Origin: Clostridia bacterium
GTDB lineage: Bacteria > Bacillota > Clostridia > Oscillospirales > QAKW01
Direction: 5' to 3'
DNA length: 64,000 bases
Assembly (NCBI GenBank): GCA_017937065.1
Contig: JAGBEI010000017.1
Location: 1-64,000, forward strand
The translations under genes and the position numbers were made by a program. How positions within the stretch are numbered: the first letter of the stretch is position 1; the number at the start of each line of letters is the position of its first letter. The notes beneath the pieces were generated by a model. The model had not been told where the DNA came from and did no database searches. It was given only the letters and a program-made list of their open reading frames with translations. Shown one piece after another: positions 1 to 64,000 of the stretch.

Positions 1-48
1 ATTGACAAATTCCAATTTATCGAACAGTTATAAAAAAGAATAGTACAT

Positions 49-86
49 AAAAAATCCGTGCTTCCACAAAGGAAACACGGATTTTT
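49..86 (-). terminator. Rho-independent terminator after tRNA-Pro
   Basis: A long inverted repeat (arms around AAATCCGTG and CACGGATTT, 5-nt loop ACAAA) has an A-run on its left that reads as a U-run on the minus strand. It directly follows the 3' CCA of the tRNA. The T-run on the right makes it potentially bidirectional. Confidence 0.85.
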
Positions 87-161
87 GGTCGGAGTGACAG
101 GGTTCGAACCTGCGGCATCGACATCCCAAATGTCGCGCGCTACCAGCTGCGCCACACCCCG
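86..161 (-). tRNA. tRNA-Pro (anticodon TGG)
   Basis: The minus strand folds into a full cloverleaf. The acceptor stem CGGGGTG pairs with CACTCCG (one G-U), the T-arm carries GGTTCGAACC, and the anticodon stem CGACA/TGTCG encloses the loop TTTGGGA with anticodon TGG. The 3' CCA is encoded. It is a single-gene transcript with its own promoter upstream and a terminator immediately after. Confidence 0.95.
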
Positions 162-218
162 GTTTGGGCATAATCCGATTTTTCTATGCAAAAGCACGAC
201 AAACCTTCGAGCAAAAAT

Positions 219-247
219 ATATTAACATTTACAGAGCAATATGTCAA
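219..247 (-). promoter_or_regulatory. Sigma-A promoter for tRNA-Pro
   Basis: On the minus strand, -35 TTGACA (242-247) and -10 TAATAT (219-224) are separated by 17 bp, about 60 bp before the tRNA 5' end. The remaining 162-446 stretch holds only this promoter and the control region of the next gene. Confidence 0.7.
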
Positions 248-336
248 CTCTGTTTCTTGACGCAATCAGGATTTTTACCTATATTCATAACACGCAATTT
301 TGCCGCCTTTGTTTGAGTTTTAATTAGCTTTTGCAT

Positions 337-364
337 GTGTTTCAATAATTATTTATTGAAACAC
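337..364. promoter_or_regulatory. Perfect 12-bp dyad, candidate operator
   Basis: GTGTTTCAATAA (337-348) is repeated as its exact reverse complement at 353-364 around a 4-nt centre. It ends 12 bp before the -35 box of the DUF2975/XRE promoter. There is no T-run, so an operator is more likely than a terminator. The XRE protein encoded two genes downstream is the obvious candidate ligand; this is inference. Confidence 0.55.
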
Positions 365-376
365 GATAAAAACTTA

Positions 377-405
377 TTGACTTTTTGCATATAACGGTAT
401 ATAAT
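377..405 (+). promoter_or_regulatory. Sigma-A promoter for the DUF2975/XRE pair
   Basis: -35 TTGACT (377-382) and -10 TATAAT (400-405) are spaced by 17 bp. The start codon at 447 follows GGAGG at a normal distance. Confidence 0.85.
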
Positions 406-446
406 GGGTACAATTAAACAAAACTTAGCTGCGGAGGAAAAATCAT

Positions 447-926
447 ATGACTCAAACACGCTTATCAAAATACCTTAAAATAATCATTGCGGGCATGGCT
501 CTTGCAGTGCTTGCCGTATACCTATGGGCAATCCCCGAAATAGGGCAAAGCATTGTAAGGCAAAATCCGGAATTCTCGTACTGCTATTATCCATGGCTTA
601 TACTCCTCTGGATAACCGCCCTGCCCTGCTTATGCGCATTACTGTGCAGCTTTAAGATTGCCCAAAGCCTGAAATCGGACAGAGCGTTTACCGCTCAAAA
701 CGCCAGGCTGTTTAAAATAATCGCCGTGCTTGCCGCTGCTGACACGAGTTTTTTCATGTTGGCAAACATTGTTTTTCTGTTTTTGAATATGAACCACCCC
801 GGAATCTGCCTGTTTTCCGTTCTGATTTTGTTTGCGGGCACAGCGATATATGTGGTATGCTCGGGACTGTCGTATCTTGTAAACAAAGCAGCCGCCTTGC
901 AGGAGCAAAGCGACTGGACAATATGA
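447..926 (+). CDS. DUF2975-type four-helix membrane protein
   Basis: This is a 159-residue integral membrane protein with four predicted hydrophobic segments (about residues 10-30, 48-70, 86-112 and 120-145) and no catalytic motif. Length and topology match the DUF2975 family, whose members usually sit directly before a small XRE-type regulator, as here: the next gene starts 10 bp after this stop. In that arrangement (B. subtilis yoaS/yozG type) the membrane protein is thought to work with the regulator, but no biochemical function is established. The start is supported by GCGGAGGAAAAATCAT before ATG and a consensus promoter. A sensor or sequestration role for the downstream regulator is inference. 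Confidence 0.8.
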   Translation: MTQTRLSKYLKIIIAGMALAVLAVYLWAIPEIGQSIVRQNPEFSYCYYPWLILLWITALPCLCALLCSFKIAQSLKSDRAFTAQNARLFKIIAVLAAADTSFFMLANIVFLFLNMNHPGICLFSVLILFAGTAIYVVCSGLSYLVNKAAALQEQSDWTI

Positions 927-936
927 GGATAGATTT

Positions 937-1155
937 ATGAAAGATGAAATCGTTTTTAATATCGACGTCATGCTGGCAAAACGCAAAATGAGCGTAACCG
1001 AGCTGTCAGAGCGGGTGGGCATAACCATTGCAAACATTTCCGTATTAAAAAACGGCAAGGCAAAAGCCCTGAAAATTTCAACTCTGACAAAGCTGTGCGC
1101 CGCGCTTGACTGCCAGCCGGGAGATATTCTCGAATACAGAAAAAGCCCCGATTAA
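937..1155 (+). CDS. Small XRE/Cro-family regulator
   Basis: A 72-residue protein made almost entirely of one lambda-repressor-like helix-turn-helix. The segment VTELSERVGITIANISVLKN (about residues 20-39) contains the HTH, followed by the typical LCAALDCQPGDILEY helix (about 51-65). There is no effector or oligomerisation domain. It is the second gene of a two-gene operon with the DUF2975 membrane protein. The YozG-like family usually has this size and partner. It probably autoregulates, and the perfect dyad at 337-364 upstream of the shared promoter is a plausible operator, though binding is not shown by sequence alone. Confidence 0.88.
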   Translation: MKDEIVFNIDVMLAKRKMSVTELSERVGITIANISVLKNGKAKALKISTLTKLCAALDCQPGDILEYRKSPD

Positions 1156-1247
1156 ACAAGCCGAAATTTTACAAAACCAGTGTGAATTGCCGCAGAAAAA
1201 CCGTCTGCTCTCATTTTACGCTTTGTCCTTGGGCGCAGCAGAAAAAT

Positions 1248-1946
1248 TCACTGCTGCTTTGCCTTTCCGAACATCGTCACCTTCTGATTGCTGTCGCAGT
1301 AGGCAAGCATAACGTCCTTCAGCTTCAGGTTATTGCTCTCCAGCTCCTTTGTTATCTTGTTTTCGTCAATACCGGCGCGGGACAGATTTTTGTACTGAAT
1401 TTCGCCGTCCAGAATGACATTTGTCGGAAAATCCTTGCCGCTGCCCTGAATATTCATATCCGAGCAGGTGACGGGCGTGCTTGCGGCATAGGTCAGAAAG
1501 CTGATTTTTCCGTTGTTTTCAAGCACGGCGGTTTTTATATCGGCAAGGTCAAAATAGCCCTGTGTGCGCGCCTGGCACATAAACTCGTCTATGTCTATAC
1601 GCATTTTGGACATTTGCTTATACTCGAATTTGCCGTTATTGAAAAGCACCGTCGGTCTGCCGCTGAAAAATGCGCGAAAGCCTACCGATTTGTCGTTGAA
1701 AAAGGACGCAAGCACAGAAAACAGCGCATAAACAAGCATAGCCGTCATCGGAATCAGCACCTCATTCATCTCGTAGGTGGAAAGCTCCGCCGCAATGGAG
1801 CCTATCGTTATGCCGATTATATAGTCAAAAAGATTCATCTCGCTTATCTGCCGCTTGCCCATTATCTTGGCAAGTATAAAAAGATACACGACAGAGCCCG
1901 CCGCAATCAGTGCCTCTTTAAGTACGTCCGCTGCAAGTCTACTCAC
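1248..1946 (-). CDS. yetF: YetF/YcaP-like DUF421 membrane protein
   Basis: A 232-residue protein with three N-terminal transmembrane helices (about residues 10-30, 38-58 and 62-85) followed by a soluble DUF421 region. Family hallmarks are AKIMGKRQISEMNLFDYIIG near residues 26-45 and the GRPTVLFNNGK segment near residue 96. DUF421 proteins are inner-membrane proteins with a cytoplasmic double-wing domain; in Bacillus some act in stress or spore membrane functions, but the activity is unknown. It starts 15 bp beyond the uvrA terminator palindrome and has no obvious promoter of its own, so read-through from uvrBA may supply its transcription. The gene symbol is by family similarity only. Confidence 0.82.
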   Translation of the reverse strand: MSRLAADVLKEALIAAGSVVYLFILAKIMGKRQISEMNLFDYIIGITIGSIAAELSTYEMNEVLIPMTAMLVYALFSVLASFFNDKSVGFRAFFSGRPTVLFNNGKFEYKQMSKMRIDIDEFMCQARTQGYFDLADIKTAVLENNGKISFLTYAASTPVTCSDMNIQGSGKDFPTNVILDGEIQYKNLSRAGIDENKITKELESNNLKLKDVMLAYCDSNQKVTMFGKAKQQ

Positions 1947-1960
1947 TGAAAAACCCTCCG

Positions 1961-2004
1961 AAAATAATAAATAGCGCAGCAGCTGCTGCGCTATTTATTA
2001 TTTT
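1961..2004 (-). terminator. 44-bp perfect palindrome terminator after uvrA
   Basis: Each 22-nt arm matches perfectly with no loop bases: AAAATAATAAATAGCGCAGC plus AG, then the exact reverse complement. The GC core gives the stem and the flanking T/A runs give U-tracts in both directions. It lies 20 bp after the uvrA stop codon. Confidence 0.85.
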
Positions 2005-2023
2005 ATGATTTAACCGCTTTATA

Positions 2024-4852
2024 CTATTTTGAAAGCACTTTTCTAAGATACTGACCCGTGTATGAGCCGCTGACCTGCGCCACCTCCTCCGGTGTGCCCT
2101 GCGCGATAACCTGTCCGCCGCCGTCGCCGCCCTCGGGACCTAAGTCAATAATATGGTCGGCGGTTTTTATAACGTCAAGGTTGTGCTCGATTACAATTAC
2201 CGTGTTGCCGGTATCGGTCAGCTTCTGCAAAACCTCAATCAGCTTGTGAACGTCAGCCGTATGCAAGCCCGTTGTCGGCTCGTCAAGGATATATACCGTC
2301 TTGCCGGTCGGACGCTTTGACAGCTCTGTCGCCAGCTTTACGCGCTGCGCCTCGCCTCCCGACAGCGTTGTGGACGACTGACCTATTTTAATGTAGGAAA
2401 GACCGACGTCGTACAGCGTTTTGAGCTTGCGGTATATTTTCGGGTGGTTTTCAAAGAAGTTCATTCCCTCCTCCACCGTCATCTCAAGCACGTCCGCAAT
2501 GGACTTGTCCTTGTATTTTACCTCCAGCGTGTCGCGGTTATAGCGCTTGCCCTTGCAGACGTCGCAGGCAATGTAAATATCGGGCAGAAAGTGCATTTCT
2601 ATCTTGACAATTCCGTCGCCCTGGCACGCCTCGCAGCGTCCGCCGCGCACGTTGAAGGAAAACCTGCCCGAGCTGTAGCCGCGCGCCTTTGCGCCGTTTG
2701 TCGATGCAAAAAGCTCGCGTATATCGGAAAAAACGGACGTATAGGTCGCGGGGTTGGAGCGCGGGGTGCGCCCTATCGGCGACTGGTCGATGTCGATTAC
2801 CTTGTCCAAAAGCTCAATGCCGTCTATCCCGCCGCACTTGCCGGGTACGGTGCGGGCGCGGTTCAAGTCCCGCGCCAGCGTACGGTATAAAATAGCATTT
2901 ATCAGTGAGGACTTGCCGCTGCCCGACACGCCCGTAACGCAGGTCATGACGCCCAGCGGAATTTTAACGTCTATATTTTTAAGATTGTTTTCCGCAGCGC
3001 CGCGTATCGTGAGAAAACCGCCGTTGCCCCCGCGCCGCACGGACGGCACCTCGATTTTCATTTTACCCGAAAGATATTTGCCTGTTATCGAGTCGTCACA
3101 CTGCATAATCTCCTCTGCCGTGCCCTGCGCCACGACATAGCCGCCGTGAATGCCCGCGCCGGGGCCGATATCGACAATATGGTCTGCCGCCAGCATTGTG
3201 TCCTCGTCATGCTCGACCACAATAAGGGTATTGCCGAGATCCCGCAGCATTTTCAGTGTGTCTATCAGCTTGTCGTTGTCGCGCTGGTGCAGCCCGATGG
3301 ACGGCTCGTCAAGAATATATACAACGCCCATGAGACTTGAGCCTATCTGCGTTGCAAGGCGTATGCGCTGGCTCTCTCCGCCCGACAGCGTGCCCGCGCT
3401 GCGGGACAGCGTCAGATAATCAAGACCCACGTTTTTAAGAAAATTAAGTCTGCTTTTTATCTCCTTTATAACCCGCTCGGCAATCATCGCATCCTTTTCG
3501 CTCAGCGACAGCCCGTCAAAAAACTCCAGCGATTTTGTGACGGAAAGGTCGGTGACCTCGCTTATGTTCCGACCTCCTACAGTCACGGCAAGCACGTCGG
3601 GGCGCAGGCGGCGGCCCTTGCAGGCGGGGCAGTCGCACTCGCGCATAAGAGACTCTATCTCGCGGCGCATGAAATCGCTTGTCGTCTCCTTAAAGCGCCG
3701 CTCGATATTGGGAATTACGCCCTCGTACGCGCTCTCGTAATTGACACTGCCGAAGGACGACTTGCGCTGCATCTGTATTTTCTCGCCGCCGTTGCCGTAC
3801 AGGATTATATCCAGCACATTTTCGGGCAGGTCGCATATCGGGGTATCCAGTGAAAAATCATAGCGCTTTGCAAGAGCCGAAAAATACATTTTGGAAATAC
3901 TGTCGCCGTAGGGCGAATTCCAGCCCGACGCCTTTATGGCGCCCTCGTTAATGGATTTTGTCCTGTCGGGAATTACAAGATCCATGTCCAGCTTTAAAAG
4001 ATATCCCAGCCCGTCGCACTCAGGGCACGCGCCGAACGGCGCATTGAACGAAAACATGCGCGGGTTGAGCTCCTCGATTGAAAAGTCATGGTCGGGACAG
4101 CTGTAATTCTGCGAGAACAGCATCTCCTCTCCGTCTACGACCTGCGCGATGACAAGCCCCTTTGCGTGATGCAGCGCGGTCTCCACCGAATCGGACAGAC
4201 GGCGGCGGATACCCTCCTTTATCACAAGACGATCCACCACAATTTCAATATTGTGTTTTTTATTCTTTTCAAGCGGGATTTTTTCCAAAAGGTCGTACAG
4301 AATACCGTCCGCCCGCACGCGCACAAAGCCGGATTTGGACGCGTCCTCAAACAGCTTTGTGTATTCGCCCTTGCGGTTGCGCACAACAGGGGCTAAAATA
4401 TTGAGCTTTGTCCCCTGCGGCAGCGCCAGTATCCTGTCCACAATCTGGTCAATGGTCTGCTGTGTTATCTCCCTGCCGCAGACGGGACAGTGCGGCTTGC
4501 CCACGCGCGCGTAGAGCAGGCGCAGGTAGTCGTAAATTTCGGTTACGGTGCCCACTGTCGAGCGTGGGTTTTTTGAGGTCGTTTTCTGGTCGATTGATAT
4601 AGCCGGCGACATTCCGTCAATCTCGTCCACATCCGGCTTTTCCATCTGACCCAAAAACATGCGCGCATATGAAGAAAGACTTTCCACATACCTGCGCTGA
4701 CCCTCTGCATACAGCGTATCGAAAGCAAGCGACGACTTGCCGCTGCCCGAAAGACCGGTAAACACCACCAGCTTGTCCCGCGGTATTGTTACGTCGATAT
4801 TTTTAAGGTTGTTGGTTCTTGCGCCCTTTACCTTTATATATTTGTTTGCCAT
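2024..4852 (-). CDS. uvrA: Excinuclease ABC subunit A
   Basis: UvrA, the damage-sensing ATPase of nucleotide excision repair. The 942-residue length is standard. It has two ABC modules: Walker [10 protein letters not shown] at residues 33-41 and GVSGSGKSS near 640, with signatures [12 protein letters not shown] and [12 protein letters not shown]. Zinc-binding Cys sets are visible, including CPVC near residue 122, [12 protein letters not shown] in the middle, and CEAC...CDVC near residue 740. UvrA2 loads UvrB at lesions. The ATG directly follows the uvrB stop codon with no intervening base, so the two are translated together. The downstream palindrome ends the operon. The gene is intact. Confidence 0.98.
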
Positions 4853-6811
4853 TTACTTTTCACCCCGAAGCTTTGCTATTTTGTCGCGCATCATGGCGGC
4901 ATATTCAAATTCAAGCATGCGCGCCGCCTCGCGCATCTGTTTGGTATATTCCGCTATCATGCGCTCGCGGTCTTTTTTGGTGAGCTTTTTGCCGTCCTGC
5001 GGCAAATCCTCCGTTTTGGATATTTCCAGAACGGAGCGCACCTCTTTTTTAATTGATTTGGGCGTTATGCCGTGCTCCCTGTTATATCTGTCCTGAATTG
5101 TACGGCGGCGGTTTGTCTCCTCAATCGCGCGCTCCATGGAATCGGTCACCTTATCCGCGTACATGATAACCTCGCCGTGCTCGTTTCGCGCGGCTCTGCC
5201 TATCGTCTGAACAAGAGAGGTTTCGGAGCGCAGAAAGCCCTCCTTATCCGCGTCCAGTATCGCAACAAGCGACACCTCCGGGATATCCAAGCCCTCGCGC
5301 AGAAGGTTTATTCCGACAAGCACGTCAAACTCACCCAGGCGCAGATCGCGCACAAGCTCCATGCGCTCTATGGTGTCGACGTCGTGGTGCATGTACCGCA
5401 CGCGCACGCCCACGCCCTCAAGGTACGCGGTCAAATCCTCCGCCATGCGCTTTGTAAGCGTTGTGACAAGCACCCGCTCGTCCCTGTCGGCGCGTGTGCG
5501 TATCTCGGACAGCAGGTCGTCCATCTGACCCTCAACCGGCTTTACCGTAATGAGCGGGTCTAAAAGCCCTGTCGGGCGGATAACCTGCTCCGCCACGTTT
5601 TCGCTGCGCTTCAGCTCAAATTCGGCAGGGGTTGCGCTGACGTACAAAACCTTGTTTAGCTTTGTCAGAAACTCGTCGAAATTGAGCGGGCGGTTGTCAA
5701 ACGCGCTGGGAAGCCGAAACCCGTAGCGCACAAGGCTCTCCTTGCGCGAGCGGTCGCCGCCGTACATGCCGCGCACCTGCGGCACCGTCACGTGCGACTC
5801 GTCTATTATCATCAGAAAATCGTCGGGAAACAGGTCAAACAGCGTATAAGGCGTGCTGCCCGGCTCCCTGCCGCTGAAAATACGCGAATAATTTTCAATG
5901 CCCGAACAGAAGCCTATTTCGCGCAGCATTTCGATATCGTGAAGCGTGCGCTGCTCTATCCGCTGCGCCTCAATCAGCATATTGTTTTCGTTGAAATATT
6001 TTACCCGCTGCGCAAGCTCCGCTTTTATTTCATCTATTGCCCTGTCCACCCTGTCGGCAGATGAGACGTAATGTGAGGCGGGATAAATCGCCACATGCTT
6101 CAGCACGGCGACAAGCTCGCCCGTCAGGTGGTTTATCTCGGAAATACGGTCGATTTCATCGTCGAAAAATTCAACACGTATTACATTTTCGGAGGACGCT
6201 GCGGGAAATATCTCCAGCACATCGCCCCGAACACGGAACTTGTTGCGCGAAAAATCTATGTCGTTGCGTTCATAGCGGATTGATACAAGCTGTGCTATAA
6301 CCTCGTCGCGGTCCTTTTTCATGCCGGGGCGCAGGGATATGACAAGGCTTTTGTACTCCTGGGGGTCACCCAGGCTGTAAATGCAGGAGACGGAGGAGAC
6401 AATAATGGTATCGGGGCGCTCCAGCACCGAAAAGGTCGCGCTGTGGCGCAGCTTGTCTATCTCGTCGTTTATCGAGCTGTCCTTTTCAATATAGGTATCG
6501 GACGCCGCGATATACGCCTCCGGCTGATAATAGTCATAATAGGAGACAAAGTATTCAACGGCGTTTTCGGGGAAAAATTCCTTCAGCTCGGAGCAGAGCT
6601 GCGCCGCAAGCGTTTTATTGTGCGCCAGCACAAGCGTGGGGCGCTGAACCTGTTCGATTACGTTTGCCATGGTAAAGGTTTTGCCGCTTCCCGTAACGCC
6701 CAGCAGCGTCTGTTCCTTTTTTCCGCTTTTAATTCCGTTTACAATAGATTCTATCGCCTGCGGCTGGTCGCCTGTCGGCTTATATTCACTGTGAAGAACA
6801 AACCTGTCCAT
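4853..6811 (-). CDS. uvrB: Excinuclease ABC subunit B
   Basis: UvrB, the helicase-like damage-verification subunit that receives DNA from UvrA and recruits UvrC. It is 652 residues. Walker A GVTGSGKT lies at residues 38-45, the beta-hairpin [11 protein letters not shown] near residue 95, the DEAH-like IDESHV near 340, helicase motif [11 protein letters not shown], and a C-terminal UVR motif (about 615-650) for UvrC contact. It is the first gene of uvrBA and has its own promoter 45 bp upstream. I see no match to the Gram-positive LexA box in that leader, unusual for a uvrBA operon. Confidence 0.98.
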
Positions 6812-6852
6812 AATACCGCTCCTTTCCTGTTTTATTATTCCGTCAATTTATA

Positions 6853-6881
6853 ATTATACTATATTATTTTTTATATGTAAA
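6853..6881 (-). promoter_or_regulatory. Sigma-A promoter for uvrBA
   Basis: Minus strand -35 TTTACA (6876-6881), 17-bp spacer, -10 TATAAT (6853-6858). Confidence 0.75.
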
Positions 6882-6895
6882 TACAGTTTTCGTTC

Positions 6896-6924
6896 AAATT
6901 AAAAAGAGGGGAAATATTCCCCTC
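6896..6924 (-). terminator. Terminator after the lipoprotein gene
   Basis: GAGGGGAA/TTCCCCTC hairpin (6906-6924) followed on the minus strand by a T-run. It sits 18 bp after the lipoprotein stop codon. Confidence 0.8.
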
Positions 6925-6941
6925 CTTGATTTTTGCGTTTT

Positions 6942-7583
6942 TCAGTTTGCCTTTGTCAGCACAATCGGATAGATAGTATCTGTAAACTCCGCCGCCTCAG
7001 AATTGCCGGCACTGACAGAACCCGTAATTTTAAGCTCACTGCCGTCAAGCTCATAAGTTACGATTTCCTCGGCGCCGCCTGAGTTTGTAATCAGCTTTCC
7101 GTCCTCAACGCTGAAATTACCCGATTCCACAAACATGCCTGCCATATCATCGGTATTTAAAGCCTCCATCGACTGGTCAACAAGCTCATCTATCGACATT
7201 CCGCTCAGCTCCAGCATTTCGTCAACGGATATTTCAAGACCCTGGTTTTTTATCTCCTGATCGAAATAGCCGCGCAGGCTGTTTTTCATATTCTCCTTCA
7301 AGCCCTCAACAGCCTGGACAAGAGAATCGTTATCGATATCGACGGAATATGTACCGCCGGCGTTAAAGGAATAGGTCACCTTCAGGTCAAATTTGTCTAT
7401 CTTCATTATATCCGCGACCTCTTCATTCTGAGCTCTTAAAAGGCTGTTGAAGGAATCGGCAAGCGACATAGTTCCGGTCCAGCTGCCCAAAAGCCTGTTG
7501 CGCTCGCTTGCACACGAGGTAAGACCGGCAAGCATAACGATAACAAGCGTGAGCGCCGTAAAAGACGATAATACTTTTTTCAT
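6942..7583 (-). CDS. Small secreted lipoprotein, function unknown
   Basis: A 213-residue protein with a lipoprotein signal peptide: MKKVLSSF, a hydrophobic core, and the lipobox LTSC, with Cys at about residue 24. The mature part is hydrophilic and begins NRLLGSWTGTMSLADSF. The LLGSWTG opening and the later YSFNAGGTYSVDID and GKLITNSGG segments resemble the small beta-rich DUF5640/lipocalin-like lipoproteins of Clostridia, which have no assigned function. The ATG at 7583 is chosen because GGAGG precedes it by 7 nt and it gives a complete signal peptide; an upstream in-frame start would add 21 unlikely residues. Monocistronic, with a consensus promoter and terminator. Confidence 0.8.
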   Translation of the reverse strand: MKKVLSSFTALTLVIVMLAGLTSCASERNRLLGSWTGTMSLADSFNSLLRAQNEEVADIMKIDKFDLKVTYSFNAGGTYSVDIDNDSLVQAVEGLKENMKNSLRGYFDQEIKNQGLEISVDEMLELSGMSIDELVDQSMEALNTDDMAGMFVESGNFSVEDGKLITNSGGAEEIVTYELDGSELKITGSVSAGNSEAAEFTDTIYPIVLTKAN

Positions 7584-7617
7584 AATAACCTCCGCATTAA
7601 AATACAAACTTAATGAC

Positions 7618-7646
7618 ATTATACAACACAAAACCCGCAATGTCAA
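7618..7646 (-). promoter_or_regulatory. Promoter for the lipoprotein gene
   Basis: Minus strand TTGACA (7641-7646), 17-bp spacer, TATAAT (7618-7623). It is back-to-back with the SPFH-gene promoter. Confidence 0.85.
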
Positions 7647-7659
7647 ATACGCAGTAATA

Positions 7660-7688
7660 TTTACATTTTTAAAGACTTATGATATAAT
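7660..7688 (+). promoter_or_regulatory. Promoter for the SPFH-protein gene
   Basis: TTTACA (7660-7665), 17-bp spacer, TATAAT (7683-7688); GGGAGG precedes the ATG at 7722. Confidence 0.85.
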
Positions 7689-7721
7689 ATATAATAATAA
7701 ATAATAAGGGAGGACAATTTT

Positions 7722-8687
7722 ATGGGATACGTTTTTCTTATTTTAGGAATTGCTCTTTTTCTGTGGTTTATCTTTTCATGCATTCGCATTGTTCCGCAGG
7801 CAACAGAGTATGTGATTGAATTTCTGGGCAAATACAAGACAACATGGTCGGCGGGCTTTCACGTCAAAATTCCGTTTCTGGAGCGGATTTCGAAAAAGAT
7901 TACGCTCAAGGAAATCGTACTTGATTCGCCGCCTCAGCCCGTCATTACAAAGGATAACGTCACAATGCAGATTGACACCGTTGTGTACTACCGCATTTTT
8001 GACGCAAAGCTGTACACCTACGGCGTTGTAAACCCCGTAAACGCGCTTGAGAACCTCACGGCGACAACACTGCGCAACATCGTCGGCGAGATGGAACTGG
8101 ACGGCACTCTCACCTCGCGTGATTACATCAACGGCAAGATGACCTCAATTTTGGACGAGGCGACGGACAAATGGGGCATGAAGGTCAACCGCGTTGAGCT
8201 GAAAAACATCATTCCGCCGCAGGAAATACAAAATGCGATGGAAAAGCAGATGAAGGCTGAGCGTGACCGCCGCGAAACGCTGCTTCAAGCCGAAGGCCAC
8301 AAGGCTGCGGCAATCACACGCGCCGAGGGTGACAAGCAGGCGGCAATCCTCCAGGCGGAGGGCGAGCGCGACGCGAAAATCGCACGGGCACAGGGTGAGG
8401 CAAAGGCTATCGAGCTTGCAAAGGAGGCGGAGGCAAACGGTCTGCGCGCACTGAAGGCGGCAGGCGCGGACAGCACCGTTTTGGAGCTCAAGCGCTATGA
8501 GGCGCTTATACGTCTGTGCGACGGCAAAGCCGCAAAGGTTGTCATTCCGACAGACCTTGTAAACGCCGCAACAAAGAATATAATGTTCAGCGAGCTTACA
8601 GGGCTTGGCAGCACAACGGATGCCGCGCCCGATGAGCCTGAACCCGCACCGGCAAGAGACGTCTGCTGCGAGCGGTTTGAAAAATAA
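7722..8687 (+). CDS. SPFH/stomatin-like membrane scaffold protein
   Basis: A 321-residue stomatin/prohibitin-family protein. It has one N-terminal transmembrane helix (residues 3-20) and an SPFH core (about 22-190) with the typical VPQATEYVIEFLGKYKTTW start and DNVTMQIDTVVYYRI strand. An alanine- and glutamate-rich coiled coil (about 165-240) follows, built of repeats such as AEGDKQAAI, AEGERDAKI and AQGEAKAIELA. These proteins form oligomeric rings in membrane microdomains and modulate membrane proteases or other membrane proteins. The usual NfeD partner is not adjacent; the gene is monocistronic between its own promoter and terminator. The C-terminus is proline/acid-rich and not conserved. 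Confidence 0.92.
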   Translation: MGYVFLILGIALFLWFIFSCIRIVPQATEYVIEFLGKYKTTWSAGFHVKIPFLERISKKITLKEIVLDSPPQPVITKDNVTMQIDTVVYYRIFDAKLYTYGVVNPVNALENLTATTLRNIVGEMELDGTLTSRDYINGKMTSILDEATDKWGMKVNRVELKNIIPPQEIQNAMEKQMKAERDRRETLLQAEGHKAAAITRAEGDKQAAILQAEGERDAKIARAQGEAKAIELAKEAEANGLRALKAAGADSTVLELKRYEALIRLCDGKAAKVVIPTDLVNAATKNIMFSELTGLGSTTDAAPDEPEPAPARDVCCERFEK

Positions 8688-8699
8688 AGTATTTTGCAT

Positions 8700-8740
8700 A
8701 AAAAAAACAGGTCTTACATCGTAAGACCTGTTTTTTATTT
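8700..8740. terminator. Terminator copy 1 (SPFH / sialate lyase boundary)
   Basis: CAGGTCTTAC (8708-8717), loop ATC, GTAAGACCTG (8721-8730), flanked by A-run and T-run, so it can serve both converging genes. A near-identical copy lies at 11743-11778. Confidence 0.85.
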
Positions 8741-8763
8741 CAAAGCCGGTGTTTTCTCTGCCC

Positions 8764-9660
8764 TTATTCGTTAAAGGGCCAGCCGACAGTTTTCAGGTCT
8801 TTTTCAAGCTCGGCAGCCAGCTTCCCCTCAATTTGTCTCATAGGATATGTTGCCCTGCCTGAATCAAAGCCCATAAGATTCGTCATATACTTCACGGAAG
8901 GTACAACCTTGTGTTTGATGACAACATCAATAACTCTGTTTACCTTTAGCTGGAGCTTTAGGGCTTTGTCCGGTTTACCGTCGTTAAATAACCTGTATAT
9001 TTCTAAAAATTCCGGCAGCATACAGTTGTATGTTGAGCCGATACCCGCATCGGCGCCGGCAGCAAGACCTGCGAGCAAAAGCTCATCAGGCCCGTTGATA
9101 ATATTCATTTCACCGTTGGTTTTATCTTTAAGCTTCATAAGCTGATAAAAATCGTTTGAACTCCATTTGACGCCTGTAACATTATCTATTTTAAAAATTT
9201 CGGCAATCAAATCCGCACTCATATCCTTCTGCGCGGACGGATGGTAATAAATTATAACGGGGATATTTACACTGCAGGCAATAGTTTTATAATAATTATA
9301 AATATCATTTTCATCATAAGCAAAAAATAGGGGCGGCGTGGCAGCAACAGCATCTGCGCCGACCCTTTCGGCATGCTTTGCCAGCTCAATCATTTCATCG
9401 GTATTGACGGCGGCGATATGGCATATTACGGGTTTTCTGCCCCTGACCTCGTCTACTGCAATTTCACACATTTTTTCTCTTTCCGCTTTTGACATCACCA
9501 ACCCCTCGCCGGTACCGCCCAGAATATAAAATCCGTCAGCGCCTTGGCTGAGCTGAAAATCAATAAGTTTTCTTGCCGTGCTTTCATTTACGGTTTTGCC
9601 GTCGTTTTCAAACGGTGTTAAAAGAGCGGGCAATATTCCGTATATCTTGTAATTTGACAT
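8764..9660 (-). CDS. nanA: DapA/NanA-family aldolase, probable N-acetylneuraminate lyase
   Basis: A class I aldolase of the DapA superfamily, 298 residues from the ATG at 9660 (AGGGG precedes it; an upstream in-frame start is rejected because it runs into the neighbouring gene). The (beta/alpha)8 barrel shows YGILPALLTPF at the start, the pyruvate-carboxylate loop GGTGEG near residue 48, the tyrosine segment VIIYYHPSA near 140, and the Schiff-base lysine in TGVKWSS near 168. It is 4 bp downstream of a sialidase-like gene, so sialic-acid cleavage to ManNAc and pyruvate is the likely reaction; other 2-keto acid aldolase activities of the superfamily cannot be excluded. No nanE, nanK or sialate transporter is adjacent. 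Confidence 0.8.
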   Translation of the reverse strand: MSNYKIYGILPALLTPFENDGKTVNESTARKLIDFQLSQGADGFYILGGTGEGLVMSKAEREKMCEIAVDEVRGRKPVICHIAAVNTDEMIELAKHAERVGADAVAATPPLFFAYDENDIYNYYKTIACSVNIPVIIYYHPSAQKDMSADLIAEIFKIDNVTGVKWSSNDFYQLMKLKDKTNGEMNIINGPDELLLAGLAAGADAGIGSTYNCMLPEFLEIYRLFNDGKPDKALKLQLKVNRVIDVVIKHKVVPSVKYMTNLMGFDSGRATYPMRQIEGKLAAELEKDLKTVGWPFNE

Positions 9661-9664
9661 ACGA

Positions 9665-10759
9665 TTATCCCCTGTAATTCCATATTGCTCTGTATATTTT
9701 TGCAGGCTCTTCATTGGATTCATGGGCATAGAAAACAGTCAGAATTTCTCCGCTTTTTAATTCAACCGACGACGGATAGCCTAAATCCCCGCTGCAAAAG
9801 CCATCACACAAAACATTATCCGTATCCCAGGTTTGACCCTCGTCGTGACTGAACATGACCTTTATTCCGTAGGGCTGTTCTCTGTGACCGTAGGCGGCAA
9901 TGAGCATTCCGTCTCTTGTTTTGATAATATGAGACGGAGCACCGCCGCAATCTTCTAAAATCTGATGAGGCTTTGTGAAATTTCTTCCGTTATCATAGGA
10001 CTCTGCCTGGAAAATTGTAAAGAATTTTTTATCCCTGCCTTTACCCTGAACACGGATGTGAACTATTATTTTGCCGCTTGAGGTTTGTATGGCGTGAGGT
10101 TCACAAAAGGTCAAGCCTGTATCGTTTTTAATTTCCCCGATTTTTTGAAAGCTGCCATCGGCATCAATAATAAAACTCTCTATTTCGGTAGAAGCGTCCG
10201 CCGCAGAAAAGGTTCGCCCTACATAAAGCAGTTTACCGTCGCTCAGCGCTGTGGGGCCGTGGGGTGAAGATACCGGTATTCTTTTTATATCCCCGAAGGT
10301 TTTCCCGCAGTCATCGCTGATAACAAAACCGGAACCTAAATATTTGTTTTCATCGAATTTTTTCTCAACGATATCAAGATAAGAATTTATCAAATTTTGT
10401 TCCAAAGCATTTTTTGCATGCTCGCCGACGGCGTTCTTTGCGGAATTTCTCTGAAACGCAACGGAATTGTTAAAGCTTGTAACAATAACGCCGCTGCTGC
10501 CGAAGGTACATATACCCCCGTCCCTGTCATCCAGGGGCGTATCTATAACAGGCGTCGGCAAGGACCAGGTTTCACCCTCGTCGTCGCTGTAAGAAATAAC
10601 GCATTTTCCGAACGGACAAATATGTGCGATTCTGTATCCGGACGCCACCATAGCAAGCCTGCCGTCCTGAAGCCCGGTTACCGTCGGCCAGGCAAAGTAA
10701 TTGAAAATGCTGCTGTCGTTTTTGCAAATAATATCAAGTTTCTTTAAATTTACATTCAT
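9665..10759 (-). CDS. Sialidase-like BNR/Asp-box six-bladed propeller protein
   Basis: A 364-residue protein with four Asp-box motifs: SDDEGETW (58-65), SDDCGKTF (148-155), SYDNGRNF (254-261) and SHDEGQTW (304-311). This spacing is typical of sialidase-type beta-propellers (GH33-like). There is no signal peptide or membrane segment, so the enzyme should be cytoplasmic. That would fit imported sialosides rather than mucin directly, or a non-sialidase BNR enzyme. It is the first gene of a two-gene operon with the NanA-like aldolase and is divergent from an AraC regulator. I cannot place the catalytic Arg triad with certainty; the canonical FRIP motif is not obvious (only a YRI near residue 42). 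Confidence 0.72.
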   Translation of the reverse strand: MNVNLKKLDIICKNDSSIFNYFAWPTVTGLQDGRLAMVASGYRIAHICPFGKCVISYSDDEGETWSLPTPVIDTPLDDRDGGICTFGSSGVIVTSFNNSVAFQRNSAKNAVGEHAKNALEQNLINSYLDIVEKKFDENKYLGSGFVISDDCGKTFGDIKRIPVSSPHGPTALSDGKLLYVGRTFSAADASTEIESFIIDADGSFQKIGEIKNDTGLTFCEPHAIQTSSGKIIVHIRVQGKGRDKKFFTIFQAESYDNGRNFTKPHQILEDCGGAPSHIIKTRDGMLIAAYGHREQPYGIKVMFSHDEGQTWDTDNVLCDGFCSGDLGYPSSVELKSGEILTVFYAHESNEEPAKIYRAIWNYRG

Positions 10760-10878
10760 AATTTCACCTCATTATCATTGTAATTTATACCATATTATGA
10801 TACAATTCATTTATAAAATCAATTATAAAAACAGACGGCTTTTATTTATTGATGTCCTTTAATATAAAAGAGGTATTT

Positions 10879-11766
10879 ATGTTTTTTACCAGTAAAATCA
10901 GCCTTAAAAATACCGATATTAATGTCATTATAACCAAATCTTCCGTTGACGGTTTTGACGCCTTGTCACCCGTTTTTCATTTTCATACAAACTATGAAAT
11001 TCACTATATTATCAGGGGCACCTATTTTTTTGAAATTGAAGGAAGAAAAATACCCGCCAAAGAAAACACCCTGATTATAATTAATCCTAAAATTTATCAT
11101 TATGTATACACCGATTTCAGTCAGCAAAACGAGAAGATTTCTTTTCAGTTATCTCTTTGCTGCAAGGAAACCTCAGAAAATAATTACAATATGATTTATC
11201 AGAAAATTCAAGATTATATTGTTTTAAAAGAAAACATTGTTGAATTTAAGCTGTTAAAGGATATATTTATAAATTCTGCGAAAAACGAAATAGAGGAAAA
11301 AGCCTCTGCGATTTTCACCCTGCTTTTTTTCAGGATAAGAGATATACTCCTGAAAAAATTTGATTACAGTGTTTGCAGCGAAATCGAATATGTAAATAGC
11401 GACGATGATAAATCAAGAATACAAAGTATACTCTCTTATATATTTGAAAATTCCCAGTCGGAAATAAATTTATCCAAAATCGCAGAGCATATAAATCTTT
11501 CGAAAAAACAAACAGAACGCATAATTTTAAAGGAGCTGGGCTGTTCCTTTAAATGTATTTTAAATTCCTTTAAGATACAAAAAGCATTATTTATTTTAAA
11601 CTCCGAAAAAGACAGCGCTTCAAATATTTCGCTTTGCAGGACAGCCGAAAAGGCCGGCTATAACAATTATAATAATTTTTATCTGGAATTTAAAAAGCAG
11701 CTCGGAATTACGCCGACAGAATATATAAAGTCATTTATAAATAAAAAAACGGGTCTTACGATGTAA
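10879..11766 (+). CDS. AraC-family regulator next to the sialic-acid genes
   Basis: A 295-residue regulator. The N-terminal cupin-like sensor (about 1-150) carries FHFHTNYEIHYIIRGTYFF, and the C-terminal double HTH (about 190-288) contains ISKIAEHINLSKKQTERII and ends ...QLGITPTEYIKSF. The ATG at 10879 is chosen over 10849 because AAGAGG precedes it. It is divergent from the sialidase-like operon and is its probable regulator. The gene is visibly more AT-rich than its neighbours, with many AAA, ATT and TAT codons. Its last codons and its stop (11764-11766) lie inside the downstream terminator hairpin, suggesting the 3' end was created at a recombination junction. Confidence 0.88.
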   Translation: MFFTSKISLKNTDINVIITKSSVDGFDALSPVFHFHTNYEIHYIIRGTYFFEIEGRKIPAKENTLIIINPKIYHYVYTDFSQQNEKISFQLSLCCKETSENNYNMIYQKIQDYIVLKENIVEFKLLKDIFINSAKNEIEEKASAIFTLLFFRIRDILLKKFDYSVCSEIEYVNSDDDKSRIQSILSYIFENSQSEINLSKIAEHINLSKKQTERIILKELGCSFKCILNSFKIQKALFILNSEKDSASNISLCRTAEKAGYNNYNNFYLEFKKQLGITPTEYIKSFINKKTGLTM

Positions 11767-11778
11767 GACCCATTTTTT
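11743..11778. terminator. Terminator copy 2 (AraC / rpe boundary)
   Basis: GGGTCTTAC (11751-11759), loop GAT, GTAAGACCC (11763-11771), then TTTTTTATTTCAAAGC. The tail and stem match copy 1 at 8700-8745, with the loop inverted (ATC versus GAT). It overlaps the AraC stop codon and abuts the rpe stop codon. Confidence 0.85.
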
Positions 11779-12442
11779 ATTTCAAAGCAGCCCTCAGCCG
11801 CGCAATATTATCAGCCATACTGTCCCCGCCGAAAACCGATGATGTTCCGCCCACAAAAATGTCTGCACCGGCGGCACGCATTTTCTCCGCGTTTTCAAAG
11901 CTGATATTGCCGTCCACCTCTATTATTTTTCCCGCAAGCCCGTAATTTTCAAGCTCATTTCGCACAGCGCGCACCTTGTCAAAGGAGTGCGGGATTATCC
12001 GCTGACCCGCAAATCCCGGATTTACGCTCATAACCAGCACGCCGTCAATATCATCGTACAAGCCTTCGAGCACCGAAACGGGCGTTTGAGGGTTTAACGC
12101 CGCAAGCGCCAGGGCACCGAGGCTGTGCACACAGTCAAGACACCCCTTTATATCCGCCGTGCTCTCGCAGTGAACGCTTACAAGCTCGCCCGGACGTATA
12201 TCAAACCATTTCAGCTTGTTTTCGGGGTTTACAACCATCAGATGTATGTCAAGAGGAATATCCGTAAGCTGCCTAAGCAGTCTGCAAAAATCCGTACCGA
12301 GCGTGATATTGGGCACAAATTCCCCGTCCATGATATCAACATGCAGATATTCGACGCCCGCTTTTTCAAGCTGCGCAACGGTACTTTCAAGGCGCGTCAA
12401 ATCCGCGCACATCATGGAGGGAGACAGCATCGCCTTATTCAT
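11777..12442 (-). CDS. rpe: Ribulose-phosphate 3-epimerase
   Basis: Interconverts ribulose-5-phosphate and xylulose-5-phosphate in the pentose phosphate pathway. A 221-residue TIM barrel with metal and phosphate motifs HVDIMDGEFVPNITLG, DIHLMV, VLVMSVNPGFAGQ and the closing VDGNIS and VGGTSSVFG. The ATG at 12442 overlaps the upstream ECF gene as ATGAATAA, giving translational coupling. The frame stays open further upstream, but only through the tandem repeat of the ECF gene (FHQTT-like repeats), so that extension is rejected. It is the last gene of the pdxK-ECF-rpe operon. Confidence 0.95.
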   Translation of the reverse strand: MNKAMLSPSMMCADLTRLESTVAQLEKAGVEYLHVDIMDGEFVPNITLGTDFCRLLRQLTDIPLDIHLMVVNPENKLKWFDIRPGELVSVHCESTADIKGCLDCVHSLGALALAALNPQTPVSVLEGLYDDIDGVLVMSVNPGFAGQRIIPHSFDKVRAVRNELENYGLAGKIIEVDGNISFENAEKMRAAGADIFVGGTSSVFGGDSMADNIARLRAALK

Positions 12443-13064
12443 TGCTTTCGCTTCCGTCGTCTGATGAAACGGCACCTGATGAAACGGTATCCGATGAAAC
12501 GTCGTCTGATGAAACGTCGTCTGATGAAACGGCACGGCGTTTACGCCTTCCTGAAATACCGCGCACAGCGCCCGCAAGTACAAGAAACAGCACGGCGCTT
12601 GCCCCTGCCTGAATAGCGTTAAACGGTACGCTGTCAAAAAACGCGCCTGCTGCCGCCGCGCCCAAATCAGAGCCGGAAATCAACAAGAGCACAAGCTCGG
12701 CAACATAATATCCAGCCACCGTGACAACGCCGGCAAGACAAATAAGAATATCCTGCAGAAGCGGATTTTTCGTCAGCTTCATAAGTCCTTTGGCAGTGAG
12801 CACCAGCAGCGATTTAACGATAATCGTCGGTATTATGTATATCGCGCTGCCGAGCGTGAAATCCGCAAGAGCCGCACCTATTGCCGCGGCGGCAACCGCA
12901 TACGGCGTGGGCAGCAGCAGCACCGCAACATAAATTGCGGCGTCGCCTATATGTATATATGCTCCGCCTCCGATGGGCGCCACCGCCCCCGTCAGCGTTG
13001 CCGCAAAGATAATCGCCGCAAACATCGCCCCGTTTGTCAGCATTTTCAGTTTTGTACTCTTCAT
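12435..13064 (-). CDS. ECF transporter S component, probable vitamin B6 type
   Basis: A 209-residue membrane protein with five to six hydrophobic helices between residues 8 and 170. It has the S-component features TNGAMFAAIIFAATL at the start and GGAYIHIGDAAIYVAVLLLP around residues 33-52. S components bind a vitamin and use a shared EcfAAT energising module encoded elsewhere. The directly preceding, abutting gene is a pyridoxal kinase, which points to pyridoxine or a relative (PdxU-like) as substrate; this is contextual inference. The C-terminus is an acidic Ser/Asp tail built by a 15-bp tandem repeat (VSSDD-like units) after a basic GRRKRR stretch, unusual for the family. Confidence 0.82.
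   Translation of the reverse strand: MKSTKLKMLTNGAMFAAIIFAATLTGAVAPIGGGAYIHIGDAAIYVAVLLLPTPYAVAAAAIGAALADFTLGSAIYIIPTIIVKSLLVLTAKGLMKLTKNPLLQDILICLAGVVTVAGYYVAELVLLLISGSDLGAAAAGAFFDSVPFNAIQAGASAVLFLVLAGAVRGISGRRKRRAVSSDDVSSDDVSSDTVSSGAVSSDDGSESNE
12461..12535. repeat. Five tandem 15-bp repeats inside the ECF gene
   Basis: The unit is CTGATGAAACGTCGT and variants: 12461, 12476, 12491, 12506 and 12521 each start one copy. Being a multiple of three, changes in copy number would alter the length of the Ser/Asp tail without shifting frame. Confidence 0.95.
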
Positions 13065-13901
13065 TTAAAAGCACCCCTTCAACAAATTAAGTTTATCTTC
13101 AAACTGCACACCGTACAGCTTGTCTTTGCCGTAGCTGCCGTTGTTGTACGTGTCCTGCACACACATCTGTGTAAAATCAGCCGCGGCACGCACAGCCGCC
13201 GTAAGCTTAACGCCCGATGTAAGCCCTCCGCACAGAACGCTTGCAAATACATCGCCCGTGCCGCAGTATGCCGCGGGAAATTTTTCATTGTCCGTGAGCG
13301 TTATACTGCCGTTTTCACAGATAAGATTTGCAACACGGTTATGCTCAATTTCAAGCACGGTATCCCGTTCCAGTCCCGTAACTACAATACACTCTGTCGG
13401 CAGGCGGGAACACATCCGCTCAATTTCGGCAATACTTATCGGACTTTCGGGGTATTCCTCCCCGCAAAGCGCACACAGCTCGGTAAGGTTCGGCGTTATA
13501 ACGTCCGCCGCCCTTATAAGCCTGCGCATATGCTCTGTCACATCCCCGCAGGTATCGTACAGCACTCCGTTGTCGCCCAGCACGGGGTCAACAAGCCGCA
13601 CGGCGCCTTTTCCCAGCCGCTCAATAAAATTTAGCGTGATATCCGCCTGAACGCCCGAGCCCAGAAAACCGCTGTAAACCATGTCAAAGGAAATTCCAAG
13701 CTCCTCCCAGCAGTCGATATAACCGCGCATATGCTCGGTAAAATCATAAAAGGTATAGTGCTCAAAGCCTGTATGGTTTGACAGCAGGGCAGTGGGAAGA
13801 ACGGCGCACTCATGCCCGCACGCAGACACTATCGGCAGTGCCACGCTCAGCGAGCATCGGCCCACTCCCGACAAATCATTAATCAGCGCCGCGCGTTTCA
13901 T
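13065..13901 (-). CDS. pdxK: Pyridoxal/pyridoxamine kinase
   Basis: Phosphorylates B6 vitamers to feed PLP synthesis. A 278-residue ribokinase-fold protein with N-terminal LINDLSGVGRCSLSVALPI, the central DPVLGDNG (about residue 97), TPNLTEL, and the catalytic anion-hole motif GTGDVFASVL (about 228-237). Length and motifs fit the PdxY/PdxK pyridoxamine kinase family of Clostridia. It abuts the ECF S component, so uptake and metabolic trapping of B6 are probably coupled. Transcription starts in the 13902-14001 interval; I cannot define a convincing -35/-10 pair there. No terminator separates this gene from the phage cassette upstream. Confidence 0.9.
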   Translation of the reverse strand: MKRAALINDLSGVGRCSLSVALPIVSACGHECAVLPTALLSNHTGFEHYTFYDFTEHMRGYIDCWEELGISFDMVYSGFLGSGVQADITLNFIERLGKGAVRLVDPVLGDNGVLYDTCGDVTEHMRRLIRAADVITPNLTELCALCGEEYPESPISIAEIERMCSRLPTECIVVTGLERDTVLEIEHNRVANLICENGSITLTDNEKFPAAYCGTGDVFASVLCGGLTSGVKLTAAVRAAADFTQMCVQDTYNNGSYGKDKLYGVQFEDKLNLLKGCF

Positions 13902-14001
13902 GAATGCGCCTCCCCTCTTTTAAGTGATATTGTCAGTATATCAGAGTTATGGTATTATTAAAACTATCAATTTTAAATATTTTTATATGACCAGTTTTAT
14001 A

Positions 14002-15081
14002 TTAATCCCCTGTCATACCCGCCTTTACGGCTTCAATGTATGACTTGAGAATTTCCTCCGAATATCCGAGGATTTCAGGGAAACTGTCGTCATAAATGCC
14101 GTGCTTTATCATGTCCCATGCATAGTCCTCAATATCGCCGCCCTTATCGATATTGGCTTGCAGCTTTTGGGGGTCAAGACCGAGGATTTCGGCAAATTCG
14201 GGACTGTAATAGCCGCTTTTCATAAGGGAAATGATGTTTGAAATTTGTTTTTGGCTCTGCGAGTTGCTCTGACGCGCCGCCGACGCCTGCATACTTGCCA
14301 TCTTGTACTGCATATTCAGCGCGTCCATCTTTTCCTCATATTCGCGGTCCAGCGCGTCCTTTTGCTTTTGATATTCAAAGCGGCGGTTTTCCAGGTCAAG
14401 GTCAGAGGCGTCAAGCTGCTTCTGATACTCAAACAACCGTTCCTGATACTCTCGCTCCAGTGCGTCCTGCTCGCGCTCATATGCCCGCTGCTGCGCCTGC
14501 GTTAACCTGTCGACGCGGTCGGCGGCAGAATCGTATTGCAGCTTTGCAATCTGTGCGCCGCTGTCATATGCAGACTGAGCAGCATCGCGCGCGATTTCCT
14601 GCTTGGCGTCAAGAGTGTCCGCATAAATAGAATCACGCCGGTTCATATAGCTGTTATCATACGCCGCACGGGTGCTCTCGCTCAGTCCGCCGGATATTCC
14701 GGCAGCTTTCATGCTCTGGTCAAGCCCCAAAGAATTCTGCATGTTTTTTATGTACGCCTCGCGCAGTCTCTGCCGCCCCAGCTCGTCTGCCGCCTCCTGC
14801 TGTGCGCTGTAATTTCGCTGTCTGTTTTGCTCGGCAGCCTCCAGCGCACCCGCATACGCATTTGCCGCCGACGCCGCCACGGACACGCCGTCGTCGAGTG
14901 CGTTGTACTCGCTGCCGTCCTCGCCGCCGCTGTAACCGTAGCCGCGGCGTATACTTTCCGCACGGTCGTGAATCTGTGCCCTGAGATTTTTGTCGTCGGT
15001 GCTTCTCCACGCTTTTTCCAGCTCTTCAATCTTCTGCAAATCGGATTTACTCATAAGCTGGCTGTCAAAAATACTTGCCAT
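14002..15081 (-). CDS. Phage coiled-coil protein, probable ejection/internal virion protein
   Basis: A 359-residue, highly charged and helical protein. A long coiled coil spans roughly residues 165-275 with repeats such as YEREQDALEREYQERLFEYQ, flanked by an alanine-rich region (70-130). There is no enzymatic motif. It is the last gene of the phage cassette, directly after the tail nozzle gene. Long helical proteins in that position in P22- and T7-like phages are ejection or internal core proteins that leave the capsid with the DNA; the assignment is by position and structure only. A terminator after the gene is not evident. Confidence 0.6.
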   Translation of the reverse strand: MASIFDSQLMSKSDLQKIEELEKAWRSTDDKNLRAQIHDRAESIRRGYGYSGGEDGSEYNALDDGVSVAASAANAYAGALEAAEQNRQRNYSAQQEAADELGRQRLREAYIKNMQNSLGLDQSMKAAGISGGLSESTRAAYDNSYMNRRDSIYADTLDAKQEIARDAAQSAYDSGAQIAKLQYDSAADRVDRLTQAQQRAYEREQDALEREYQERLFEYQKQLDASDLDLENRRFEYQKQKDALDREYEEKMDALNMQYKMASMQASAARQSNSQSQKQISNIISLMKSGYYSPEFAEILGLDPQKLQANIDKGGDIEDYAWDMIKHGIYDDSFPEILGYSEEILKSYIEAVKAGMTGD

Positions 15082-15099
15082 TTTTATCTCCCTTTCATT

Positions 15100-17139
15100 T
15101 TACATTATAGAATATTCAACCAAAAAGCTCTTCATCGTAAACGGCTGGTCATAATTGTCGTTTTCAAAACGAAAACGTATACATCTTCCGCGCTTGTGCG
15201 TAAGCCTGCTGTATACCGCGTAGCTCTTAGGACGGCGGTTGTAGGTAAAGCGCGCATAATTTATGCGTGCATAGCCGAATGACGAAAGCTGCCCGCCGTA
15301 ATCCTTTATGACGCGCCAGTCGTCATTGTCAAACCTTGCCGAAATTTTAACGTCCGTATCCGCGGGAGAGCCGTCCTGCGCTGTTTTGCCCGCAAGCCAA
15401 ACGCCCATGCGTGTAAAAAACTTATTCAGGTGAAAGCTCTGGCAATAAATATCGGGTGTCTCCCAGTAGGCGCTGACCGTCCTGTACACGGTACTGCCGT
15501 TTTCGATACATATCTCGTCGCGATACCCGCCCGTGCTCTTAAAGCCGCTGTTAAACCTGAAAATATACTCGCCGTCAGAAAAATACAGGTCGCCGTTTTG
15601 CACCCACATATATTCGGCGTTCACGCCTTTCCAGATGTATCCGTCATACTGCCGGCGGGAAAACGGCTCCGACCCGCTTTTGAAATACTGCTTTGAGTCA
15701 AGCATATAGAGCGTGCCGCTCCTGTTTGATATGACAAGAAAATCACCGAACACAAGCATTCTGCACTCAGACAGGTCTTCCTTCAGCAAATGGTAATTTA
15801 TCATTGCCGAGCGCACCTGGCAGCACCGCTCATCCAGCACGCCGCTCGCCGTGACGGCGACAACGCCGTTTTCGGTCAGGTATACGACCTCATTGTCGAA
15901 AACCGCGGTGCAGGCGCCCGAATACGGCAGCGGCGTTTTGAAAATACCGCTGATTAAAAACAGAGCGTCAGGCATAAAATCAACCTCTGTATCCGCCGTG
16001 CCCGCGCTGCCCGAAACCATATAGACATTATCGCTGCAAATGACGGCAAGACGGGTGTCATCACCCGCAAGCGCAATTACAGAGGTGTCAGAATCACCTA
16101 TTTTCAGATAATTCAAGTCGGGAAAATAAAGGTGATTGTCCATTTGGGAATAGTAGACGATATTTGGCAGCAAGTCGTTGCCCGAAAGAAATACACGGTC
16201 CTTATAGCCTCCCGCGCCGTACATCGTCATCAAACGGCAGCACGCCGTCTTGTAAGCATTTTCCGCAAAGCCGTCATACATATATATGATTTTGAGGTTG
16301 TCTTCGCCCTCCGTCTGTGATTTCTGAGGCGCAACGGTAAACTTGACCTTTCTGCCCGTAAAAGACAGTACCGCGGTATTTTCCCAGTCGCCCGACGCAT
16401 TTTTGACAAACGCATGAACCTCGGTTCCCGTCTTGATATCCATGTGAACGGTGTATTCGTTTGACTCACCGTCGGCAATAAACTGCTCGCTGACATAGGG
16501 ATTCAGCAGATTTACCGCCTCATACGAGCTGCCGGCGCCCGACGGCGCACAGCCGATAAAGAGCAGCGGCAGATACAGCCCTTCAAACGGGTTTGAATAA
16601 GAGGTCACGCTTGTCTGACCGTCCTTGCCGATATAAAACGATTTACCGTCAGACACCCTGTACACAAACAGAAAGCTGCCGTTCATAAAAAACATACAGT
16701 CATCCGACTGTGCCGCCGTGCAGTCGCTGAAATCATCGGGCAGGCTTACGGTTAAAGCGCTGTCATCGGCACCGTCACTATCCGTACTGTCGTCGGCGGC
16801 AAATTGACCGTCGCTTACTGTCATGCTGCTGCCCGTTATATAAAAATACGTCTCCTTTTCGGGGGAGGTAAACTTAAAAACACCTCCAAGCGTGACAGAC
16901 TCCGCCATTTTTCGGCAAATGGAAAATCCGGGGCGCTTGCTGATTTGTCCCAGTCCCGTTCTGATCATATTTACCGTTCCGGGCTGCTCACTGCCGTCAT
17001 AAAAGCTGACGCCGTCGGCGCGTGAAACAGAGCGTTCATCTTCGGCGGAGGTGCTGTCAATGCCGTGCAGACTGCCGCTGCGCACGGTGCCGGAGCCGGA
17101 AACGGAGCCCGAGCGCCGTGTATTTGCAGTAAAACGCAT
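15100..17139 (-). CDS. Podovirus tail hub/nozzle protein (P22 gp10 / T7 gp12-like)
   Basis: A 679-residue beta-rich protein. Near residues 60-75 it carries IRTGLGQISKRPGF, a motif typical of short-tailed phage nozzle or DNA-stabilisation proteins, where a propeller domain follows. Later strands such as ALFLISGIFKTPLPYSGACT and DGYIWKGVNAEYMWVQNG also fit a beta-propeller. It follows the head-tail adaptor gene with a 1-bp gap, as in podoviruses. It would close the portal channel and retain packaged DNA. No tape-measure, sheath or tube genes exist in the cassette, supporting a short-tailed particle. Confidence 0.7.
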   Translation of the reverse strand: MRFTANTRRSGSVSGSGTVRSGSLHGIDSTSAEDERSVSRADGVSFYDGSEQPGTVNMIRTGLGQISKRPGFSICRKMAESVTLGGVFKFTSPEKETYFYITGSSMTVSDGQFAADDSTDSDGADDSALTVSLPDDFSDCTAAQSDDCMFFMNGSFLFVYRVSDGKSFYIGKDGQTSVTSYSNPFEGLYLPLLFIGCAPSGAGSSYEAVNLLNPYVSEQFIADGESNEYTVHMDIKTGTEVHAFVKNASGDWENTAVLSFTGRKVKFTVAPQKSQTEGEDNLKIIYMYDGFAENAYKTACCRLMTMYGAGGYKDRVFLSGNDLLPNIVYYSQMDNHLYFPDLNYLKIGDSDTSVIALAGDDTRLAVICSDNVYMVSGSAGTADTEVDFMPDALFLISGIFKTPLPYSGACTAVFDNEVVYLTENGVVAVTASGVLDERCCQVRSAMINYHLLKEDLSECRMLVFGDFLVISNRSGTLYMLDSKQYFKSGSEPFSRRQYDGYIWKGVNAEYMWVQNGDLYFSDGEYIFRFNSGFKSTGGYRDEICIENGSTVYRTVSAYWETPDIYCQSFHLNKFFTRMGVWLAGKTAQDGSPADTDVKISARFDNDDWRVIKDYGGQLSSFGYARINYARFTYNRRPKSYAVYSRLTHKRGRCIRFRFENDNYDQPFTMKSFLVEYSIM

Positions 17140-17140
17140 A

Positions 17141-17650
17141 CTACATGTCCTCCGTTTTCACAACAGTAATAACCGCCTGCGCGTCATTACCCGCGGCGAT
17201 ATTCGTCAGAATTGTATTATACATATCCATAAATGCATAGTATCTGCGCATATCGCTGTCGGACAGCACGGCATATGCCGCCGCAAAGTACGGTATCGCG
17301 CTCTGCGCCTCGGTCGCCACTTCAAACTCCGTATCCCCCGCGCAAAGCTCGTTTATATCGGACGGGTACGCATAGTACAGAAGCTGCGCACTCCCTTCTC
17401 CCTGAACAATTATATGCCTGTCGTCTGTGCGCTGAAAGCTGCAGTCCGATTTTATAAGACGATACAGGTCGCCAGGCAGCTCGGTCTGCACGCCGCAGGT
17501 GACGGAAAAGCTCTTTTTTATCGGAGATACCGTCGTGGCTATCTGCTTTTGAGCAATATCGTAAAAGCCCGCAAGCACGCCCTTCATATGGTGGTAGTCG
17601 TCCTCTCCGATAAGTCCGCGCACCAAATCGTTTGCCTTGTTTATTGTCAT
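17141..17650 (-). CDS. Head-tail adaptor (P22 gp4-like)
   Basis: A 169-residue, largely helical protein beginning MTINKANDLVRGLIGEDDYH. It sits between the capsid genes and the nozzle gene, where P22-type phages encode the tail accessory factor that extends the portal. The C-terminal AIPYFAAAYAVLSDSDMRRYYAFMD region is typical of such connector proteins. Sequence similarity cannot be proven by eye, so the role is from position and size. A strong hairpin separates it from the upstream decoration gene. Confidence 0.6.
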   Translation of the reverse strand: MTINKANDLVRGLIGEDDYHHMKGVLAGFYDIAQKQIATTVSPIKKSFSVTCGVQTELPGDLYRLIKSDCSFQRTDDRHIIVQGEGSAQLLYYAYPSDINELCAGDTEFEVATEAQSAIPYFAAAYAVLSDSDMRRYYAFMDMYNTILTNIAAGNDAQAVITVVKTEDM

Positions 17651-17672
17651 ATGTACCTCCTTTTAAATCAAA

Positions 17673-17696
17673 GGTGCGGGGCTTTTCCCCCGCACC
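17673..17696 (-). promoter_or_regulatory. Intra-operon GC hairpin after the capsid genes
   Basis: GGTGCGGGG (17673-17681), 6-nt loop, CCCCGCACC (17688-17696). On the minus strand it is followed by TTTGATTT only. It could act as a partial terminator or mRNA stabiliser that raises capsid and decoration protein output over the adaptor and nozzle. Confidence 0.65.
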
Positions 17697-17710
17697 CCCT
17701 TCGGTAAAAA

Positions 17711-18067
17711 TTACGGAAGCTCGATTGCGGCAACCTTTACGTTGACGTCCGCTCCCTTTATGATAACGCAGCCGCGGTTATCCCCCGAAACGTGCATATA
17801 TCTGCCGCTTTCGACGGTGATAACCTTGGTTTCGTTTGCCGAAAGCGTAATCGCAAGGTCATGGACTCCCTGGATACTGTCTCCCGCAAGCACCGTGACT
17901 GCCTTTTCGGCAGCGGCGGCATTTTCAAGTATAATAAGTATTCTGCCGTCCTCTTTTGCCGAAAAGTCAACGGCTGCGCCGTCGGTCGCGCTTACGGCGA
18001 CGGCGGCGGGCATTGTCTTTGCCTCATTGAATTTAAGACTTGTGTTTGTTACAGCTGTTGCAGCCAT
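17711..18067 (-). CDS. Small phage head protein, possible capsid decoration protein
   Basis: A 118-residue acidic beta-rich protein beginning MAATAVTNTSLKFNEAKTMP. It has no enzymatic motif and no membrane segment. It lies 20 bp after the major capsid gene, a common place for head decoration or fibre proteins, and is followed by a hairpin that would favour high expression. The strand-rich pattern (GRILIILENA, KAVTVLAGDS, GRYMHVSGDN) fits a small beta-sandwich. The function is inferred from position. Confidence 0.55.
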   Translation of the reverse strand: MAATAVTNTSLKFNEAKTMPAAVAVSATDGAAVDFSAKEDGRILIILENAAAAEKAVTVLAGDSIQGVHDLAITLSANETKVITVESGRYMHVSGDNRGCVIIKGADVNVKVAAIELP

Positions 18068-18087
18068 ATTGTATTCCTCCCTTTAAA

Positions 18088-18903
18088 TTATTTATGTGCT
18101 TTTATAACGTACAGCTCTTTAGGACGCACGATTTTGCCGCCGTAGACATTGAGACCCTTAACGGCGTCCGCAAAGTAGGACTCGGGGCGGTATGCCTCTG
18201 TCTCGTCGATGCCGCCCGCAAATGCTATTGCGCGGTTGGTTCTGACAAGCATGTAATCGTCTGTCCCGTCGTTGTAGAGGTTGTTGGACATTTTGACCTT
18301 GCAGTTATCGTACATACCTGCCACGCCGCGGCTGATAAGCTCGTCGTTGTTTGTTTTAAGCTCTGTCAGCGCGTCGCGGAAAAGATGATAGAAAAACGGA
18401 GATACCGTAATGCTCACGTTATCCTCGACATCGACATCGTTTTCTCTGAGTACAAGCAGAGCCTCATCTACAAGCGCCTTTGCCTTGGCGGCGGAGTCCA
18501 CCTTGGTGGATTCGGAGCAAAAGTCCGCGTCCTTTGCAAGCGTTGCGACAAAATGGTCGCGCGTTCTTGCCATTTTTGCGGTTGCCTCTCTGATAAGCAC
18601 CTCCATCAGCCCGCTCGTAGACTGTGCCTTGTCTATATCGTCTATCATAAAATTGAATGCCTTTGCCTGGTCGATGTCAAGGTGAATGCTTGTACCCTCC
18701 ACCGCCACGGGCGCCGGAATCCCGTTTCCGGGCACATAGTCGAAAATGTCCGGCGCACCGACGCCTATAATCTTGACGCGGGCGCCCTGCTTTGCCTCAC
18801 CCTCAAACTGCGTCCAGCAGTCCTCAACCAGCCTGCACTTTTTTTCAAGCTCGGTCTGAATAAATTTTGACCAGATAACTGATTTAAAATTTGAAAAAGC
18901 CAT
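18088..18903 (-). CDS. Major capsid protein (P22 coat-like)
   Basis: A 271-residue protein with the features of short P22/HK97-fold coat proteins: N-terminal arm MAFSNFKSVIWSKFIQTELE, a central KAFNFMIDDIDKAQS segment, a spine helix region rich in Ala and Asp (about 140-180), and a C-terminal P-domain-like AYRPESYFADAVKGLNVYG. The upstream gene is a scaffold-like protein and no protease is present, which fits P22-type assembly. It has good codon usage and a strong GGAG site. It is intact. Confidence 0.8.
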   Translation of the reverse strand: MAFSNFKSVIWSKFIQTELEKKCRLVEDCWTQFEGEAKQGARVKIIGVGAPDIFDYVPGNGIPAPVAVEGTSIHLDIDQAKAFNFMIDDIDKAQSTSGLMEVLIREATAKMARTRDHFVATLAKDADFCSESTKVDSAAKAKALVDEALLVLRENDVDVEDNVSITVSPFFYHLFRDALTELKTNNDELISRGVAGMYDNCKVKMSNNLYNDGTDDYMLVRTNRAIAFAGGIDETEAYRPESYFADAVKGLNVYGGKIVRPKELYVIKAHK

Positions 18904-18916
18904 TTTTTACTCTCCT

Positions 18917-19528
18917 TTAAAGTCTTTTTAATGATTTCATCGCCTTCTTGAATATGACGGGATTATCCAAATCACGCGGGGTAAGCCTGTCCAGCTCACG
19001 CGAGCTGAAAAACTCGCCCTGTGCGTCCTCGGATACGCCCACAGAGCCTGTCTCGGGCGGACGCTTGACTAAGCTGTCACTGCTTGCTGCTCTGACGGCG
19101 GAAAATGCCACCTTGGCATCTACGCCGCTCTCAATCAGTCTTAAAAAATCTCCGCCTATGCTCTCCAGGTCCGAAACATTCGGGTCAATCCCGCGTATGG
19201 TTTCAAGGTCCGCGCGCATTTTGCCGTCCACCAGCGCCGAAAGATAGACATCGCTTCGCGTCTTATATTTTTCATACTCTGCCGTTCTTTTTTCCGTGTT
19301 TGACAGTTCGTTTTTCAGACGCTCGATTTCCTTTCTGTACGCCTCGTTTTCAAGCCGCATTTTGCGAAACCCCGAATTTTGCGCAGTACTCTGTCTGCGG
19401 GCGGTGAGCTCCGCTTTTACGGCGGACGCGGGCGTCCCCGCGTCGCCGTCACCGATATTTACGTCAATACTGCCCGCAGGCTCCACGGCTGCCTGCTGTG
19501 CGTCGTTTACCGCATTTGTTTTATTCAT
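18917..19528 (-). CDS. Phage scaffolding-like protein
   Basis: A 203-residue, charged, predominantly helical protein with a coiled coil around residues 50-85 (LENEAYRKEIERLKNELSNT) and a C-terminal basic helix (FKKAMKSLKRL). Immediately precedes the major capsid gene, the position of scaffolds. The ATG at 19528 is preferred over an upstream in-frame start inside the endolysin gene because GGGGAT precedes it and it lies 4 bp after the endolysin stop. Confidence 0.7.
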   Translation of the reverse strand: MNKTNAVNDAQQAAVEPAGSIDVNIGDGDAGTPASAVKAELTARRQSTAQNSGFRKMRLENEAYRKEIERLKNELSNTEKRTAEYEKYKTRSDVYLSALVDGKMRADLETIRGIDPNVSDLESIGGDFLRLIESGVDAKVAFSAVRAASSDSLVKRPPETGSVGVSEDAQGEFFSSRELDRLTPRDLDNPVIFKKAMKSLKRL

Positions 19529-19532
19529 TTGA

Positions 19533-20153
19533 TTATCCCCATCTTTCAAGAAGTCTTTCAATTATCACCGCCGCCTCCTGACGTGTCAGGTTGGCACGCG
19601 GATTGAAATTATTGTTTTCGTCGCCCAGCATTATGCCTGCATCGGCGACCTTTTTAACAGCGTCCTTTGCCCAGCCTGCAATGGACGCATCGTCATTATA
19701 TTTTTCCACTTTTTCCTCCTCTGGTACGGTAAAGCTCTCACTGTAATACGAGCCCTTTTTGTTAGGCACTCCCAGATAACCGCTGGGGTCTGTCGGGTTG
19801 TTGTCCGCGTCGTTGAGCTGAAAATGCAGGTGCACGCCCGTGACATTTCCCGTATCGCCCATTTTGGCAATGACTGTCGTTCGGTTTACCTTTTGCCCCT
19901 CGGTAACCTTAACGCTGCCCTCCTCAAGATGACAGAACAGGTGACGCCGTCCGTCCCCGTCGCCAATCGAAATATATCTGCCCCAGCCGCCCTCATCATA
20001 TGCAATCACTCTCACGGTGCCGTCACATGTGGCATATACACTCCTGTTTTCGGCGGCAAAATCAATGCCGCGGTGTTTATTCTGCCACAGTGCGCCGTCC
20101 TGACCGTAGGTTGCAGTTATAGAGAATTTTCCGGTAACGGGAAGATTGGTCAT
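19533..20153 (-). CDS. M23 (LytM) endolysin with C-terminal SLH domain
   Basis: A 206-residue cytoplasmic cell-wall hydrolase. Residues 1-130 form an M23 metallopeptidase domain with zinc ligands in HRGIDF and HLHF and the middle segment HLFCHLEEGSVKVTEGQ. Residues 150-206 form one S-layer-homology repeat: AGWAKDAVKKVADAGIMLGD, then NPRANLTRQEAAVII. M23 enzymes cut peptide cross-bridges. There is no signal peptide; the overlapping upstream holin (ATGA overlap) would release it. The SLH domain probably targets secondary wall polymer, as it does in the two host surface proteins encoded just beyond the cassette. Confidence 0.85.
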   Translation of the reverse strand: MTNLPVTGKFSITATYGQDGALWQNKHRGIDFAAENRSVYATCDGTVRVIAYDEGGWGRYISIGDGDGRRHLFCHLEEGSVKVTEGQKVNRTTVIAKMGDTGNVTGVHLHFQLNDADNNPTDPSGYLGVPNKKGSYYSESFTVPEEEKVEKYNDDASIAGWAKDAVKKVADAGIMLGDENNNFNPRANLTRQEAAVIIERLLERWG

Positions 20154-20596
20154 TTATCCTCGCCTCCGCCCTTGTCAATATCATCCTTGGCAGTTTTCAT
20201 AAATTTCGCAATCCATGCAGGCAGCGCCTGATTGTTGCAGCGATAGATATTCTCGATTATCGATATGCTCTCGGTAACTGCTATATATACGCAGATAACG
20301 CTTGAAAAGAGCAGGTTTTTCGGTACGCTGAAATTTACCGACGACGCGGCATAAGGTATAAAAACATCCAAAAACGTACCGAATGCGAGCGCCACAAAAA
20401 GCACCACTTTTTTAATAACGCCTTTATACGCCTTTTGACTTGAAAGCCCGCTGCCGTCCATAAGAGAAGCGAGAATACCCGTCACTATGTCGAAAAGCAC
20501 CACGGCGCCGACTATTATATACGCAAGCCCGTACAGCTTGAAATAAGTCAGTATTGCGCCTCCCGCTATCGACAGCAGGTATTTTACATTACTCAT
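20150..20596 (-). CDS. Phage holin (toxin secretion/phage lysis type)
   Basis: A 148-residue membrane protein of the phi-C31/TcdE-like holin family. Helices lie near residues 5-25, 28-48, 65-85 and 92-115, with the family motif VVLFDIVTGILASLMDGSGL and LSSQKAYKGVIKKV. The C-terminus is charged. The ATG at 20596 is chosen because AAAGGAAT precedes it; an upstream start would add 28 poorly fitting residues. It overlaps the endolysin start by 4 bp. Confidence 0.85.
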   Translation of the reverse strand: MSNVKYLLSIAGGAILTYFKLYGLAYIIVGAVVLFDIVTGILASLMDGSGLSSQKAYKGVIKKVVLFVALAFGTFLDVFIPYAASSVNFSVPKNLLFSSVICVYIAVTESISIIENIYRCNNQALPAWIAKFMKTAKDDIDKGGGEDK

Positions 20597-20682
20597 GATT
20601 ATTCCTTTCACAATATTATATATATTTATAGCTGCGGCATACTGCCGCCCTGACATTAATCCGAAAACACCGGCGGACAAAG

Positions 20683-21618
20683 CTATGACTGTAAATTCTG
20701 TATCAGCTTATCTACATATGCCTTTGTGGCAATCTCCGAGTACTGTGCGCGCGTACCGCAAAACACCTGCTTTGCAAAATCGGACACTTCGTCTATGGTG
20801 AGATTTGTATGACCGTAATATGCGAATTTTTCATACATGTCTGCACTGCCGGCAGCCCAGTCTGTGTCATACCACTGCATAATCGGGCCGGAATCGCTCC
20901 AGATAAAGTACATATAATATCCGGAGCGAATGGTATAGCGTATTTCCATTTGTCCCAGCAGGGCCGACTCTGCGTTGTACAGCTTGAACAGATAAATACA
21001 TTTTGTCCCCGATCCCGATGTATCGGTAAGCCCGTGCTCCTCTATTGCCGCAATCAGCTCCTCCTCGGTATCGTACACACACGGAGCGGGTGTTCCGTAG
21101 TCCTCAAGCGCAGCTCCGTCGTATATCGGCTCTATCTCGACATTTTGCAAAATTTTCAGAACTCCGTTTTCACGGCAGATAAGCGTACTGTCGGACGTCG
21201 GCTGCGCGGCGACATCCGCAATTACTCTGTCGCTGCTGCTTTCAAGCAAACCGCTTTTAATAGCGTCCGCCTCATCCTTGCTGTATGTCTGCTCCTTTGT
21301 ATACACGTCTAAGGCGTCTGCCTTCTGCGTCAGCTTGCTGTCCGTCTCGGTCTTCGAATATACATCCGAGGCTTTGGCAAAGGTGCCGTCTGCCTCACTT
21401 TTATTATATGTTTCCTCTTTTTTATAGACACTCTCGGAGGGTGCCGACGCATTTACGGCGTCTGTCAGCTCGTTTATTTTCGGTATCAGCACCTGTCTTG
21501 GCACATAATCCATAAATTCTTTCATTTCCTGCGCCGTTTTACCCGGTACATCCGGCTGATTTACATGAAATCTGTTCTGATTAAAAAGCTCGGTATCATC
21601 AATCTTGGTTACCGACAT
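20683..21618 (-). CDS. Phage tail fibre/needle-like protein with YSKTETD repeats
   Basis: A 311-residue protein. After a short N-terminal region, residues 65-120 carry degenerate repeats of the form V/TYxKxExDxxxxxKAD (for example VYSKTETDSKLTQKAD), a pattern typical of trimeric phage fibres. The rest is a beta-rich C-terminal domain ending in LIQNLQS. It overlaps the portal gene by 20 bp and precedes the holin. It is the only obvious candidate for host attachment in the cassette. It could alternatively be a central needle-like plug; no such gene is otherwise visible. Confidence 0.6.
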   Translation of the reverse strand: MSVTKIDDTELFNQNRFHVNQPDVPGKTAQEMKEFMDYVPRQVLIPKINELTDAVNASAPSESVYKKEETYNKSEADGTFAKASDVYSKTETDSKLTQKADALDVYTKEQTYSKDEADAIKSGLLESSSDRVIADVAAQPTSDSTLICRENGVLKILQNVEIEPIYDGAALEDYGTPAPCVYDTEEELIAAIEEHGLTDTSGSGTKCIYLFKLYNAESALLGQMEIRYTIRSGYYMYFIWSDSGPIMQWYDTDWAAGSADMYEKFAYYGHTNLTIDEVSDFAKQVFCGTRAQYSEIATKAYVDKLIQNLQS

Positions 21619-23092
21619 TCTGTTTACCTCCTCTGCTCTTTATAATCTGCTCCAGCTTGGACTTGGGCACCGAGCTTTCGTCGTCCAGTGCCGAAACATA
21701 TTCCTCAAACGATATATGACCCATGCTGAAAAGCTGGCTCAGTGACTGCTCTCTGGCATATTTTGAAAAAGGATTGGTGCTTGAAACATCAACACGGATT
21801 TGCGGCTCCAAAAGGTCAAGCTCTCCTGCCGAAACGCTTGTGCCGTCCGGCAGGCAAATACCGCCGGGGTTATACACCACCCACTGCCTGTACCAAATCC
21901 GCGCGATGTCCTCGGTCAGCCGTCTGAACGCCGCCGTCTGCTCGTTAAGCGGAATTGCCGCCTGGTCGCGCACGGCAATTATAGCGGTGCCCGACGCCTT
22001 TGTCGGGTCTATGCTGCCAAGGGACGCGTCCCCCGCGCCCGCAAGCTGACGTGAGGTTATAAGCAGCTCCTCACTGAGCGCCTTTGCATCCGGCGCCATA
22101 GGCGACGGAGTGAGATAGTTTACGGCGTCCTTAACCGAATTTACGCTTCCGCCCTCCACCTCAATGGCTGTTCCGACCTCTGTCAGCGCTTTCGGGTTTG
22201 CAATCCTGTCCCCCGCATATATGAGCCGTGAATACGCCGTCAGCTTTGCGTTGACAATACGCCTTGCAAGGTTGCGGTTTATCTCTATCTGGTTGGGTAT
22301 CAGCGGCGTCACCTCGCCCGCACCGCGAAAGCTGCCGCGGCGTCTGGAGCTGACAAGTGCCGCCACGGGATAGCAGTCCAGACCTTCAATGACCTGCTCC
22401 GGCTGATAAACAACGGATTTTGAGGAGCGCGAAAAGTGCAGGTTTCCGTCGGTAAGCGTTAATTTCAAAAGACTTACACATTTGTCCCTGCCGTAATCCT
22501 CGCTGTCCTCATCAGGCATTATCGTCATGGCAATTTCCTTTGAAATGCCGTTGTTTACCGCCTCGCGGCGAATATCCGCCACCGGGCGGCGCTCCCTTAT
22601 AATTATGTAAGGCTGAGACGAAATATCCGGGTTGGATTCGTCACCCAGGAACACGTCGGTACGCTCCAGCACCTGGCAGGAGCCGGCACCGTCATAAAAA
22701 TACACAAAGCTGTCGCCCGCTATCATCGACGCCTTGACTACGTCCCAGCATTTTGTATCCATCTTCAGCCGCTCCCACTGCTGAGCGGCAAGCCGTGACA
22801 GCTGGGCGCACACGCGCTGCATACGCTCCTTTGCAAGCGGCGCGGAAAAGCTGATGCTCATATCGTTCATAGCTACCATTGCGGTTTTGTACTTTACAAG
22901 CGGCGCTATAAAATTATAAACGGGCAGCTCTTCATTCTGGCTTTCCAGCCCGTACCACTGATCGCCCTCATAAAAGCGATAGGCGCGCACTGTCTGCTCC
23001 TCTATCCCCATTTTTGCATGAACTTCAAGGCACGACTCGTATTCGCTCCAAATCTGTGCCGCATTTACAACGGTGTCGTACAGTCTGCTCAT
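21599..23092 (-). CDS. Phage portal protein
   Basis: A 497-residue protein with the layout of portal proteins: N-terminal helical region, YRFYEGDQWYGLESQNEELP (about 37-56), a central wing, and a C-terminal QAAIPLNEQTAAFRRLTEDI helix. It follows the large terminase with one small gene between, and its ATG overlaps the stop of that gene as ATGA. It would form the dodecameric DNA channel. No truncation is visible. Confidence 0.82.
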   Translation of the reverse strand: MSRLYDTVVNAAQIWSEYESCLEVHAKMGIEEQTVRAYRFYEGDQWYGLESQNEELPVYNFIAPLVKYKTAMVAMNDMSISFSAPLAKERMQRVCAQLSRLAAQQWERLKMDTKCWDVVKASMIAGDSFVYFYDGAGSCQVLERTDVFLGDESNPDISSQPYIIIRERRPVADIRREAVNNGISKEIAMTIMPDEDSEDYGRDKCVSLLKLTLTDGNLHFSRSSKSVVYQPEQVIEGLDCYPVAALVSSRRRGSFRGAGEVTPLIPNQIEINRNLARRIVNAKLTAYSRLIYAGDRIANPKALTEVGTAIEVEGGSVNSVKDAVNYLTPSPMAPDAKALSEELLITSRQLAGAGDASLGSIDPTKASGTAIIAVRDQAAIPLNEQTAAFRRLTEDIARIWYRQWVVYNPGGICLPDGTSVSAGELDLLEPQIRVDVSSTNPFSKYAREQSLSQLFSMGHISFEEYVSALDDESSVPKSKLEQIIKSRGGKQNVGNQD

Positions 23093-23283
23093 CTGCCGTC
23101 ACCGCCCTTTTTCGGCAGGTCTGAGCTTTTGCCGTAAGCCTCAATATTCTGCAAAAGGATATTGAGCCTGTCAAGCTCTGTTTCATGACTGCGGCGTCCG
23201 CTGTTTTTATGTTTATGCATAAGGCGTGCAAAACATACTGCCGCGGCGGCAATAACAGCCGCAATTAAAATCAGTAATTCCAT
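23089..23283 (-). CDS. Small single-helix membrane protein in phage cassette
   Basis: A 64-residue protein with one N-terminal transmembrane helix (residues 2-20) and a basic, hydrophilic C-terminal half ending PKKGGDGR. The predicted N-out, C-in topology and size resemble small phage spanin-like or antiholin-like proteins, but nothing specific is recognisable. It lies between terminase (10-bp gap) and portal (4-bp overlap). Confidence 0.6.
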   Translation of the reverse strand: MELLILIAAVIAAAAVCFARLMHKHKNSGRRSHETELDRLNILLQNIEAYGKSSDLPKKGGDGR

Positions 23284-23292
23284 TATTCCTCC

Positions 23293-24651
23293 TCAAATTA
23301 TTATCATCTGCTTTTCGCTGTCAAAGGGGGACAGCTGCTTTTCAAAGCTGAAACCGTATTTATAAGCGGCGGGCGCCTTTTCGGCGGGACGCGGCTGACC
23401 CGCGATAAAATAGCGCAGCGCGTCGGGCGCATGGGTCAGCTCGTGCGGCACCCCGGCGCTGTCGGCGGGATTGTGGCTGTCGCACTGCAAAAGCGACATT
23501 GCGCGTATAAGATTCTGACAGCTGTCAAAAATCCGCAGTCTTGCAGTCTGCCCGCCCGCTTCATCGTCTGTAACGTGCAGCCATTCCTTAAGCGCCATCC
23601 ACCCTGCGACACGCGCTGACATCACGCGGGTCAGGCTTACTCCGTTTTCAAGGAAAAGACCTGCAATGCTCTTTCCGCTGTCCTTCTGTCTGCTCCAGAG
23701 GTCGGGCGGTGCGAAAACCGCATAAATTTCATCGCCTTTGCAAAGCTCCTTTATCCGCTCTGCCGCCTGCGACACAATAAGCCCGTCTCCTCCGTTGTCC
23801 TTTCCCTCGTAAACCTCGGCTGTAACATAAGCGCGCCCGCCGTCGTCCACAGCGATTTTATATGCCGCCAGCATGTCAAGCCCGTAGTCAAGCGAAACAT
23901 ACCTGCGCCACTCACGCGGCACCTCAAAGGCACAAAGCACGTGCACGCTCCTGTCAAACTCTTCAAAAAACCTGCCGTCCGTTATATCCCAGCTGCCGTT
24001 TAGCAGCGCGCGCCTGTCCCTGTCGCTCAGCGAGCGCAGACGCTTTACATACTGCGGGTCGCTTTTCATGAGAAAGCGGTTATCGGTCACTCTTGCGGGG
24101 ATAAACATCCGCGTCAGCTCCCCCGCCTTTGTCACGGTGTCCGGCGCACAGCAGTCGATAAAACGCTTTTTTACCCAGCTGTGACCGATACCACCGGGAT
24201 TTGTCGAGCTTTTTACATGCTTGGGATACCCGTTTACTCCGCGGCAGCGTGAGAGCATGTAGAGGTACATGCTTTCGGTAAAGTGCGTCAGCTCGTCAAA
24301 GCGAATGACGTCGTACTCCGCCGACTGGTACCTGTACACATCCTCCTCGCTGTCACAGTACGCAAAATCTATCAGCGAGCCGTTCACAAACGTCCCCGTG
24401 TGGTCGGCTTTGCGATAGCTGTATACTGACTGCGGATAAAGTGCAAGCGATACCCTGATAAGCGATTTTTCAAGCTCCGGCAGTGTTCGGCGGAATATTA
24501 TCTGTTTTGAGCGCGGATATTTCATCGCGTATAAAAAAGCGTCGATAATCTGCCCGTAGCTTTTGCCTCCGCCAGCCGCGCCGCCGTAAAGCACCTCAAA
24601 CGCCTGCGCGTCGCAGAATTTCTTCTGGCGCTGCGTCACGGTAATATCCAT
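23293..24651 (-). CDS. Phage terminase large subunit
   Basis: The DNA packaging motor, 452 residues. The ATPase domain has Walker A GGAAGGGKS (23-31) and Walker B with the catalytic carboxylate in VIRFDELTHF (about 113-122), followed by SSTNPGG. The nuclease domain starts near RRYVSLDYGLDMLAAYKI, and the final acidic motif is HAPDALRYFI near the C-terminus. All expected motifs are intact, so packaging activity is plausible. Its ATG overlaps the upstream small gene by one base (TGATG). Confidence 0.92.
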   Translation of the reverse strand: MDITVTQRQKKFCDAQAFEVLYGGAAGGGKSYGQIIDAFLYAMKYPRSKQIIFRRTLPELEKSLIRVSLALYPQSVYSYRKADHTGTFVNGSLIDFAYCDSEEDVYRYQSAEYDVIRFDELTHFTESMYLYMLSRCRGVNGYPKHVKSSTNPGGIGHSWVKKRFIDCCAPDTVTKAGELTRMFIPARVTDNRFLMKSDPQYVKRLRSLSDRDRRALLNGSWDITDGRFFEEFDRSVHVLCAFEVPREWRRYVSLDYGLDMLAAYKIAVDDGGRAYVTAEVYEGKDNGGDGLIVSQAAERIKELCKGDEIYAVFAPPDLWSRQKDSGKSIAGLFLENGVSLTRVMSARVAGWMALKEWLHVTDDEAGGQTARLRIFDSCQNLIRAMSLLQCDSHNPADSAGVPHELTHAPDALRYFIAGQPRPAEKAPAAYKYGFSFEKQLSPFDSEKQMIII

Positions 24652-24890
24652 CAGTCAACTACCCTGATGTTTACCTTGAACTCTCCCGCCGTTTCGGTCG
24701 TCTGGGAATCAAGGATTTCCCTTATAAGCTTCACAGCGTCCGACGCGCCGCCGACGGCGCGCTTTACTATCGCGGCGGCGATTGCCTGCTGCACCGTAAA
24801 CTGCGCGCCCAGTATCGGCTCGTCCGGGTCAGTGATTTTTTTACGGCACAGCTTTTTTACGGTCTCGTCAAAGCTTTTTGACTTTGCCAT
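24651..24890 (-). CDS. Probable phage terminase small subunit
   Basis: A 79-residue, mostly helical protein just upstream of the large terminase. The segment FTVQQAIAAAIVKRAVGGASDAVKLIREIL resembles the C-terminal part of DUF5681-like proteins found in terminase small subunits. No DNA-binding motif is obvious and the length is short for a TerS. It is the first gene of the cassette, next to a weak promoter. Confidence 0.55.
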   Translation of the reverse strand: MAKSKSFDETVKKLCRKKITDPDEPILGAQFTVQQAIAAAIVKRAVGGASDAVKLIREILDSQTTETAGEFKVNIRVVD

Positions 24891-24913
24891 CTGTTCTCTG
24901 TCCCCCCTTTCGA

Positions 24914-24942
24914 TTTATATTTTAACGCCTTAAACCGAACAA
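24914..24942 (-). promoter_or_regulatory. Weak promoter for the phage cassette
   Basis: Minus strand TTGTTC (24937-24942), 17-bp spacer, TATAAA (24914-24919). It is the only candidate upstream of the 13-gene run; a copy of TTCGTTTTGTTCGG spans the -35. No repressor gene accompanies it. Confidence 0.45.
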
Positions 24943-24957
24943 AACGAACATAATAAA

Positions 24958-24988
24958 AAAGACAGTGCCTATTTGAGACACTGTCTTT
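24958..24988 (-). terminator. Terminator after SLH protein 1
   Basis: AAAGACAGTG/CACTGTCTTT hairpin with an 11-nt loop and T-run on the minus strand. It isolates the phage cassette from the SLH genes. Confidence 0.8.
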
Positions 24989-25008
24989 TCCGTTATATTA
25001 AAATTTGT

Positions 25009-26400
25009 TTATGACAGATACAGCATACGGTAAACCGACAGAATTTTTGCCACCTGAGCACGGGTTGCCGTGTCCTTGGGAGCAAAGTTGGAGCCGTCGA
25101 TTCCGTCTATGATAAGAGACTGCTGACAAAGGTAAACCGCTTCCTTTGCAAAATTGGAAATCTTTGCGTCATCAGCAAAGACTTTCTTATCCGCTGCTTT
25201 CTGAATAGGAATTCCGATATGCTCTGAATACCTGACAAGCATAGTGCAAATCTGCTCGCGCGTTACGCTTCTGAGCGGGTCAAAATCCGTCGGCGACATG
25301 CCGTTTACGATTTTGTTTTCGGCAGCCCAGGCAACAGCGCCCGTATACCATTTGCCGGCAGGCACGTCGGCAAAGCCCGAATGTGCGTTCTTGTCGCATT
25401 CCACGCCCGATATATTGGCAAGCACCTGAACAAACATAGCTCTGTTCATATCGCCGCCCGGGTCAAAGGCGTCCTTGGCAGTACCGTTAAACAAGCCGTA
25501 GCTTACGGCGTAGTCCACATACTGCGTATACCAGCGACCCGTATCCACGTCCTTGAATATCCCGGAGGTGTCTAAAAGCACGTTACCCACAACGGTCGTC
25601 GGCACCGTGACCTCCTTGCCCATATAGTGCAGGGTATAGTAGTTTTTACCCACGTTCCACGGGAATTCTTCCTGCTCATAATCAATTACAAAAAAGTAAT
25701 CATTGAGCATGATGATACCCTCGGACTTGAGCGGGCGGAAATACTCGACCGTTCCGTCCGTATACTCTATTTCAAGCAATAAATAAAGGTAGGAATACGT
25801 CTCATCGTACTCAAAAAAGTACGAGCCGCCCTCCCCGCGGTTTTCATCAAGGTATGTATACTTGAAAGGATTTTCCACAACCGTTATAAATCTTACGGGA
25901 CTTTTAATGACTGAGACGGGAACCGTAACGGAAACGCCGCGGTAGGTTATTTCATAGCTGTTGTCACCGCCCACCGTCCACGGCTTTTCAAACTGGGTAT
26001 CGGTAATCTCTATCATTTCGCCGTCAATATGCAGAACATCAAAAATCATATCTATAAGCTCATCGCCGTCGATATCCTCGATATTTTCGACATTCTCCAG
26101 CTCTGTAATTTTATCCGCCAGGCTGTAATCGACAAAGCCGCCGTCATCAAAATGAATACGCATTTTCATATATAAAAGCGAAAACACAGGATTATAGTAA
26201 TAAAACGCATTATTTTTTGCGTCCGTCATTTCCATTCCGACCGATATATCGTTTTCAATATATTCGTAGCCGTTTTCAAGAATTTCTATCGATTCCACGC
26301 CTTTTTTGCCGGCTGCGGCAAGCGCAGGCACCGACGGCATAACGGCGCACGTCATCACCAAGATAACTATTACAGCAATAAATCTTCTTAATTTTTTCAC
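25009..26400 (-). CDS. SLH-anchored surface protein 1
   Basis: A 463-residue secreted protein: signal peptide MKKLRRFIAVIVILVMT..., cleavage near ALAAAG (about 30), two Ig-like repeats (about 35-275), and three C-terminal SLH repeats (about 285-460) that bind the secondary cell-wall polymer. The repeats share W-VG-NSY...Y-GV-V-VPV segments. The GTG start at 26400 follows AAGGGGAT. It is a tandem paralogue of the next gene, with separate promoter and terminator. It might be a minor S-layer or adhesion protein; no enzymatic domain is visible. Confidence 0.9.
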   Translation of the reverse strand: MKKLRRFIAVIVILVMTCAVMPSVPALAAAGKKGVESIEILENGYEYIENDISVGMEMTDAKNNAFYYYNPVFSLLYMKMRIHFDDGGFVDYSLADKITELENVENIEDIDGDELIDMIFDVLHIDGEMIEITDTQFEKPWTVGGDNSYEITYRGVSVTVPVSVIKSPVRFITVVENPFKYTYLDENRGEGGSYFFEYDETYSYLYLLLEIEYTDGTVEYFRPLKSEGIIMLNDYFFVIDYEQEEFPWNVGKNYYTLHYMGKEVTVPTTVVGNVLLDTSGIFKDVDTGRWYTQYVDYAVSYGLFNGTAKDAFDPGGDMNRAMFVQVLANISGVECDKNAHSGFADVPAGKWYTGAVAWAAENKIVNGMSPTDFDPLRSVTREQICTMLVRYSEHIGIPIQKAADKKVFADDAKISNFAKEAVYLCQQSLIIDGIDGSNFAPKDTATRAQVAKILSVYRMLYLS

Positions 26401-26430
26401 AAATTCATCCCCTTTTTTAATATATTTTTG

Positions 26431-26459
26431 ATTATATCACACAAAATCATATTTTGCAA
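26431..26459 (-). promoter_or_regulatory. Promoter for SLH protein 1
   Basis: Minus strand TTGCAA (26454-26459), 17-bp spacer, TATAAT (26431-26436). Confidence 0.75.
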
Positions 26460-26466
26460 CATAAAT

Positions 26467-26506
26467 CAATAAAAATATAACAGGCTGCACAATATGTGCA
26501 GCCTGT
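26467..26506 (-). terminator. Terminator after SLH protein 2
   Basis: ACAGGCTGCACA (26480-26491) pairs with TGTGCAGCCTGT (26495-26506), loop ATA; on the minus strand TATATTTTT follows. Confidence 0.85.
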
Positions 26507-26517
26507 AAATACTCAAA

Positions 26518-28245
26518 TCAAGACATATAGCTGAAATGGAAAACCGAAAGAATTTTTGCCACCTGAGCACGGGTTGCCGTATCCTTGGGTGCAAATTCGG
26601 TTTCTGTCATACCGTCGATTATTCCCGCCTGCTGACACGCATATACAGCGTCCTTGGCATATTTTGAAATATCTGCGTCGTCGGCAAAGGTTTTGACGGC
26701 AACGTCCTTCTGAAGCTCTACACCGACATGATCTGCATATCTGACAAGCATGGTACACATCTGTTCGCGCGTGACATTACTCAGCGGTGCAAACTCCGTT
26801 TCACTGATGCCGTTTACTATACCGAACTGTGCAGCCCATGCAACAGCACCCGTATACCACCTTCCGACGGAAACGTCTTTAAAGCCGGTTTCGGCGTTTT
26901 TATCGGTTTTCACTCCCGACATATTGGCAAGCACCTGAACAAACATAGCCCTGTTCATCTCGCCGCCCGGCACAAACGTCGTCTTTGTAACGCCGTTAAA
27001 AAGACCGTACGTTACCGCCTCGTCGATATACGGTTTATACCATCTGCCCGCACCCACATCGGTAAACACGGAGGATGAATCGACAGGCACGCTGCTGACA
27101 ACCGTTACGGGTATCACAACCTCTTTTCCCATATAGCATATCGTACAGCTGTTTTCTCCCTCTGTCCACGGCTTTTCAAACTGGTCGGGCGTGCCGACAA
27201 CAAATTCATAGCCGTTGTGCAGGTTAAAGCCGTCGGATTTGACGGGACGGTAATACTCGAAGGTGCCGTCGGAATAATCTATTTTGAAAAGACTGTAAGC
27301 AAAGCTGTAGGTTTCATCATACTTGAAAAATTCGTCTCCGTATTCGCCGCCGACGGTTTGACCGAGTCTGTCGTCGTTCATGGTATACTTAAACGGATTT
27401 TCAACAACCGAAATCCCGATAACGGGGCTTTCAACAATCTTGACGGGAACGTCAACCGACACTCCCATATAGCTTACAATATAGCTGTTGCTGCCGCCGA
27501 CCGTCCAGGGGTTTTGCTCCTGGTCATACGCCGAATAGGTAAAGGCATAGCCGTTGAGCATAAGCATTTCCTCTGCAAGAGAGCTGAATTCTTCGTCGGT
27601 ACAATCGGCGGGGATTTTATCGCCGAGGCAGAAATCCTCGGTATCACCGTTTTTGAAATAGATGCGCAGTCTCAGTCCCAGCAAAGAGTTGTCGGGAAGA
27701 TACACCACCGTTTCATTGCCCTGTTCGTCTGCTACGGTAAAGGATTCCGCACGGTCGTTTTTAATGTAGACATAATTATTCTCAATAATATCTATTTTTT
27801 CAACCAAGGACTCAATAACGGTAACAGGGACGCTTACGGAAGCGCCGCCGTATACAACGGTATACGCATTTTCGGTAGTGCCGACCTCCCACAAGCATTC
27901 ACCGACATTCGAAACGTCAATGCTCGGATAATCTTCACTGTCAATGTCCTCGATAAAGTTTCCGTCTTTGTCAAAAAACGAAAACTCCTTTGTACTGCCG
28001 TCGGCATAGGTCGCCCTCAGCTTCAGGTAAATAAACGAAATAAACGGGTCATAGTGAAAACCGTCTTCCGAAAACCAGCCGGAGCTCAAATCGTTTTCAA
28101 CGTACTTATAATCATTTTCAACGATTTCAAGACGCTCCACGGCAGCGCCGCCGTTATCGGCTGCAAATACCGCGCTCTGCGGTATCAGTCCCGATAAAAA
28201 AACAACAGCCAGCAGGGCACATAAGATCCGTTTCAGCTTTTTCAT
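26518..28245 (-). CDS. SLH-anchored surface protein 2
   Basis: A 575-residue paralogue of the preceding protein. Signal peptide MKKLKRILCALLAVVFLSGL..., cleavage near VFAAD, three Ig-like repeats (about 35-385) instead of two, then three SLH repeats. Shared lines include ISVVENPFKYT, NPWTVGGSNSY and FAPKDTATRAQVAKILSV. The ATG at 28245 is chosen because AGGAGG precedes it by 8 nt; an upstream in-frame start lacks a ribosome site and would spoil the signal peptide. It appears to be a duplication of the neighbour with gain or loss of one Ig-like repeat. Confidence 0.9.
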   Translation of the reverse strand: MKKLKRILCALLAVVFLSGLIPQSAVFAADNGGAAVERLEIVENDYKYVENDLSSGWFSEDGFHYDPFISFIYLKLRATYADGSTKEFSFFDKDGNFIEDIDSEDYPSIDVSNVGECLWEVGTTENAYTVVYGGASVSVPVTVIESLVEKIDIIENNYVYIKNDRAESFTVADEQGNETVVYLPDNSLLGLRLRIYFKNGDTEDFCLGDKIPADCTDEEFSSLAEEMLMLNGYAFTYSAYDQEQNPWTVGGSNSYIVSYMGVSVDVPVKIVESPVIGISVVENPFKYTMNDDRLGQTVGGEYGDEFFKYDETYSFAYSLFKIDYSDGTFEYYRPVKSDGFNLHNGYEFVVGTPDQFEKPWTEGENSCTICYMGKEVVIPVTVVSSVPVDSSSVFTDVGAGRWYKPYIDEAVTYGLFNGVTKTTFVPGGEMNRAMFVQVLANMSGVKTDKNAETGFKDVSVGRWYTGAVAWAAQFGIVNGISETEFAPLSNVTREQMCTMLVRYADHVGVELQKDVAVKTFADDADISKYAKDAVYACQQAGIIDGMTETEFAPKDTATRAQVAKILSVFHFSYMS

Positions 28246-28272
28246 ATTTTTATCCTCCTTTTGATTTAATCG

Positions 28273-28301
28273 ATTGTAGCATAAAATACGTCGGTTTTCA
28301 A
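28273..28301 (-). promoter_or_regulatory. Promoter for SLH protein 2
   Basis: Minus strand TTGAAA (28296-28301), 17-bp spacer, TACAAT (28273-28278). Confidence 0.75.
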
Positions 28302-28408
28302 GCAAACTATAAATTTAGTAATAAAAATCGCTCGCCATTTTTCGCCTTGTATCGAAACCGCTTTAAAGGTTTGTCGGATAATGTCGTGCTAAAAATATGC
28401 ATTTGCTA

Positions 28409-28437
28409 TTGACAACATGCTGTTTATATGGTATAGT
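28409..28437 (+). promoter_or_regulatory. Promoter for tRNA-fMet
   Basis: TTGACA (28409-28414), 17-bp spacer, TATAGT (28432-28437), 11 bp before the tRNA. Confidence 0.85.
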
Positions 28438-28448
28438 ATTAAACACAT

Positions 28449-28524
<76 letters not shown>

Positions 28525-28554
28525 AATTGCAGCACCGAATAAGATATCGGTGTA

Positions 28555-28588
28555 AAAAATCCCGAAATCTCAGCGGTTTCGGGATTTT
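28555..28588 (+). terminator. Terminator after tRNA-fMet
   Basis: AATCCCGAAA and TTTCGGGATT arms with a 9-nt loop and TTTTT tail. Confidence 0.85.
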
Positions 28589-28713
28589 TCTATGCCATTT
28601 TCCAAGGTCGAGTTCAAAAGATATTATTTCCCCAAAACGACCTTTAGGGAAAACTTGAACCAAGACTGTTACTGTATAATGAAAAGCATTTGAAGCATAC
28701 GGAGGTGACCTGC

Positions 28714-29883
28714 TTGAATTTTCCACGGTTGAAGAATGCGTTATTATGCAGGATTCTTGTTTATGTAATTGTCCTCGGCGCATTTATTGCTCCCATTATT
28801 ATTGTGGTGAATTTGAAATTTATCCCCGATACGGTTAAGGTTCTTGTCGGTATAGGCTTGGCAGTTGGTTTTTTATATTATATTCTTAAGAATTCTGCCT
28901 TGTTGATGGGAATGGATGCCGGATTAGCAATTTTGCATTGTAATTATACTGCAAGAAAACGGTTTGTGTTACCACAATCCTTTTCTATCCAAAAGGTTGA
29001 GAAGAGAATAGGCAGGTTTGGTCAAAAATATGAGCCAACAGCAATCTTCCCTCGCCCCGAAACGCTTCAATATAAGAGCCATGCTCCAATAATGATTTAT
29101 TCAAGCGGTATTGAGAAGATTATTGTAACATATCATATTGATTTTCTGGATAAAAACCAATACCACTTGATCGTCAACTCTGCCACAGCGAACTCAAAGG
29201 CGTTAAAAGGCAAAAAGAAGCATCGTTTTCTTTACAAATCACAAAAGAGTTCTCCGCTAAACCGTGTTACTGTAATCGTGATATTTGCAAAACAAGTAGA
29301 TGAGAAATTGAGAGATAGCTTATTCGATATGGTTTGCAAAAATGGCGGGGACGGATTAGATACGGCGATACTTCCGTGTGTGATAGATACAGAAAAACAG
29401 ATATGTACATTTGACAGTATGCGAATACCTTGCATGGGATTTCAATATCCTGTAAAGAACCGGGGGATAAAAATCATTCGACAATACTTGTTTAATAACA
29501 GGTTTTCTTTTGCCGATTCACCGGATACGCTTGATTCCATCAATGATATAGATCCCGAGCAAAGCTTGTGGCTTTTTTGGAAAACGATGAAAAAAGAACT
29601 CGTGTCATATGATAAGAACGAGAAAAAACGCTTCGAAAAAATGAAGCATGGTGACATCGTTTTTGAAGATGGCTATATTTATTTGAAATGGGAAGAACAC
29701 GGCCTCTTGATTTCAGTTGAATTAAATGAAGAACTAAAAACAGCCGAAATTGACTTCATTGACTATTGGGATTATCCGAAATCCCATAAAATCGCAAAAG
29801 CTACAATAAAAGAAATAAAGAACATGGTCAATACTTATTTCGCCGGGATAGGATACACCGCAAAATATATTTCTTATGAATGA
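28714..29883 (+). CDS. Orphan membrane protein, function unknown
   Basis: A 389-residue protein with two N-terminal transmembrane helices (about residues 12-32 and 40-60) and a large hydrophilic cytoplasmic or external domain (65-389) rich in Lys, Asp and Tyr. I recognise no family. The TTG at 28714 is preferred because GGAGG precedes it by 8 nt; an earlier in-frame TTG at 28690 lacks a site. Codon use is visibly different from the flanking genes (more AT-rich, fewer CGC/GCC). It stands alone between the initiator tRNA and a terminator, consistent with acquisition next to a tRNA gene, though no integrase or repeat is seen. Confidence 0.75.
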   Translation: MNFPRLKNALLCRILVYVIVLGAFIAPIIIVVNLKFIPDTVKVLVGIGLAVGFLYYILKNSALLMGMDAGLAILHCNYTARKRFVLPQSFSIQKVEKRIGRFGQKYEPTAIFPRPETLQYKSHAPIMIYSSGIEKIIVTYHIDFLDKNQYHLIVNSATANSKALKGKKKHRFLYKSQKSSPLNRVTVIVIFAKQVDEKLRDSLFDMVCKNGGDGLDTAILPCVIDTEKQICTFDSMRIPCMGFQYPVKNRGIKIIRQYLFNNRFSFADSPDTLDSINDIDPEQSLWLFWKTMKKELVSYDKNEKKRFEKMKHGDIVFEDGYIYLKWEEHGLLISVELNEELKTAEIDFIDYWDYPKSHKIAKATIKEIKNMVNTYFAGIGYTAKYISYE

Positions 29884-29910
29884 TATCTTTTTCGATGCAA
29901 CTTACCACTT

Positions 29911-29940
29911 CGGAACGAGTTACGCTCGTTCCGATTTTTT
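29911..29940 (+). terminator. Terminator after orphan membrane protein
   Basis: CGGAACGAG, 5-nt loop, CTCGTTCCG, then ATTTTTTATTT. Confidence 0.9.
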
Positions 29941-30303
29941 ATTTGACAAAAAATCAGCTAACCGCCCCACAGTTCCTTCTTTCGGGCAAAAAGTCACGCT
30001 GTGCCTACCCCGTTGCTTGCAAGCGCGCTCACAATTCTCACGCTTGCTGCCGACTTTTTGCGTATGTGCCTTTAGCGCCGGGCGTCTTTTTTATACCTGT
30101 AAGACAAAGCCCTGTAATCCCGAATGGGATTACAGGGCTTTCCTGTATGTGGAAATAATTTGATGTCAGCACCGAAGAGCTGCGGCGTGTATCACCGGAA
30201 TACATAAGGGCGTATTTAACAACAGGCTGCGGCGCCGGGCGTGCCTGCCGCGCTCACTGCGCAAAGCTCATTATGAATTTGCTTTCCCGCACTTTCTCGG
30301 GAC
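29941..30303. other. Non-coding stretch with two inverted repeats
   Basis: No credible gene is present. GCAAAAAGTC (29986-29995) and its exact complement GACTTTTTGC (30052-30061) bracket a 56-nt core containing GCTTGCAAGC. A second perfect 16-bp inverted repeat with loop GAAT lies at 30106-30141 without a U-tract. The sequence GCGCCGGGCGT occurs twice (about 30075 and 30234). This may be a structured RNA or a degenerate repeat element. Confidence 0.6.
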
Positions 30304-30332
30304 TTGTATTCCGATTAAAAATATGCTATAAT
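30304..30332 (+). promoter_or_regulatory. Promoter for the YitT-family gene
   Basis: TTGTAT (30304-30309), 17-bp spacer, TATAAT (30327-30332). Confidence 0.75.
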
Positions 30333-30373
30333 ATTCTAATAACCGATGCAGACTTTATTAAAGGAAAGGTACA

Positions 30374-31261
30374 ATGCGAAACAAAATACTTTCGGAACTC
30401 AAGACATTAAAAATTTCAAATTTTCTGTTTTTAACTATTGCCGGGATAATAAACGCCGTCGGCGTAACGATATTTTTATCCCCCGTCAGCCTGTATGACA
30501 GCGGAATTTCGGGAACCTCAATGCTTTTGAGCCAGCTCACCCCGGAATATATGAGCCTGTCCTTTTTCCTTATTGTTATAAATGTCCCGCTGTTTCTGTT
30601 CGGGCTTAAAAAGCAGGGCATAAGCTTTACCGTATACGCCGTTTACACGGTTGCAATTTATTCGCTCTTTGCATGGCTTATTACAGACGTATTTCCCGTT
30701 GACGTCAGCGTCGCCTCTCCGCTTGCAGGCTCAGACCTTTTGCTGTGCGCGCTTTTCGGCGGATTTGTGTCAGGCGTGGGCAGCGGACTTGCAATACGCT
30801 ACGGCGGTGCAATGGACGGAATAGAGGTTATGGCGGTCATATTTGCAAAGCGGCTGGGAATTACGGTCGGCACATTTGTCATGACCTACAATGTAATTTT
30901 GTACATATGCTGCGGAATTGCGCTTGACAGCTGGATTTTGCCGCTGTACTCGATTGTGACCTACGGGGCGGGCATAAAAACCGTGGATTTTATCGTAGAG
31001 GGTATAGACCGTTCAAAATCCGCGATGATAGTGACCTCAAAGCCGGACGAAATCTGCGCCGCGCTCTCCAAGCAGTTTGAATGCGGCATGACAATAATGG
31101 ACGCCAAAGGCTACTATTCGGGAGATGAAAAATCGGTGGTGTATATTGTTATCAACAGATTCCAGGTCGGAAAAATGCGGGAGCTTGTCCACAGAGAGGA
31201 CAAGAACGCCTACATATCCATTTCCGATATTGCGGACGTTTTCCATGCCGCTAATATGTAA
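30374..31261 (+). CDS. YitT-family membrane protein
   Basis: A 295-residue protein with five to six N-terminal helices (residues 15-200, including FLFLTIAGIINAVGVTIFLSP and a GGFVSGVGSGLAIRYGGAMDG loop) and a C-terminal cytoplasmic DUF2179 domain (about 212-290). The family has no settled function; members are widespread in Firmicutes and often multicopy. GGAAAGG precedes the ATG by 6 nt. It is monocistronic with its own promoter and a bidirectional terminator. Confidence 0.9.
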   Translation: MRNKILSELKTLKISNFLFLTIAGIINAVGVTIFLSPVSLYDSGISGTSMLLSQLTPEYMSLSFFLIVINVPLFLFGLKKQGISFTVYAVYTVAIYSLFAWLITDVFPVDVSVASPLAGSDLLLCALFGGFVSGVGSGLAIRYGGAMDGIEVMAVIFAKRLGITVGTFVMTYNVILYICCGIALDSWILPLYSIVTYGAGIKTVDFIVEGIDRSKSAMIVTSKPDEICAALSKQFECGMTIMDAKGYYSGDEKSVVYIVINRFQVGKMRELVHREDKNAYISISDIADVFHAANM

Positions 31262-31265
31262 ATAT

Positions 31266-31297
31266 AAAAACACGGAGGTTAAAACCTCCGTGTTTTT
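31266..31297. terminator. Bidirectional terminator (YitT / AraC)
   Basis: AAAAACACGGAGGTT pairs with AACCTCCGTGTTTTT around AA; A-run and T-run serve both converging genes. Confidence 0.9.
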
Positions 31298-32168
31298 ATA
31301 TTCCGAGCTTTGATTTTATTGTCATACTGTATTCTGTGGGCGACATATGCTCGTACTTTTTAAATATCCTGCTGAAATAATGAATAGATGCAAACCCGAG
31401 CGCGGAAGCAATCTGAGTCACGTTTCGGTCACCCGCGCGCAGATAGACCTTTGCCTTTTTAACACGGCATTCATTGACATAATCTATAACGGTGGTGCCG
31501 TATACCCTTTTAAAATGCCCGCAAAGCGTAGTTTTATTGGTATTAAAGATAAAGCACAGCTCGTCCAGCGTTATATTTTTATAAAAATTATTCTCTATAT
31601 AATCGTGAATTTCACGCATTTTCCCGTCCTCGGCGCCGCCGTCTTTGCGGTCGGGACTTACCGTTACGCTTCTTATTAAGCCGATAAGGAATATTTCCAG
31701 GCGCAGCTTTATCATCTGGTCTGCGCCGAACGGAAAATCAGTCCGCTTTTTCATATCCTTTAAGTTGGGGACATCATAGGGCGGCAGAAAAACCGTCCTT
31801 CCCTCCTTTATAACCTCGGTCAGAGCGCGAACCTGCTCGGGCGGCAGGGTTGCAGGCGTACACGAAAACCTGTCAAGCTCGGGGCAGTCGCACTCAAAGC
31901 CGATGATGATTACGTCAGGGGGAGTCTGCGCCTCGCAATAGAGCGAATGCTGCTCAAGGCTTTTATGAATAATCAGCTGGTTTTTATCAAGCCGCCCCGA
32001 ATACCCCTCCGCGCTCACATAAATCGAACCGTTGTCAACATACACAAGCTCACGGAATTCGTGTCTGTCATTGTCGGTATGATACTGCTCGGTAAACTCA
32101 AAATAATGAATGTTTGCAAGCCGCGTGACATTCAGTGCATTTTGAAACTTTTTCAGCTTGAATTCCAT
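31296..32168 (-). CDS. AraC-family regulator of the creatinase-like operon
   Basis: A 290-residue regulator: cupin-like sensor domain (about 10-130) and C-terminal double HTH (about 190-285), with ITLDELCFIFNTNKTTLCGHF and VTQIASALGFASIHYFSRIF. The ATG at 32168 is chosen because AGGAGTG precedes it; the earlier in-frame start would run into the shared control region without a ribosome site. Divergent from the M24/ASRT/creatininase operon, so it probably responds to the substrate of that operon; the ligand is unknown. Confidence 0.88.
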   Translation of the reverse strand: MEFKLKKFQNALNVTRLANIHYFEFTEQYHTDNDRHEFRELVYVDNGSIYVSAEGYSGRLDKNQLIIHKSLEQHSLYCEAQTPPDVIIIGFECDCPELDRFSCTPATLPPEQVRALTEVIKEGRTVFLPPYDVPNLKDMKKRTDFPFGADQMIKLRLEIFLIGLIRSVTVSPDRKDGGAEDGKMREIHDYIENNFYKNITLDELCFIFNTNKTTLCGHFKRVYGTTVIDYVNECRVKKAKVYLRAGDRNVTQIASALGFASIHYFSRIFKKYEHMSPTEYSMTIKSKLGI

Positions 32169-32217
32169 GAAAACACTCCTTTTTTTAAGAATACCACAAC
32201 AGCGAAATTTAATCAAT

Positions 32218-32254
32218 ATTAAAACAATTAAATATTGTATAAAAATTGTTTAAT
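32218..32254. promoter_or_regulatory. Imperfect dyad between AraC gene and operon
   Basis: ATTAAAACAATT and its near-complement AATTGTTTAAT are centred in the 159-bp divergent region, with AAACAATT (32222-32229) matching AATTGTTT (32244-32251) exactly. It is a candidate AraC operator; I cannot define the -35/-10 pairs with confidence. Confidence 0.45.
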
Positions 32255-32327
32255 ATTTGCTAAATACAAACCGTCTCTTTTGAAGTATATTTAATACAAT
32301 AAACGCTTTAATAAAGGAGAGACAGCA

Positions 32328-33500
32328 ATGAGCAGAATTTGTATACCCGATTATGAGTATAAGGAAAGAATTCAAAAAGCGGCAAAGCTGATAAGAGAGC
32401 GCGGACTGGACGTTATGGTAGTTTCAAGCACCGAATCGGACTATGCCAACGCGAGATATTTCAGCGGTTTCTGGCCGCTTTTCGAGCGGGCGGGCGTTGC
32501 AATTTCGGCAAGCGGGGACGCGGCGCTGATGGTCGGCCCAGAATCGGCTGTATTTGCAAAGGATTTCGGTAAAATCGACAAGCAGTTTGTTCTGCGCGAG
32601 TTCCGTGAGTCAGCCGACCCGTCGTACCCGGAGCTGCACGCAGATACCTTTAGCGATGTATTCAAAGCAATAGGCGTTACGGGCGGGCATATAAAAATCG
32701 GCTTGGGAAGCTATGTTGAATGCACCCTGCCGATATTTGAGGGACTGCGCGAAAGCTTCCCGATGGCAGAGATTGTCAAATGCAACGACATTATGGTCGA
32801 GCTTCGCCAGATAAAGAGCGAAAACGAGCTTGCATGTATAAAAGAGGGATTCAGGATTATAGAGCTTGCAACAGACGAGGTTATACGCAATCTGCGTCCC
32901 GGCGTTACCGAGCTTGAAATGGTAGGCGTTGCGCAGAAGGTTATCTACGAGAACGGCGCGGAGTACGAGGGCTTGCCGATGTACGTTTTCAGCGAGGAAT
33001 CCACCCGCCACGCCATCAGCCGCTCGCGCTACCGTACTCTGAAAAAGGGCGATATTGTTCAGCTTAACCTGTCCGCTAAGATTGACGGATATTCACCGTC
33101 CATCGGTCTGCCGGTAGTACTGGGCAAGCTGGAGGGTGAGCGCCGCCGCATTGTGGAGTTCTGCCTTGAGGCGCACAAATGGACGGAAAGCCGCATCAAA
33201 GCAGGCGTAACGGCAAGCGACATTGCAAAGGATTTCTATAAGCTGTATGAGGAAAACGGCATGAGGGAAAACTATGTTTACGGTCCCTGTCACGGCACCG
33301 GTATGATTGAGGTCGAGGCTCCCTGGATGGAGACAATAAGCGATTACAAGCTCCGGGAAAACATGACCTTCCAGGTCGATACGTTTATTTCCGGCCCCAC
33401 CTTCGGTGTGCGCTGGGAAAAAGGCGTTGCGGTCAAAAAGGACGGCTGCCTGTCCATGACCGACTATTTATCGAAGGGAATAATCGAAATAAATGACTGA
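32328..33500 (+). CDS. Creatinase-like M24 family protein lacking metal ligands
   Basis: A 390-residue pita-bread protein with an N-terminal creatinase domain (1-155) and a C-terminal M24 domain (165-385). Compared with metal-dependent Xaa-Pro peptidases, the first metal Asp is Asn247 (VQLNLSAKI), the second is within SPSIG (Ser258), and the Glu of the usual FTIEPG is Asp351. H228, H322 (GPCHGTGM) and E364 are kept. Creatinase is a metal-independent member of this fold using a His equivalent to H228, so an amidinohydrolase-type reaction is more likely than a peptidase. AAAGGAGAG precedes the ATG. First gene of an operon with an ASRT protein and a creatininase-family enzyme; 8-bp overlap with the former. 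Confidence 0.78.
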   Translation: MSRICIPDYEYKERIQKAAKLIRERGLDVMVVSSTESDYANARYFSGFWPLFERAGVAISASGDAALMVGPESAVFAKDFGKIDKQFVLREFRESADPSYPELHADTFSDVFKAIGVTGGHIKIGLGSYVECTLPIFEGLRESFPMAEIVKCNDIMVELRQIKSENELACIKEGFRIIELATDEVIRNLRPGVTELEMVGVAQKVIYENGAEYEGLPMYVFSEESTRHAISRSRYRTLKKGDIVQLNLSAKIDGYSPSIGLPVVLGKLEGERRRIVEFCLEAHKWTESRIKAGVTASDIAKDFYKLYEENGMRENYVYGPCHGTGMIEVEAPWMETISDYKLRENMTFQVDTFISGPTFGVRWEKGVAVKKDGCLSMTDYLSKGIIEIND

Positions 33501-33864
33501 CGGAGCAGGAAAAAAAACTTGGATAATTCCCGACTGCGAGCTGCCGCAGGAGGGAGAGGGCGTACTTAAGGGACATGAATCGGTCATTGTCGTAAACGAC
33601 AGCGACAGTGACGCCGAAATTGCGGTAAAGCTGTTTTTTACTGACAAAGACGCCGACAGCAGCATCAAATGGCAGGTCAAAGCGGGCAGAGTGCGCTGCT
33701 TTCGCATGAACAGCACCGACGATATGTGCGGTGTGAAAATTCCCTATGACACGCAGTATGCAATGAAGCTGAAAAGCAGCTGCAACATTGTCGTACAATA
33801 CGGCAGGCTTGACAACCGCCAGACAAATTTGGCATATTACACAACGCTCGGCTATAATCAATAA
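33493..33864 (+). CDS. Sensory rhodopsin transducer (ASRT)-family protein
   Basis: A 123-residue single-domain beta-sandwich protein of the Anabaena sensory rhodopsin transducer family (PF07100-type). Hallmarks are WIIPDCELP near the N-terminus, HESVIVVNDSDSDAEI (about 28-43), the KAGRVRCFRMN segment, IPYDTQYAMKLKS and VVQYGRLDNRQT near the C-terminus. No rhodopsin gene is present. Outside rhodopsin systems this superfamily has been proposed to bind small molecules and co-occurs with catabolic enzymes. Its ATG overlaps the M24 gene as ATGACTGA. It may bind or buffer the substrate or product of the operon. Confidence 0.82.
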   Translation: MTDGAGKKTWIIPDCELPQEGEGVLKGHESVIVVNDSDSDAEIAVKLFFTDKDADSSIKWQVKAGRVRCFRMNSTDDMCGVKIPYDTQYAMKLKSSCNIVVQYGRLDNRQTNLAYYTTLGYNQ

Positions 33865-33947
33865 ACGCCGGCAAAGCACGGTGTACCCAAGGGCTGCACC
33901 TCATACAAATACCGCCGCGTCGCTGCGGCGAAAGGTACGGTGATTTT

Positions 33948-34682
33948 ATGAAGCTTGATTTTTGTTTTCCGCGCGAGCTTGAGCGGATAAAAAAGGAAAA
34001 TATCCCCGTCGTTATCGCGGGCGGCACCGTTGAATATCACGGCCCGCACTGCTCATACGGCTGCGATACGCTTGTGGCGCAGGGGCTGATTGAAAGACTT
34101 TCCGAGCAAAAGGAAATATGTATTGCTCCGTCTGTCTCTTACAGTCCGGCAAGCTACGCCGTGGCAGATGAAAAGAGCGGCACGGTGCATGTGGAGGAGG
34201 ACGCGTTTGAGGCGTATCTCTACTATGTGTTTTTCAGTATGCTGTCCTCTGGGCTGCACAATATCTACGTCGTCATTCATCACCAGTTTGAAAATGAATC
34301 GCTCATGCCCATGACGCTGTCTTACATGAAAGCGGCAAAGCGCGCCACCATGAAATATCTTGAAAGCACGCTCGGCCGCGGCTGGTGGGGCAGCGAGAGC
34401 TACTCAAATTATTATCAGCAGCTTGAGGGCGCAGACAATCCGTTTGGCTGGATAAAGGTTATCCCGACAATGAGTACGGAGGTTCAAAAAGCCACCGGCT
34501 ACGACCACGCAGGCAAGTTTGAGTGCTCGATACTGATGTCGCTCTACCCCGAAGCCGTAAAGCCGGACAGACTGGGTGATATCGACCACTGGTTTACAAA
34601 GAGCGCCGCAGAGGCAGACACAAAGCTGGGCGATAAGATGGTAAGGCTCTCGCTTGAGTATTTGAATAATACCATAAAATAA
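33948..34682 (+). CDS. Creatininase-family amidohydrolase
   Basis: A 244-residue protein of the creatininase fold, the group that includes creatinine amidohydrolase and related lactam hydrolases. Metal ligands are conserved: E29 and H31 in VEYHGPH, D40 in GCDT, and H112 with E115 in VIHHQFEN. The C-terminal HAGKFECS segment matches the family HAGxxETS. The 83-bp gap before it contains a CGCCGC/GCGGCG hairpin next to the ribosome site GGTGA. With the creatinase-like gene it could form a creatinine-to-creatine-to-sarcosine path, but other cyclic amides are possible. Confidence 0.82.
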   Translation: MKLDFCFPRELERIKKENIPVVIAGGTVEYHGPHCSYGCDTLVAQGLIERLSEQKEICIAPSVSYSPASYAVADEKSGTVHVEEDAFEAYLYYVFFSMLSSGLHNIYVVIHHQFENESLMPMTLSYMKAAKRATMKYLESTLGRGWWGSESYSNYYQQLEGADNPFGWIKVIPTMSTEVQKATGYDHAGKFECSILMSLYPEAVKPDRLGDIDHWFTKSAAEADTKLGDKMVRLSLEYLNNTIK

Positions 34683-34717
34683 AAAAATCTCGTCGGTTGT
34701 CCGACGAGATTTTTTTC
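34681..34717. terminator. Bidirectional terminator (creatininase / pyrI)
   Basis: AAAAAAATCTCGTCGG, loop TTGT, then CCGACGAGATTTTTTT. The pyrI stop codon lies at its right edge. Confidence 0.9.
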
Positions 34718-35141
34718 ATATCTGCGGCTTTGCCTTTGACTCGCAGTAAACGCAGCGGTATACCCGCCTGTCCCTGTCGGTCAGTCTGAAAACGTGCTCT
34801 ATATCCTGCTCGGTAGAGGTTATGCATCTGGGGTTTTTACAGCGTATAACACCGCGCACAAGCCGCGGCAGCTCAACGTGCCGCTTTTCAATGCGCTTGC
34901 CGTCCCTTATGATGTTAACCGTAATGCCGGGGTCGACATATCCCAGCACGTCAAGGTCAAGGTCAATCTGCGCGTCAATCTTGATAATGTCCTTTCTGCC
35001 CATCTTGCCGCTTTGAACATTCTTGATGATAGCGACAGAGCAGTCAAGCTCCGAAAGCCCCAAAATCCTGTACAGCTCCATGCTCTGACCCGCGCGGATA
35101 TGGTCGAGCACTATTCCGTTTTTTATCGAATCAATCGTCAT
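34716..35141 (-). CDS. pyrI: Aspartate carbamoyltransferase regulatory subunit
   Basis: A 141-residue nucleotide-binding subunit that gives ATCase allosteric control by CTP and ATP. It begins MTIDSIKNGIVLDHIRAGQS and ends in a zinc domain with four Cys (CKNPRC near 103-108 and CVYC near 132-135). Zn holds it to the catalytic trimer. Last gene of the pyr operon, one base after pyrB. Presence of PyrI shows ATCase is feedback-regulated at protein level. Confidence 0.95.
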   Translation of the reverse strand: MTIDSIKNGIVLDHIRAGQSMELYRILGLSELDCSVAIIKNVQSGKMGRKDIIKIDAQIDLDLDVLGYVDPGITVNIIRDGKRIEKRHVELPRLVRGVIRCKNPRCITSTEQDIEHVFRLTDRDRRVYRCVYCESKAKPQI

Positions 35142-35142
35142 T

Positions 35143-36060
35143 TTACCGCACCTCCGACAACAGCTTGAGTATCAGCGCCATACGTATATACTTCCCGTTT
35201 TTCACCTGCTTGAAATAGCAGGCGCGCGGGTCGTCGTCAACCGCGGTCGATATCTCGTTGACGCGCGGCAGAGGATGGAGTATTTTAAGCCCGGACTTTG
35301 CATTTTCCAGCTTGTCCGGCGTTAAAATATAGCTGTCACGCAGACGCAGATAATCGTCCTCATTGAAAAACCGCTCCCGCTGAACGCGCGTCATGTACAG
35401 AATGTCAAGAGTATCCATAACATCCGTCATGCTGCCGACCTCTGTATACTCAATTTTGTTTTTCTTTAGTATTTCATCGCGCACGTAACCCGGAACCCTC
35501 AGTTCCTCAGGGGATATAAGCACGATTTTGATGTTTTCATACCTGGACAGAGCCGAAATGAGCGAGTGCACCGTTCTGCCGAACTTCAGGTCGCCGCAGA
35601 ACCCGACAGTGAAGCCCTCAAGCCTGCCCAGCTCTCTTTTGATTGTCAGCAGGTCGGTTAAGGTCTGTGTAGGGTGGTTATGCCCGCCGTCGCCGGCGTT
35701 TATTATCGGAACGCCGCTTTTGAGCGACGCGGCAAGCGGCGCGCCCTCCTTGGGATGGCGCATTGCTATAATATCGGCATAGCAGCTTACCGTCTGAATG
35801 GTATCCGACACGCTCTCGCCCTTTGATGCGGAGCTGGACTGCGCCTCGGAAAAGCCGAGCACGCTGCCGCCCAGCTCAAGCATTGCCGCCTCAAAGCTGA
35901 GGCGCGTTCTCGTCGACGGCTCAAAAAACAGCGTGGCAAGCTTTTTGTATCTGCATTTTTCGCGGTAGCTTTCGGGGTTTGCGATTATATCCTCAGCCCT
36001 GTCGATAAGCTCGTCTATCTCTTTTACGCTCAGATCCATTATATCTATCAAATGGCGCAT
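35143..36060 (-). CDS. pyrB: Aspartate carbamoyltransferase catalytic subunit
   Basis: Forms carbamoyl-aspartate from carbamoyl phosphate and aspartate. The 305-residue length is standard. The carbamoyl-phosphate site [12 protein letters not shown] is near residues 47-58, with the mobile loop SSSASKGES near 77-85, MRHPKEGAP near 100, and HPLPRVNEI near 262. It is intact and coupled with pyrI. Confidence 0.97.
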
Positions 36061-36065
36061 ATCAT

Positions 36066-36698
36066 CTACCTCTTTATCCAGGACTCGTCCGACGGATTGT
36101 CACGGAATGCGCGCAGTCTTTCAATATCGCCGTCCGCGATATATCCGCTCTCTGCCGCCTGTTGAATGACCGTGTCAAAGTCTGTAAGGCTGACATTTTT
36201 AACATTTGCGTCCGCCAGTCTTTCAAGACCCTTTTTCATGCCGTAGGTAAAGATGCTGACAATTCCCAGCACCTGGGCGCCCGCCCCGCGCAGCGCCTCC
36301 ACCACCTCGATGACGCTGCCGCCCGTTGAGATAAGATCCTCGATTACAACAACCTTCTGCCCGCGCTCTAATCTGCCCTCGATGCGGTTCTGCCTGCCGT
36401 GATCCTTATTGCCCGAGCGCACATACCCCATCGGCATGCCCAAAAGGTGCGCGGCAATCGCCGCATGTGCGATACCCGCCGTGCTTGTGCCCATGAGCAC
36501 CTGCGCCTGCGGATATTCGCTCTTTACCGTCTGTGCGATAGCGTTTTCTATAATGTCTCTCTGCTCCGGCGCTGTCAGTATCAGACGGTTGTCGCAGTAA
36601 ATGGGGCTTTTGATGCCGCTTGCCCACGTAAACGGCTCGTCGGGGCGTAAAAACACCGCCTTTATTTCCAGTAATGCTTTTGCTGCTTTAATTTTCAT
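36066..36698 (-). CDS. pyrE: Orotate phosphoribosyltransferase
   Basis: Adds PRPP to orotate. 210 residues from ATG at 36698, chosen because GAGGTGAC precedes it and it clears the pyrF stop by 17 bp. The PRPP-binding motif [17 protein letters not shown] lies near residues 115-131 and the substrate loop [12 protein letters not shown] near 98-109. Confidence 0.96.
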
Positions 36699-36715
36699 AT
36701 CGTCACCTCTTAAAT

Positions 36716-37417
36716 TTATTTGCCTAAAAATTCCCTGCACGCCCGCTCGTATGCCGAAACAGGGTCGGGCGCTTTTGTAATCGGTCTGCCGACAACTATG
36801 TAATCCGAGCCTATCTCACGCGCCTTTTCGGGGGTGGTGATGCGTACCTGGTCTCCGGCATCGCCGCCCGCAAAGCGAATTCCGGGCGTTACGGTCAGAA
36901 ACTTATTTCCGCACGCCGCCTTTACATCCCGTACCTCAAGCGGCGAGCAGACAACGCCCGACAGACCGCAAGCCGCGGCGGTCTTAGCATAATGAGAAAC
37001 AACCTGCGCCATCGGCTTTTGGATAAGCAGGTCGTTTTCCAGCGTCTCCTGCGACGTGGAGGTGAGCTGCGTTACCGCTATAAGCAGCGGGCGCGTGCCG
37101 TCAGGGCGCGTCAGTCCCTCAAGCGCCGCCTCCATCATTTTGCTGCCGCCTGCGGCGTGCAGGTTTGTCATGTCTACATTCAGCTTTGACAGCACCGCCA
37201 TAGCCGACTTTACGGTATTCGGTATGTCGTGCAGCTTCAAATCAAGAAAAATCCTGTGCCCGCGCCGCTTTATCTCTTTTACGGCGTCAGACCCCATTGC
37301 ATAGAACAGCTCCATTCCGATTTTAACATACGGCTTTTTGTCATGAAAGAGATCTAAAAAAGCCATCGTCTCGCTCTCGCCCGGAAAGTCAAGTGCGATT
37401 ATTACATCCTCAGCCAT
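36716..37417 (-). CDS. pyrF: Orotidine 5'-phosphate decarboxylase
   Basis: Decarboxylates OMP to UMP. 233 residues, group I form. The catalytic segment is [13 protein letters not shown] near residues 57-69, with IIALDFPG at the start and [14 protein letters not shown] near the C-terminus. It overlaps pyrD by 8 bp. Confidence 0.96.
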
Positions 37418-38330
37418 TGTGTGCGCCTCCTATTATATCCTTTAAATTTTCTATTCCGTATTTGCTCATCGCCTGCGGCAGGTCGCGTATTATGTCAAAA
37501 CAGGCGCACGGGTTTACAAGGTTTGCCGCGCCCACCTGCACGGCGCCCGCGCCCGCAAGCATCATCTCGATAACGTCTTCAGCGCTCGACACGCCGCCCA
37601 TGCCGATTATCGGAATTTTCACCGCCTCATAGACCTCGTACACCATTCTCAGCGCAAGCGGGAATATGCAAGGTCCTGACATTCCGCCCTTTGTATTGGC
37701 GACCGTCGGCTTTTTTGTTTTAAGATTGATGCGCATTCCCAGCAGCGTGTTTATCATGGAAATTCCGTCCGCGCCCGCGTCCTCAACGGCGCGCGCGATT
37801 TCGGTTATGTCGGTGACGTTGGGCGTCAGCTTTATATACACCGGCTTTTTGACAGCCGCCTTCACCGCGCGCGTAACCCTTGCCGCAGCCTCGGGGGAGG
37901 TGCCAAAGCTCATGCCTCCGCCGTGGACGTTGGGGCAGCTTATATTGATTTCCAGTATTCCGACCTGCTTTACACCGTCCAGTCTTTGGGCGCAGTAAAC
38001 ATAGTCCTCAACCGAAAATCCGCTGATGTTGGCTATAAGCGGCTTATTAAAGCATTTGGCAAGGCGCGGCAGCTCGTTACTTATGACAGCCTCAACGCCG
38101 GGGTTTTGAAGTCCGACCGAGTTTATAAGCCCGGACGGGATTTCCGCAATGCGCGGCGTGGGGTTGCCGAAGCGCGCGTCGCGCGTCGTACCCTTAAAAG
38201 AAATAGAGCCCAGCACGTTAATATCGTAATAATCCGAAAACTCATACCCGAAGCCGAAGGTTCCCGACGCGGGAATAACAGGGTTGTCCAGCTTAATGCC
38301 GGAAAGCGAAACGCTCAAATCAGTCATCAA
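37410..38330 (-). CDS. pyrD: Dihydroorotate dehydrogenase B, catalytic subunit
   Basis: Oxidises dihydroorotate to orotate with FMN. 306 residues, class 1B by its PyrK partner. Motifs: [15 protein letters not shown] at the start, [14 protein letters not shown] with the class 1 Cys near residue 130, and [12 protein letters not shown]. It overlaps pyrK by 11 bp, consistent with the heterotetramer. Confidence 0.95.
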
Positions 38331-39054
38331 AAATCACCTCGCTCTTTTTCAGTACGGGGCCGTCGCGGCAGATGCGCTTATTTCCGTACCTTGTCCTGCA
38401 GGTACACCCCATGCACGCGCCGAAGCCGCAGCCCATGCGCTCCTCAAACGAAAGCTCGCCCTCCGCTTTGGTCTTGCCGTATACGGCTTTCAGCATAGGC
38501 TCAGGGCCGCACGCATAAAAATAGCTGTAATCCCGCGGCAGAATATCGGTGACAAACCCGCGCTCGCCCAAGCTGCCGTCCGCCGTTGCGACAAGCACGC
38601 GCGCGCCCAGAGCGCGAAGCTCGTCGACCAAAAACACGTCCTTTTTGCTGTTAAAGCCCAGCACCGCCGTAACGCTCTTACCCTGCTTTACAAGCCGTTT
38701 GCAGAGCAGGTACATGGGCGGCGCGCCCACTCCGCCGCCGATAAGCAGCGGCGTATCGCCCGCCCTGTCCGTGTCAAAGCCGTTGCCCAGTCCCGTGAGC
38801 AAATCAAGCTCGGCTCCGGCACCAAGCGCCGACATCTTTTCAGTGCCGCCGCCGACCGTTTTGTAAATAAGGGTCAGCACGCCGTCCTGCGCGTCGCACA
38901 CGGATATAGGGCGGCGAAGATAAAAGCCGTTCAGCTTTATATTGACAAACTGACCTGGCGCCGTTATTTCCGATATATCGCCGCTCAGCGTCATTTTAAA
39001 AACGTCTGCGGCGATTTTCTCATTTTCAAGTATCTTAAATACTGACTGCTTCAT
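38320..39054 (-). CDS. pyrK: Dihydroorotate dehydrogenase B, electron-transfer subunit
   Basis: The iron-sulfur and FAD subunit that passes electrons from PyrD to NAD+. 244 residues: FAD domain with YLRRPISVCDA, nucleotide domain LLIGGGVGAPPMYLL, and a [2Fe-2S] site with Cys in MGCGFGACMGCTCRT near residues 211-225. It is placed directly before pyrD. Confidence 0.95.
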   Translation of the reverse strand: MKQSVFKILENEKIAADVFKMTLSGDISEITAPGQFVNIKLNGFYLRRPISVCDAQDGVLTLIYKTVGGGTEKMSALGAGAELDLLTGLGNGFDTDRAGDTPLLIGGGVGAPPMYLLCKRLVKQGKSVTAVLGFNSKKDVFLVDELRALGARVLVATADGSLGERGFVTDILPRDYSYFYACGPEPMLKAVYGKTKAEGELSFEERMGCGFGACMGCTCRTRYGNKRICRDGPVLKKSEVIFDD

Positions 39055-39064
39055 GCCCCTCTCC

Positions 39065-42000
39065 TTATGCGTCGATTGTGGAGATTGTAAGCGTCGTCTC
39101 CTCCAAAACGTCCAGCAGCACGCGCACCGTATCCAGTGCCGTGAAGATTGTCACGTTGTTTTCAACGGCGCAGCGGCGGATTTCATAGCCGTCCGTCATG
39201 ACCGCCTCGGAGTTGATGTCGCGCGTGTTTATGACATAGTTTACATACCCGCGGCGGATAGAGTCCAGTATCTCCTCGCTGCCCTCCGACAGCTTTGCAC
39301 GTACGCGGGTGCGTATGCCGTGCTCCTTCAGGTACATTGCCGTGCCGTGAGTCGCCTCGATATTAAAGCCGAGATTGTAAAATCTGCGGATAAGCGGCAG
39401 CGCCTCCTCCTTGTCCGCGTCCGCAATCGTCACAAGGATTGTGCCGTAATTTACGACATTCATGCCGGAGGATTTAAGCGCCTTATACAGCGCGCGGGTC
39501 ATGGTCTTGTCGCAGCCTATCGCCTCACCCGTCGATTTCATCTCGGGCGAGAGATAGGTGTCCATGCCGCGCAGCTTGGAAAAGGAGAATGCGGGCGCCT
39601 TGACATACCAGCGCTCCTTTTCCTTAGGATAAAGCTCGGTAATGCCCTGCGCCTTTAACGTCTTGCCCAGCATGACAAGCGTTGCGATATCCGCTATGGC
39701 AAAGCCTGTGGACTTTGAAATAAAGGGCACCGTTCTGGACGAGCGGGGATTGACCTCGATTACATACACATTTTCGTCGCTGTCAACAATGAACTGGATA
39801 TTGTACAGACCGACAATGCCGATGCCCAGCCCCAGGCGCTTTGAATAGTCAAGAATGGTGTTTTTCACCTTGTCCGACACGCTGAAGGTCGGATATACGC
39901 TGATAGAGTCGCCCGAATGCACGCCCGTGCGCTCGACATGCTCCATAATTCCGGGGATAAACACGTCGGTGCCGTCGCACACGGCGTCCACCTCAAGCTC
40001 CTTGCCCTTGATGTACTTATCAACAAGCACGGGCTTGTCCTTATCGATTTCAACCGCCGTTTTGAGGTAGTGGCGCAGGCTCTGCTCGCTTGTCACAATC
40101 TGCATGGCGCGCCCGCCGAGCACAAAGCTGGGACGGACAAGCACGGGATAGCCGATTTGGGCGGCGGCTGCAACGCCGCTTTCAACGTCTGTGACCGCAG
40201 TGCCGTCGGGCTGCGGGATTTCAAGCTCCTCCATGACCTTTTCAAACAGGTCGCGGTTTTCCGCGCGGTCAATGGCGGCGCTGTCCGTTCCGATAATCTT
40301 AACGCCGCGCGCCTGGAGCTTGTCCGCAAGGTTAATCGCCGTCTGTCCGCCCAGTGACGCAACAACGCCCTGCGGCTTTTCAAGGTCAATAATGCTCATA
40401 ACGTCCTCAATGGTCAGAGGCTCAAAATACAGCTTGTCGCTTATCGTATAGTCGGTCGACACCGTTTCGGGGTTGTTGTTTATAATGATTGCTTCAAATC
40501 CGTTTTCCTTGATTGTCTTTACCGCGTGAACGGTGGAGTAGTCAAATTCGACGCCCTGACCTATTCTGATAGGTCCCGAGCCGAGCACGACGATTTTTTT
40601 GCCGTCGCTCACCCTGGACTCGTTTTCCTCCTCGTAGGACGAATAGAGATAGGGTATATAGCTGTCAAACTCCGCCGCGCAGGTATCAATCATCTTGTAT
40701 GCGGGCAGTATGCCGTTTTTGACGCGAAGGTCATAAATCTCCCGCTCGCCGCAGCCCCAAATATCGGCAACAATGCGGTCGGAAAAGCCCATTCGCTTGG
40801 CGCAGCGCAGCTCGTCAATGTCAAAGCGCGCGTTTTTAAGCGCTGTCTCCTCGTCCGTGATGTTTTTAATCTTATCTAAAAACAGCATGTCAATCTGCGT
40901 CTCGTTTGCAATAACGCCCAGGTCTGTGCGGCGGCGGATAAGCTCGGCTATTGCGAACAGCCTGTCGTCCCGCCCGCTCATTATATATTCAAGCAGCTCG
41001 GATGTTTCGGTATCGTCAAACTTTTTGAGGTGCAGGTGATATGCGCCCACCTCCAGCGAGCGCACCGCCTTCAAAAGGCTTTCCTCTATTGTTCTGCCGA
41101 TGGACATAACCTCGCCCGTCGCCTTCATCTGGGTCGAGAGCTGATTTGAGGCAAGCGCAAACTTGTCGAACGGGAAACGCGCCATCTTTGTAACTACATA
41201 GTCAATCGCCGGCTCAAACGACGCGGGAGTGTTGGCAAGCTTAATTTCGTCCAGCGTCATGCCGACAGCGATTTTCGCGGTAACGCGCGCTATCGGATAG
41301 CCCGATGCCTTGGACGCCAGCGCGGACGAGCGGGAAACGCGCGGATTTACTTCGATAAGGTAGTAGTCAAAGGACTGCGGGTCAAGCGCAAACTGTATGT
41401 TGCAGCCGCCCTCCACCTTCAGCGCGCGGATAATTTTGAGCGCGCTGTCGCGCAGTAAATGACACTCCCTGCCTGTCAGCGTCTGGCTGGGGCAGACGAC
41501 AATCGAGTCGCCCGTGTGCACGCCGACAGGGTCTATATTCTCCATATTGCAGATGGTGATGACGGTGTCGTTTTTATCCCGCATTACCTCATACTCTATT
41601 TCCTTATAGCCCTTGATTGATTTTTCCACAAGCACCTGATGCACGGGTGAGAGCTTCAGCGCGTTTTTCATGATGTCGCGAAGCTGACTTTCATTGTCGG
41701 CAAAGCCGCCGCCCGTACCGCCCAGCGTAAACGCGGGACGCAGCACGACAGGGTAACCGATATCGTTTGCCGCCTGCACCGCCTCCTCTATCGAGTGGGT
41801 GATTTCGCTGGGCAAAACCGGCTCGCCCAGGCTCTGGCACAGCTCCTTGAACTTTTCGCGGTCCTCCGCCATATCAATGGACTCGGAGGAGGTGCCCAAA
41901 AGCTCTGTACGGCATTCGGCAAGCACGCCCTTGCGCTTCAGCTGCATTGCAAGGTTAAGTCCCGTCTGTCCGCCGATACCGGGAACGATGGCGTCGGGGC

Positions 42001-42244
42001 GCTCATAGCGTATGATTTTGGCGACATATTCAAGCGTCAGCGGCTCCATATACACCTTGTCCGCGATTGCGGTGTCAGTCATAATGGTGGCGGGATTGGA
42101 GTTTACGAGAATAACCTCATACCCCTCCTCGCGCAGAGCGATACACGCCTGCGTACCTGCATAGTCAAACTCGGCAGCCTGACCTATGACAATAGGCCCC
42201 GAGCCGATGACAAGCACTTTTTTTATATCTGTTCTCTTAGGCAT
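39065..42244 (-). CDS. carB: Carbamoyl phosphate synthase large subunit
   Basis: Synthesises carbamoyl phosphate from bicarbonate, glutamine-derived ammonia and two ATP. 1,059 residues from ATG at 42244, chosen because GGAGGAAA precedes it and because it overlaps the carA stop as ATGCCTAA. It has two ATP-grasp halves, starting [20 protein letters not shown] and [19 protein letters not shown], and a C-terminal MGS-like allosteric domain. One enzyme serves the pyrimidine operon; no arginine genes are in the window. Confidence 0.97.
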
Positions 42245-43334
42245 TGTATTTTTCCTCCATTGAAGCTGTAAATTCGTCGAAAAGATGTGAATTTCCGCGC
42301 GGTGCGGGCGTACTGTCGATGTTGAACTGCATCGCAAATACGCGGTCCTTTTTGCACCTTACGCCCTCCGCCGTATTATCCATCAGATTTATGTGCGTAA
42401 GCTCAAGGCCGGTGCCTTCAAGACTGTCAACGCTGACGGCAAAGCTGTGGTTTTGATTGGTAATTTCCACTTTGTCCGTCGTGAGATTTCTGACAGGGTG
42501 ATTTGCGCCGTGATGCCCGAATTTGAGCTTATACGTATCGGCGCCGTAGGCAAGGCAGACAAGCTGGCAGCCAAGACCTATGCCGAAAATCGGGTACTTT
42601 CCGCGCAGCGCCTTTATCATAGCCGTAACGGGCGCTGCCGCCTTCGGGTCTCCCGGACCGCTTGAGACAATGACACCGTCGGGATTTATCTTTTCTATTT
42701 CTTCGGCGCCTGTATTCCAAGGCATGACGGTTACATTGCAGCCGCGTGACATAAGCGAGCGGATAAGGCTGAGCTTTATGCCGCAGTCAACAGCCACAAC
42801 ATTGAATTTATGATTTGAGGTGCGGGAGTACCATTTCTTTTTACAGCTGACGTCCGCCGCCGTATTTTGCCGTGCGGGAGCATTTGATATAATTTCAAGC
42901 GCCCTTGACACGGGCATGTCCGGCGTCGTAATCAGCGCGCGCATACTGCCGCTGTCGCGTATTGAGCGGGTGAGCTTGCGCGTGTCAAGCCCCTCAATGC
43001 CCGGAATTCGGTTTTCCTCCAAAATCTCCGACAGTGTTTTTGTATATCTGAAATTCGACGGGCTGTCGTTGTATTCTCTGACGATAAGCGCACCGACAGA
43101 CAAAACGCGGCTTTCAAAATCGTCGTCTGCCACGCCGTAATTGCCTATAAGCGGGTAGGTCATGACTACTGCCGTGCCCGCATATGCCGGGTCGGAAACT
43201 ATTTCCTGATAGCCCGCCATCGAGGTATTGAACACAACCTCGCACACGCACTCCTTTTCCCTGTCGCCGAATGCAAAGCCCGGATATTCCGTACCGTTTT
43301 CCAAAACGAGCTTTCTGTCATACTGTCTTTTCAT
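42237..43334 (-). CDS. carA: Carbamoyl phosphate synthase small subunit
   Basis: The glutaminase subunit, 365 residues. An N-terminal CPSase domain is followed by a class I amidotransferase domain (about 175-355). The nucleophile region reads FGIGLGCQL near residue 250: the usual Cys-His-Glu nucleophile elbow is GICLGxQ, so here Gly takes the place of the catalytic Cys and a Cys follows three residues later. His is in [10 protein letters not shown] at the end. This substitution may mean ammonia rather than glutamine dependence, or an altered elbow. Confidence 0.9.
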
Positions 43335-44539
43335 ATCTCTTCTCCTTTATAAACAGTTGAAATTCTTCTGCCGTAAACTTCCATGCCCTCAAACGGGGTT
43401 GCGCGGCCCATCGACACAAATTCATCGGGGTCTATATCATAGCTTTCATTCAAATCAAATACCGTAAAGCAGCCGCTGTTGTCTATACCAAAGCGCTTTG
43501 CGGGCGCGATGCTCATCGCCTCAATCAGCCTTTCAAGGCTGATTTTTCCCGTTTTCACAAGCCCTGTATACAGGACGGGAAACGCCGTTTCAAGACCGAC
43601 AACACCCATAAGACTGCCGCGCAGTCCGCGGGATTTTTCATCGGCAGTATGCGGAGCATGGTCTGTTGCAATCATGTCCACCGTACCGTCCCGCAGTCCT
43701 TCTGTCAGCGCGGCACGGTCGTCTGCGCTGCGAAGCGGAGGGTTCATCTTAAACCGCCCGTCCTCCTGCAAATTATCATCTGTCAGTATGAGGTAGTGCG
43801 GCGCGGTCTCGCAGGTGATGTTTACGCCGCTCTTTTTTGCCTGACGTATAAGCTCCACGCTCTCCTTTGCGGACACATGGCATACGTGATACGCGCAGCC
43901 CGTCGCCGCGCAAAGCTCAATATCGCGCGCTATCTGCCGCCATTCCGACTCGGACGGAATACCCGTATGCCCGTGCGCCGCGGCATACGCGCCGTCATGA
44001 ATATATCCGCCGCCCACAAGCGACATATCCTCGCAGTGCGCGCAGATAACCTTGCCCAGCGACTTTGCCTTTTCCATTGCCGCGCGCATGAGCGCACCGT
44101 TTTGCACTCCGCGCCCGTCGTCCGAAAAGCCCGCGACAAACGGAGCCATGCCCTCCATATCGGAAAGCGCCAAGCCCTCCTGCCCGACTGTTATCGACCC
44201 GAACGGAAGTATCTGTATTTTACCGTCGCGTTTTATTATGTCAAGCTGCTTTTCAAGGTGCGAAAGACTGTCCGGCACTGGGTTCAGATTGGGCATAGTG
44301 CACACAGCCGTAAACCCGCCGTTTGCCGCCGCGGCACTTCCCGTCAAAATCGTTTCCTTAAAAGAAAAACCCGGCTCACGAAGATGTACATGAACATCAA
44401 CGAAACCGGGAAAAATATAAATATCATTGCCGAAAGTCTTATTTTCGGAATTTATAAACACTCCGTCCAGGAAAACATTTTTCTCAAATGCAAAACTGCC
44501 GTTTTTATATACATATGCTCTGTCAAAAACCGCGCTCAT
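43331..44539 (-). CDS. pyrC: Dihydroorotase
   Basis: Cyclises carbamoyl-aspartate. 402 residues from ATG at 44539 (GGAGGAAGAGA precedes it). Metal motif DVHVHLREPGF near residue 53, HCEDMS near 170, ATDHAPHT near 300. It belongs to class I dihydroorotases. First gene of the operon, overlapping carA by 4 bp. Confidence 0.95.
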   Translation of the reverse strand: MSAVFDRAYVYKNGSFAFEKNVFLDGVFINSENKTFGNDIYIFPGFVDVHVHLREPGFSFKETILTGSAAAANGGFTAVCTMPNLNPVPDSLSHLEKQLDIIKRDGKIQILPFGSITVGQEGLALSDMEGMAPFVAGFSDDGRGVQNGALMRAAMEKAKSLGKVICAHCEDMSLVGGGYIHDGAYAAAHGHTGIPSESEWRQIARDIELCAATGCAYHVCHVSAKESVELIRQAKKSGVNITCETAPHYLILTDDNLQEDGRFKMNPPLRSADDRAALTEGLRDGTVDMIATDHAPHTADEKSRGLRGSLMGVVGLETAFPVLYTGLVKTGKISLERLIEAMSIAPAKRFGIDNSGCFTVFDLNESYDIDPDEFVSMGRATPFEGMEVYGRRISTVYKGEEI

Positions 44540-44563
44540 TCTCTTCCTCCGCAAATTTTTTCA

Positions 44564-44593
44564 ATTATACCACATCAGAAAAGAGCTTGTCAA
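44564..44593 (-). promoter_or_regulatory. pyr operon promoter with very short leader
   Basis: Minus strand TTGACA (44588-44593), 18-bp spacer, TATAAT (44564-44569). The sequence after -10 is TGAAAAAATTTGCGGAGG, placing the probable start at A near 44557 and leaving an mRNA leader of about 18 nt. There is no space for a PyrR-binding attenuator. The 44594-44699 region upstream holds only a weak hairpin after the ABC permease gene. Confidence 0.85.
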
Positions 44594-44699
44594 CCGTTTT
44601 TTATTAAAACCGGGTTCTGTGTTTGTCCGAACCGATAAATTATAAGCAAAGCACCACAATACGCTCAACGCAAGCCATACTTTTTATTCATATTCTGTG

Positions 44700-45416
44700 C
44701 TACGCCCGGCGCACTTTGTGCAGTATAAGCGACGCCGGCAGCATTATGGCGGTCAGCACAAGCATTAAAACGGTATTTGCCGGAAAATAGCTGTACAACT
44801 CGGGCAACGAACGGAAAGCGCCGTAAAAGAGCGCATATTCGCCCAATAACTCGGGCATCATCGTCACCTCCAGCACGCCGTATGCCATCAAAAACACCAT
44901 AGTATAAACTCTGCTTCTGAAAACTGCCATCAAAAACAACGTAATCGTCACATAAAACAGCATTGCGACAGAACACTGAGTCAGAATAGCTGCTGTGTCC
45001 AAAAGTGCATACTCTATCCCGAAATTCCGAATATTAGCCTCTATATTGGCATTCATTCTGAAAACAGACAGTACGACAAACGGAAGATATACCGCCTCTA
45101 AAGCAATCAGAATTCTGACATAGCGCATAAACACCGTCTTAAAGGTGCCAAGCCCGAAGGCGCCGATATAATGTGCGGAGGGCAATCGGAACGTCTCTTC
45201 AAAATAAAAGGAAACAACGGTACAGACAAATATAAAAACCACAAATTGCAGCCATATATAAATATCGCCGTCTGCATACGGAGTTTGTGCATCCGTCCAG
45301 CCGCATGACAAATAAAACGGCTTTTTGAAAAGCTGCATAAATATAAGATATAAAACAAGCAGCAGCAGCGGCAGCCTTACAGCCAGAAAGTCGGTCTTTT
45401 TACTCCACCGTGACAT
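44700..45416 (-). CDS. ABC-2-type permease subunit, part of a peptide-linked ABC locus
   Basis: A 238-residue hydrophobic protein with about six transmembrane helices (for example residues 15-30, 50-70, 95-115, 140-160, 170-190, 210-230). It overlaps the ATPase gene by 17 bp; ATG 45416 is preceded by GGGAGG. No motif identifies the substrate. The last gene of the four-gene secreted-protein locus, so the ABC complex probably serves export of, or immunity to, the secreted protein. Confidence 0.75.
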   Translation of the reverse strand: MSRWSKKTDFLAVRLPLLLLVLYLIFMQLFKKPFYLSCGWTDAQTPYADGDIYIWLQFVVFIFVCTVVSFYFEETFRLPSAHYIGAFGLGTFKTVFMRYVRILIALEAVYLPFVVLSVFRMNANIEANIRNFGIEYALLDTAAILTQCSVAMLFYVTITLFLMAVFRSRVYTMVFLMAYGVLEVTMMPELLGEYALFYGAFRSLPELYSYFPANTVLMLVLTAIMLPASLILHKVRRA

Positions 45417-46125
45417 CTTCCGCCTCCCGGTAGTGCATCCACAGCTCTTCAAGTGTAGCTTCCCTGCCCAGAGAACTCAAAAACTCACCGTAAGGCAGGT
45501 GACATGTCACCCTGCCGCGCGACAGCATAATTATGCTGTCCGCAAGCGACTCGATATCGTCCAGTATATGCGTTGAAATTATAACTGTCTTACCCTCGAA
45601 ACACTCCTTTATCGTGCGGTAAAACTGTCTGCGCTCCCCGGGGTCTACGCCCGCCGTCGGCTCGTCTAAAATGATTACCTCAGATTTTCCCATAAGCGCT
45701 GCCGCAATGCCGACGCGCCGCTTCATTCCCTCCGAGCACTTTTTAAACTTGTTTTCAAGAAAGGCATCGGTATTGGTTCTTTGCGCCGCCAGCGCCACCT
45801 CATTCTTAACCTCTTCCTTGGGCACGCCCTTCAAGCCCGCAACAAACTCCAGTATCTCCCGCACCTTCAGCATCGGGTATACGTCAAACACCTGCGGAAG
45901 ATAAGAGATAAGTTTTGCATAATCCTCACTGCCGCACGGAATTTCGTTTATTTTTATACTGCCGCTGCCAGAAAGCTGACCCGTTATGCAGTTTATAAGA
46001 GTTGACTTTCCGCTGCCGTTCTCGCCGACAAGCAGCGTAAAGCCGCTGTCAACATTTAAATTTATATTTTTTAAAGTAGACTCGTTCTTTTTATACCCGA
46101 AATTTAAATTCTCAATATTCAGCAT
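45400..46125 (-). CDS. ABC transporter ATP-binding protein
   Basis: A 241-residue ATPase. Walker A GENGSGKSTL (about 33-42), Q-loop YLPQVF, signature CSEGMKRRVGIA near 128-139 (a divergent C-loop), Walker B VIILDEPTAGVDP near 150, and a switch His in STHILDD. Similar to CcmA/bacitracin-type ATPases. It overlaps both neighbours, with the 539-residue membrane protein upstream and the permease downstream. Confidence 0.9.
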   Translation of the reverse strand: MLNIENLNFGYKKNESTLKNINLNVDSGFTLLVGENGSGKSTLINCITGQLSGSGSIKINEIPCGSEDYAKLISYLPQVFDVYPMLKVREILEFVAGLKGVPKEEVKNEVALAAQRTNTDAFLENKFKKCSEGMKRRVGIAAALMGKSEVIILDEPTAGVDPGERRQFYRTIKECFEGKTVIISTHILDDIESLADSIIMLSRGRVTCHLPYGEFLSSLGREATLEELWMHYREAEDVTVE

Positions 46126-47738
46126 ATCGGTCCCCTAATCTGTGTTGTAAATCCAAAATGCAACATAACAAAATCATCATACGGTACCGCAAAAGCATTC
46201 GTACCGTACATATAATATATGATAAATACTTTTGGTTTTTCCTCCCACTTTCCTTCTACAATTTCATTTTTTTCGTGGTCAAAATATAGGTTAGAATCCT
46301 CACGAAAAATCCTGTAAATCTCGTCATGGTCAGTCAATTTATCGCAGCTTGCATAATAAAATGTTATCCCGTCCTTTTCTGTCTGCGTCAAAAATCCGCT
46401 GAAAAAGCAAGCGGTGGACGCACTGTCGGATATTATATATATATCACCCTGCTCTTCCATGTCCAAATTTGAAATAAGCGTATTACCGCTTTTTATTTTA
46501 AGATCATACTGTTTTTGACTTTTGTCTCCGTCGATTTTTGGCAAAAATGCAAAATCGGGCGGCAGCGCACAGCTGACGGCAGATGTATAAATATTCATGG
46601 AGTTGGCATTGCTGACATAAGATATTCTGCCGCGGCAGCGAAGCTCCAATGTAAACTCATCGTCCGGACTATGCACTGTCAGCAAATCTCCGCTTCGCTC
46701 AAAATCCGCCGTCCTTCCGCCGATTTCAAGCGACTTAATATCAAGGCTTTCGTCAATGCGCAGTGTCACGCTTTCGGCATCACCCGTTCCTTTCACACCG
46801 ACAGCAATGTCATATTCAGCCCATTCTTTCAGCGAAATATTTCCACTGTATGAAGTTATTTTATACGGCTGCGTTTTATAACCTGAAATATACAGTTTTT
46901 CCTCATTCGAATATCTTACAGGGTGCAATTGAAAATAAAAAGCGGAAAATATGCAAAGAAAAACCGCGCTTACCACGGCGCCGCTCATAGCTTTAAATGT
47001 GAATTTCTTTTTTGCAATCTGTATTATTATAAAAAATATTGTCAGGCATAAAAATACGCTAATAAGAAATTTTACAAAAAATTCCGTATCGACAACGGGA
47101 CCGCGGTATTCTACCGGCATTCCAACGGCAAATTTTTGCTGAGATGAAAAGTAATGGGAGAAACTATACATTCTATTACTGTCTCCGGAAAAAAGCCAGT
47201 TGAATAAATATTCATTTAAAAATGTATTTAAAATAGTAAAAGGTATAGCAAACAAATATGAATATACAGAATTTGTAATATATCCGATTAAAAATCCGAA
47301 TGTTTGTGCGATTAAAATTATTACAAGCCACCTTAACACGCCGTAAACAACACTAATAAAAACAAATAACGCGCCGACCTTTTCCACAATGCCCGAAATC
47401 AGCATAAAAGCAAACGGAATTACACATATTGTCGATGAACAAACAATTACGGACAAAAATTTAACGCCCACACTTTTACTTCTCGGCACAAAACAAATAT
47501 TTTCAAGCGTATTTTTTTGCTGCGAGAAAAACACAGCAACACTGAAAAGCAAAACATACATAACAGCGTCCATAAAAGTTAAAGTATCAAAGAAAACGAC
47601 GTAATTGCTGTAATAAGAATCGCTCAATAACTGAAAAGAAAAAAAAGCATATCCTCCAAATATCAAAAAGATAAATAAATAGAAAATAAACGAGCGGAAA
47701 ATTAGTTTAGAATTGAGTTTAAATAACAGTTTATTCAT
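46119..47738 (-). CDS. Large membrane protein of the secreted-protein ABC locus
   Basis: A 539-residue protein. About six N-terminal helices (residues 10-255) are followed by a large extracytoplasmic or soluble domain (about 265-530) with beta-strand pattern such as VTLRIDESLDIKSLEIGG. Topology (hydrophobic N-half, soluble C-half) resembles the immunity/transport membrane proteins found with lactococcin-972-like bacteriocins, though I cannot align them. GGAGAG precedes the ATG. It follows the secreted protein gene across a strong hairpin. Confidence 0.65.
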   Translation of the reverse strand: MNKLLFKLNSKLIFRSFIFYLFIFLIFGGYAFFSFQLLSDSYYSNYVVFFDTLTFMDAVMYVLLFSVAVFFSQQKNTLENICFVPRSKSVGVKFLSVIVCSSTICVIPFAFMLISGIVEKVGALFVFISVVYGVLRWLVIILIAQTFGFLIGYITNSVYSYLFAIPFTILNTFLNEYLFNWLFSGDSNRMYSFSHYFSSQQKFAVGMPVEYRGPVVDTEFFVKFLISVFLCLTIFFIIIQIAKKKFTFKAMSGAVVSAVFLCIFSAFYFQLHPVRYSNEEKLYISGYKTQPYKITSYSGNISLKEWAEYDIAVGVKGTGDAESVTLRIDESLDIKSLEIGGRTADFERSGDLLTVHSPDDEFTLELRCRGRISYVSNANSMNIYTSAVSCALPPDFAFLPKIDGDKSQKQYDLKIKSGNTLISNLDMEEQGDIYIISDSASTACFFSGFLTQTEKDGITFYYASCDKLTDHDEIYRIFREDSNLYFDHEKNEIVEGKWEEKPKVFIIYYMYGTNAFAVPYDDFVMLHFGFTTQIRGPIC

Positions 47739-47751
47739 ATACTCTCCGATT

Positions 47752-47783
47752 GAATAATCCGCACTTTTCAGTGCGGATTATTC
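47752..47783 (-). promoter_or_regulatory. Strong hairpin between secreted protein gene and ABC genes
   Basis: GAATAATCCGCACT (47752-47765), 4-nt loop, AGTGCGGATTATTC (47770-47783), a 14-bp perfect stem. On the minus strand no U-tract follows; GGAGAGTATATG does. It could reduce read-through so that the secreted protein is made in excess over its ABC module. Confidence 0.75.
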
Positions 47784-47791
47784 TTAAATTT

Positions 47792-48208
47792 TTATGGTAT
47801 GGTAACGCTTGTTCGTCCGTTTGCACCAGTACCGGTCGCCTCGGTTATACGTGAATAATAAGCATGACCGTAAATGGAATTAAAATATACGCCTTTCCAT
47901 GCTCCATTAGCTCCCGAAAAACGCACTTCTGTCACCCAAGTATCTTGGCTCCATTCGTTTACGTAAAAAATCGAACCATGAACCGAGACATTACGGTTTG
48001 ACAGAATTGAAACATTGTATCTTTTTTCACCCGGCGAGCCCAAATCCCATATTCTTCCATTATCTTTTCCGTTCCAATGTGTTTCACCCGTACCAATGTT
48101 CCAATCGCACCCGATAGTGGACGCCGCAAATGCAGGAACCAAGGTTACTGCGAGCATAACCAAAAGAACGGTCAGGGATATTACGTGCTTAATTTTGAGC
48201 TTCTTCAT
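47792..48208 (-). CDS. Secreted small protein, candidate bacteriocin-like
   Basis: A 138-residue protein with a clear Sec signal peptide (KKLKIKHVISLTVLLVML, cleavage near AFA-A at 28). The mature ~110 residues are Gly-, Asn-, Ser- and Trp-rich with one Cys (IGCDW), and end RTSVTIP. There is no lipobox or wall anchor. Size, signal peptide and a following membrane protein plus ABC ATPase echo lactococcin-972-type loci, but the conserved family pattern is not recognisable, so a new toxin or a surface matrix protein is possible. GGAGGAG precedes the ATG; own promoter upstream. Confidence 0.7.
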   Translation of the reverse strand: MKKLKIKHVISLTVLLVMLAVTLVPAFAASTIGCDWNIGTGETHWNGKDNGRIWDLGSPGEKRYNVSILSNRNVSVHGSIFYVNEWSQDTWVTEVRFSGANGAWKGVYFNSIYGHAYYSRITEATGTGANGRTSVTIP

Positions 48209-48286
48209 TTTTTCTCCTCCTTTCCCGTAAAATTTCTTTTCTTCAGAAAATCGATTTTCAGGTCAGGAGATTGTTCTTTCAAATGA

Positions 48287-48315
48287 ATAATAACATAAAT
48301 TCCATAGTTTGTAAA
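48287..48315 (-). promoter_or_regulatory. Promoter for the secreted protein locus
   Basis: Minus strand TTTACA (48310-48315), 17-bp spacer, TATTAT (48287-48292). The leader is ~80 nt long and contains GAAAATCGATTTTC (48256-48269), a short perfect dyad. Confidence 0.65.
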
Positions 48316-48385
48316 TACGGCAAATTCGACATAAAACTTTACGTTTTATTGTCCATATTGCATAAATATTATTTGTTTTCAACAT

Positions 48386-48424
48386 AAAAAATCGGAACGA
48401 CATACGCCGTTCCGATTTTTATTT
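48386..48424 (-). terminator. Terminator after GH123-like gene
   Basis: AAAAATCGGAACG, 8-nt loop, CGTTCCGATTTTT; A-run gives a minus-strand U-tract. Confidence 0.9.
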
Positions 48425-48441
48425 ACGTATCACCTTATAAT

Positions 48442-50094
48442 TCAACTCAGCATTTCCAGTACCCTGTCGTGAAGCTGAACGAGAAACTTGCTGTTTTTAG
48501 GATACTCTTCAAATGTTACCTCACCGCCCGCAAGCTCGCTAATAAGCGCCAAGACTTTATCTCTGCCTATCTTTTTCTCCAGCATTTTAAGCAGCATCCT
48601 GTCCTGAAGGCCCTCAAAAAATACTACCGAACGAATAGATTCAATAGCTGTACCCTTGTAAGGGTAAACTGAATACGGGTCGCCGGACGGCCATGCCCGA
48701 AGCCCGTCACTTGTAACATACGGGTCTATCTTATGTACCGCATTAGCAGAGTAATAAAAATTAAATCCCCACTGCAAAAATCCGACCATATCGCCGACAT
48801 ACAACTGAACACCGCTGATACGGTTGCGGTAAGACGGCATTGCAAAAAATCTGTTTGCCACCTTATCGCCCTGGCTGCAGCAATAATAACACCAGCGCTC
48901 TTTTATATCGCGCTCCATAAACGGCGCCAGGTGATTTGTCGAGCAGACCGGGTACTCGATAAGTCCGTTATCGTAAAACTCTACGTGGCTTAAAGCATCC
49001 ATTATCTTACAGCCTTTAAGCAGAGGTGCCACAAATTCTTTCGCCGCCAAATAATTTTCATAGTCCGGCTTTTCAGGACTTACAGACGGTTCATCGGAAA
49101 TATGGAAATAGCATTTGTCGGCAATGCCCAGCTTATCAAGCTCTGCTGTGAGTGCCGGCAAAAACTGCGACAGAAAATTTTTGTACATGTCGCTCATCGC
49201 CGCGACATGCCAACCGAACAGCTTTTCATCCTTACCGTCAACATTTACGACAATTTTGGGACACGCGCAAACTCCCCACTGGGTAAACAGATGAGACATT
49301 TCAAAATACTCTATACCATACTTGCGGCAAAGCTTTACCCAGCGTTCCAAAAGCGTAAAATCAAAAGTATACTTCTCACCGGTTTTTACAACTCGCACAA
49401 GCTGCATTGTAGGACGCTCAGCTCCGATTGCAGTATCAAGCGGAGGCGTAAACAGCGGAGTCAAAAGCATGGTAATACCCGTGCGAGCCGCCGTCTTTAT
49501 GAACTGTTCAATAAGTTTCCAGTGCCGCTCGCTCATCATCTTAACGCCGAAATAATCAGCAATGGAGTCACAGTGAAACCACTGCGTAAAAATAAGGTCG
49601 TTTTTATCAATTACAGCATTCTTAACACTGACAACAACGCGCACCTTAGTTTTTGTTTCATCCTTAATATCTGTGAATGTTATACAGACAGGGTAATCAC
49701 CGGGTTCTGCGTCCGCCGGGATATCTACCGTAAACCACAGAGTGTCCGGACAGTATCTGCCGGAGCGCACAATGTCGGTTCTCTTTATAGGATACAGCAC
49801 ATCGGGAAAAAGACCGGGCTCTTTTGTTATGTAATCATCGTCGCTTCTTTCAAGATATGCCGGCATTTCCGACGGCACATGCCCGACCCGCGCAATGCTT
49901 ATACTGTGAAGCAGCTTTGAGCGCACCGACATCTTTAAATCGGAATAGGAACCGAGCTTTGCGTTTTTAATAACAACCTGAAAGGACGCCCGCTCGCCGC
50001 GCGCAGCGTTAAGAACCTTTACAGTATCAAACGAGTCAAAATCATCAGTCAGCATCACCTTTTCGAGCGATGAAATTACCTTTGCCTCTACCAT
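48442..50094 (-). CDS. GH123-like glycoside hydrolase (DUF4091)
   Basis: A 550-residue protein. An N-terminal beta-sandwich (about 1-160) with AEPGDYPVCITF precedes a TIM barrel (165-470) and a DUF4091-type C-terminal region with LRAWPSGDPYSVYP. The adjacent acidic pair in HISDEPS (about residue 316) matches the Asp-Glu pair used by GH123 N-acetyl-beta-galactosaminidases in substrate-assisted catalysis. No signal peptide is visible, so it is probably cytoplasmic. Monocistronic. Other DUF4091 activities are possible. Confidence 0.78.
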   Translation of the reverse strand: MVEAKVISSLEKVMLTDDFDSFDTVKVLNAARGERASFQVVIKNAKLGSYSDLKMSVRSKLLHSISIARVGHVPSEMPAYLERSDDDYITKEPGLFPDVLYPIKRTDIVRSGRYCPDTLWFTVDIPADAEPGDYPVCITFTDIKDETKTKVRVVVSVKNAVIDKNDLIFTQWFHCDSIADYFGVKMMSERHWKLIEQFIKTAARTGITMLLTPLFTPPLDTAIGAERPTMQLVRVVKTGEKYTFDFTLLERWVKLCRKYGIEYFEMSHLFTQWGVCACPKIVVNVDGKDEKLFGWHVAAMSDMYKNFLSQFLPALTAELDKLGIADKCYFHISDEPSVSPEKPDYENYLAAKEFVAPLLKGCKIMDALSHVEFYDNGLIEYPVCSTNHLAPFMERDIKERWCYYCCSQGDKVANRFFAMPSYRNRISGVQLYVGDMVGFLQWGFNFYYSANAVHKIDPYVTSDGLRAWPSGDPYSVYPYKGTAIESIRSVVFFEGLQDRMLLKMLEKKIGRDKVLALISELAGGEVTFEEYPKNSKFLVQLHDRVLEMLS

Positions 50095-50124
50095 GATAAC
50101 ACCTCTTTTTATAAAATTAATCAG

Positions 50125-50153
50125 AGTATATTATATAATGAACTAAAAATCAA
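50125..50153 (-). promoter_or_regulatory. Promoter for GH123-like gene
   Basis: Minus strand TTGATT (50148-50153), 17-bp spacer, TATACT (50125-50130). Confidence 0.65.
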
Positions 50154-50196
50154 CATTTAATCTTTTTATATAAGTTTTAAGCCCAAAAATGTAAAC

Positions 50197-51495
50197 CTAT
50201 TTTATAATATCGATTATAAGCGGCAATGCTTTGGGGGGCTTGCTTGAAAATTTCAGCGATTGCAGATACTTTTTAGAAACCTGAGCATAATCCTCCGTAT
50301 TTGTATGAAGATACGCAACAACATCTCCCGAATTTACAAAATCACCTGTCTTTGCGTTCATTACAATGCCGGCGGCATGGTCAATCGGCGCGTCCTTTAC
50401 AGTCCGCCCGGCGCCGAGCATTGACGCGCAGATTCCTATACTTTCCGCATCCATACGGCAAATGTACCCGCTCCTGTCCGATATCACCTCAATTATATTT
50501 TTCGCCGCGGGAAGACATGAAGGGTCTTTTGCATATTTGGCGTCACTTCCCTGACGCTCAATCCATTGGCACAGCTTATCAAATGCGGCTCCGCTTTCAA
50601 TCGCACCGCGCACCTTCTTTAAAGCCTCTTTTTCGTCTATTTTGAGCGAAAGCTCAAGCATTCTGCATGCAAGCTCCGTACACACGTTCCTTAAGTCTAA
50701 AGGCCCGCCGCCGTGCAAAACCTCTATTGCCTCCTTTATCTCAAGTGCGTTTCCGACGCTGTATCCCAGCGGGGTGTCCATATCGGTAATAACCGCGCAA
50801 ACCTGCCTTCCGAGTGATTTACCTATATCCACCATAGTTTTGGCAAGCTCTCTTGCCTCATCTACCGTTTTAACAAACGCACCGCTTCCCATCTTTACAT
50901 CCAGCACGATAGAGTGAGCGCCAGCCGCCAGCTTTTTGCTCATTATGCTTGAGGCTATAAGCGCCGTGCTGTCCACCGTAGCCGTTACGTCGCGAAGCGC
51001 ATACAGCTTTTTGTCCGCAGGCGTTAAATTACCCGACTGACCCACAAGCGCAAGCCCGATATCCGACACCTGATCTAAAAACCGCTCCGTTGAAAGCTCG
51101 GTTTGATATCCCGGAAAAGACTCAAGCTTATCTATCGTGCCGCCGGTATGTCCCAGCCCTCTGCCGCTCATTTTGGCACAGATTCCGCCGCACGCCGCTA
51201 CAATAGGAAGCAAAATCACAGAGGTTTTGTCTCCGACGCCGCCGGTAGAGTGCTTATCCACCGTTTTATCGCCAAAAAGCGAAAGGTCAACAGTATCACC
51301 CGAATTGCACATAGCGTGCGTTAAACGCGCAGTCTCTTTGGCGTCCATTCCGCGAAACCAAACCGCCATGGCAAACGCCGACATCTGATAATCGGGGATA
51401 TCGCCGCAGGTAAATCCCTTTACGGCAAAATCAATCTGCTCGTCGGACAGCCGTTTGCCGTCGCGCTTATCTTTAATAATATCGTACATCCGCAT
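50197..51495 (-). CDS. pdp: Pyrimidine-nucleoside (thymidine) phosphorylase
   Basis: Splits thymidine, deoxyuridine or uridine with phosphate. 432 residues, standard length. The phosphate and K+ motif KHSTGGVGDKTS is near residues 80-91, with MSGRGLGHTGGTIDKLES near 109-126 and KMGSGAF near 200. Last gene of the salvage operon; the ribose-1-phosphate product feeds DeoB. Confidence 0.95.
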   Translation of the reverse strand: MRMYDIIKDKRDGKRLSDEQIDFAVKGFTCGDIPDYQMSAFAMAVWFRGMDAKETARLTHAMCNSGDTVDLSLFGDKTVDKHSTGGVGDKTSVILLPIVAACGGICAKMSGRGLGHTGGTIDKLESFPGYQTELSTERFLDQVSDIGLALVGQSGNLTPADKKLYALRDVTATVDSTALIASSIMSKKLAAGAHSIVLDVKMGSGAFVKTVDEARELAKTMVDIGKSLGRQVCAVITDMDTPLGYSVGNALEIKEAIEVLHGGGPLDLRNVCTELACRMLELSLKIDEKEALKKVRGAIESGAAFDKLCQWIERQGSDAKYAKDPSCLPAAKNIIEVISDRSGYICRMDAESIGICASMLGAGRTVKDAPIDHAAGIVMNAKTGDFVNSGDVVAYLHTNTEDYAQVSKKYLQSLKFSSKPPKALPLIIDIIK

Positions 51496-51498
51496 AAA

Positions 51499-51900
51499 TT
51501 ATTCACCCGCAAATTCAAATGACACAGGGAGCAATTCTCCCAACGTATATATCTTATGCCCGCCGCAAAATGCGAGCAAAACCTTAAAATCGCATTTGCA
51601 AAATTCACTCAGCACCTGGCGGCAGACGCCGCACGGCGGACAAATGCCGTCAAGTCTGCCGTTCTTTCCGCCTGCTATCGCAATCTTAACAAAATCGCGT
51701 TTGCCGTCGCTCACTGCCTTGAACACAGCCACCCGCTCCGCACAGACTGTCGGTGTAAACGACGCATTCTCAATATTGCAGCCCGTATAAACGCTGCCGT
51801 CACTGCAAAGCAGCGCAGCGCCCACAGCAAAACGGGAATAGGGATTATATGCAGCTTCTGCGGCGCTTTCCGCCATGCGGCACAACTCTTTATCCGTCAT
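51499..51900 (-). CDS. cdd: Cytidine deaminase
   Basis: Deaminates cytidine or deoxycytidine, feeding the phosphorylase. 133 residues. Zinc and catalytic motifs are CAERVAVFKA (about 53-62) and PPCGVCRQVL (about 85-94); NPYSRFAVGAAL opens the fold. It overlaps deoB by 4 bp and lies 3 bp before pdp. Confidence 0.96.
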   Translation of the reverse strand: MTDKELCRMAESAAEAAYNPYSRFAVGAALLCSDGSVYTGCNIENASFTPTVCAERVAVFKAVSDGKRDFVKIAIAGGKNGRLDGICPPCGVCRQVLSEFCKCDFKVLLAFCGGHKIYTLGELLPVSFEFAGE

Positions 51901-53084
51901 AGTATCTCCTTTGCAAACCCTTTGCTGTCAGTATCAAGTGAAACTCCGAAAATATCCGCAACTGTTTTTCCCACATTTGCAAAATTATCGCGCACGCCGA
52001 GATTTTGAGGCTTAACATTTTGCCCGTAAATAAGCACAGGTATATATTCCCGCGTATGGTCAGTGCTTGTGTCTCCCGGATCACAGCCGTGGTCGGCTGT
52101 TATAATCAGCAGATCGTCCCGACTCATTTTCTCCATAAATCCCGGCAAAAACCTGTCAAACTCTGCCGTCGCCGCAGCATACCCGTCAATGTCGCTGCGA
52201 TGACCGTACAACATATCAAAATCCACAAGATTAATAAAACACAGCCCTGAAAAGCGCTCACTCAAAAGCCGCTCTGCCGCCGCCATACCCTCGGTGTTTG
52301 AGTGAGATATCACAGCGCGCGTAACTCCGCGTCCGGCAAAAATGTCCGAAATTTTGCCTACCGAAATAACGTCGTACCCGCCCGCCTTTAGGCTGTCAAG
52401 CAGCGTCGTCCCGCTCGGCTCCAACGAAAAATCACGCCTGTCGGCAGTGCGCTTAAACTGCCCGGGACTGCCGGTAAACGGTCGCGCGATAACACGGCTC
52501 ACCGCGTTTTCACCGACAAGAATTTTTCTGGCAATCCTGCAGTATTCGTACAGCATCTCAAGTGACACAATATCAGTATGAGCCGCAATTTGAAACACGC
52601 TGTCGGCTGATGTATAAACAATAAGCGCGCCGGTTTCAAGATGCTCCCGTCCGTAGTCCTCGATAACCTTTGTACCCGAATACGGTCTGTTACAAAGTAC
52701 GCCTCTGCCCGTCATCTGACAAAACTCATCTATTATCCGCTTCGGGAAACCGTCCGGAAAAGTAGGCATCGGCGTTTTAGAAACAACGCCCGCAAGCTCC
52801 CAGTGCCCCGTTGTCGTATCCTTTCCCGCGGAAAGCTCACGCAGCTTGCAAAAAGCCGCACGCGGAGCGGCAACTTTCATTGCTGCAAGGTCGGCGTCTA
52901 ACCCGTCTATATTGAAAAGCCCCATTTTCCGCAGCGTATCGGCATGAAACTTAGGCGAACGTGTGATAGTTCTGAGAGTGTCGGCACACTCGTCGCCGTA
53001 CTTGAAAGCGTCCGGCGCCGCTCCCACGCCGAAGCTGTCAAGCACAAATAAAAATACCCGGTTTATTTTTTCTCTGTTACTCAT
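51897..53084 (-). CDS. deoB: Phosphopentomutase
   Basis: Converts (deoxy)ribose-1-phosphate to the 5-phosphate. 395 residues of the alkaline phosphatase superfamily: FVLDSFGVGAAPDA near the start (metal Asp), the Thr segment GKDTTTGHWEL near 87-97, and ITADHGCDPGDTSTDHTREY near residue 325-344. It overlaps deoD by 8 bp. Confidence 0.96.
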   Translation of the reverse strand: MSNREKINRVFLFVLDSFGVGAAPDAFKYGDECADTLRTITRSPKFHADTLRKMGLFNIDGLDADLAAMKVAAPRAAFCKLRELSAGKDTTTGHWELAGVVSKTPMPTFPDGFPKRIIDEFCQMTGRGVLCNRPYSGTKVIEDYGREHLETGALIVYTSADSVFQIAAHTDIVSLEMLYEYCRIARKILVGENAVSRVIARPFTGSPGQFKRTADRRDFSLEPSGTTLLDSLKAGGYDVISVGKISDIFAGRGVTRAVISHSNTEGMAAAERLLSERFSGLCFINLVDFDMLYGHRSDIDGYAAATAEFDRFLPGFMEKMSRDDLLIITADHGCDPGDTSTDHTREYIPVLIYGQNVKPQNLGVRDNFANVGKTVADIFGVSLDTDSKGFAKEIL

Positions 53085-53802
53085 TTTCCATTGCCGCTGC
53101 TGTTTTCAGCGCGACCTCCATCATTTGTGTAAAGGACGTTTCCCGCTCTGCTGCCGTTGTTGCCTCGCCCGTCAGTATATGATCTGACACCGTGCAGATT
53201 GCAAGCGCGCGCTTTTTGCTGTAAGCAGCCGTCATGTAAAGCGCCGCCGCCTCCATCTCCGCACCGAGCACGCCCATACCCGCAAACTGTGCATTGAGCG
53301 TTTGATCCGCACTGTAAAACGTATCGGTTGACACGATATTGCCGACATGAAAGCGCGCCCCCAACCGCTCACATTCCGAAACGGCGCGGCTCATAAGCTC
53401 AAAATCGCAAATCGGGGCAAAGGTTCCGTTCAGCCTGTACTGAGAGGCAAAGTTTGAATTGGTGCAGGCACCCATTCCGATAATTATATCCCTTATCCTT
53501 ACACGTTCACTGAGCGCGCCGCAGGAGCCTATGCGAATAATATTTTCCACCCCGAAAACGTTAAACAGCTCATAGCTGTAAATGCCCATAGACGGCATAC
53601 CCATCCCTGAAGCCATGACGCTGACTTTTTTGCCGTCATAGCTGCCGGTGTAGCCCTGCACGCCGCGCACATTATTCACAAGACGCGCATCCGTTAAAAA
53701 GTTCTCTGCGATAAACTTTGAGCGAAGCGGGTCTCCCGGCATCAGCACGGTTTTTGCAAAATCACCCGGTTTCGCATTAATATGAGGTGTCGGATAGTTC
53801 AT
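53077..53802 (-). CDS. deoD: Purine-nucleoside phosphorylase (DeoD type)
   Basis: Phosphorolyses purine nucleosides. 241 residues, hexameric bacterial type: MNYPTPHINAKPGDFAKTVL at the start, RIGSCGAL near 90, and GVLGAEMEAAALYMTA near 178-193. Its ATG lies 26 bp inside deoC, with AAAGGAG upstream. Confidence 0.95.
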   Translation of the reverse strand: MNYPTPHINAKPGDFAKTVLMPGDPLRSKFIAENFLTDARLVNNVRGVQGYTGSYDGKKVSVMASGMGMPSMGIYSYELFNVFGVENIIRIGSCGALSERVRIRDIIIGMGACTNSNFASQYRLNGTFAPICDFELMSRAVSECERLGARFHVGNIVSTDTFYSADQTLNAQFAGMGVLGAEMEAAALYMTAAYSKKRALAICTVSDHILTGEATTAAERETSFTQMMEVALKTAAAMENE

Positions 53803-54460
53803 GGTTTTCGCTCCTTTCGCATATCAGCCTTATGATTTTACTGGTGCCCAGTCTCGACGCGCCGAGCTGCAAAAAGCGATGCGCGTCCTCAAGCGTTGAA
53901 ATGCCGCCCGCCGCCTTTATTTTCACGTGCGGCTCGATATATTTTTTAAACAAAATTATATCGTCCTGCGTTGCGCCGCCGCCCGCAAAGCCCGTCGAGG
54001 TCTTGATAAAGTCCGCGCCGGAGTGGGACACGACGCGGCACAGCTCTATTTTCTCCCGCTCCGTCAAAAGACAGGTTTCAACTATTACCTTTAATATTTT
54101 ATCACGGCACACGTCTTTTATTTGTGAAATTTCCCGCTGAACACCTTTAAAATCCCCGGATTTTGCAAGACCGATATTTATTACCATATCCAGCTCATCC
54201 GCACCGTTTTGAAGTGCGTCCTGTGCCTCATACCGCTTGACGTCACTGCTGTTGTATCCGTTCGGAAACCCGATAACGGTGCATACCGCAAGCCTTTTGC
54301 CGCAGCGCTTCTTTGCAAGGCTGACATAGCACGCAGGTATACAGACAGACGCGGTATTATATTTGATACCCTCATCGCACACGCGCAGTATCTGCTGCGG
54401 CGTTGCCGTCTGAGACAGCAGCGTATGATCCACAAACCTCAGCAGCTTTTCTGTGTTCAT
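53777..54460 (-). CDS. deoC: Deoxyribose-phosphate aldolase
   Basis: Cleaves deoxyribose-5-phosphate to glyceraldehyde-3-phosphate and acetaldehyde. 227 residues; Schiff-base lysine in DFIKTSTGF near residue 150, proton-shuttle lysine in VKIKAAGGI near 180. Its final ~9 codons overlap deoD. Confidence 0.96.
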   Translation of the reverse strand: MNTEKLLRFVDHTLLSQTATPQQILRVCDEGIKYNTASVCIPACYVSLAKKRCGKRLAVCTVIGFPNGYNSSDVKRYEAQDALQNGADELDMVINIGLAKSGDFKGVQREISQIKDVCRDKILKVIVETCLLTEREKIELCRVVSHSGADFIKTSTGFAGGGATQDDIILFKKYIEPHVKIKAAGGISTLEDAHRFLQLGASRLGTSKIIRLICERSENHELSDTSY

Positions 54461-54464
54461 ATTA

Positions 54465-55304
54465 TCACCTCACGGAAAATTTTATATATGCGCGGTCGTC
54501 AAACGAGCAGTTGCCGTTTTCAACGCCCTTGGTTTCGGGATATAATTTATAGCAGTGCGGGTCATTTTTCAACACGTTTTCAAGCTCCAGCTCGCTTTTT
54601 TCAAGAGTGTCGCAAAGCACGGGATATCCGTCGCTTGCAAGCACCACGGTGTCGCCTGCCATTATATCGTATACCGCAATAAAATCTTCCTTCAGTCCGT
54701 GCCCGTTGAGCACACCGTATCCGAAGCGCGAGCTGCTGTCGTTTTCAAAGGCAAGCTGCATATTAATAAACGGAAGTATAGCCTGCCGCCCGCTGTCGTT
54801 TTCAAAAACTTGACCGGGCAAATTCCCGTCCTTCAGCGCCTTTTCTATTACAAACGCGCGAAGGTCGGCCAAAACCGAATCGATTTTTTTGCCGCTGTCA
54901 AACATCTTTCCGTTTATCATGCAGCAGCAGTCGCCCAGCGACCAAACCTGTTTATGAAAATCGCTGTACACAACTATACATGCACGCAGCCACTCGGTAA
55001 TATCATCATTTTCAACATCTGCAAAATATGCCTTTGACAGCGCACAGTCAAGTCTCTCAAAAAAATCATGCTTTTCAATTTCACGCGGCATATTCTCAAG
55101 CTCCGAAAGAATTATCTCCTTCGCATATCCTCCGCATGACAGCCCTTGTGTCTTATCACCGGCGTTTGTTCTCCACCTCTGTCTGCCCTTGCTTGTCACG
55201 CCGTCAATAACGGCGATAAAATCATCACTTTCAAACAATCCGTCCTCACACAGCCGCATATCGGTTCGCTTGCCGACAAGCTGCTTTTCGATTATATCAG
55301 TCAT
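54465..55304 (-). CDS. PP2C-like (PPM) phosphatase heading the deo operon
   Basis: A 279-residue protein with the PPM fold pattern: RLCEDGLFESDDFIAVIDGVTSKG (about 17-40, with the metal DG), VWSLGDCCC (about 119-127), VVLASDGYP (about 226-234) and FDDRAYIKF near the C-terminus. All usual metal Asp residues appear present, so it should be active on phosphoprotein or small substrates. It is the first gene of the salvage operon, 4 bp before deoC, with the operon promoter immediately upstream; this placement is unusual and suggests a role in nucleotide or sugar-phosphate control. Confidence 0.75.
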   Translation of the reverse strand: MTDIIEKQLVGKRTDMRLCEDGLFESDDFIAVIDGVTSKGRQRWRTNAGDKTQGLSCGGYAKEIILSELENMPREIEKHDFFERLDCALSKAYFADVENDDITEWLRACIVVYSDFHKQVWSLGDCCCMINGKMFDSGKKIDSVLADLRAFVIEKALKDGNLPGQVFENDSGRQAILPFINMQLAFENDSSSRFGYGVLNGHGLKEDFIAVYDIMAGDTVVLASDGYPVLCDTLEKSELELENVLKNDPHCYKLYPETKGVENGNCSFDDRAYIKFSVR

Positions 55305-55333
55305 ACAGCAACTCCCATGATTATTTTTACATA

Positions 55334-55362
55334 ATTATACCACATATAAGTCTGCCTTTCAA
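55334..55362 (-). promoter_or_regulatory. Promoter of the deo salvage operon
   Basis: Minus strand TTGAAA (55357-55362), 17-bp spacer, TATAAT (55334-55339). Confidence 0.85.
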
Positions 55363-55364
55363 CT

Positions 55365-55400
55365 AAAAAAGCGGCAGGACAAGCCTGCCGCTTTTTATTT
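55365..55400 (-). terminator. Terminator after alpha-L-fucosidase
   Basis: GCGGCAGG, loop ACAAG, CCTGCCGC with A/T flanks of six and five bases. Confidence 0.88.
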
Positions 55401-55403
55401 TAA

Positions 55404-56744
55404 TCAGTCAAGAAACAGTTCGACAACAGGAATAACAACATCCGGTTTGATATACGGAACTCTGAGTATAAGCATATCCTCGTCAACGCTTCCGTGTTTC
55501 TCTCCTCCGCTGTGTGTCAGATTCTTTACGGCGTTACGGTCTGCTATCAGCTCGGACGCGTCATGCAGAAACTGCGCGTACTTAACCTTGCCCGCAAGCC
55601 CCGGAAGCTGTAAATACTTAAAAGGATAATTATAAAGATGCGCGTAGAGTCTTTTTCCGTCCTCGCTCTGCGTATAGCGCACGCCGTCAGGCGCCTTAAA
55701 CTCAGGCTCTGCCATAGTACAGCCGTAAACGGACCTTGAGTTGTACTTCATCCACTCGGCGTATACGTTGAGAGCTTCAACCGCGCGCTTATCCATATAT
55801 CCGCGGGCGGTAGGCCCGACGTTCATCAGAAGGTTGCCGCCGAGTGAAACGCAGTCTATAAGAAGCTTTAACAGCATTTCGGGCGACTTCCATGTCATCT
55901 CGTCGCGGTAATAGCCCCATGAGCCGGAAAAGGTATGACACGCCTCCCACGGCACAAGCTCACCGGTCTTTGAATGGGTAGGCCATTTTTTAACCTCAAC
56001 CTGTTCGGGAGTCCAAATATCCTGTTCAAGCTCGGTGCGGTTATCTATAAGTATGCCGGGCTGGAGTGAGCGCGCAAGCGCTATAAGTTCTTCCGCCTCC
56101 CAGTCGTCCTTGCCCTTGCCCGTATTGATGCGCTCATCAGCGATATCGCCCAAGGTCTTTTTTGAGGTGTAGGAAAAATCAAACCAGAGAATATCTATTT
56201 TTCCGTAGTTTGTCAAAAGCTCGCGCACCTGATTGCGCATATACTCGGCATAGCGGCGCATATCGCGCGTCTTGTTCAGCTCATACGCATCGGGACAGCT
56301 TCGCATGGGGTGTATGCTGTCGATAGGAAAATCGGGATGGTGCCAGTCAATGAGCGAATAGTAAAAGCCGATTTTAAGCCCCTGGGCACGGAAGGCGTCC
56401 ACATACTCGCGCACAAGGTCGCGCCCGGCTTTCGTATTGGTACATTTATAATCGGTATACTTTGTATCAAACATGCAGAAGCCTTCATGATGCTTTGTTG
56501 TAAATACCGCATATTTCATGCCCGCCGCCTTTGCCGCCTTTGCCCATTCACCCGGGTCGAACATATCGGGGTCAAAATAATCAAAATAGCGCTGATAGTC
56601 CTCATCGCTTATCTTTTCCCTTGTCTTTATCCACTCGTGACGCGCGGGCAGCGCATATAATCCCCAGTGGATAAACATGCCGAAACGGTCGTGGATAAAC
56701 CATTTATTATCGCCCGGAGTTTTTCTGACTTTGTAGCTTGACAT
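55404..56744 (-). CDS. Alpha-L-fucosidase, GH29 family
   Basis: A 446-residue cytoplasmic enzyme releasing L-fucose from glycans. N-terminal KWFIHDRFGMFIHWGLYALPA and the HEGFCMFDTKYTDY segment are typical of GH29. The catalytic nucleophile Asp is in IDILWFDFSY near residue 190; the WGYYRDEMTW segment follows at about 275. There is no signal peptide, so imported fucosyl-oligosaccharides are the likely substrate. Divergent from an AraC gene that probably controls it. Confidence 0.92.
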   Translation of the reverse strand: MSSYKVRKTPGDNKWFIHDRFGMFIHWGLYALPARHEWIKTREKISDEDYQRYFDYFDPDMFDPGEWAKAAKAAGMKYAVFTTKHHEGFCMFDTKYTDYKCTNTKAGRDLVREYVDAFRAQGLKIGFYYSLIDWHHPDFPIDSIHPMRSCPDAYELNKTRDMRRYAEYMRNQVRELLTNYGKIDILWFDFSYTSKKTLGDIADERINTGKGKDDWEAEELIALARSLQPGILIDNRTELEQDIWTPEQVEVKKWPTHSKTGELVPWEACHTFSGSWGYYRDEMTWKSPEMLLKLLIDCVSLGGNLLMNVGPTARGYMDKRAVEALNVYAEWMKYNSRSVYGCTMAEPEFKAPDGVRYTQSEDGKRLYAHLYNYPFKYLQLPGLAGKVKYAQFLHDASELIADRNAVKNLTHSGGEKHGSVDEDMLILRVPYIKPDVVIPVVELFLD

Positions 56745-56782
56745 AATTGTATTCCTTTCATATAATATGTGTATTTAAACAA

Positions 56783-56810
56783 AGTATAGCAAGTTTTGGC
56801 GCTAATTCAA
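56783..56810 (-). promoter_or_regulatory. Candidate promoter for the fucosidase gene
   Basis: Minus strand TTGAAT (56805-56810), 16-bp spacer, TATACT (56783-56788). Confidence 0.5.
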
Positions 56811-56844
56811 TGTATTTTACAGTCGGGAATATGGAGATTTCGGC

Positions 56845-57657
56845 ATGGATATATCAAGCAGTAAATTTATCGCAAAAAGTATAAATGCAATGGATATAAG
56901 GCTTGGAATGCACGGATATGTACGCGCGGACAGCGAATGGAAAAACAGCGGAATGACAATACCTTATTCAAAGCTGTATTTCGTTTTCAGCGGCAGTGCG
57001 GTTTTGAAATGCGGCGAAATCACCTATGAGCTGCTGCCGGAAAACGTGTATCTTGTCCCCTACGGCGCGCGCCACAGCTTTCACTGCGATACGGAGATGG
57101 AAAAGCTGTATTTTCACTTCACGGCGCTCAAGCCCGGCGGAAACGATATTTTTGAAAATGTCAGCCGCGTTATGCGGCTGAGCTGCGGCAAAGATGTTAT
57201 GGAAAAGCTCAGGGAGCTGTATTTTAAAGAGGATACAGGCGCATGCTTTGAGTTGAAAAGCGAGCTTTACTCGCATATACTGAGGTTTATAAAGGAATTT
57301 GACATAAAAATCGGTCAGGAGGCGTCGTACAGCCAAACAGTGGCGGACGCGATAAGCTATATCCGTCAGAACCTGTCGCTGGGAATAAGCGTGAGGCAGC
57401 TGTCCGACATGCTTTTTGTTTCGGAGAGCATGCTTTCCAAACGCTTTACCAAGGAAACGGGAATATCAATCGGAAAGTTTGTAGACCGTGAGGTCATGAT
57501 AGAGGCGCAGCGCAGACTGCTGCTGTCAGATGAGCCGATACAGCAGATAAGCGAGGAGCTCGGCTTTTGCGACCAGTTTTACTTTTCCAAAAAGTTCAAA
57601 CAGTTTTGCGGCATTTCACCCATAAAGTACCGAAAACAGAGCCGTGACGGAATATAA
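56845..57657 (+). CDS. AraC-family regulator next to fucosidase
   Basis: A 270-residue regulator: cupin-like sensor (about 20-105, with VPYGARHSFHC and KLYFHF) and a C-terminal double HTH (about 165-265, with VRQLSDMLFVSESMLSKRF and IQQISEELGFCDQFYFSKKF). GGAG precedes the ATG by a rather long 9 nt. Divergent from the GH29 gene, its likely target. Confidence 0.9.
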   Translation: MDISSSKFIAKSINAMDIRLGMHGYVRADSEWKNSGMTIPYSKLYFVFSGSAVLKCGEITYELLPENVYLVPYGARHSFHCDTEMEKLYFHFTALKPGGNDIFENVSRVMRLSCGKDVMEKLRELYFKEDTGACFELKSELYSHILRFIKEFDIKIGQEASYSQTVADAISYIRQNLSLGISVRQLSDMLFVSESMLSKRFTKETGISIGKFVDREVMIEAQRRLLLSDEPIQQISEELGFCDQFYFSKKFKQFCGISPIKYRKQSRDGI

Positions 57658-57694
57658 AAGCCTGTTATTTCTCAAATGAGAAATAACAGGCTTT
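57656..57694. terminator. Bidirectional terminator (AraC / xylB)
   Basis: AAAGCCTGTTATTTCTC, loop AAAT, GAGAAATAACAGGCTTT, a 17-bp perfect stem. Confidence 0.85.
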
Positions 57695-57705
57695 AATTTA
57701 TACTC

Positions 57706-59127
57706 TTATAAGATTTTATTTTGAATGTCTGTGAAATCCTTGTATTTTTTATTGTAATATTCGGCAAGCGCCTTATCCGGCTTTACAATCTCCCCCGTTT
57801 TGTAAAACCGTTTTGCAGTTTCCGGCTTGTTCATTGCAAGCAGCGCTGCGCCGAGAGCCCCGCCCTGCTCCGAATCGGGTATTTCAAGAGCAATATTAAG
57901 TACGCTCGCCATAATTTTAAGCCACAGCTTATTTTTGGCACCGCCGCCGCAGATTTTTGATTTTGTGACATTCACACCGAGAGAGCGGATAATTTCAATA
58001 TTCTGCCGAAACGCCATTGCAACGCCCTCCAGGACTGCAAGCGACAGCTGCTCCCTTGTTGTCGCAAGCGTCATGCCGTAAAACAATGCCTTTGCATTCG
58101 GGTCGTTAATCGGGGATCGCTCGCCCATAAGATACGGCAGAAATATCACATCGTTTCTGCCCAGATACCGTTCCATACCGCCTGTGTCATAGTCGGTATT
58201 CAGAATATTTTCAATCCACCATTTCTGACAGCTTGCCGCCGAAAGAATACAGGCGAGGTAATGGTATTTTCCGCTCGCCGAGCAAAAGGCGTGAATGGCG
58301 CTGTTTTTGTCATAATTGTGACTGCTCGTTTCCACAAAAATCGTCCCCGACGTTCCGAGGGAAATATTGCATTCCCCGTCGCTCACGACGCCTGTGCCGA
58401 CCGCCGCGCAGGCATTGTCTCCTCCGCCGATAACAATTTTTACATCTTTGTTCAAGCCAAAGGCGTTTGCAAGCTCGCTTTTAATATTTCCGACAGCCTC
58501 ACGGCTTTCATAGACGACGGGCAGCATTTCCCGGTCAATGCCGATAATCTCAAGCATTTTTTCAGACCATTTACGGTTTGACACATCAAAATACAGCGTA
58601 CCCGAGGCGTCGCTGACGTCGGTTGCAAACTCGCCCGACAGCCTGTATGCAAGATAATCCTTGGGCAGCATTATCTTGCTTATTCTGCTGAAATTTTCCG
58701 GCTCGTTGTTTTTGACCCATAATAGCTTAGGCGCGGTAAAGCCCGCAAACGCGATATTTCCGGTATGCTTTAAAAGAAAGTCCTTTCCTATCCCGTTGTT
58801 GAGATAATCAACCTCTTTAACCGCTCTGCCGTCATTCCACAAAATCGCAGGGCGGATAACCTTATCATGCCTGTCAAGCATAACAAGCCCGTGCATCTGT
58901 CCCGAAAAGCCGATTGCCTTAATGCTTTTTCTGTCGGTATCTTCAAGCAGCTCGTGCAGCGCGGACACCGTCTGCTCATACCAGTCGGCGGGATTTTGCT
59001 CGCTGTAATTGGGCGCGGGATAGCTTACCGGATAATCTCTGCCGACCGTCTTTTCTATTCCGTTTTCACTTAAAAGCAGCAGCTTAACCGACGACGTGCC
59101 TAAATCAATACCTATGTATCTGTTCAT
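57706..59127 (-). CDS. xylB: Xylulokinase
   Basis: Phosphorylates D-xylulose; FGGY kinase of 473 residues. Phosphate motif GIDLGTSSVKLL at the start, GFSGQMHGLVML near 75-86, GGGDNACAAVGTG near 237, and GGGAKNKLWLKIMA near 400. The ATG at 59127 has GGTGA upstream and overlaps the region of the xylA stop by a few bases. xylA and xylB form one operon. Confidence 0.95.
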   Translation of the reverse strand: MNRYIGIDLGTSSVKLLLLSENGIEKTVGRDYPVSYPAPNYSEQNPADWYEQTVSALHELLEDTDRKSIKAIGFSGQMHGLVMLDRHDKVIRPAILWNDGRAVKEVDYLNNGIGKDFLLKHTGNIAFAGFTAPKLLWVKNNEPENFSRISKIMLPKDYLAYRLSGEFATDVSDASGTLYFDVSNRKWSEKMLEIIGIDREMLPVVYESREAVGNIKSELANAFGLNKDVKIVIGGGDNACAAVGTGVVSDGECNISLGTSGTIFVETSSHNYDKNSAIHAFCSASGKYHYLACILSAASCQKWWIENILNTDYDTGGMERYLGRNDVIFLPYLMGERSPINDPNAKALFYGMTLATTREQLSLAVLEGVAMAFRQNIEIIRSLGVNVTKSKICGGGAKNKLWLKIMASVLNIALEIPDSEQGGALGAALLAMNKPETAKRFYKTGEIVKPDKALAEYYNKKYKDFTDIQNKIL

Positions 59128-59128
59128 A

Positions 59129-60436
59129 TCATTCACCAAACAGTGCGTTATTTACAATATACTCCAGGTATTCCTGTCTGCCGGAGGAAGGAAGGTCAGG
59201 CTTTTTCATATTGCAGGCATAATCGGACAATTCCTCAAGAGATGCCTGACCGTTTCTGATTTTCCTGCCTATTTCGCCGTCAAACGAGGAATATCTGTCC
59301 GTGATAAATTTATCGACCCTGCCTTCTTCAATAATCGCCGCCGCCTTGATGAGGCCGAGAGCAAAGGCGTCCATACCGAGAATATATGCGTGGAACATAT
59401 CCTGCGCAGTATAGCTCGGTCTGCGGTTTTTGGCGTCAAAATTAAGTCCGCCTGTAAGACCTCCCGCTTTGAGAATTTCATACATCGCAAGAGTGGTTTC
59501 ATATACATTAAACGGGAATTCGTCAGTATCCCAGCCGAGAAGATAATCGCCCTGATTTGCGTCAACAGAGCCGAGCATGCCGTTTACGGCGCTGATTCTC
59601 AGCTCGTGCTGGAAGGTGTGTCCGGCAAGGGTGGCGTGATTAGCCTCGATATTCATTTTGAAATCCTTGTCAAGTCCGTACTGACGAAGAAAGCCGATAG
59701 CGGTGGCGGCGTCAAAGTCGTATTGATGCTTCATAGGCTCCTTCGGCTTGGGCTCGATATAGAAATCACCCTTAAATCCGATTTTTCTGCCGTAATCGAC
59801 TGCCATATGCATAAGTCCTGCGATGTTCTCCTGCTCAAACTTAACATCTGTGTTGAGCAGTGTTTCGTAGCCCTCTCTGCCGCCCCAGAAGACATAGCCC
59901 CTGCCGCCCAGCTTAACGGTTATATCAAGAGCCTTCTTAATCTGGGCAGCCGCAAAGCAGTAGACATCGGCGGAATTCGTACTGCCCGCACCGTTCATAT
60001 AGCGCGGATTGCCGAACATATTGGCAGTACCCCAAAGGCATTTTATATCGGTACCCTGCATTTTTTCCAGGATATAATCGCTTATCTCATCAAGCCTACG
60101 GTTTGTCTCGTTAATATCGTCGGCTTCGGGTACCAGGTCGACATCGTGAAAGCAAAAATACTTTATACCGAGCTTTTGCATAAATTCAAAGCCCGCATCA
60201 ACCTTTGCCCTTGCGTGTGCCATTGTCCCGACATCTGCACCGAAGGATTTGTCAGCCGTACCGACGCCGAACATATCTGCGCCGGCTGCGCAGAGGTTAT
60301 GCCACCATGCCATGGCAAACGGCAAATGCTCGCTCATCTTTTTGCCCATGATAATTTTATCCGGGTTATAATACTTAAACTCAAACGGCTTGCCCGTTCT
60401 GTAACCGACCTTGTCCGTAAAATCAAAATATTCCAT
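59129..60436 (-). CDS. xylA: Xylose isomerase
   Basis: Converts D-xylose to D-xylulose. 435 residues, class II form. Catalytic [11 protein letters not shown] near 100-110, [12 protein letters not shown] near 185, the metal segment [17 protein letters not shown] near 230, and [13 protein letters not shown] near 270. It is first of the operon; with XylB and Rpe (upstream in the window) it routes xylose into the pentose phosphate pathway. Confidence 0.97.
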
Positions 60437-60463
60437 ATTAATACCTCCGTTTTCTATACTTTA

Positions 60464-60492
60464 ATTATATAAATTTCATTCCCGCAATACAA
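60464..60492 (-). promoter_or_regulatory. Promoter of xylAB
   Basis: Minus strand TTGTAT (60487-60492), 17-bp spacer, TATAAT (60464-60469). Confidence 0.75.
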
Positions 60493-60501
60493 GAAATATG
60501 T

Positions 60502-60518
60502 TTTCTAAGTTATAGAAA
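60502..60518. promoter_or_regulatory. Dyad upstream of the xylAB promoter
   Basis: TTTCTA (60502-60507) and TAGAAA (60513-60518) around AGTTA. It sits 10 bp from the -35 box. A XylR-type site is possible but no xylR is adjacent. Confidence 0.4.
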
Positions 60519-60612
60519 GAAATTTAGGTACGTACTTGATTTTAATAAAAGCCGGCGGATTTATCATTTTTACCTTGAGGGTAATTAAACACAGAAAAAT
60601 TGAAATTATCTA

Positions 60613-60641
60613 TTGACTTTCATCACCGATTTCTGTATAAT
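60613..60641 (+). promoter_or_regulatory. Promoter of rpsU
   Basis: TTGACT (60613-60618), 17-bp spacer, TATAAT (60636-60641). The leader contains ATCTGTG/CACAGAT hairpin (about 60650-60669). Confidence 0.85.
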
Positions 60642-60702
60642 CTTCTTGTATCTGTGTACAAGCACAGATGTTTGTCTAAAAGCGGAGGGAGGGAAACATG
60701 CA

Positions 60703-60876
60703 ATGGCTGAAATCCGCATCAAGGAAAATGAAACATTAGACAGTGCTTTGAGAAGATTTAAAAGACAGTGCGCAAAATCAGGCGTCCTTTCCGAAATCAG
60801 GAAAAGAGAGCACTACGAAAAGCCCAGTGTAAAGAGAAAGAAAAAGTCAGAAGCTGCCAGAAAGCGCAAATATTAA
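60703..60876 (+). CDS. rpsU: 30S ribosomal protein S21
   Basis: A 57-residue basic protein: [20 protein letters not shown] opening and an Arg/Lys-rich tail ending KRKY, typical of clostridial S21. The ATG at 60703 follows GGAGGGAGG; an earlier in-frame start would lie in the promoter. It helps 16S/mRNA initiation. Monocistronic. Confidence 0.96.
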
Positions 60877-60898
60877 TCTGATTTAGTTTTGTCGTACA

Positions 60899-60930
60899 TA
60901 AAAGCCCTACAATGTAGGGCTTTTTATTTT
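60899..60930 (+). terminator. Terminator after rpsU
   Basis: AAAGCCCTACA/TGTAGGGCTTT hairpin then TTTATTTT. Confidence 0.88.
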
Positions 60931-60937
60931 ATCAAAG

Positions 60938-60972
60938 AAAAATCCGAAGCTGAAAACAGCTTCGGATTTTTC
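60938..60972 (-). terminator. Terminator after spoVT
   Basis: AAAAATCCGAAGCTG, loop AAAA, CAGCTTCGGATTTTT. Confidence 0.9.
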
Positions 60973-60980
60973 ATATACTG

Positions 60981-61520
60981 TCAGTTTTCCATCTGCTTGC
61001 CCAAAAACATCGCATAGGACGAGAGCAGCTTTTCCTCGGTAACAGAGGGCTTTTTGCCGGGCGTTTCAAGAAAAGCCACAAGTCCCATTACATCCCCCTC
61101 GGAAATAATCGGGCTGGCAGCGATAATCACGGGCGAACCGGAGTCGCTGACTATCTTTATACCGGCGTCACTACCCTGAGCAAAATAATTTTTGCGCGCC
61201 TCAATGAGCTGTTCGCATTCACGGCTTATAGGACGCTCAAGAATGTCGCGCTTGCCCTGTCCGGCGTATGCTATCACGTTGTCCATATCGCAGACGCTGC
61301 AGTACATACCGCTGACTGTATAAAGCGATGTACAGCAGTCGCCTGCAAACGATGACAGCTCTCCGAGCGGGGAATATTTTTTGAATATCACACCGCCCTC
61401 TTTATCGGTGAATATTTCAAGCGGGTCACCCTCGCGTATGTGCATTGTACGGCGTATTTCCTTCGGGATAACAACGCGCCCGAGGTCGTCGATTCTTCTG
61501 ACAATTCCTGTTGCTTTCAT
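60981..61520 (-). CDS. spoVT: Stage V sporulation protein T
   Basis: A 179-residue forespore transcription factor. N-terminal AbrB-type swapped-hairpin domain: MKATGIVRRIDDLGRVVIPK and MHIREGDPLEIF (residues 1-50); C-terminal GAF-like domain (60-175). ATG at 61520 follows AAGGAG. SpoVT tunes sigma-G-dependent genes in the forespore, so this organism or its ancestor forms spores. A sigma-G-like promoter is visible upstream. Confidence 0.95.
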   Translation of the reverse strand: MKATGIVRRIDDLGRVVIPKEIRRTMHIREGDPLEIFTDKEGGVIFKKYSPLGELSSFAGDCCTSLYTVSGMYCSVCDMDNVIAYAGQGKRDILERPISRECEQLIEARKNYFAQGSDAGIKIVSDSGSPVIIAASPIISEGDVMGLVAFLETPGKKPSVTEEKLLSSYAMFLGKQMEN

Positions 61521-61552
61521 TGTAAAACTCCTTTTAAAATGCTTTGCACTGT

Positions 61553-61581
61553 TAGTGTTTTCCAAAGCAAGGCATTTATTC
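61553..61581 (-). promoter_or_regulatory. Sigma-G-like promoter for spoVT
   Basis: Minus strand GAATA (61577-61581) and AACACTA (61553-61559), 17-bp spacer. It fits the GHATR / CATWHTA pattern of forespore sigma factors loosely. Confidence 0.4.
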
Positions 61582-61623
61582 GCAGCGCGGAAAAAATAAG
61601 ATGGTTATTTTTGTTAAATTAAA

Positions 61624-61649
61624 CGGGCGCCGAAAATATCCGGCGCCCG
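61624..61649 (-). terminator. GC hairpin after the FakA-like gene
   Basis: CGGGCGCCG (61624-61632) and CGGCGCCCG (61641-61649), followed on the minus strand by TTTAATTT. Confidence 0.7.
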
Positions 61650-61669
61650 ATTGGCACTTTTTAGCTCTA

Positions 61670-61921
61670 TTATCCCTGAAGACCCCTTGCCTGCCTGTCC
61701 ATATCCTCAATCACAATATCATATATCTCGCCGAGCGACGCACAGTATTCAAGCACCCGCCACGGCTCGTTGGTATGAAAATGTATTTTTATAAGCTCAG
61801 GCTCCCCGACAGCCAGCAGACAATCTCCCTCAAAATTCTGTCTGAAATATGAATTTATAACATCCTCATCAAGTCCCGTGCCCTCAATCAAAAGCTGGGT
61901 ATCATACTTAAATTCAAGCAT
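61670..61921 (-). CDS. Stand-alone FakA/YloV C-terminal-like protein
   Basis: An 83-residue protein that corresponds to the last domain of FakA-type fatty acid kinases: a segment with GTGLDEDVINSYF, then GDCLLAVGEPELIKIHFHTN and IVIEDMDRQ. The kinase (DhaL-like) and phosphatase-like domains are absent. AGAGG precedes the ATG. Such short homologues occur in Clostridia under names related to dihydroxyacetone kinase; whether they partner FakB/DegV is unknown. Its downstream hairpin ends the transcript that begins at the ABC permease or DUF5685 gene. Confidence 0.75.
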   Translation of the reverse strand: MLEFKYDTQLLIEGTGLDEDVINSYFRQNFEGDCLLAVGEPELIKIHFHTNEPWRVLEYCASLGEIYDIVIEDMDRQARGLQG

Positions 61922-61951
61922 AGTAAACCTCTCTTTTATAAAAATACTCTG

Positions 61952-62593
61952 CTATCTGCAAAAGCAGCAGCAAAGCCGCGCAAGCATACATGCGGCAACA
62001 ACTCTCCCGAACCCCGTTACGGGAGTGAACACCGTGCGGCGCTGATAATACGCCGTCTCTCCTGCCTTGAGCCGTTCAAGCAGCGCAAGGTAGCTGCTGT
62101 TTTGCGGTTCCATCTGTACGGCAGTCTGCGCATACTGCATCGCAAGCGCGCCGTTTCCCGCCTGAGAGCTTGCAACAGCGCTCAAATAATACCACCGCGC
62201 CGGCCGCTCCTGTATATTTTTCAGAACATACAGTGCCTGCTCATACATACCGGCGCGCAGATACGCTTCAGCCGAGTCAAGCGGGGACAGTCCGCCGCCC
62301 GCGCGCCTCGAATAGTATCCACCGGCACCGTAGCCGCCCCCGCCGTAGCTTCTGCCCGTACCGTAGCTGCCAGCGCTGTAGCCTCCGTATGAACCGCCGC
62401 CGTATGAGCCTGCCGTATTGCCCCTTTTAATCGCATCATACGCCTCGTTTATCTCCTGCATACGCGCCTGAGCTTCGGCATTGCCCGGATTTAAGTCAGG
62501 GTGGTATTTTTTGGCAAGCCGCCTGTACGCCTTTGTTATCTCCTCGTCGGTCGCATCGGGCGAAACGCCCAGCACCTTATAGGGGTCTGTCAT
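61952..62593 (-). CDS. J-domain protein with Gly/Tyr-rich linker
   Basis: A 213-residue co-chaperone-like protein. J domain at residues 1-60 with HPD at 31-33; a Gly/Tyr/Ser-rich low-complexity linker (about 60-102, [14 protein letters not shown]-like); and a TPR-like helical domain (about 104-175). It ends in a Cys-rich tail ([13 protein letters not shown]). It lacks the zinc and client domains of DnaJ, so it is a specialised DnaK partner. It overlaps the DUF5685 gene by 17 bp, a common pairing in Clostridia. Confidence 0.85.
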
Positions 62594-63389
62594 TTTTCTT
62601 ACCTCTAAGTTGTTTTATTAGCTCATATTTAAGGCGGATTCCGCTGTAAACCGTGTTATCGGCAATCTCCCTTGCACGGTAAAGCTCAAGCCTCTCATAT
62701 TCCGCGGCAAGCCCGCCGTACTCGCCGCAGAGCAGCCCGTCAAAATCGGACATGCGGCAGCGAAGCAGGGGATTGTAGCGCCCGTGCTTTATATCCGACT
62801 TGAAATCACAGGCGGCGTCGGTCAGGTATATCACCCGTCCGAGCCTGTACCCGAACGCCTCCGCCTTCGGATTATATGCAAATACCCGTCCCAAAAGCCT
62901 GCCGAAAATGTCTGCCGGTACGTTATAGTCGGTCTCACCGTGACGCTGCGCGTCATCAAGCTCGGACAGTAAACGCTTTATGTCCGCACACAGCTGCAAA
63001 TGCCGCGCGCTTGCCGCCTCAAACGGCGCACGGTAAAGCCTCTCTGCCATACGCGCCCGAAGAGCGCCGACGTCGGCAATATCGTCTTTTATATTAAGAT
63101 ATGCCAAAATAACTGTAATATCAGCGGCATAATCCGCAATCTCACTGAAATAACAGCTTCGCTTCTGCCCGAAATGATACGGACATCTGCTGTTTTTGCA
63201 CTGCGGCGGATTTTCCTCCAGCGCCGACAGTATGATAAACGCAAAAACCGTGTCAAAGCTCAAAAGCCAGCGTGCCCGCGCGCCGTACCGCGCCGCAAGC
63301 GCGCGGCACAGCCCGCAGTAATAGGACTTATACTCGCCTCTGCCGTTCTTTGACAGGGCTCGTATATCAGCCGTAACATATCCGAACAT
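62577..63389 (-). CDS. DUF5685-family protein
   Basis: A 270-residue helical protein starting [20 protein letters not shown], with Cys pairs YYCGLCRAL (about 23-31) and [10 protein letters not shown] (about 64-73), a Cys at about 78 in SCYF, and conserved acidic helix segments such as [19 protein letters not shown]. It is a DUF5685 protein of unknown function, possibly metal-binding. Its ATG overlaps the permease stop by one base (TAATG), and it is paired with the J-domain gene downstream. Confidence 0.82.
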
Positions 63390-64000
63390 TACTCTGTTCT
63401 CAACGCCTCAACAGGGTCGCGCTTTGCCGCAAAGCCGGACGGAATAAGTCCCGCAACATAGGTCAAAAGCACGCTGATTGCAACAAGAATCACAGCTCCC
63501 AGCACGGGAAGCGCCGCCGACAGTGTGGATATACCCGTCAGACTGTGCAGTATCAGATTAATCGGGATAAGCAGCAGCAGAGTAATACCGATTCCGATAA
63601 CGCCCGCCGTCAGTCCGACAATGGTGGTTTCCGCATTGAACACGCGCGAAATATCCCGCTTGGACGCACCGATTGAGCGCAGAATACCGATTTCCTTTGT
63701 GCGCTCCAGCACCGAAATATAGGTTATAATACCAATCATAATTGATGAAACAATAAGAGAAATCGCAACAAATGCAATAAGGACGTAGGATATGGCGTTT
63801 ACAATAGTCGTGACGGAGCTCATAAGCATTGCCACCATATCGGTGTAGGTTATCTTATCCGCCTCTTCCGCCTTGTCGTTATACGCCTCGATAGCGTCTG
63901 TCACGCGCTCCTTTGCCTCAAAGTCCTTGGGATAGAGGTTAATACCCGACGGTTTTTCACGGTCAACATAGCCCAGCCGCGAAAGGTTGCCCTCATAAGT
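63389..64000 (-). CDS. FtsX/MacB-type ABC permease, 3' part only
   Basis: The reading frame is open to the window edge, so the start lies outside; 203 codons are visible. The C-terminal FtsX domain has four hydrophobic segments and the typical ISVLERTKEIGILRSIGASKRD cytoplasmic loop, followed by a closing FAAKRDPVEALRTE. The upstream visible part (YVDREKPSGINLYPKDFEAK) belongs to the periplasmic domain. These permeases pair with a LolD-like ATPase or are fused to it. Substrate unknown. Confidence 0.85.
   Translation of the reverse strand, partial: TYEGNLSRLGYVDREKPSGINLYPKDFEAKERVTDAIEAYNDKAEEADKITYTDMVAMLMSSVTTIVNAISYVLIAFVAISLIVSSIMIGIITYISVLERTKEIGILRSIGASKRDISRVFNAETTIVGLTAGVIGIGITLLLLIPINLILHSLTGISTLSAALPVLGAVILVAISVLLTYVAGLIPSGFAAKRDPVEALRTE

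Follow-up and report, generated by a model that had tools for sequence, protein, structure and literature searches.

Little is understood of how bacteria acquire small blocks of genes that lack any mobile element of their own. Some integrative elements target and duplicate the 3' end of a gene, many of them restoring that end and duplicating a stretch of dyad symmetry, and class C group II introns target stem-loops. Stem-loops or REP palindromes have also been reported as targets of insertion sequences (PMC1525189). The closest precedent for the locus described here, in the form in which it is cited in PMC3031569 and PMC1643837, is insertion with long target duplication, known from the restriction-modification genes of Helicobacter pylori (Nobusato, Uchiyama, Ohashi, Kobayashi 2000). 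Shared with that precedent, as cited, are a gene block without a transposase and direct repeats longer than ordinary target duplications (here 46 bases, 40 of them identical), but the cargo here is a catabolic cassette and not a restriction-modification system, and the target is a putative bidirectional terminator between convergent genes. The cited cases have one copy of the target in an insert-free relative, whereas here an empty site was seen only for a second occurrence of the cassette, in the genome G244. The duplicated 3' end of a target gene resembles that of integrative elements, but the insert has no integrase and there is no constant core between hosts. A stem-loop target is likewise shared with class C introns and, on the account in PMC1525189, with certain insertion sequences, but in this case the whole hairpin is duplicated, and the insert yielded no recognisable intron, reverse transcriptase or transposase. 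A search of titles and abstract openings, thin on subscription journals, found no description of terminator duplication upon gene insertion. The best explanation of the locus, and one that we consider somewhat probable, is that the cassette was inserted at the terminator of two convergent genes with a target duplication of about 46 bp.

The window, by which we mean the whole stretch of 64,000 nucleotides that was analysed, contains a direct repeat, D3, at 8701-8746 and 11743-11788, with 40 of 46 positions identical, no gaps, and a start-to-start distance of 3042 bases. A sequence-only reading had pointed to this repeat and to the roughly 3 kb of aldolase, sialidase-like and AraC genes that it brackets, and both the repeat and the gene families, the latter from Pfam matches, proved to be as it described. 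The features, from left to right, are these:

7722-8687, + strand: SPFH/Band 7 protein gene, left flank, directed towards T1 (PF01145, 1.7e-35)
8701-8746, no strand: T1, terminator copy 1 of repeat D3, hairpin at 8702-8736, loop ATC
8735-8746, - strand: rpe-end fragment in T1, outside any gene, 12 bases corresponding to the last three rpe codons and the stop (from the sequence, with the rpe end compared with 20 homologues)
8764-9660, - strand: NAL/DHDPS-type, N-acetylneuraminate-lyase-like aldolase (PF00701, 4.3e-66)
9665-10759, - strand: BNR-repeat protein of a sialidase-like fold family, without FRIP (PF13088, BNR_2, 1.7e-15; alignment of 16 members)
10879-11766, + strand: AraC-type regulator, stop codon inside the T2 hairpin (PF12833, PF02311)
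11743-11788, no strand: T2, terminator copy 2 of repeat D3, hairpin at 11744-11778, loop GAT
11777-12442, - strand: rpe-type epimerase, right flank, directed towards T2 (TIGR01163, 219.3 bits, above the cut-off of 212.6)

T1 and T2 each stand between two convergent genes, SPFH and aldolase in the case of T1, AraC and rpe in that of T2. Both copies have a stable stem followed by a T run on either strand, with predicted folds of -20.4 (+) and -20.6 (-) kcal/mol for T1 and -18.0 (+) and -20.6 (-) kcal/mol for T2 (z from -5.7 to -6.2 over both copies and strands), and they probably act as bidirectional intrinsic terminators. The six differences between them comprise the three loop bases, the outermost base of the stem (G to A), and both members of one stem pair (A-T to G-C). 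The loops are reverse complements of one another, as had been noted beforehand, and one hairpin could have been flipped; loops also vary among the terminator copies of the genomes G244, G068 and G784 discussed below, so nothing is drawn from this inversion.

T2 overlaps the end of rpe, with the codons A-L-K-stop forming positions 11777-11788. Among 20 homologues several C-termini are similar (e.g., NIKKLRAAIR and NINRLRDALK) and others are different, and by this comparison the A-L-K-stop end looks native to rpe, from which it follows that T1 holds a fragment of the rpe end. The suggestion that copy 1 contains a duplicated rpe 3' end is thereby upheld, and the copying of a flank that includes rpe codons idle in T1 supports insertion with duplication.

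Of the flanking genes, SPFH is common across the order, with matches at E <= 1e-60 in 202 of 295 genomes. The rpe gene at 11777-12442 is a second copy, 37% identical to the other at G000:C3:73455-74075, and most members of the host family hold only the latter kind. Beyond rpe, positions 12455-12547 form a 15-base tandem repeat of GATGAAACG units at the 3' end of an ECF-transporter-like gene, where it encodes a Ser-Asp-rich tail.

How unusual the resemblance of T1 and T2 is was assessed in a sample of the same genome (839,591 bases, 44%), from which 195 hairpins beside A or T runs were collected. Pairs were scored on one side only, over 27 bases outward from the arm, which avoids counting the palindrome twice. 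T1 and T2 scored 24/27, and the maximum among 18,340 distant terminator pairs was 22; the only sampled pair above T1-T2 belongs to a tandem lipoprotein gene duplication (26/27). That T1 and T2 are more alike than every distant pair sampled supports insertion with duplication. At least seven core-stem bases were common to 3 of 384 near pairs (less than 10 kb apart) versus 43 of 18,531 distant pairs, and the three near pairs were T1/T2, the tandem lipoprotein duplication at C5, and a trivial GC-rich match. A general sharing of stems by neighbouring terminators was accordingly rejected, on these 3 of 384 near pairs together with 2 of 135 in the G244 sample and 5 of 278 across a further 104 sequences, where the pairs concerned were two brackets in G244 and three trivial cases. 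The lipoprotein region, L208:5733-8077 (G000:C5), has three paralogues in tandem; nearly identical terminators follow two of them, an ordinary tandem duplication in which the terminator was copied too.

The stem GGTCTTAC with a 3-base loop, allowing up to two mismatches, occurs at exactly two sites in the 1.91 Mb genome, T1 and T2. A third hairpin, 3' of dapB at G000:C4:6820, has the arm AGGTCTTAC but a 4-base loop and no CAAAGC flank; the T1/T2 stem is therefore not wholly unique, which weighs against the best explanation. A genome-wide terminator family as the cause could be rejected in part: the 3-base-loop form is found only twice, yet there is one more hairpin with the same arm. It is this third hairpin, together with scores of up to 22/27 between distant pairs, that would favour two independent terminators being alike by chance or through membership of a loose family. 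We consider such a coincidence very unlikely, given that 24/27 lies above every distant pair, that the common flank is coding in only one copy, and that a second bracketed cassette, that of G244, has single-copy empty sites in two relatives. Elsewhere in the window, terminators at 29910-29934 and 48387-48420 have TCGGAACG in common, a core that appears again in the sample at L206:18272 and L218:8226; these look like a small dispersed terminator family.

The insert itself has no transposase or integrase (ORF list and Pfam scan), and no intron or reverse transcriptase was recognised in it. Terminal inverted repeats are absent from its ends, where the sole long inverted match is the palindromic terminator itself. 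Its base composition is odd, most of all in the AraC gene, which the sequence-only reading had described as AT-rich with its stop in copy 2 and which has a GC content of 30.5%, rank 2 of 312 sampled ORFs of at least 200 aa (mean 48.4%); the aldolase gene has 43.0% (rank 42) and the BNR gene 44.2% (rank 54) in the same sample. A possible upstream TTG start of the AraC gene is located at 10849.

Close relatives of the aldolase (E <= 1e-80) are rare: of 394 genomes in the order only 9 have one, the present genome counted, and the 11 other members of the host family have none at that threshold. This patchy occurrence, with the odd base composition of the insert, also supports insertion with duplication. 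Aldolase, BNR and adjoining AraC genes were found together in four further genomes, G244, G784, G313 and G191, and the aldolase-BNR pair also in G155. Their recurrence as a set in unrelated surroundings indicates that the unit behaves as a cassette. The present AraC protein is of a different subtype from those of the other cassettes in an alignment of seven AraC proteins, and in the same alignment a shorter end was usual, so that a truncation of AraC by insertion in G244 was rejected. None of the relatives examined has the SPFH-rpe junction. Among 80 rpe relatives in GTDB contigs, retained from 292, none has the SPFH, aldolase and BNR genes beside rpe, and viral contigs gave no confirmed rpe relative. 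Plasmids and phages were considered as carriers of the BNR gene and rejected, the 12 plasmid records and one phage record giving partial matches only, at less than 60% identity.

The events proposed for the present locus would begin with SPFH and rpe as convergent genes sharing one bidirectional intrinsic terminator. The cassette would have entered there, with aldolase and BNR genes leftward and a divergent AraC gene rightward, and about 46 bp, comprising the hairpin and the last 12 rpe bases, would have been duplicated, duplication and insertion probably being a single event. The AraC gene would now terminate within T2, and through the duplication on entry each new convergent pair (SPFH/aldolase and AraC/rpe) would have a terminator of its own; later both hairpins would have been retained as the loop and one stem pair diverged. 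No enzyme encoded by the cassette would have been used, the most likely route being illegitimate recombination with long target duplication, and the hairpin itself may attract insertions. The proposal of the sequence-only reading, that the module arrived by recombination or duplication at a terminator, is thus supported in part: insertion with terminator duplication is the best reading, on the 24/27 score and the G244 empty sites, and the support does not extend to any particular mechanism of recombination.

An identical end product would result if the cassette had landed beside a single terminator that was copied to the other side later, by ectopic copying or gene conversion, and kept as a stop signal for the new convergent pair. 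The paired stem change, which indicates that both hairpins are under selection, is in keeping with such copying, but the copied stretch includes 12 rpe bases that are useless in T1, and two separate events would be required, twice over if the G244 cassette arose in the same way; later copying therefore seems to us quite unlikely.

Insertion with duplication, the preferred explanation, finds its independent case in G244, a genome of another family of the same order. Its cassette has a U32 peptidase gene on one side and a convergent gene on the other, with terminators having the AGCCACGGC stem at both ends, and this stem (3-base loop, up to two mismatches) is found nowhere else in G244. The U32 gene is present in two congeners, G068 and G784, with 97% and 95% protein identity, and was not found in a third (75% complete genome). 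In the stretch examined, G068 and G784 have no cassette at the U32 site and one such terminator each, and this pairing of a twin-bracketed cassette with single-terminator empty sites supports insertion with duplication. The bases to the right of the G244 T1 (TTTTGTGTTG) are those in G068 and the bases to the left of its T2 (AAAAAGAGAG) are those in G784, flank matches consistent with duplication of a target some 40-45 bp long. Scored over 44 bases, the G244 pair matches at 31, which does no better than equal the best in the G244 sample, so that it is the stem and the empty sites that carry the case here. To the right of the terminator G244, G068 and G784 each have different genes, from which it appears that the history of the site is complex, and this too counts against the best explanation. 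These differing genes (L184:2891-4075 and L185:4352-7120) include one of GH2 type in G784, and the U32 site looks like a spot of frequent gene turnover.

The evidence from G244 also bears on site-specific integration, in which a recombinase acting in trans would use the rpe 3' end and terminator as its attachment site, and the repeat copies would be attL and attR. Restoration of a gene 3' end and duplication of a dyad-symmetric stretch would both agree with this, but the insert has no integrase gene, and G244 duplicates a wholly different sequence (the AGCCACGGC rather than the GGTCTTAC stem), so that the cassette carries no fixed attachment site. The cassettes of G784, G313 and G191 likewise point to other sites without a common core sequence, and we regard site-specific integration as highly improbable. 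No conserved cassette ends were seen by eye in the flanks compared.

Twin terminators are no rule of the cassette. They are present in two of five full cassettes (the present locus and G244), a count that leaves out G778, in which the contig is truncated, and in two of the three sited between convergent genes. Twin stems are absent from the G784 and G313 cassettes, and in G191 the cassette lies between convergent genes with two unlike terminators; these three cassettes, G191 with its convergent neighbours among them, weigh against the best explanation. G784 has its own cassette at a different place from the U32 site, 71.5% identical in DNA to that of G244. A second bracket was found in G244, where twin CTCCCGCAG terminators surround one BNR-like gene (L238, G244:C26:58790-60007, - strand) between a uracil-DNA-glycosylase-like gene and a convergent gene, and it is possibly a further case of the same kind. 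The flanking gene sought as a marker of the corresponding empty site was absent from the stretch of G784 that was inspected. Such a bracket would fit a wider reading in which bidirectional terminators are entry points for the transposase-free gain of small catabolic cassettes, the terminator being duplicated on entry and insulating both sides. As a general rule we consider this rather unlikely, and against it stands G191, whose cassette has convergent neighbours but two dissimilar terminators. If true, entry by terminator copying would account for the acceptance of new genes between convergent ones, since transcription would not read through into the neighbours, and it would leave a mark that can be searched for in pairs of genomes, namely twin terminators in one and a single copy at the empty site in the other.

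The function of the cassette is less clearly sialic acid catabolism than the name sialic-acid module, given to it by the sequence-only reading, would suggest. The nearest solved relatives of the aldolase are N-acetylneuraminate lyases, and it has GGTGE at the position of GSTGE in the aligned lyases; its scores are below the curated NanA cut-offs (236.1 versus 281 for NF003164 and 203.1 versus 382 for TIGR00683). In sialidases the arginine of the FRIP motif binds the sialic acid carboxylate. The BNR protein has YFAWP aligned with the YFRIP of sialidase B, so that the FRIP expected of an exo-sialidase is missing, and the YFxWP positions are invariant across 16 members of the BNR family. With YFxWP in place of FRIP and the lyase below the NanA cut-offs, a role in sialic acid use is doubtful from the sequences, and involvement with a different acid sugar is equally likely. 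The cassette resembles nan clusters, which serve sialic acid use, in pairing a BNR protein with a relative of N-acetylneuraminate lyase, but its three genes include no sialic-acid transporter, kinase or epimerase, and it differs from them again in the lack of FRIP and in the low scores of its lyase.

Also found in the window were prophage structural genes at 17144-24651 (- strand), starting about 3 kb to the right of pdxK and including those for a major head protein, portal and large terminase, as well as a peptidase/endolysin-like gene, with no integrase among the ten proteins scanned. Two consecutive S-layer-homology proteins are encoded at 25012-28305 (- strand), adjoining a tRNA at 28449-28521.
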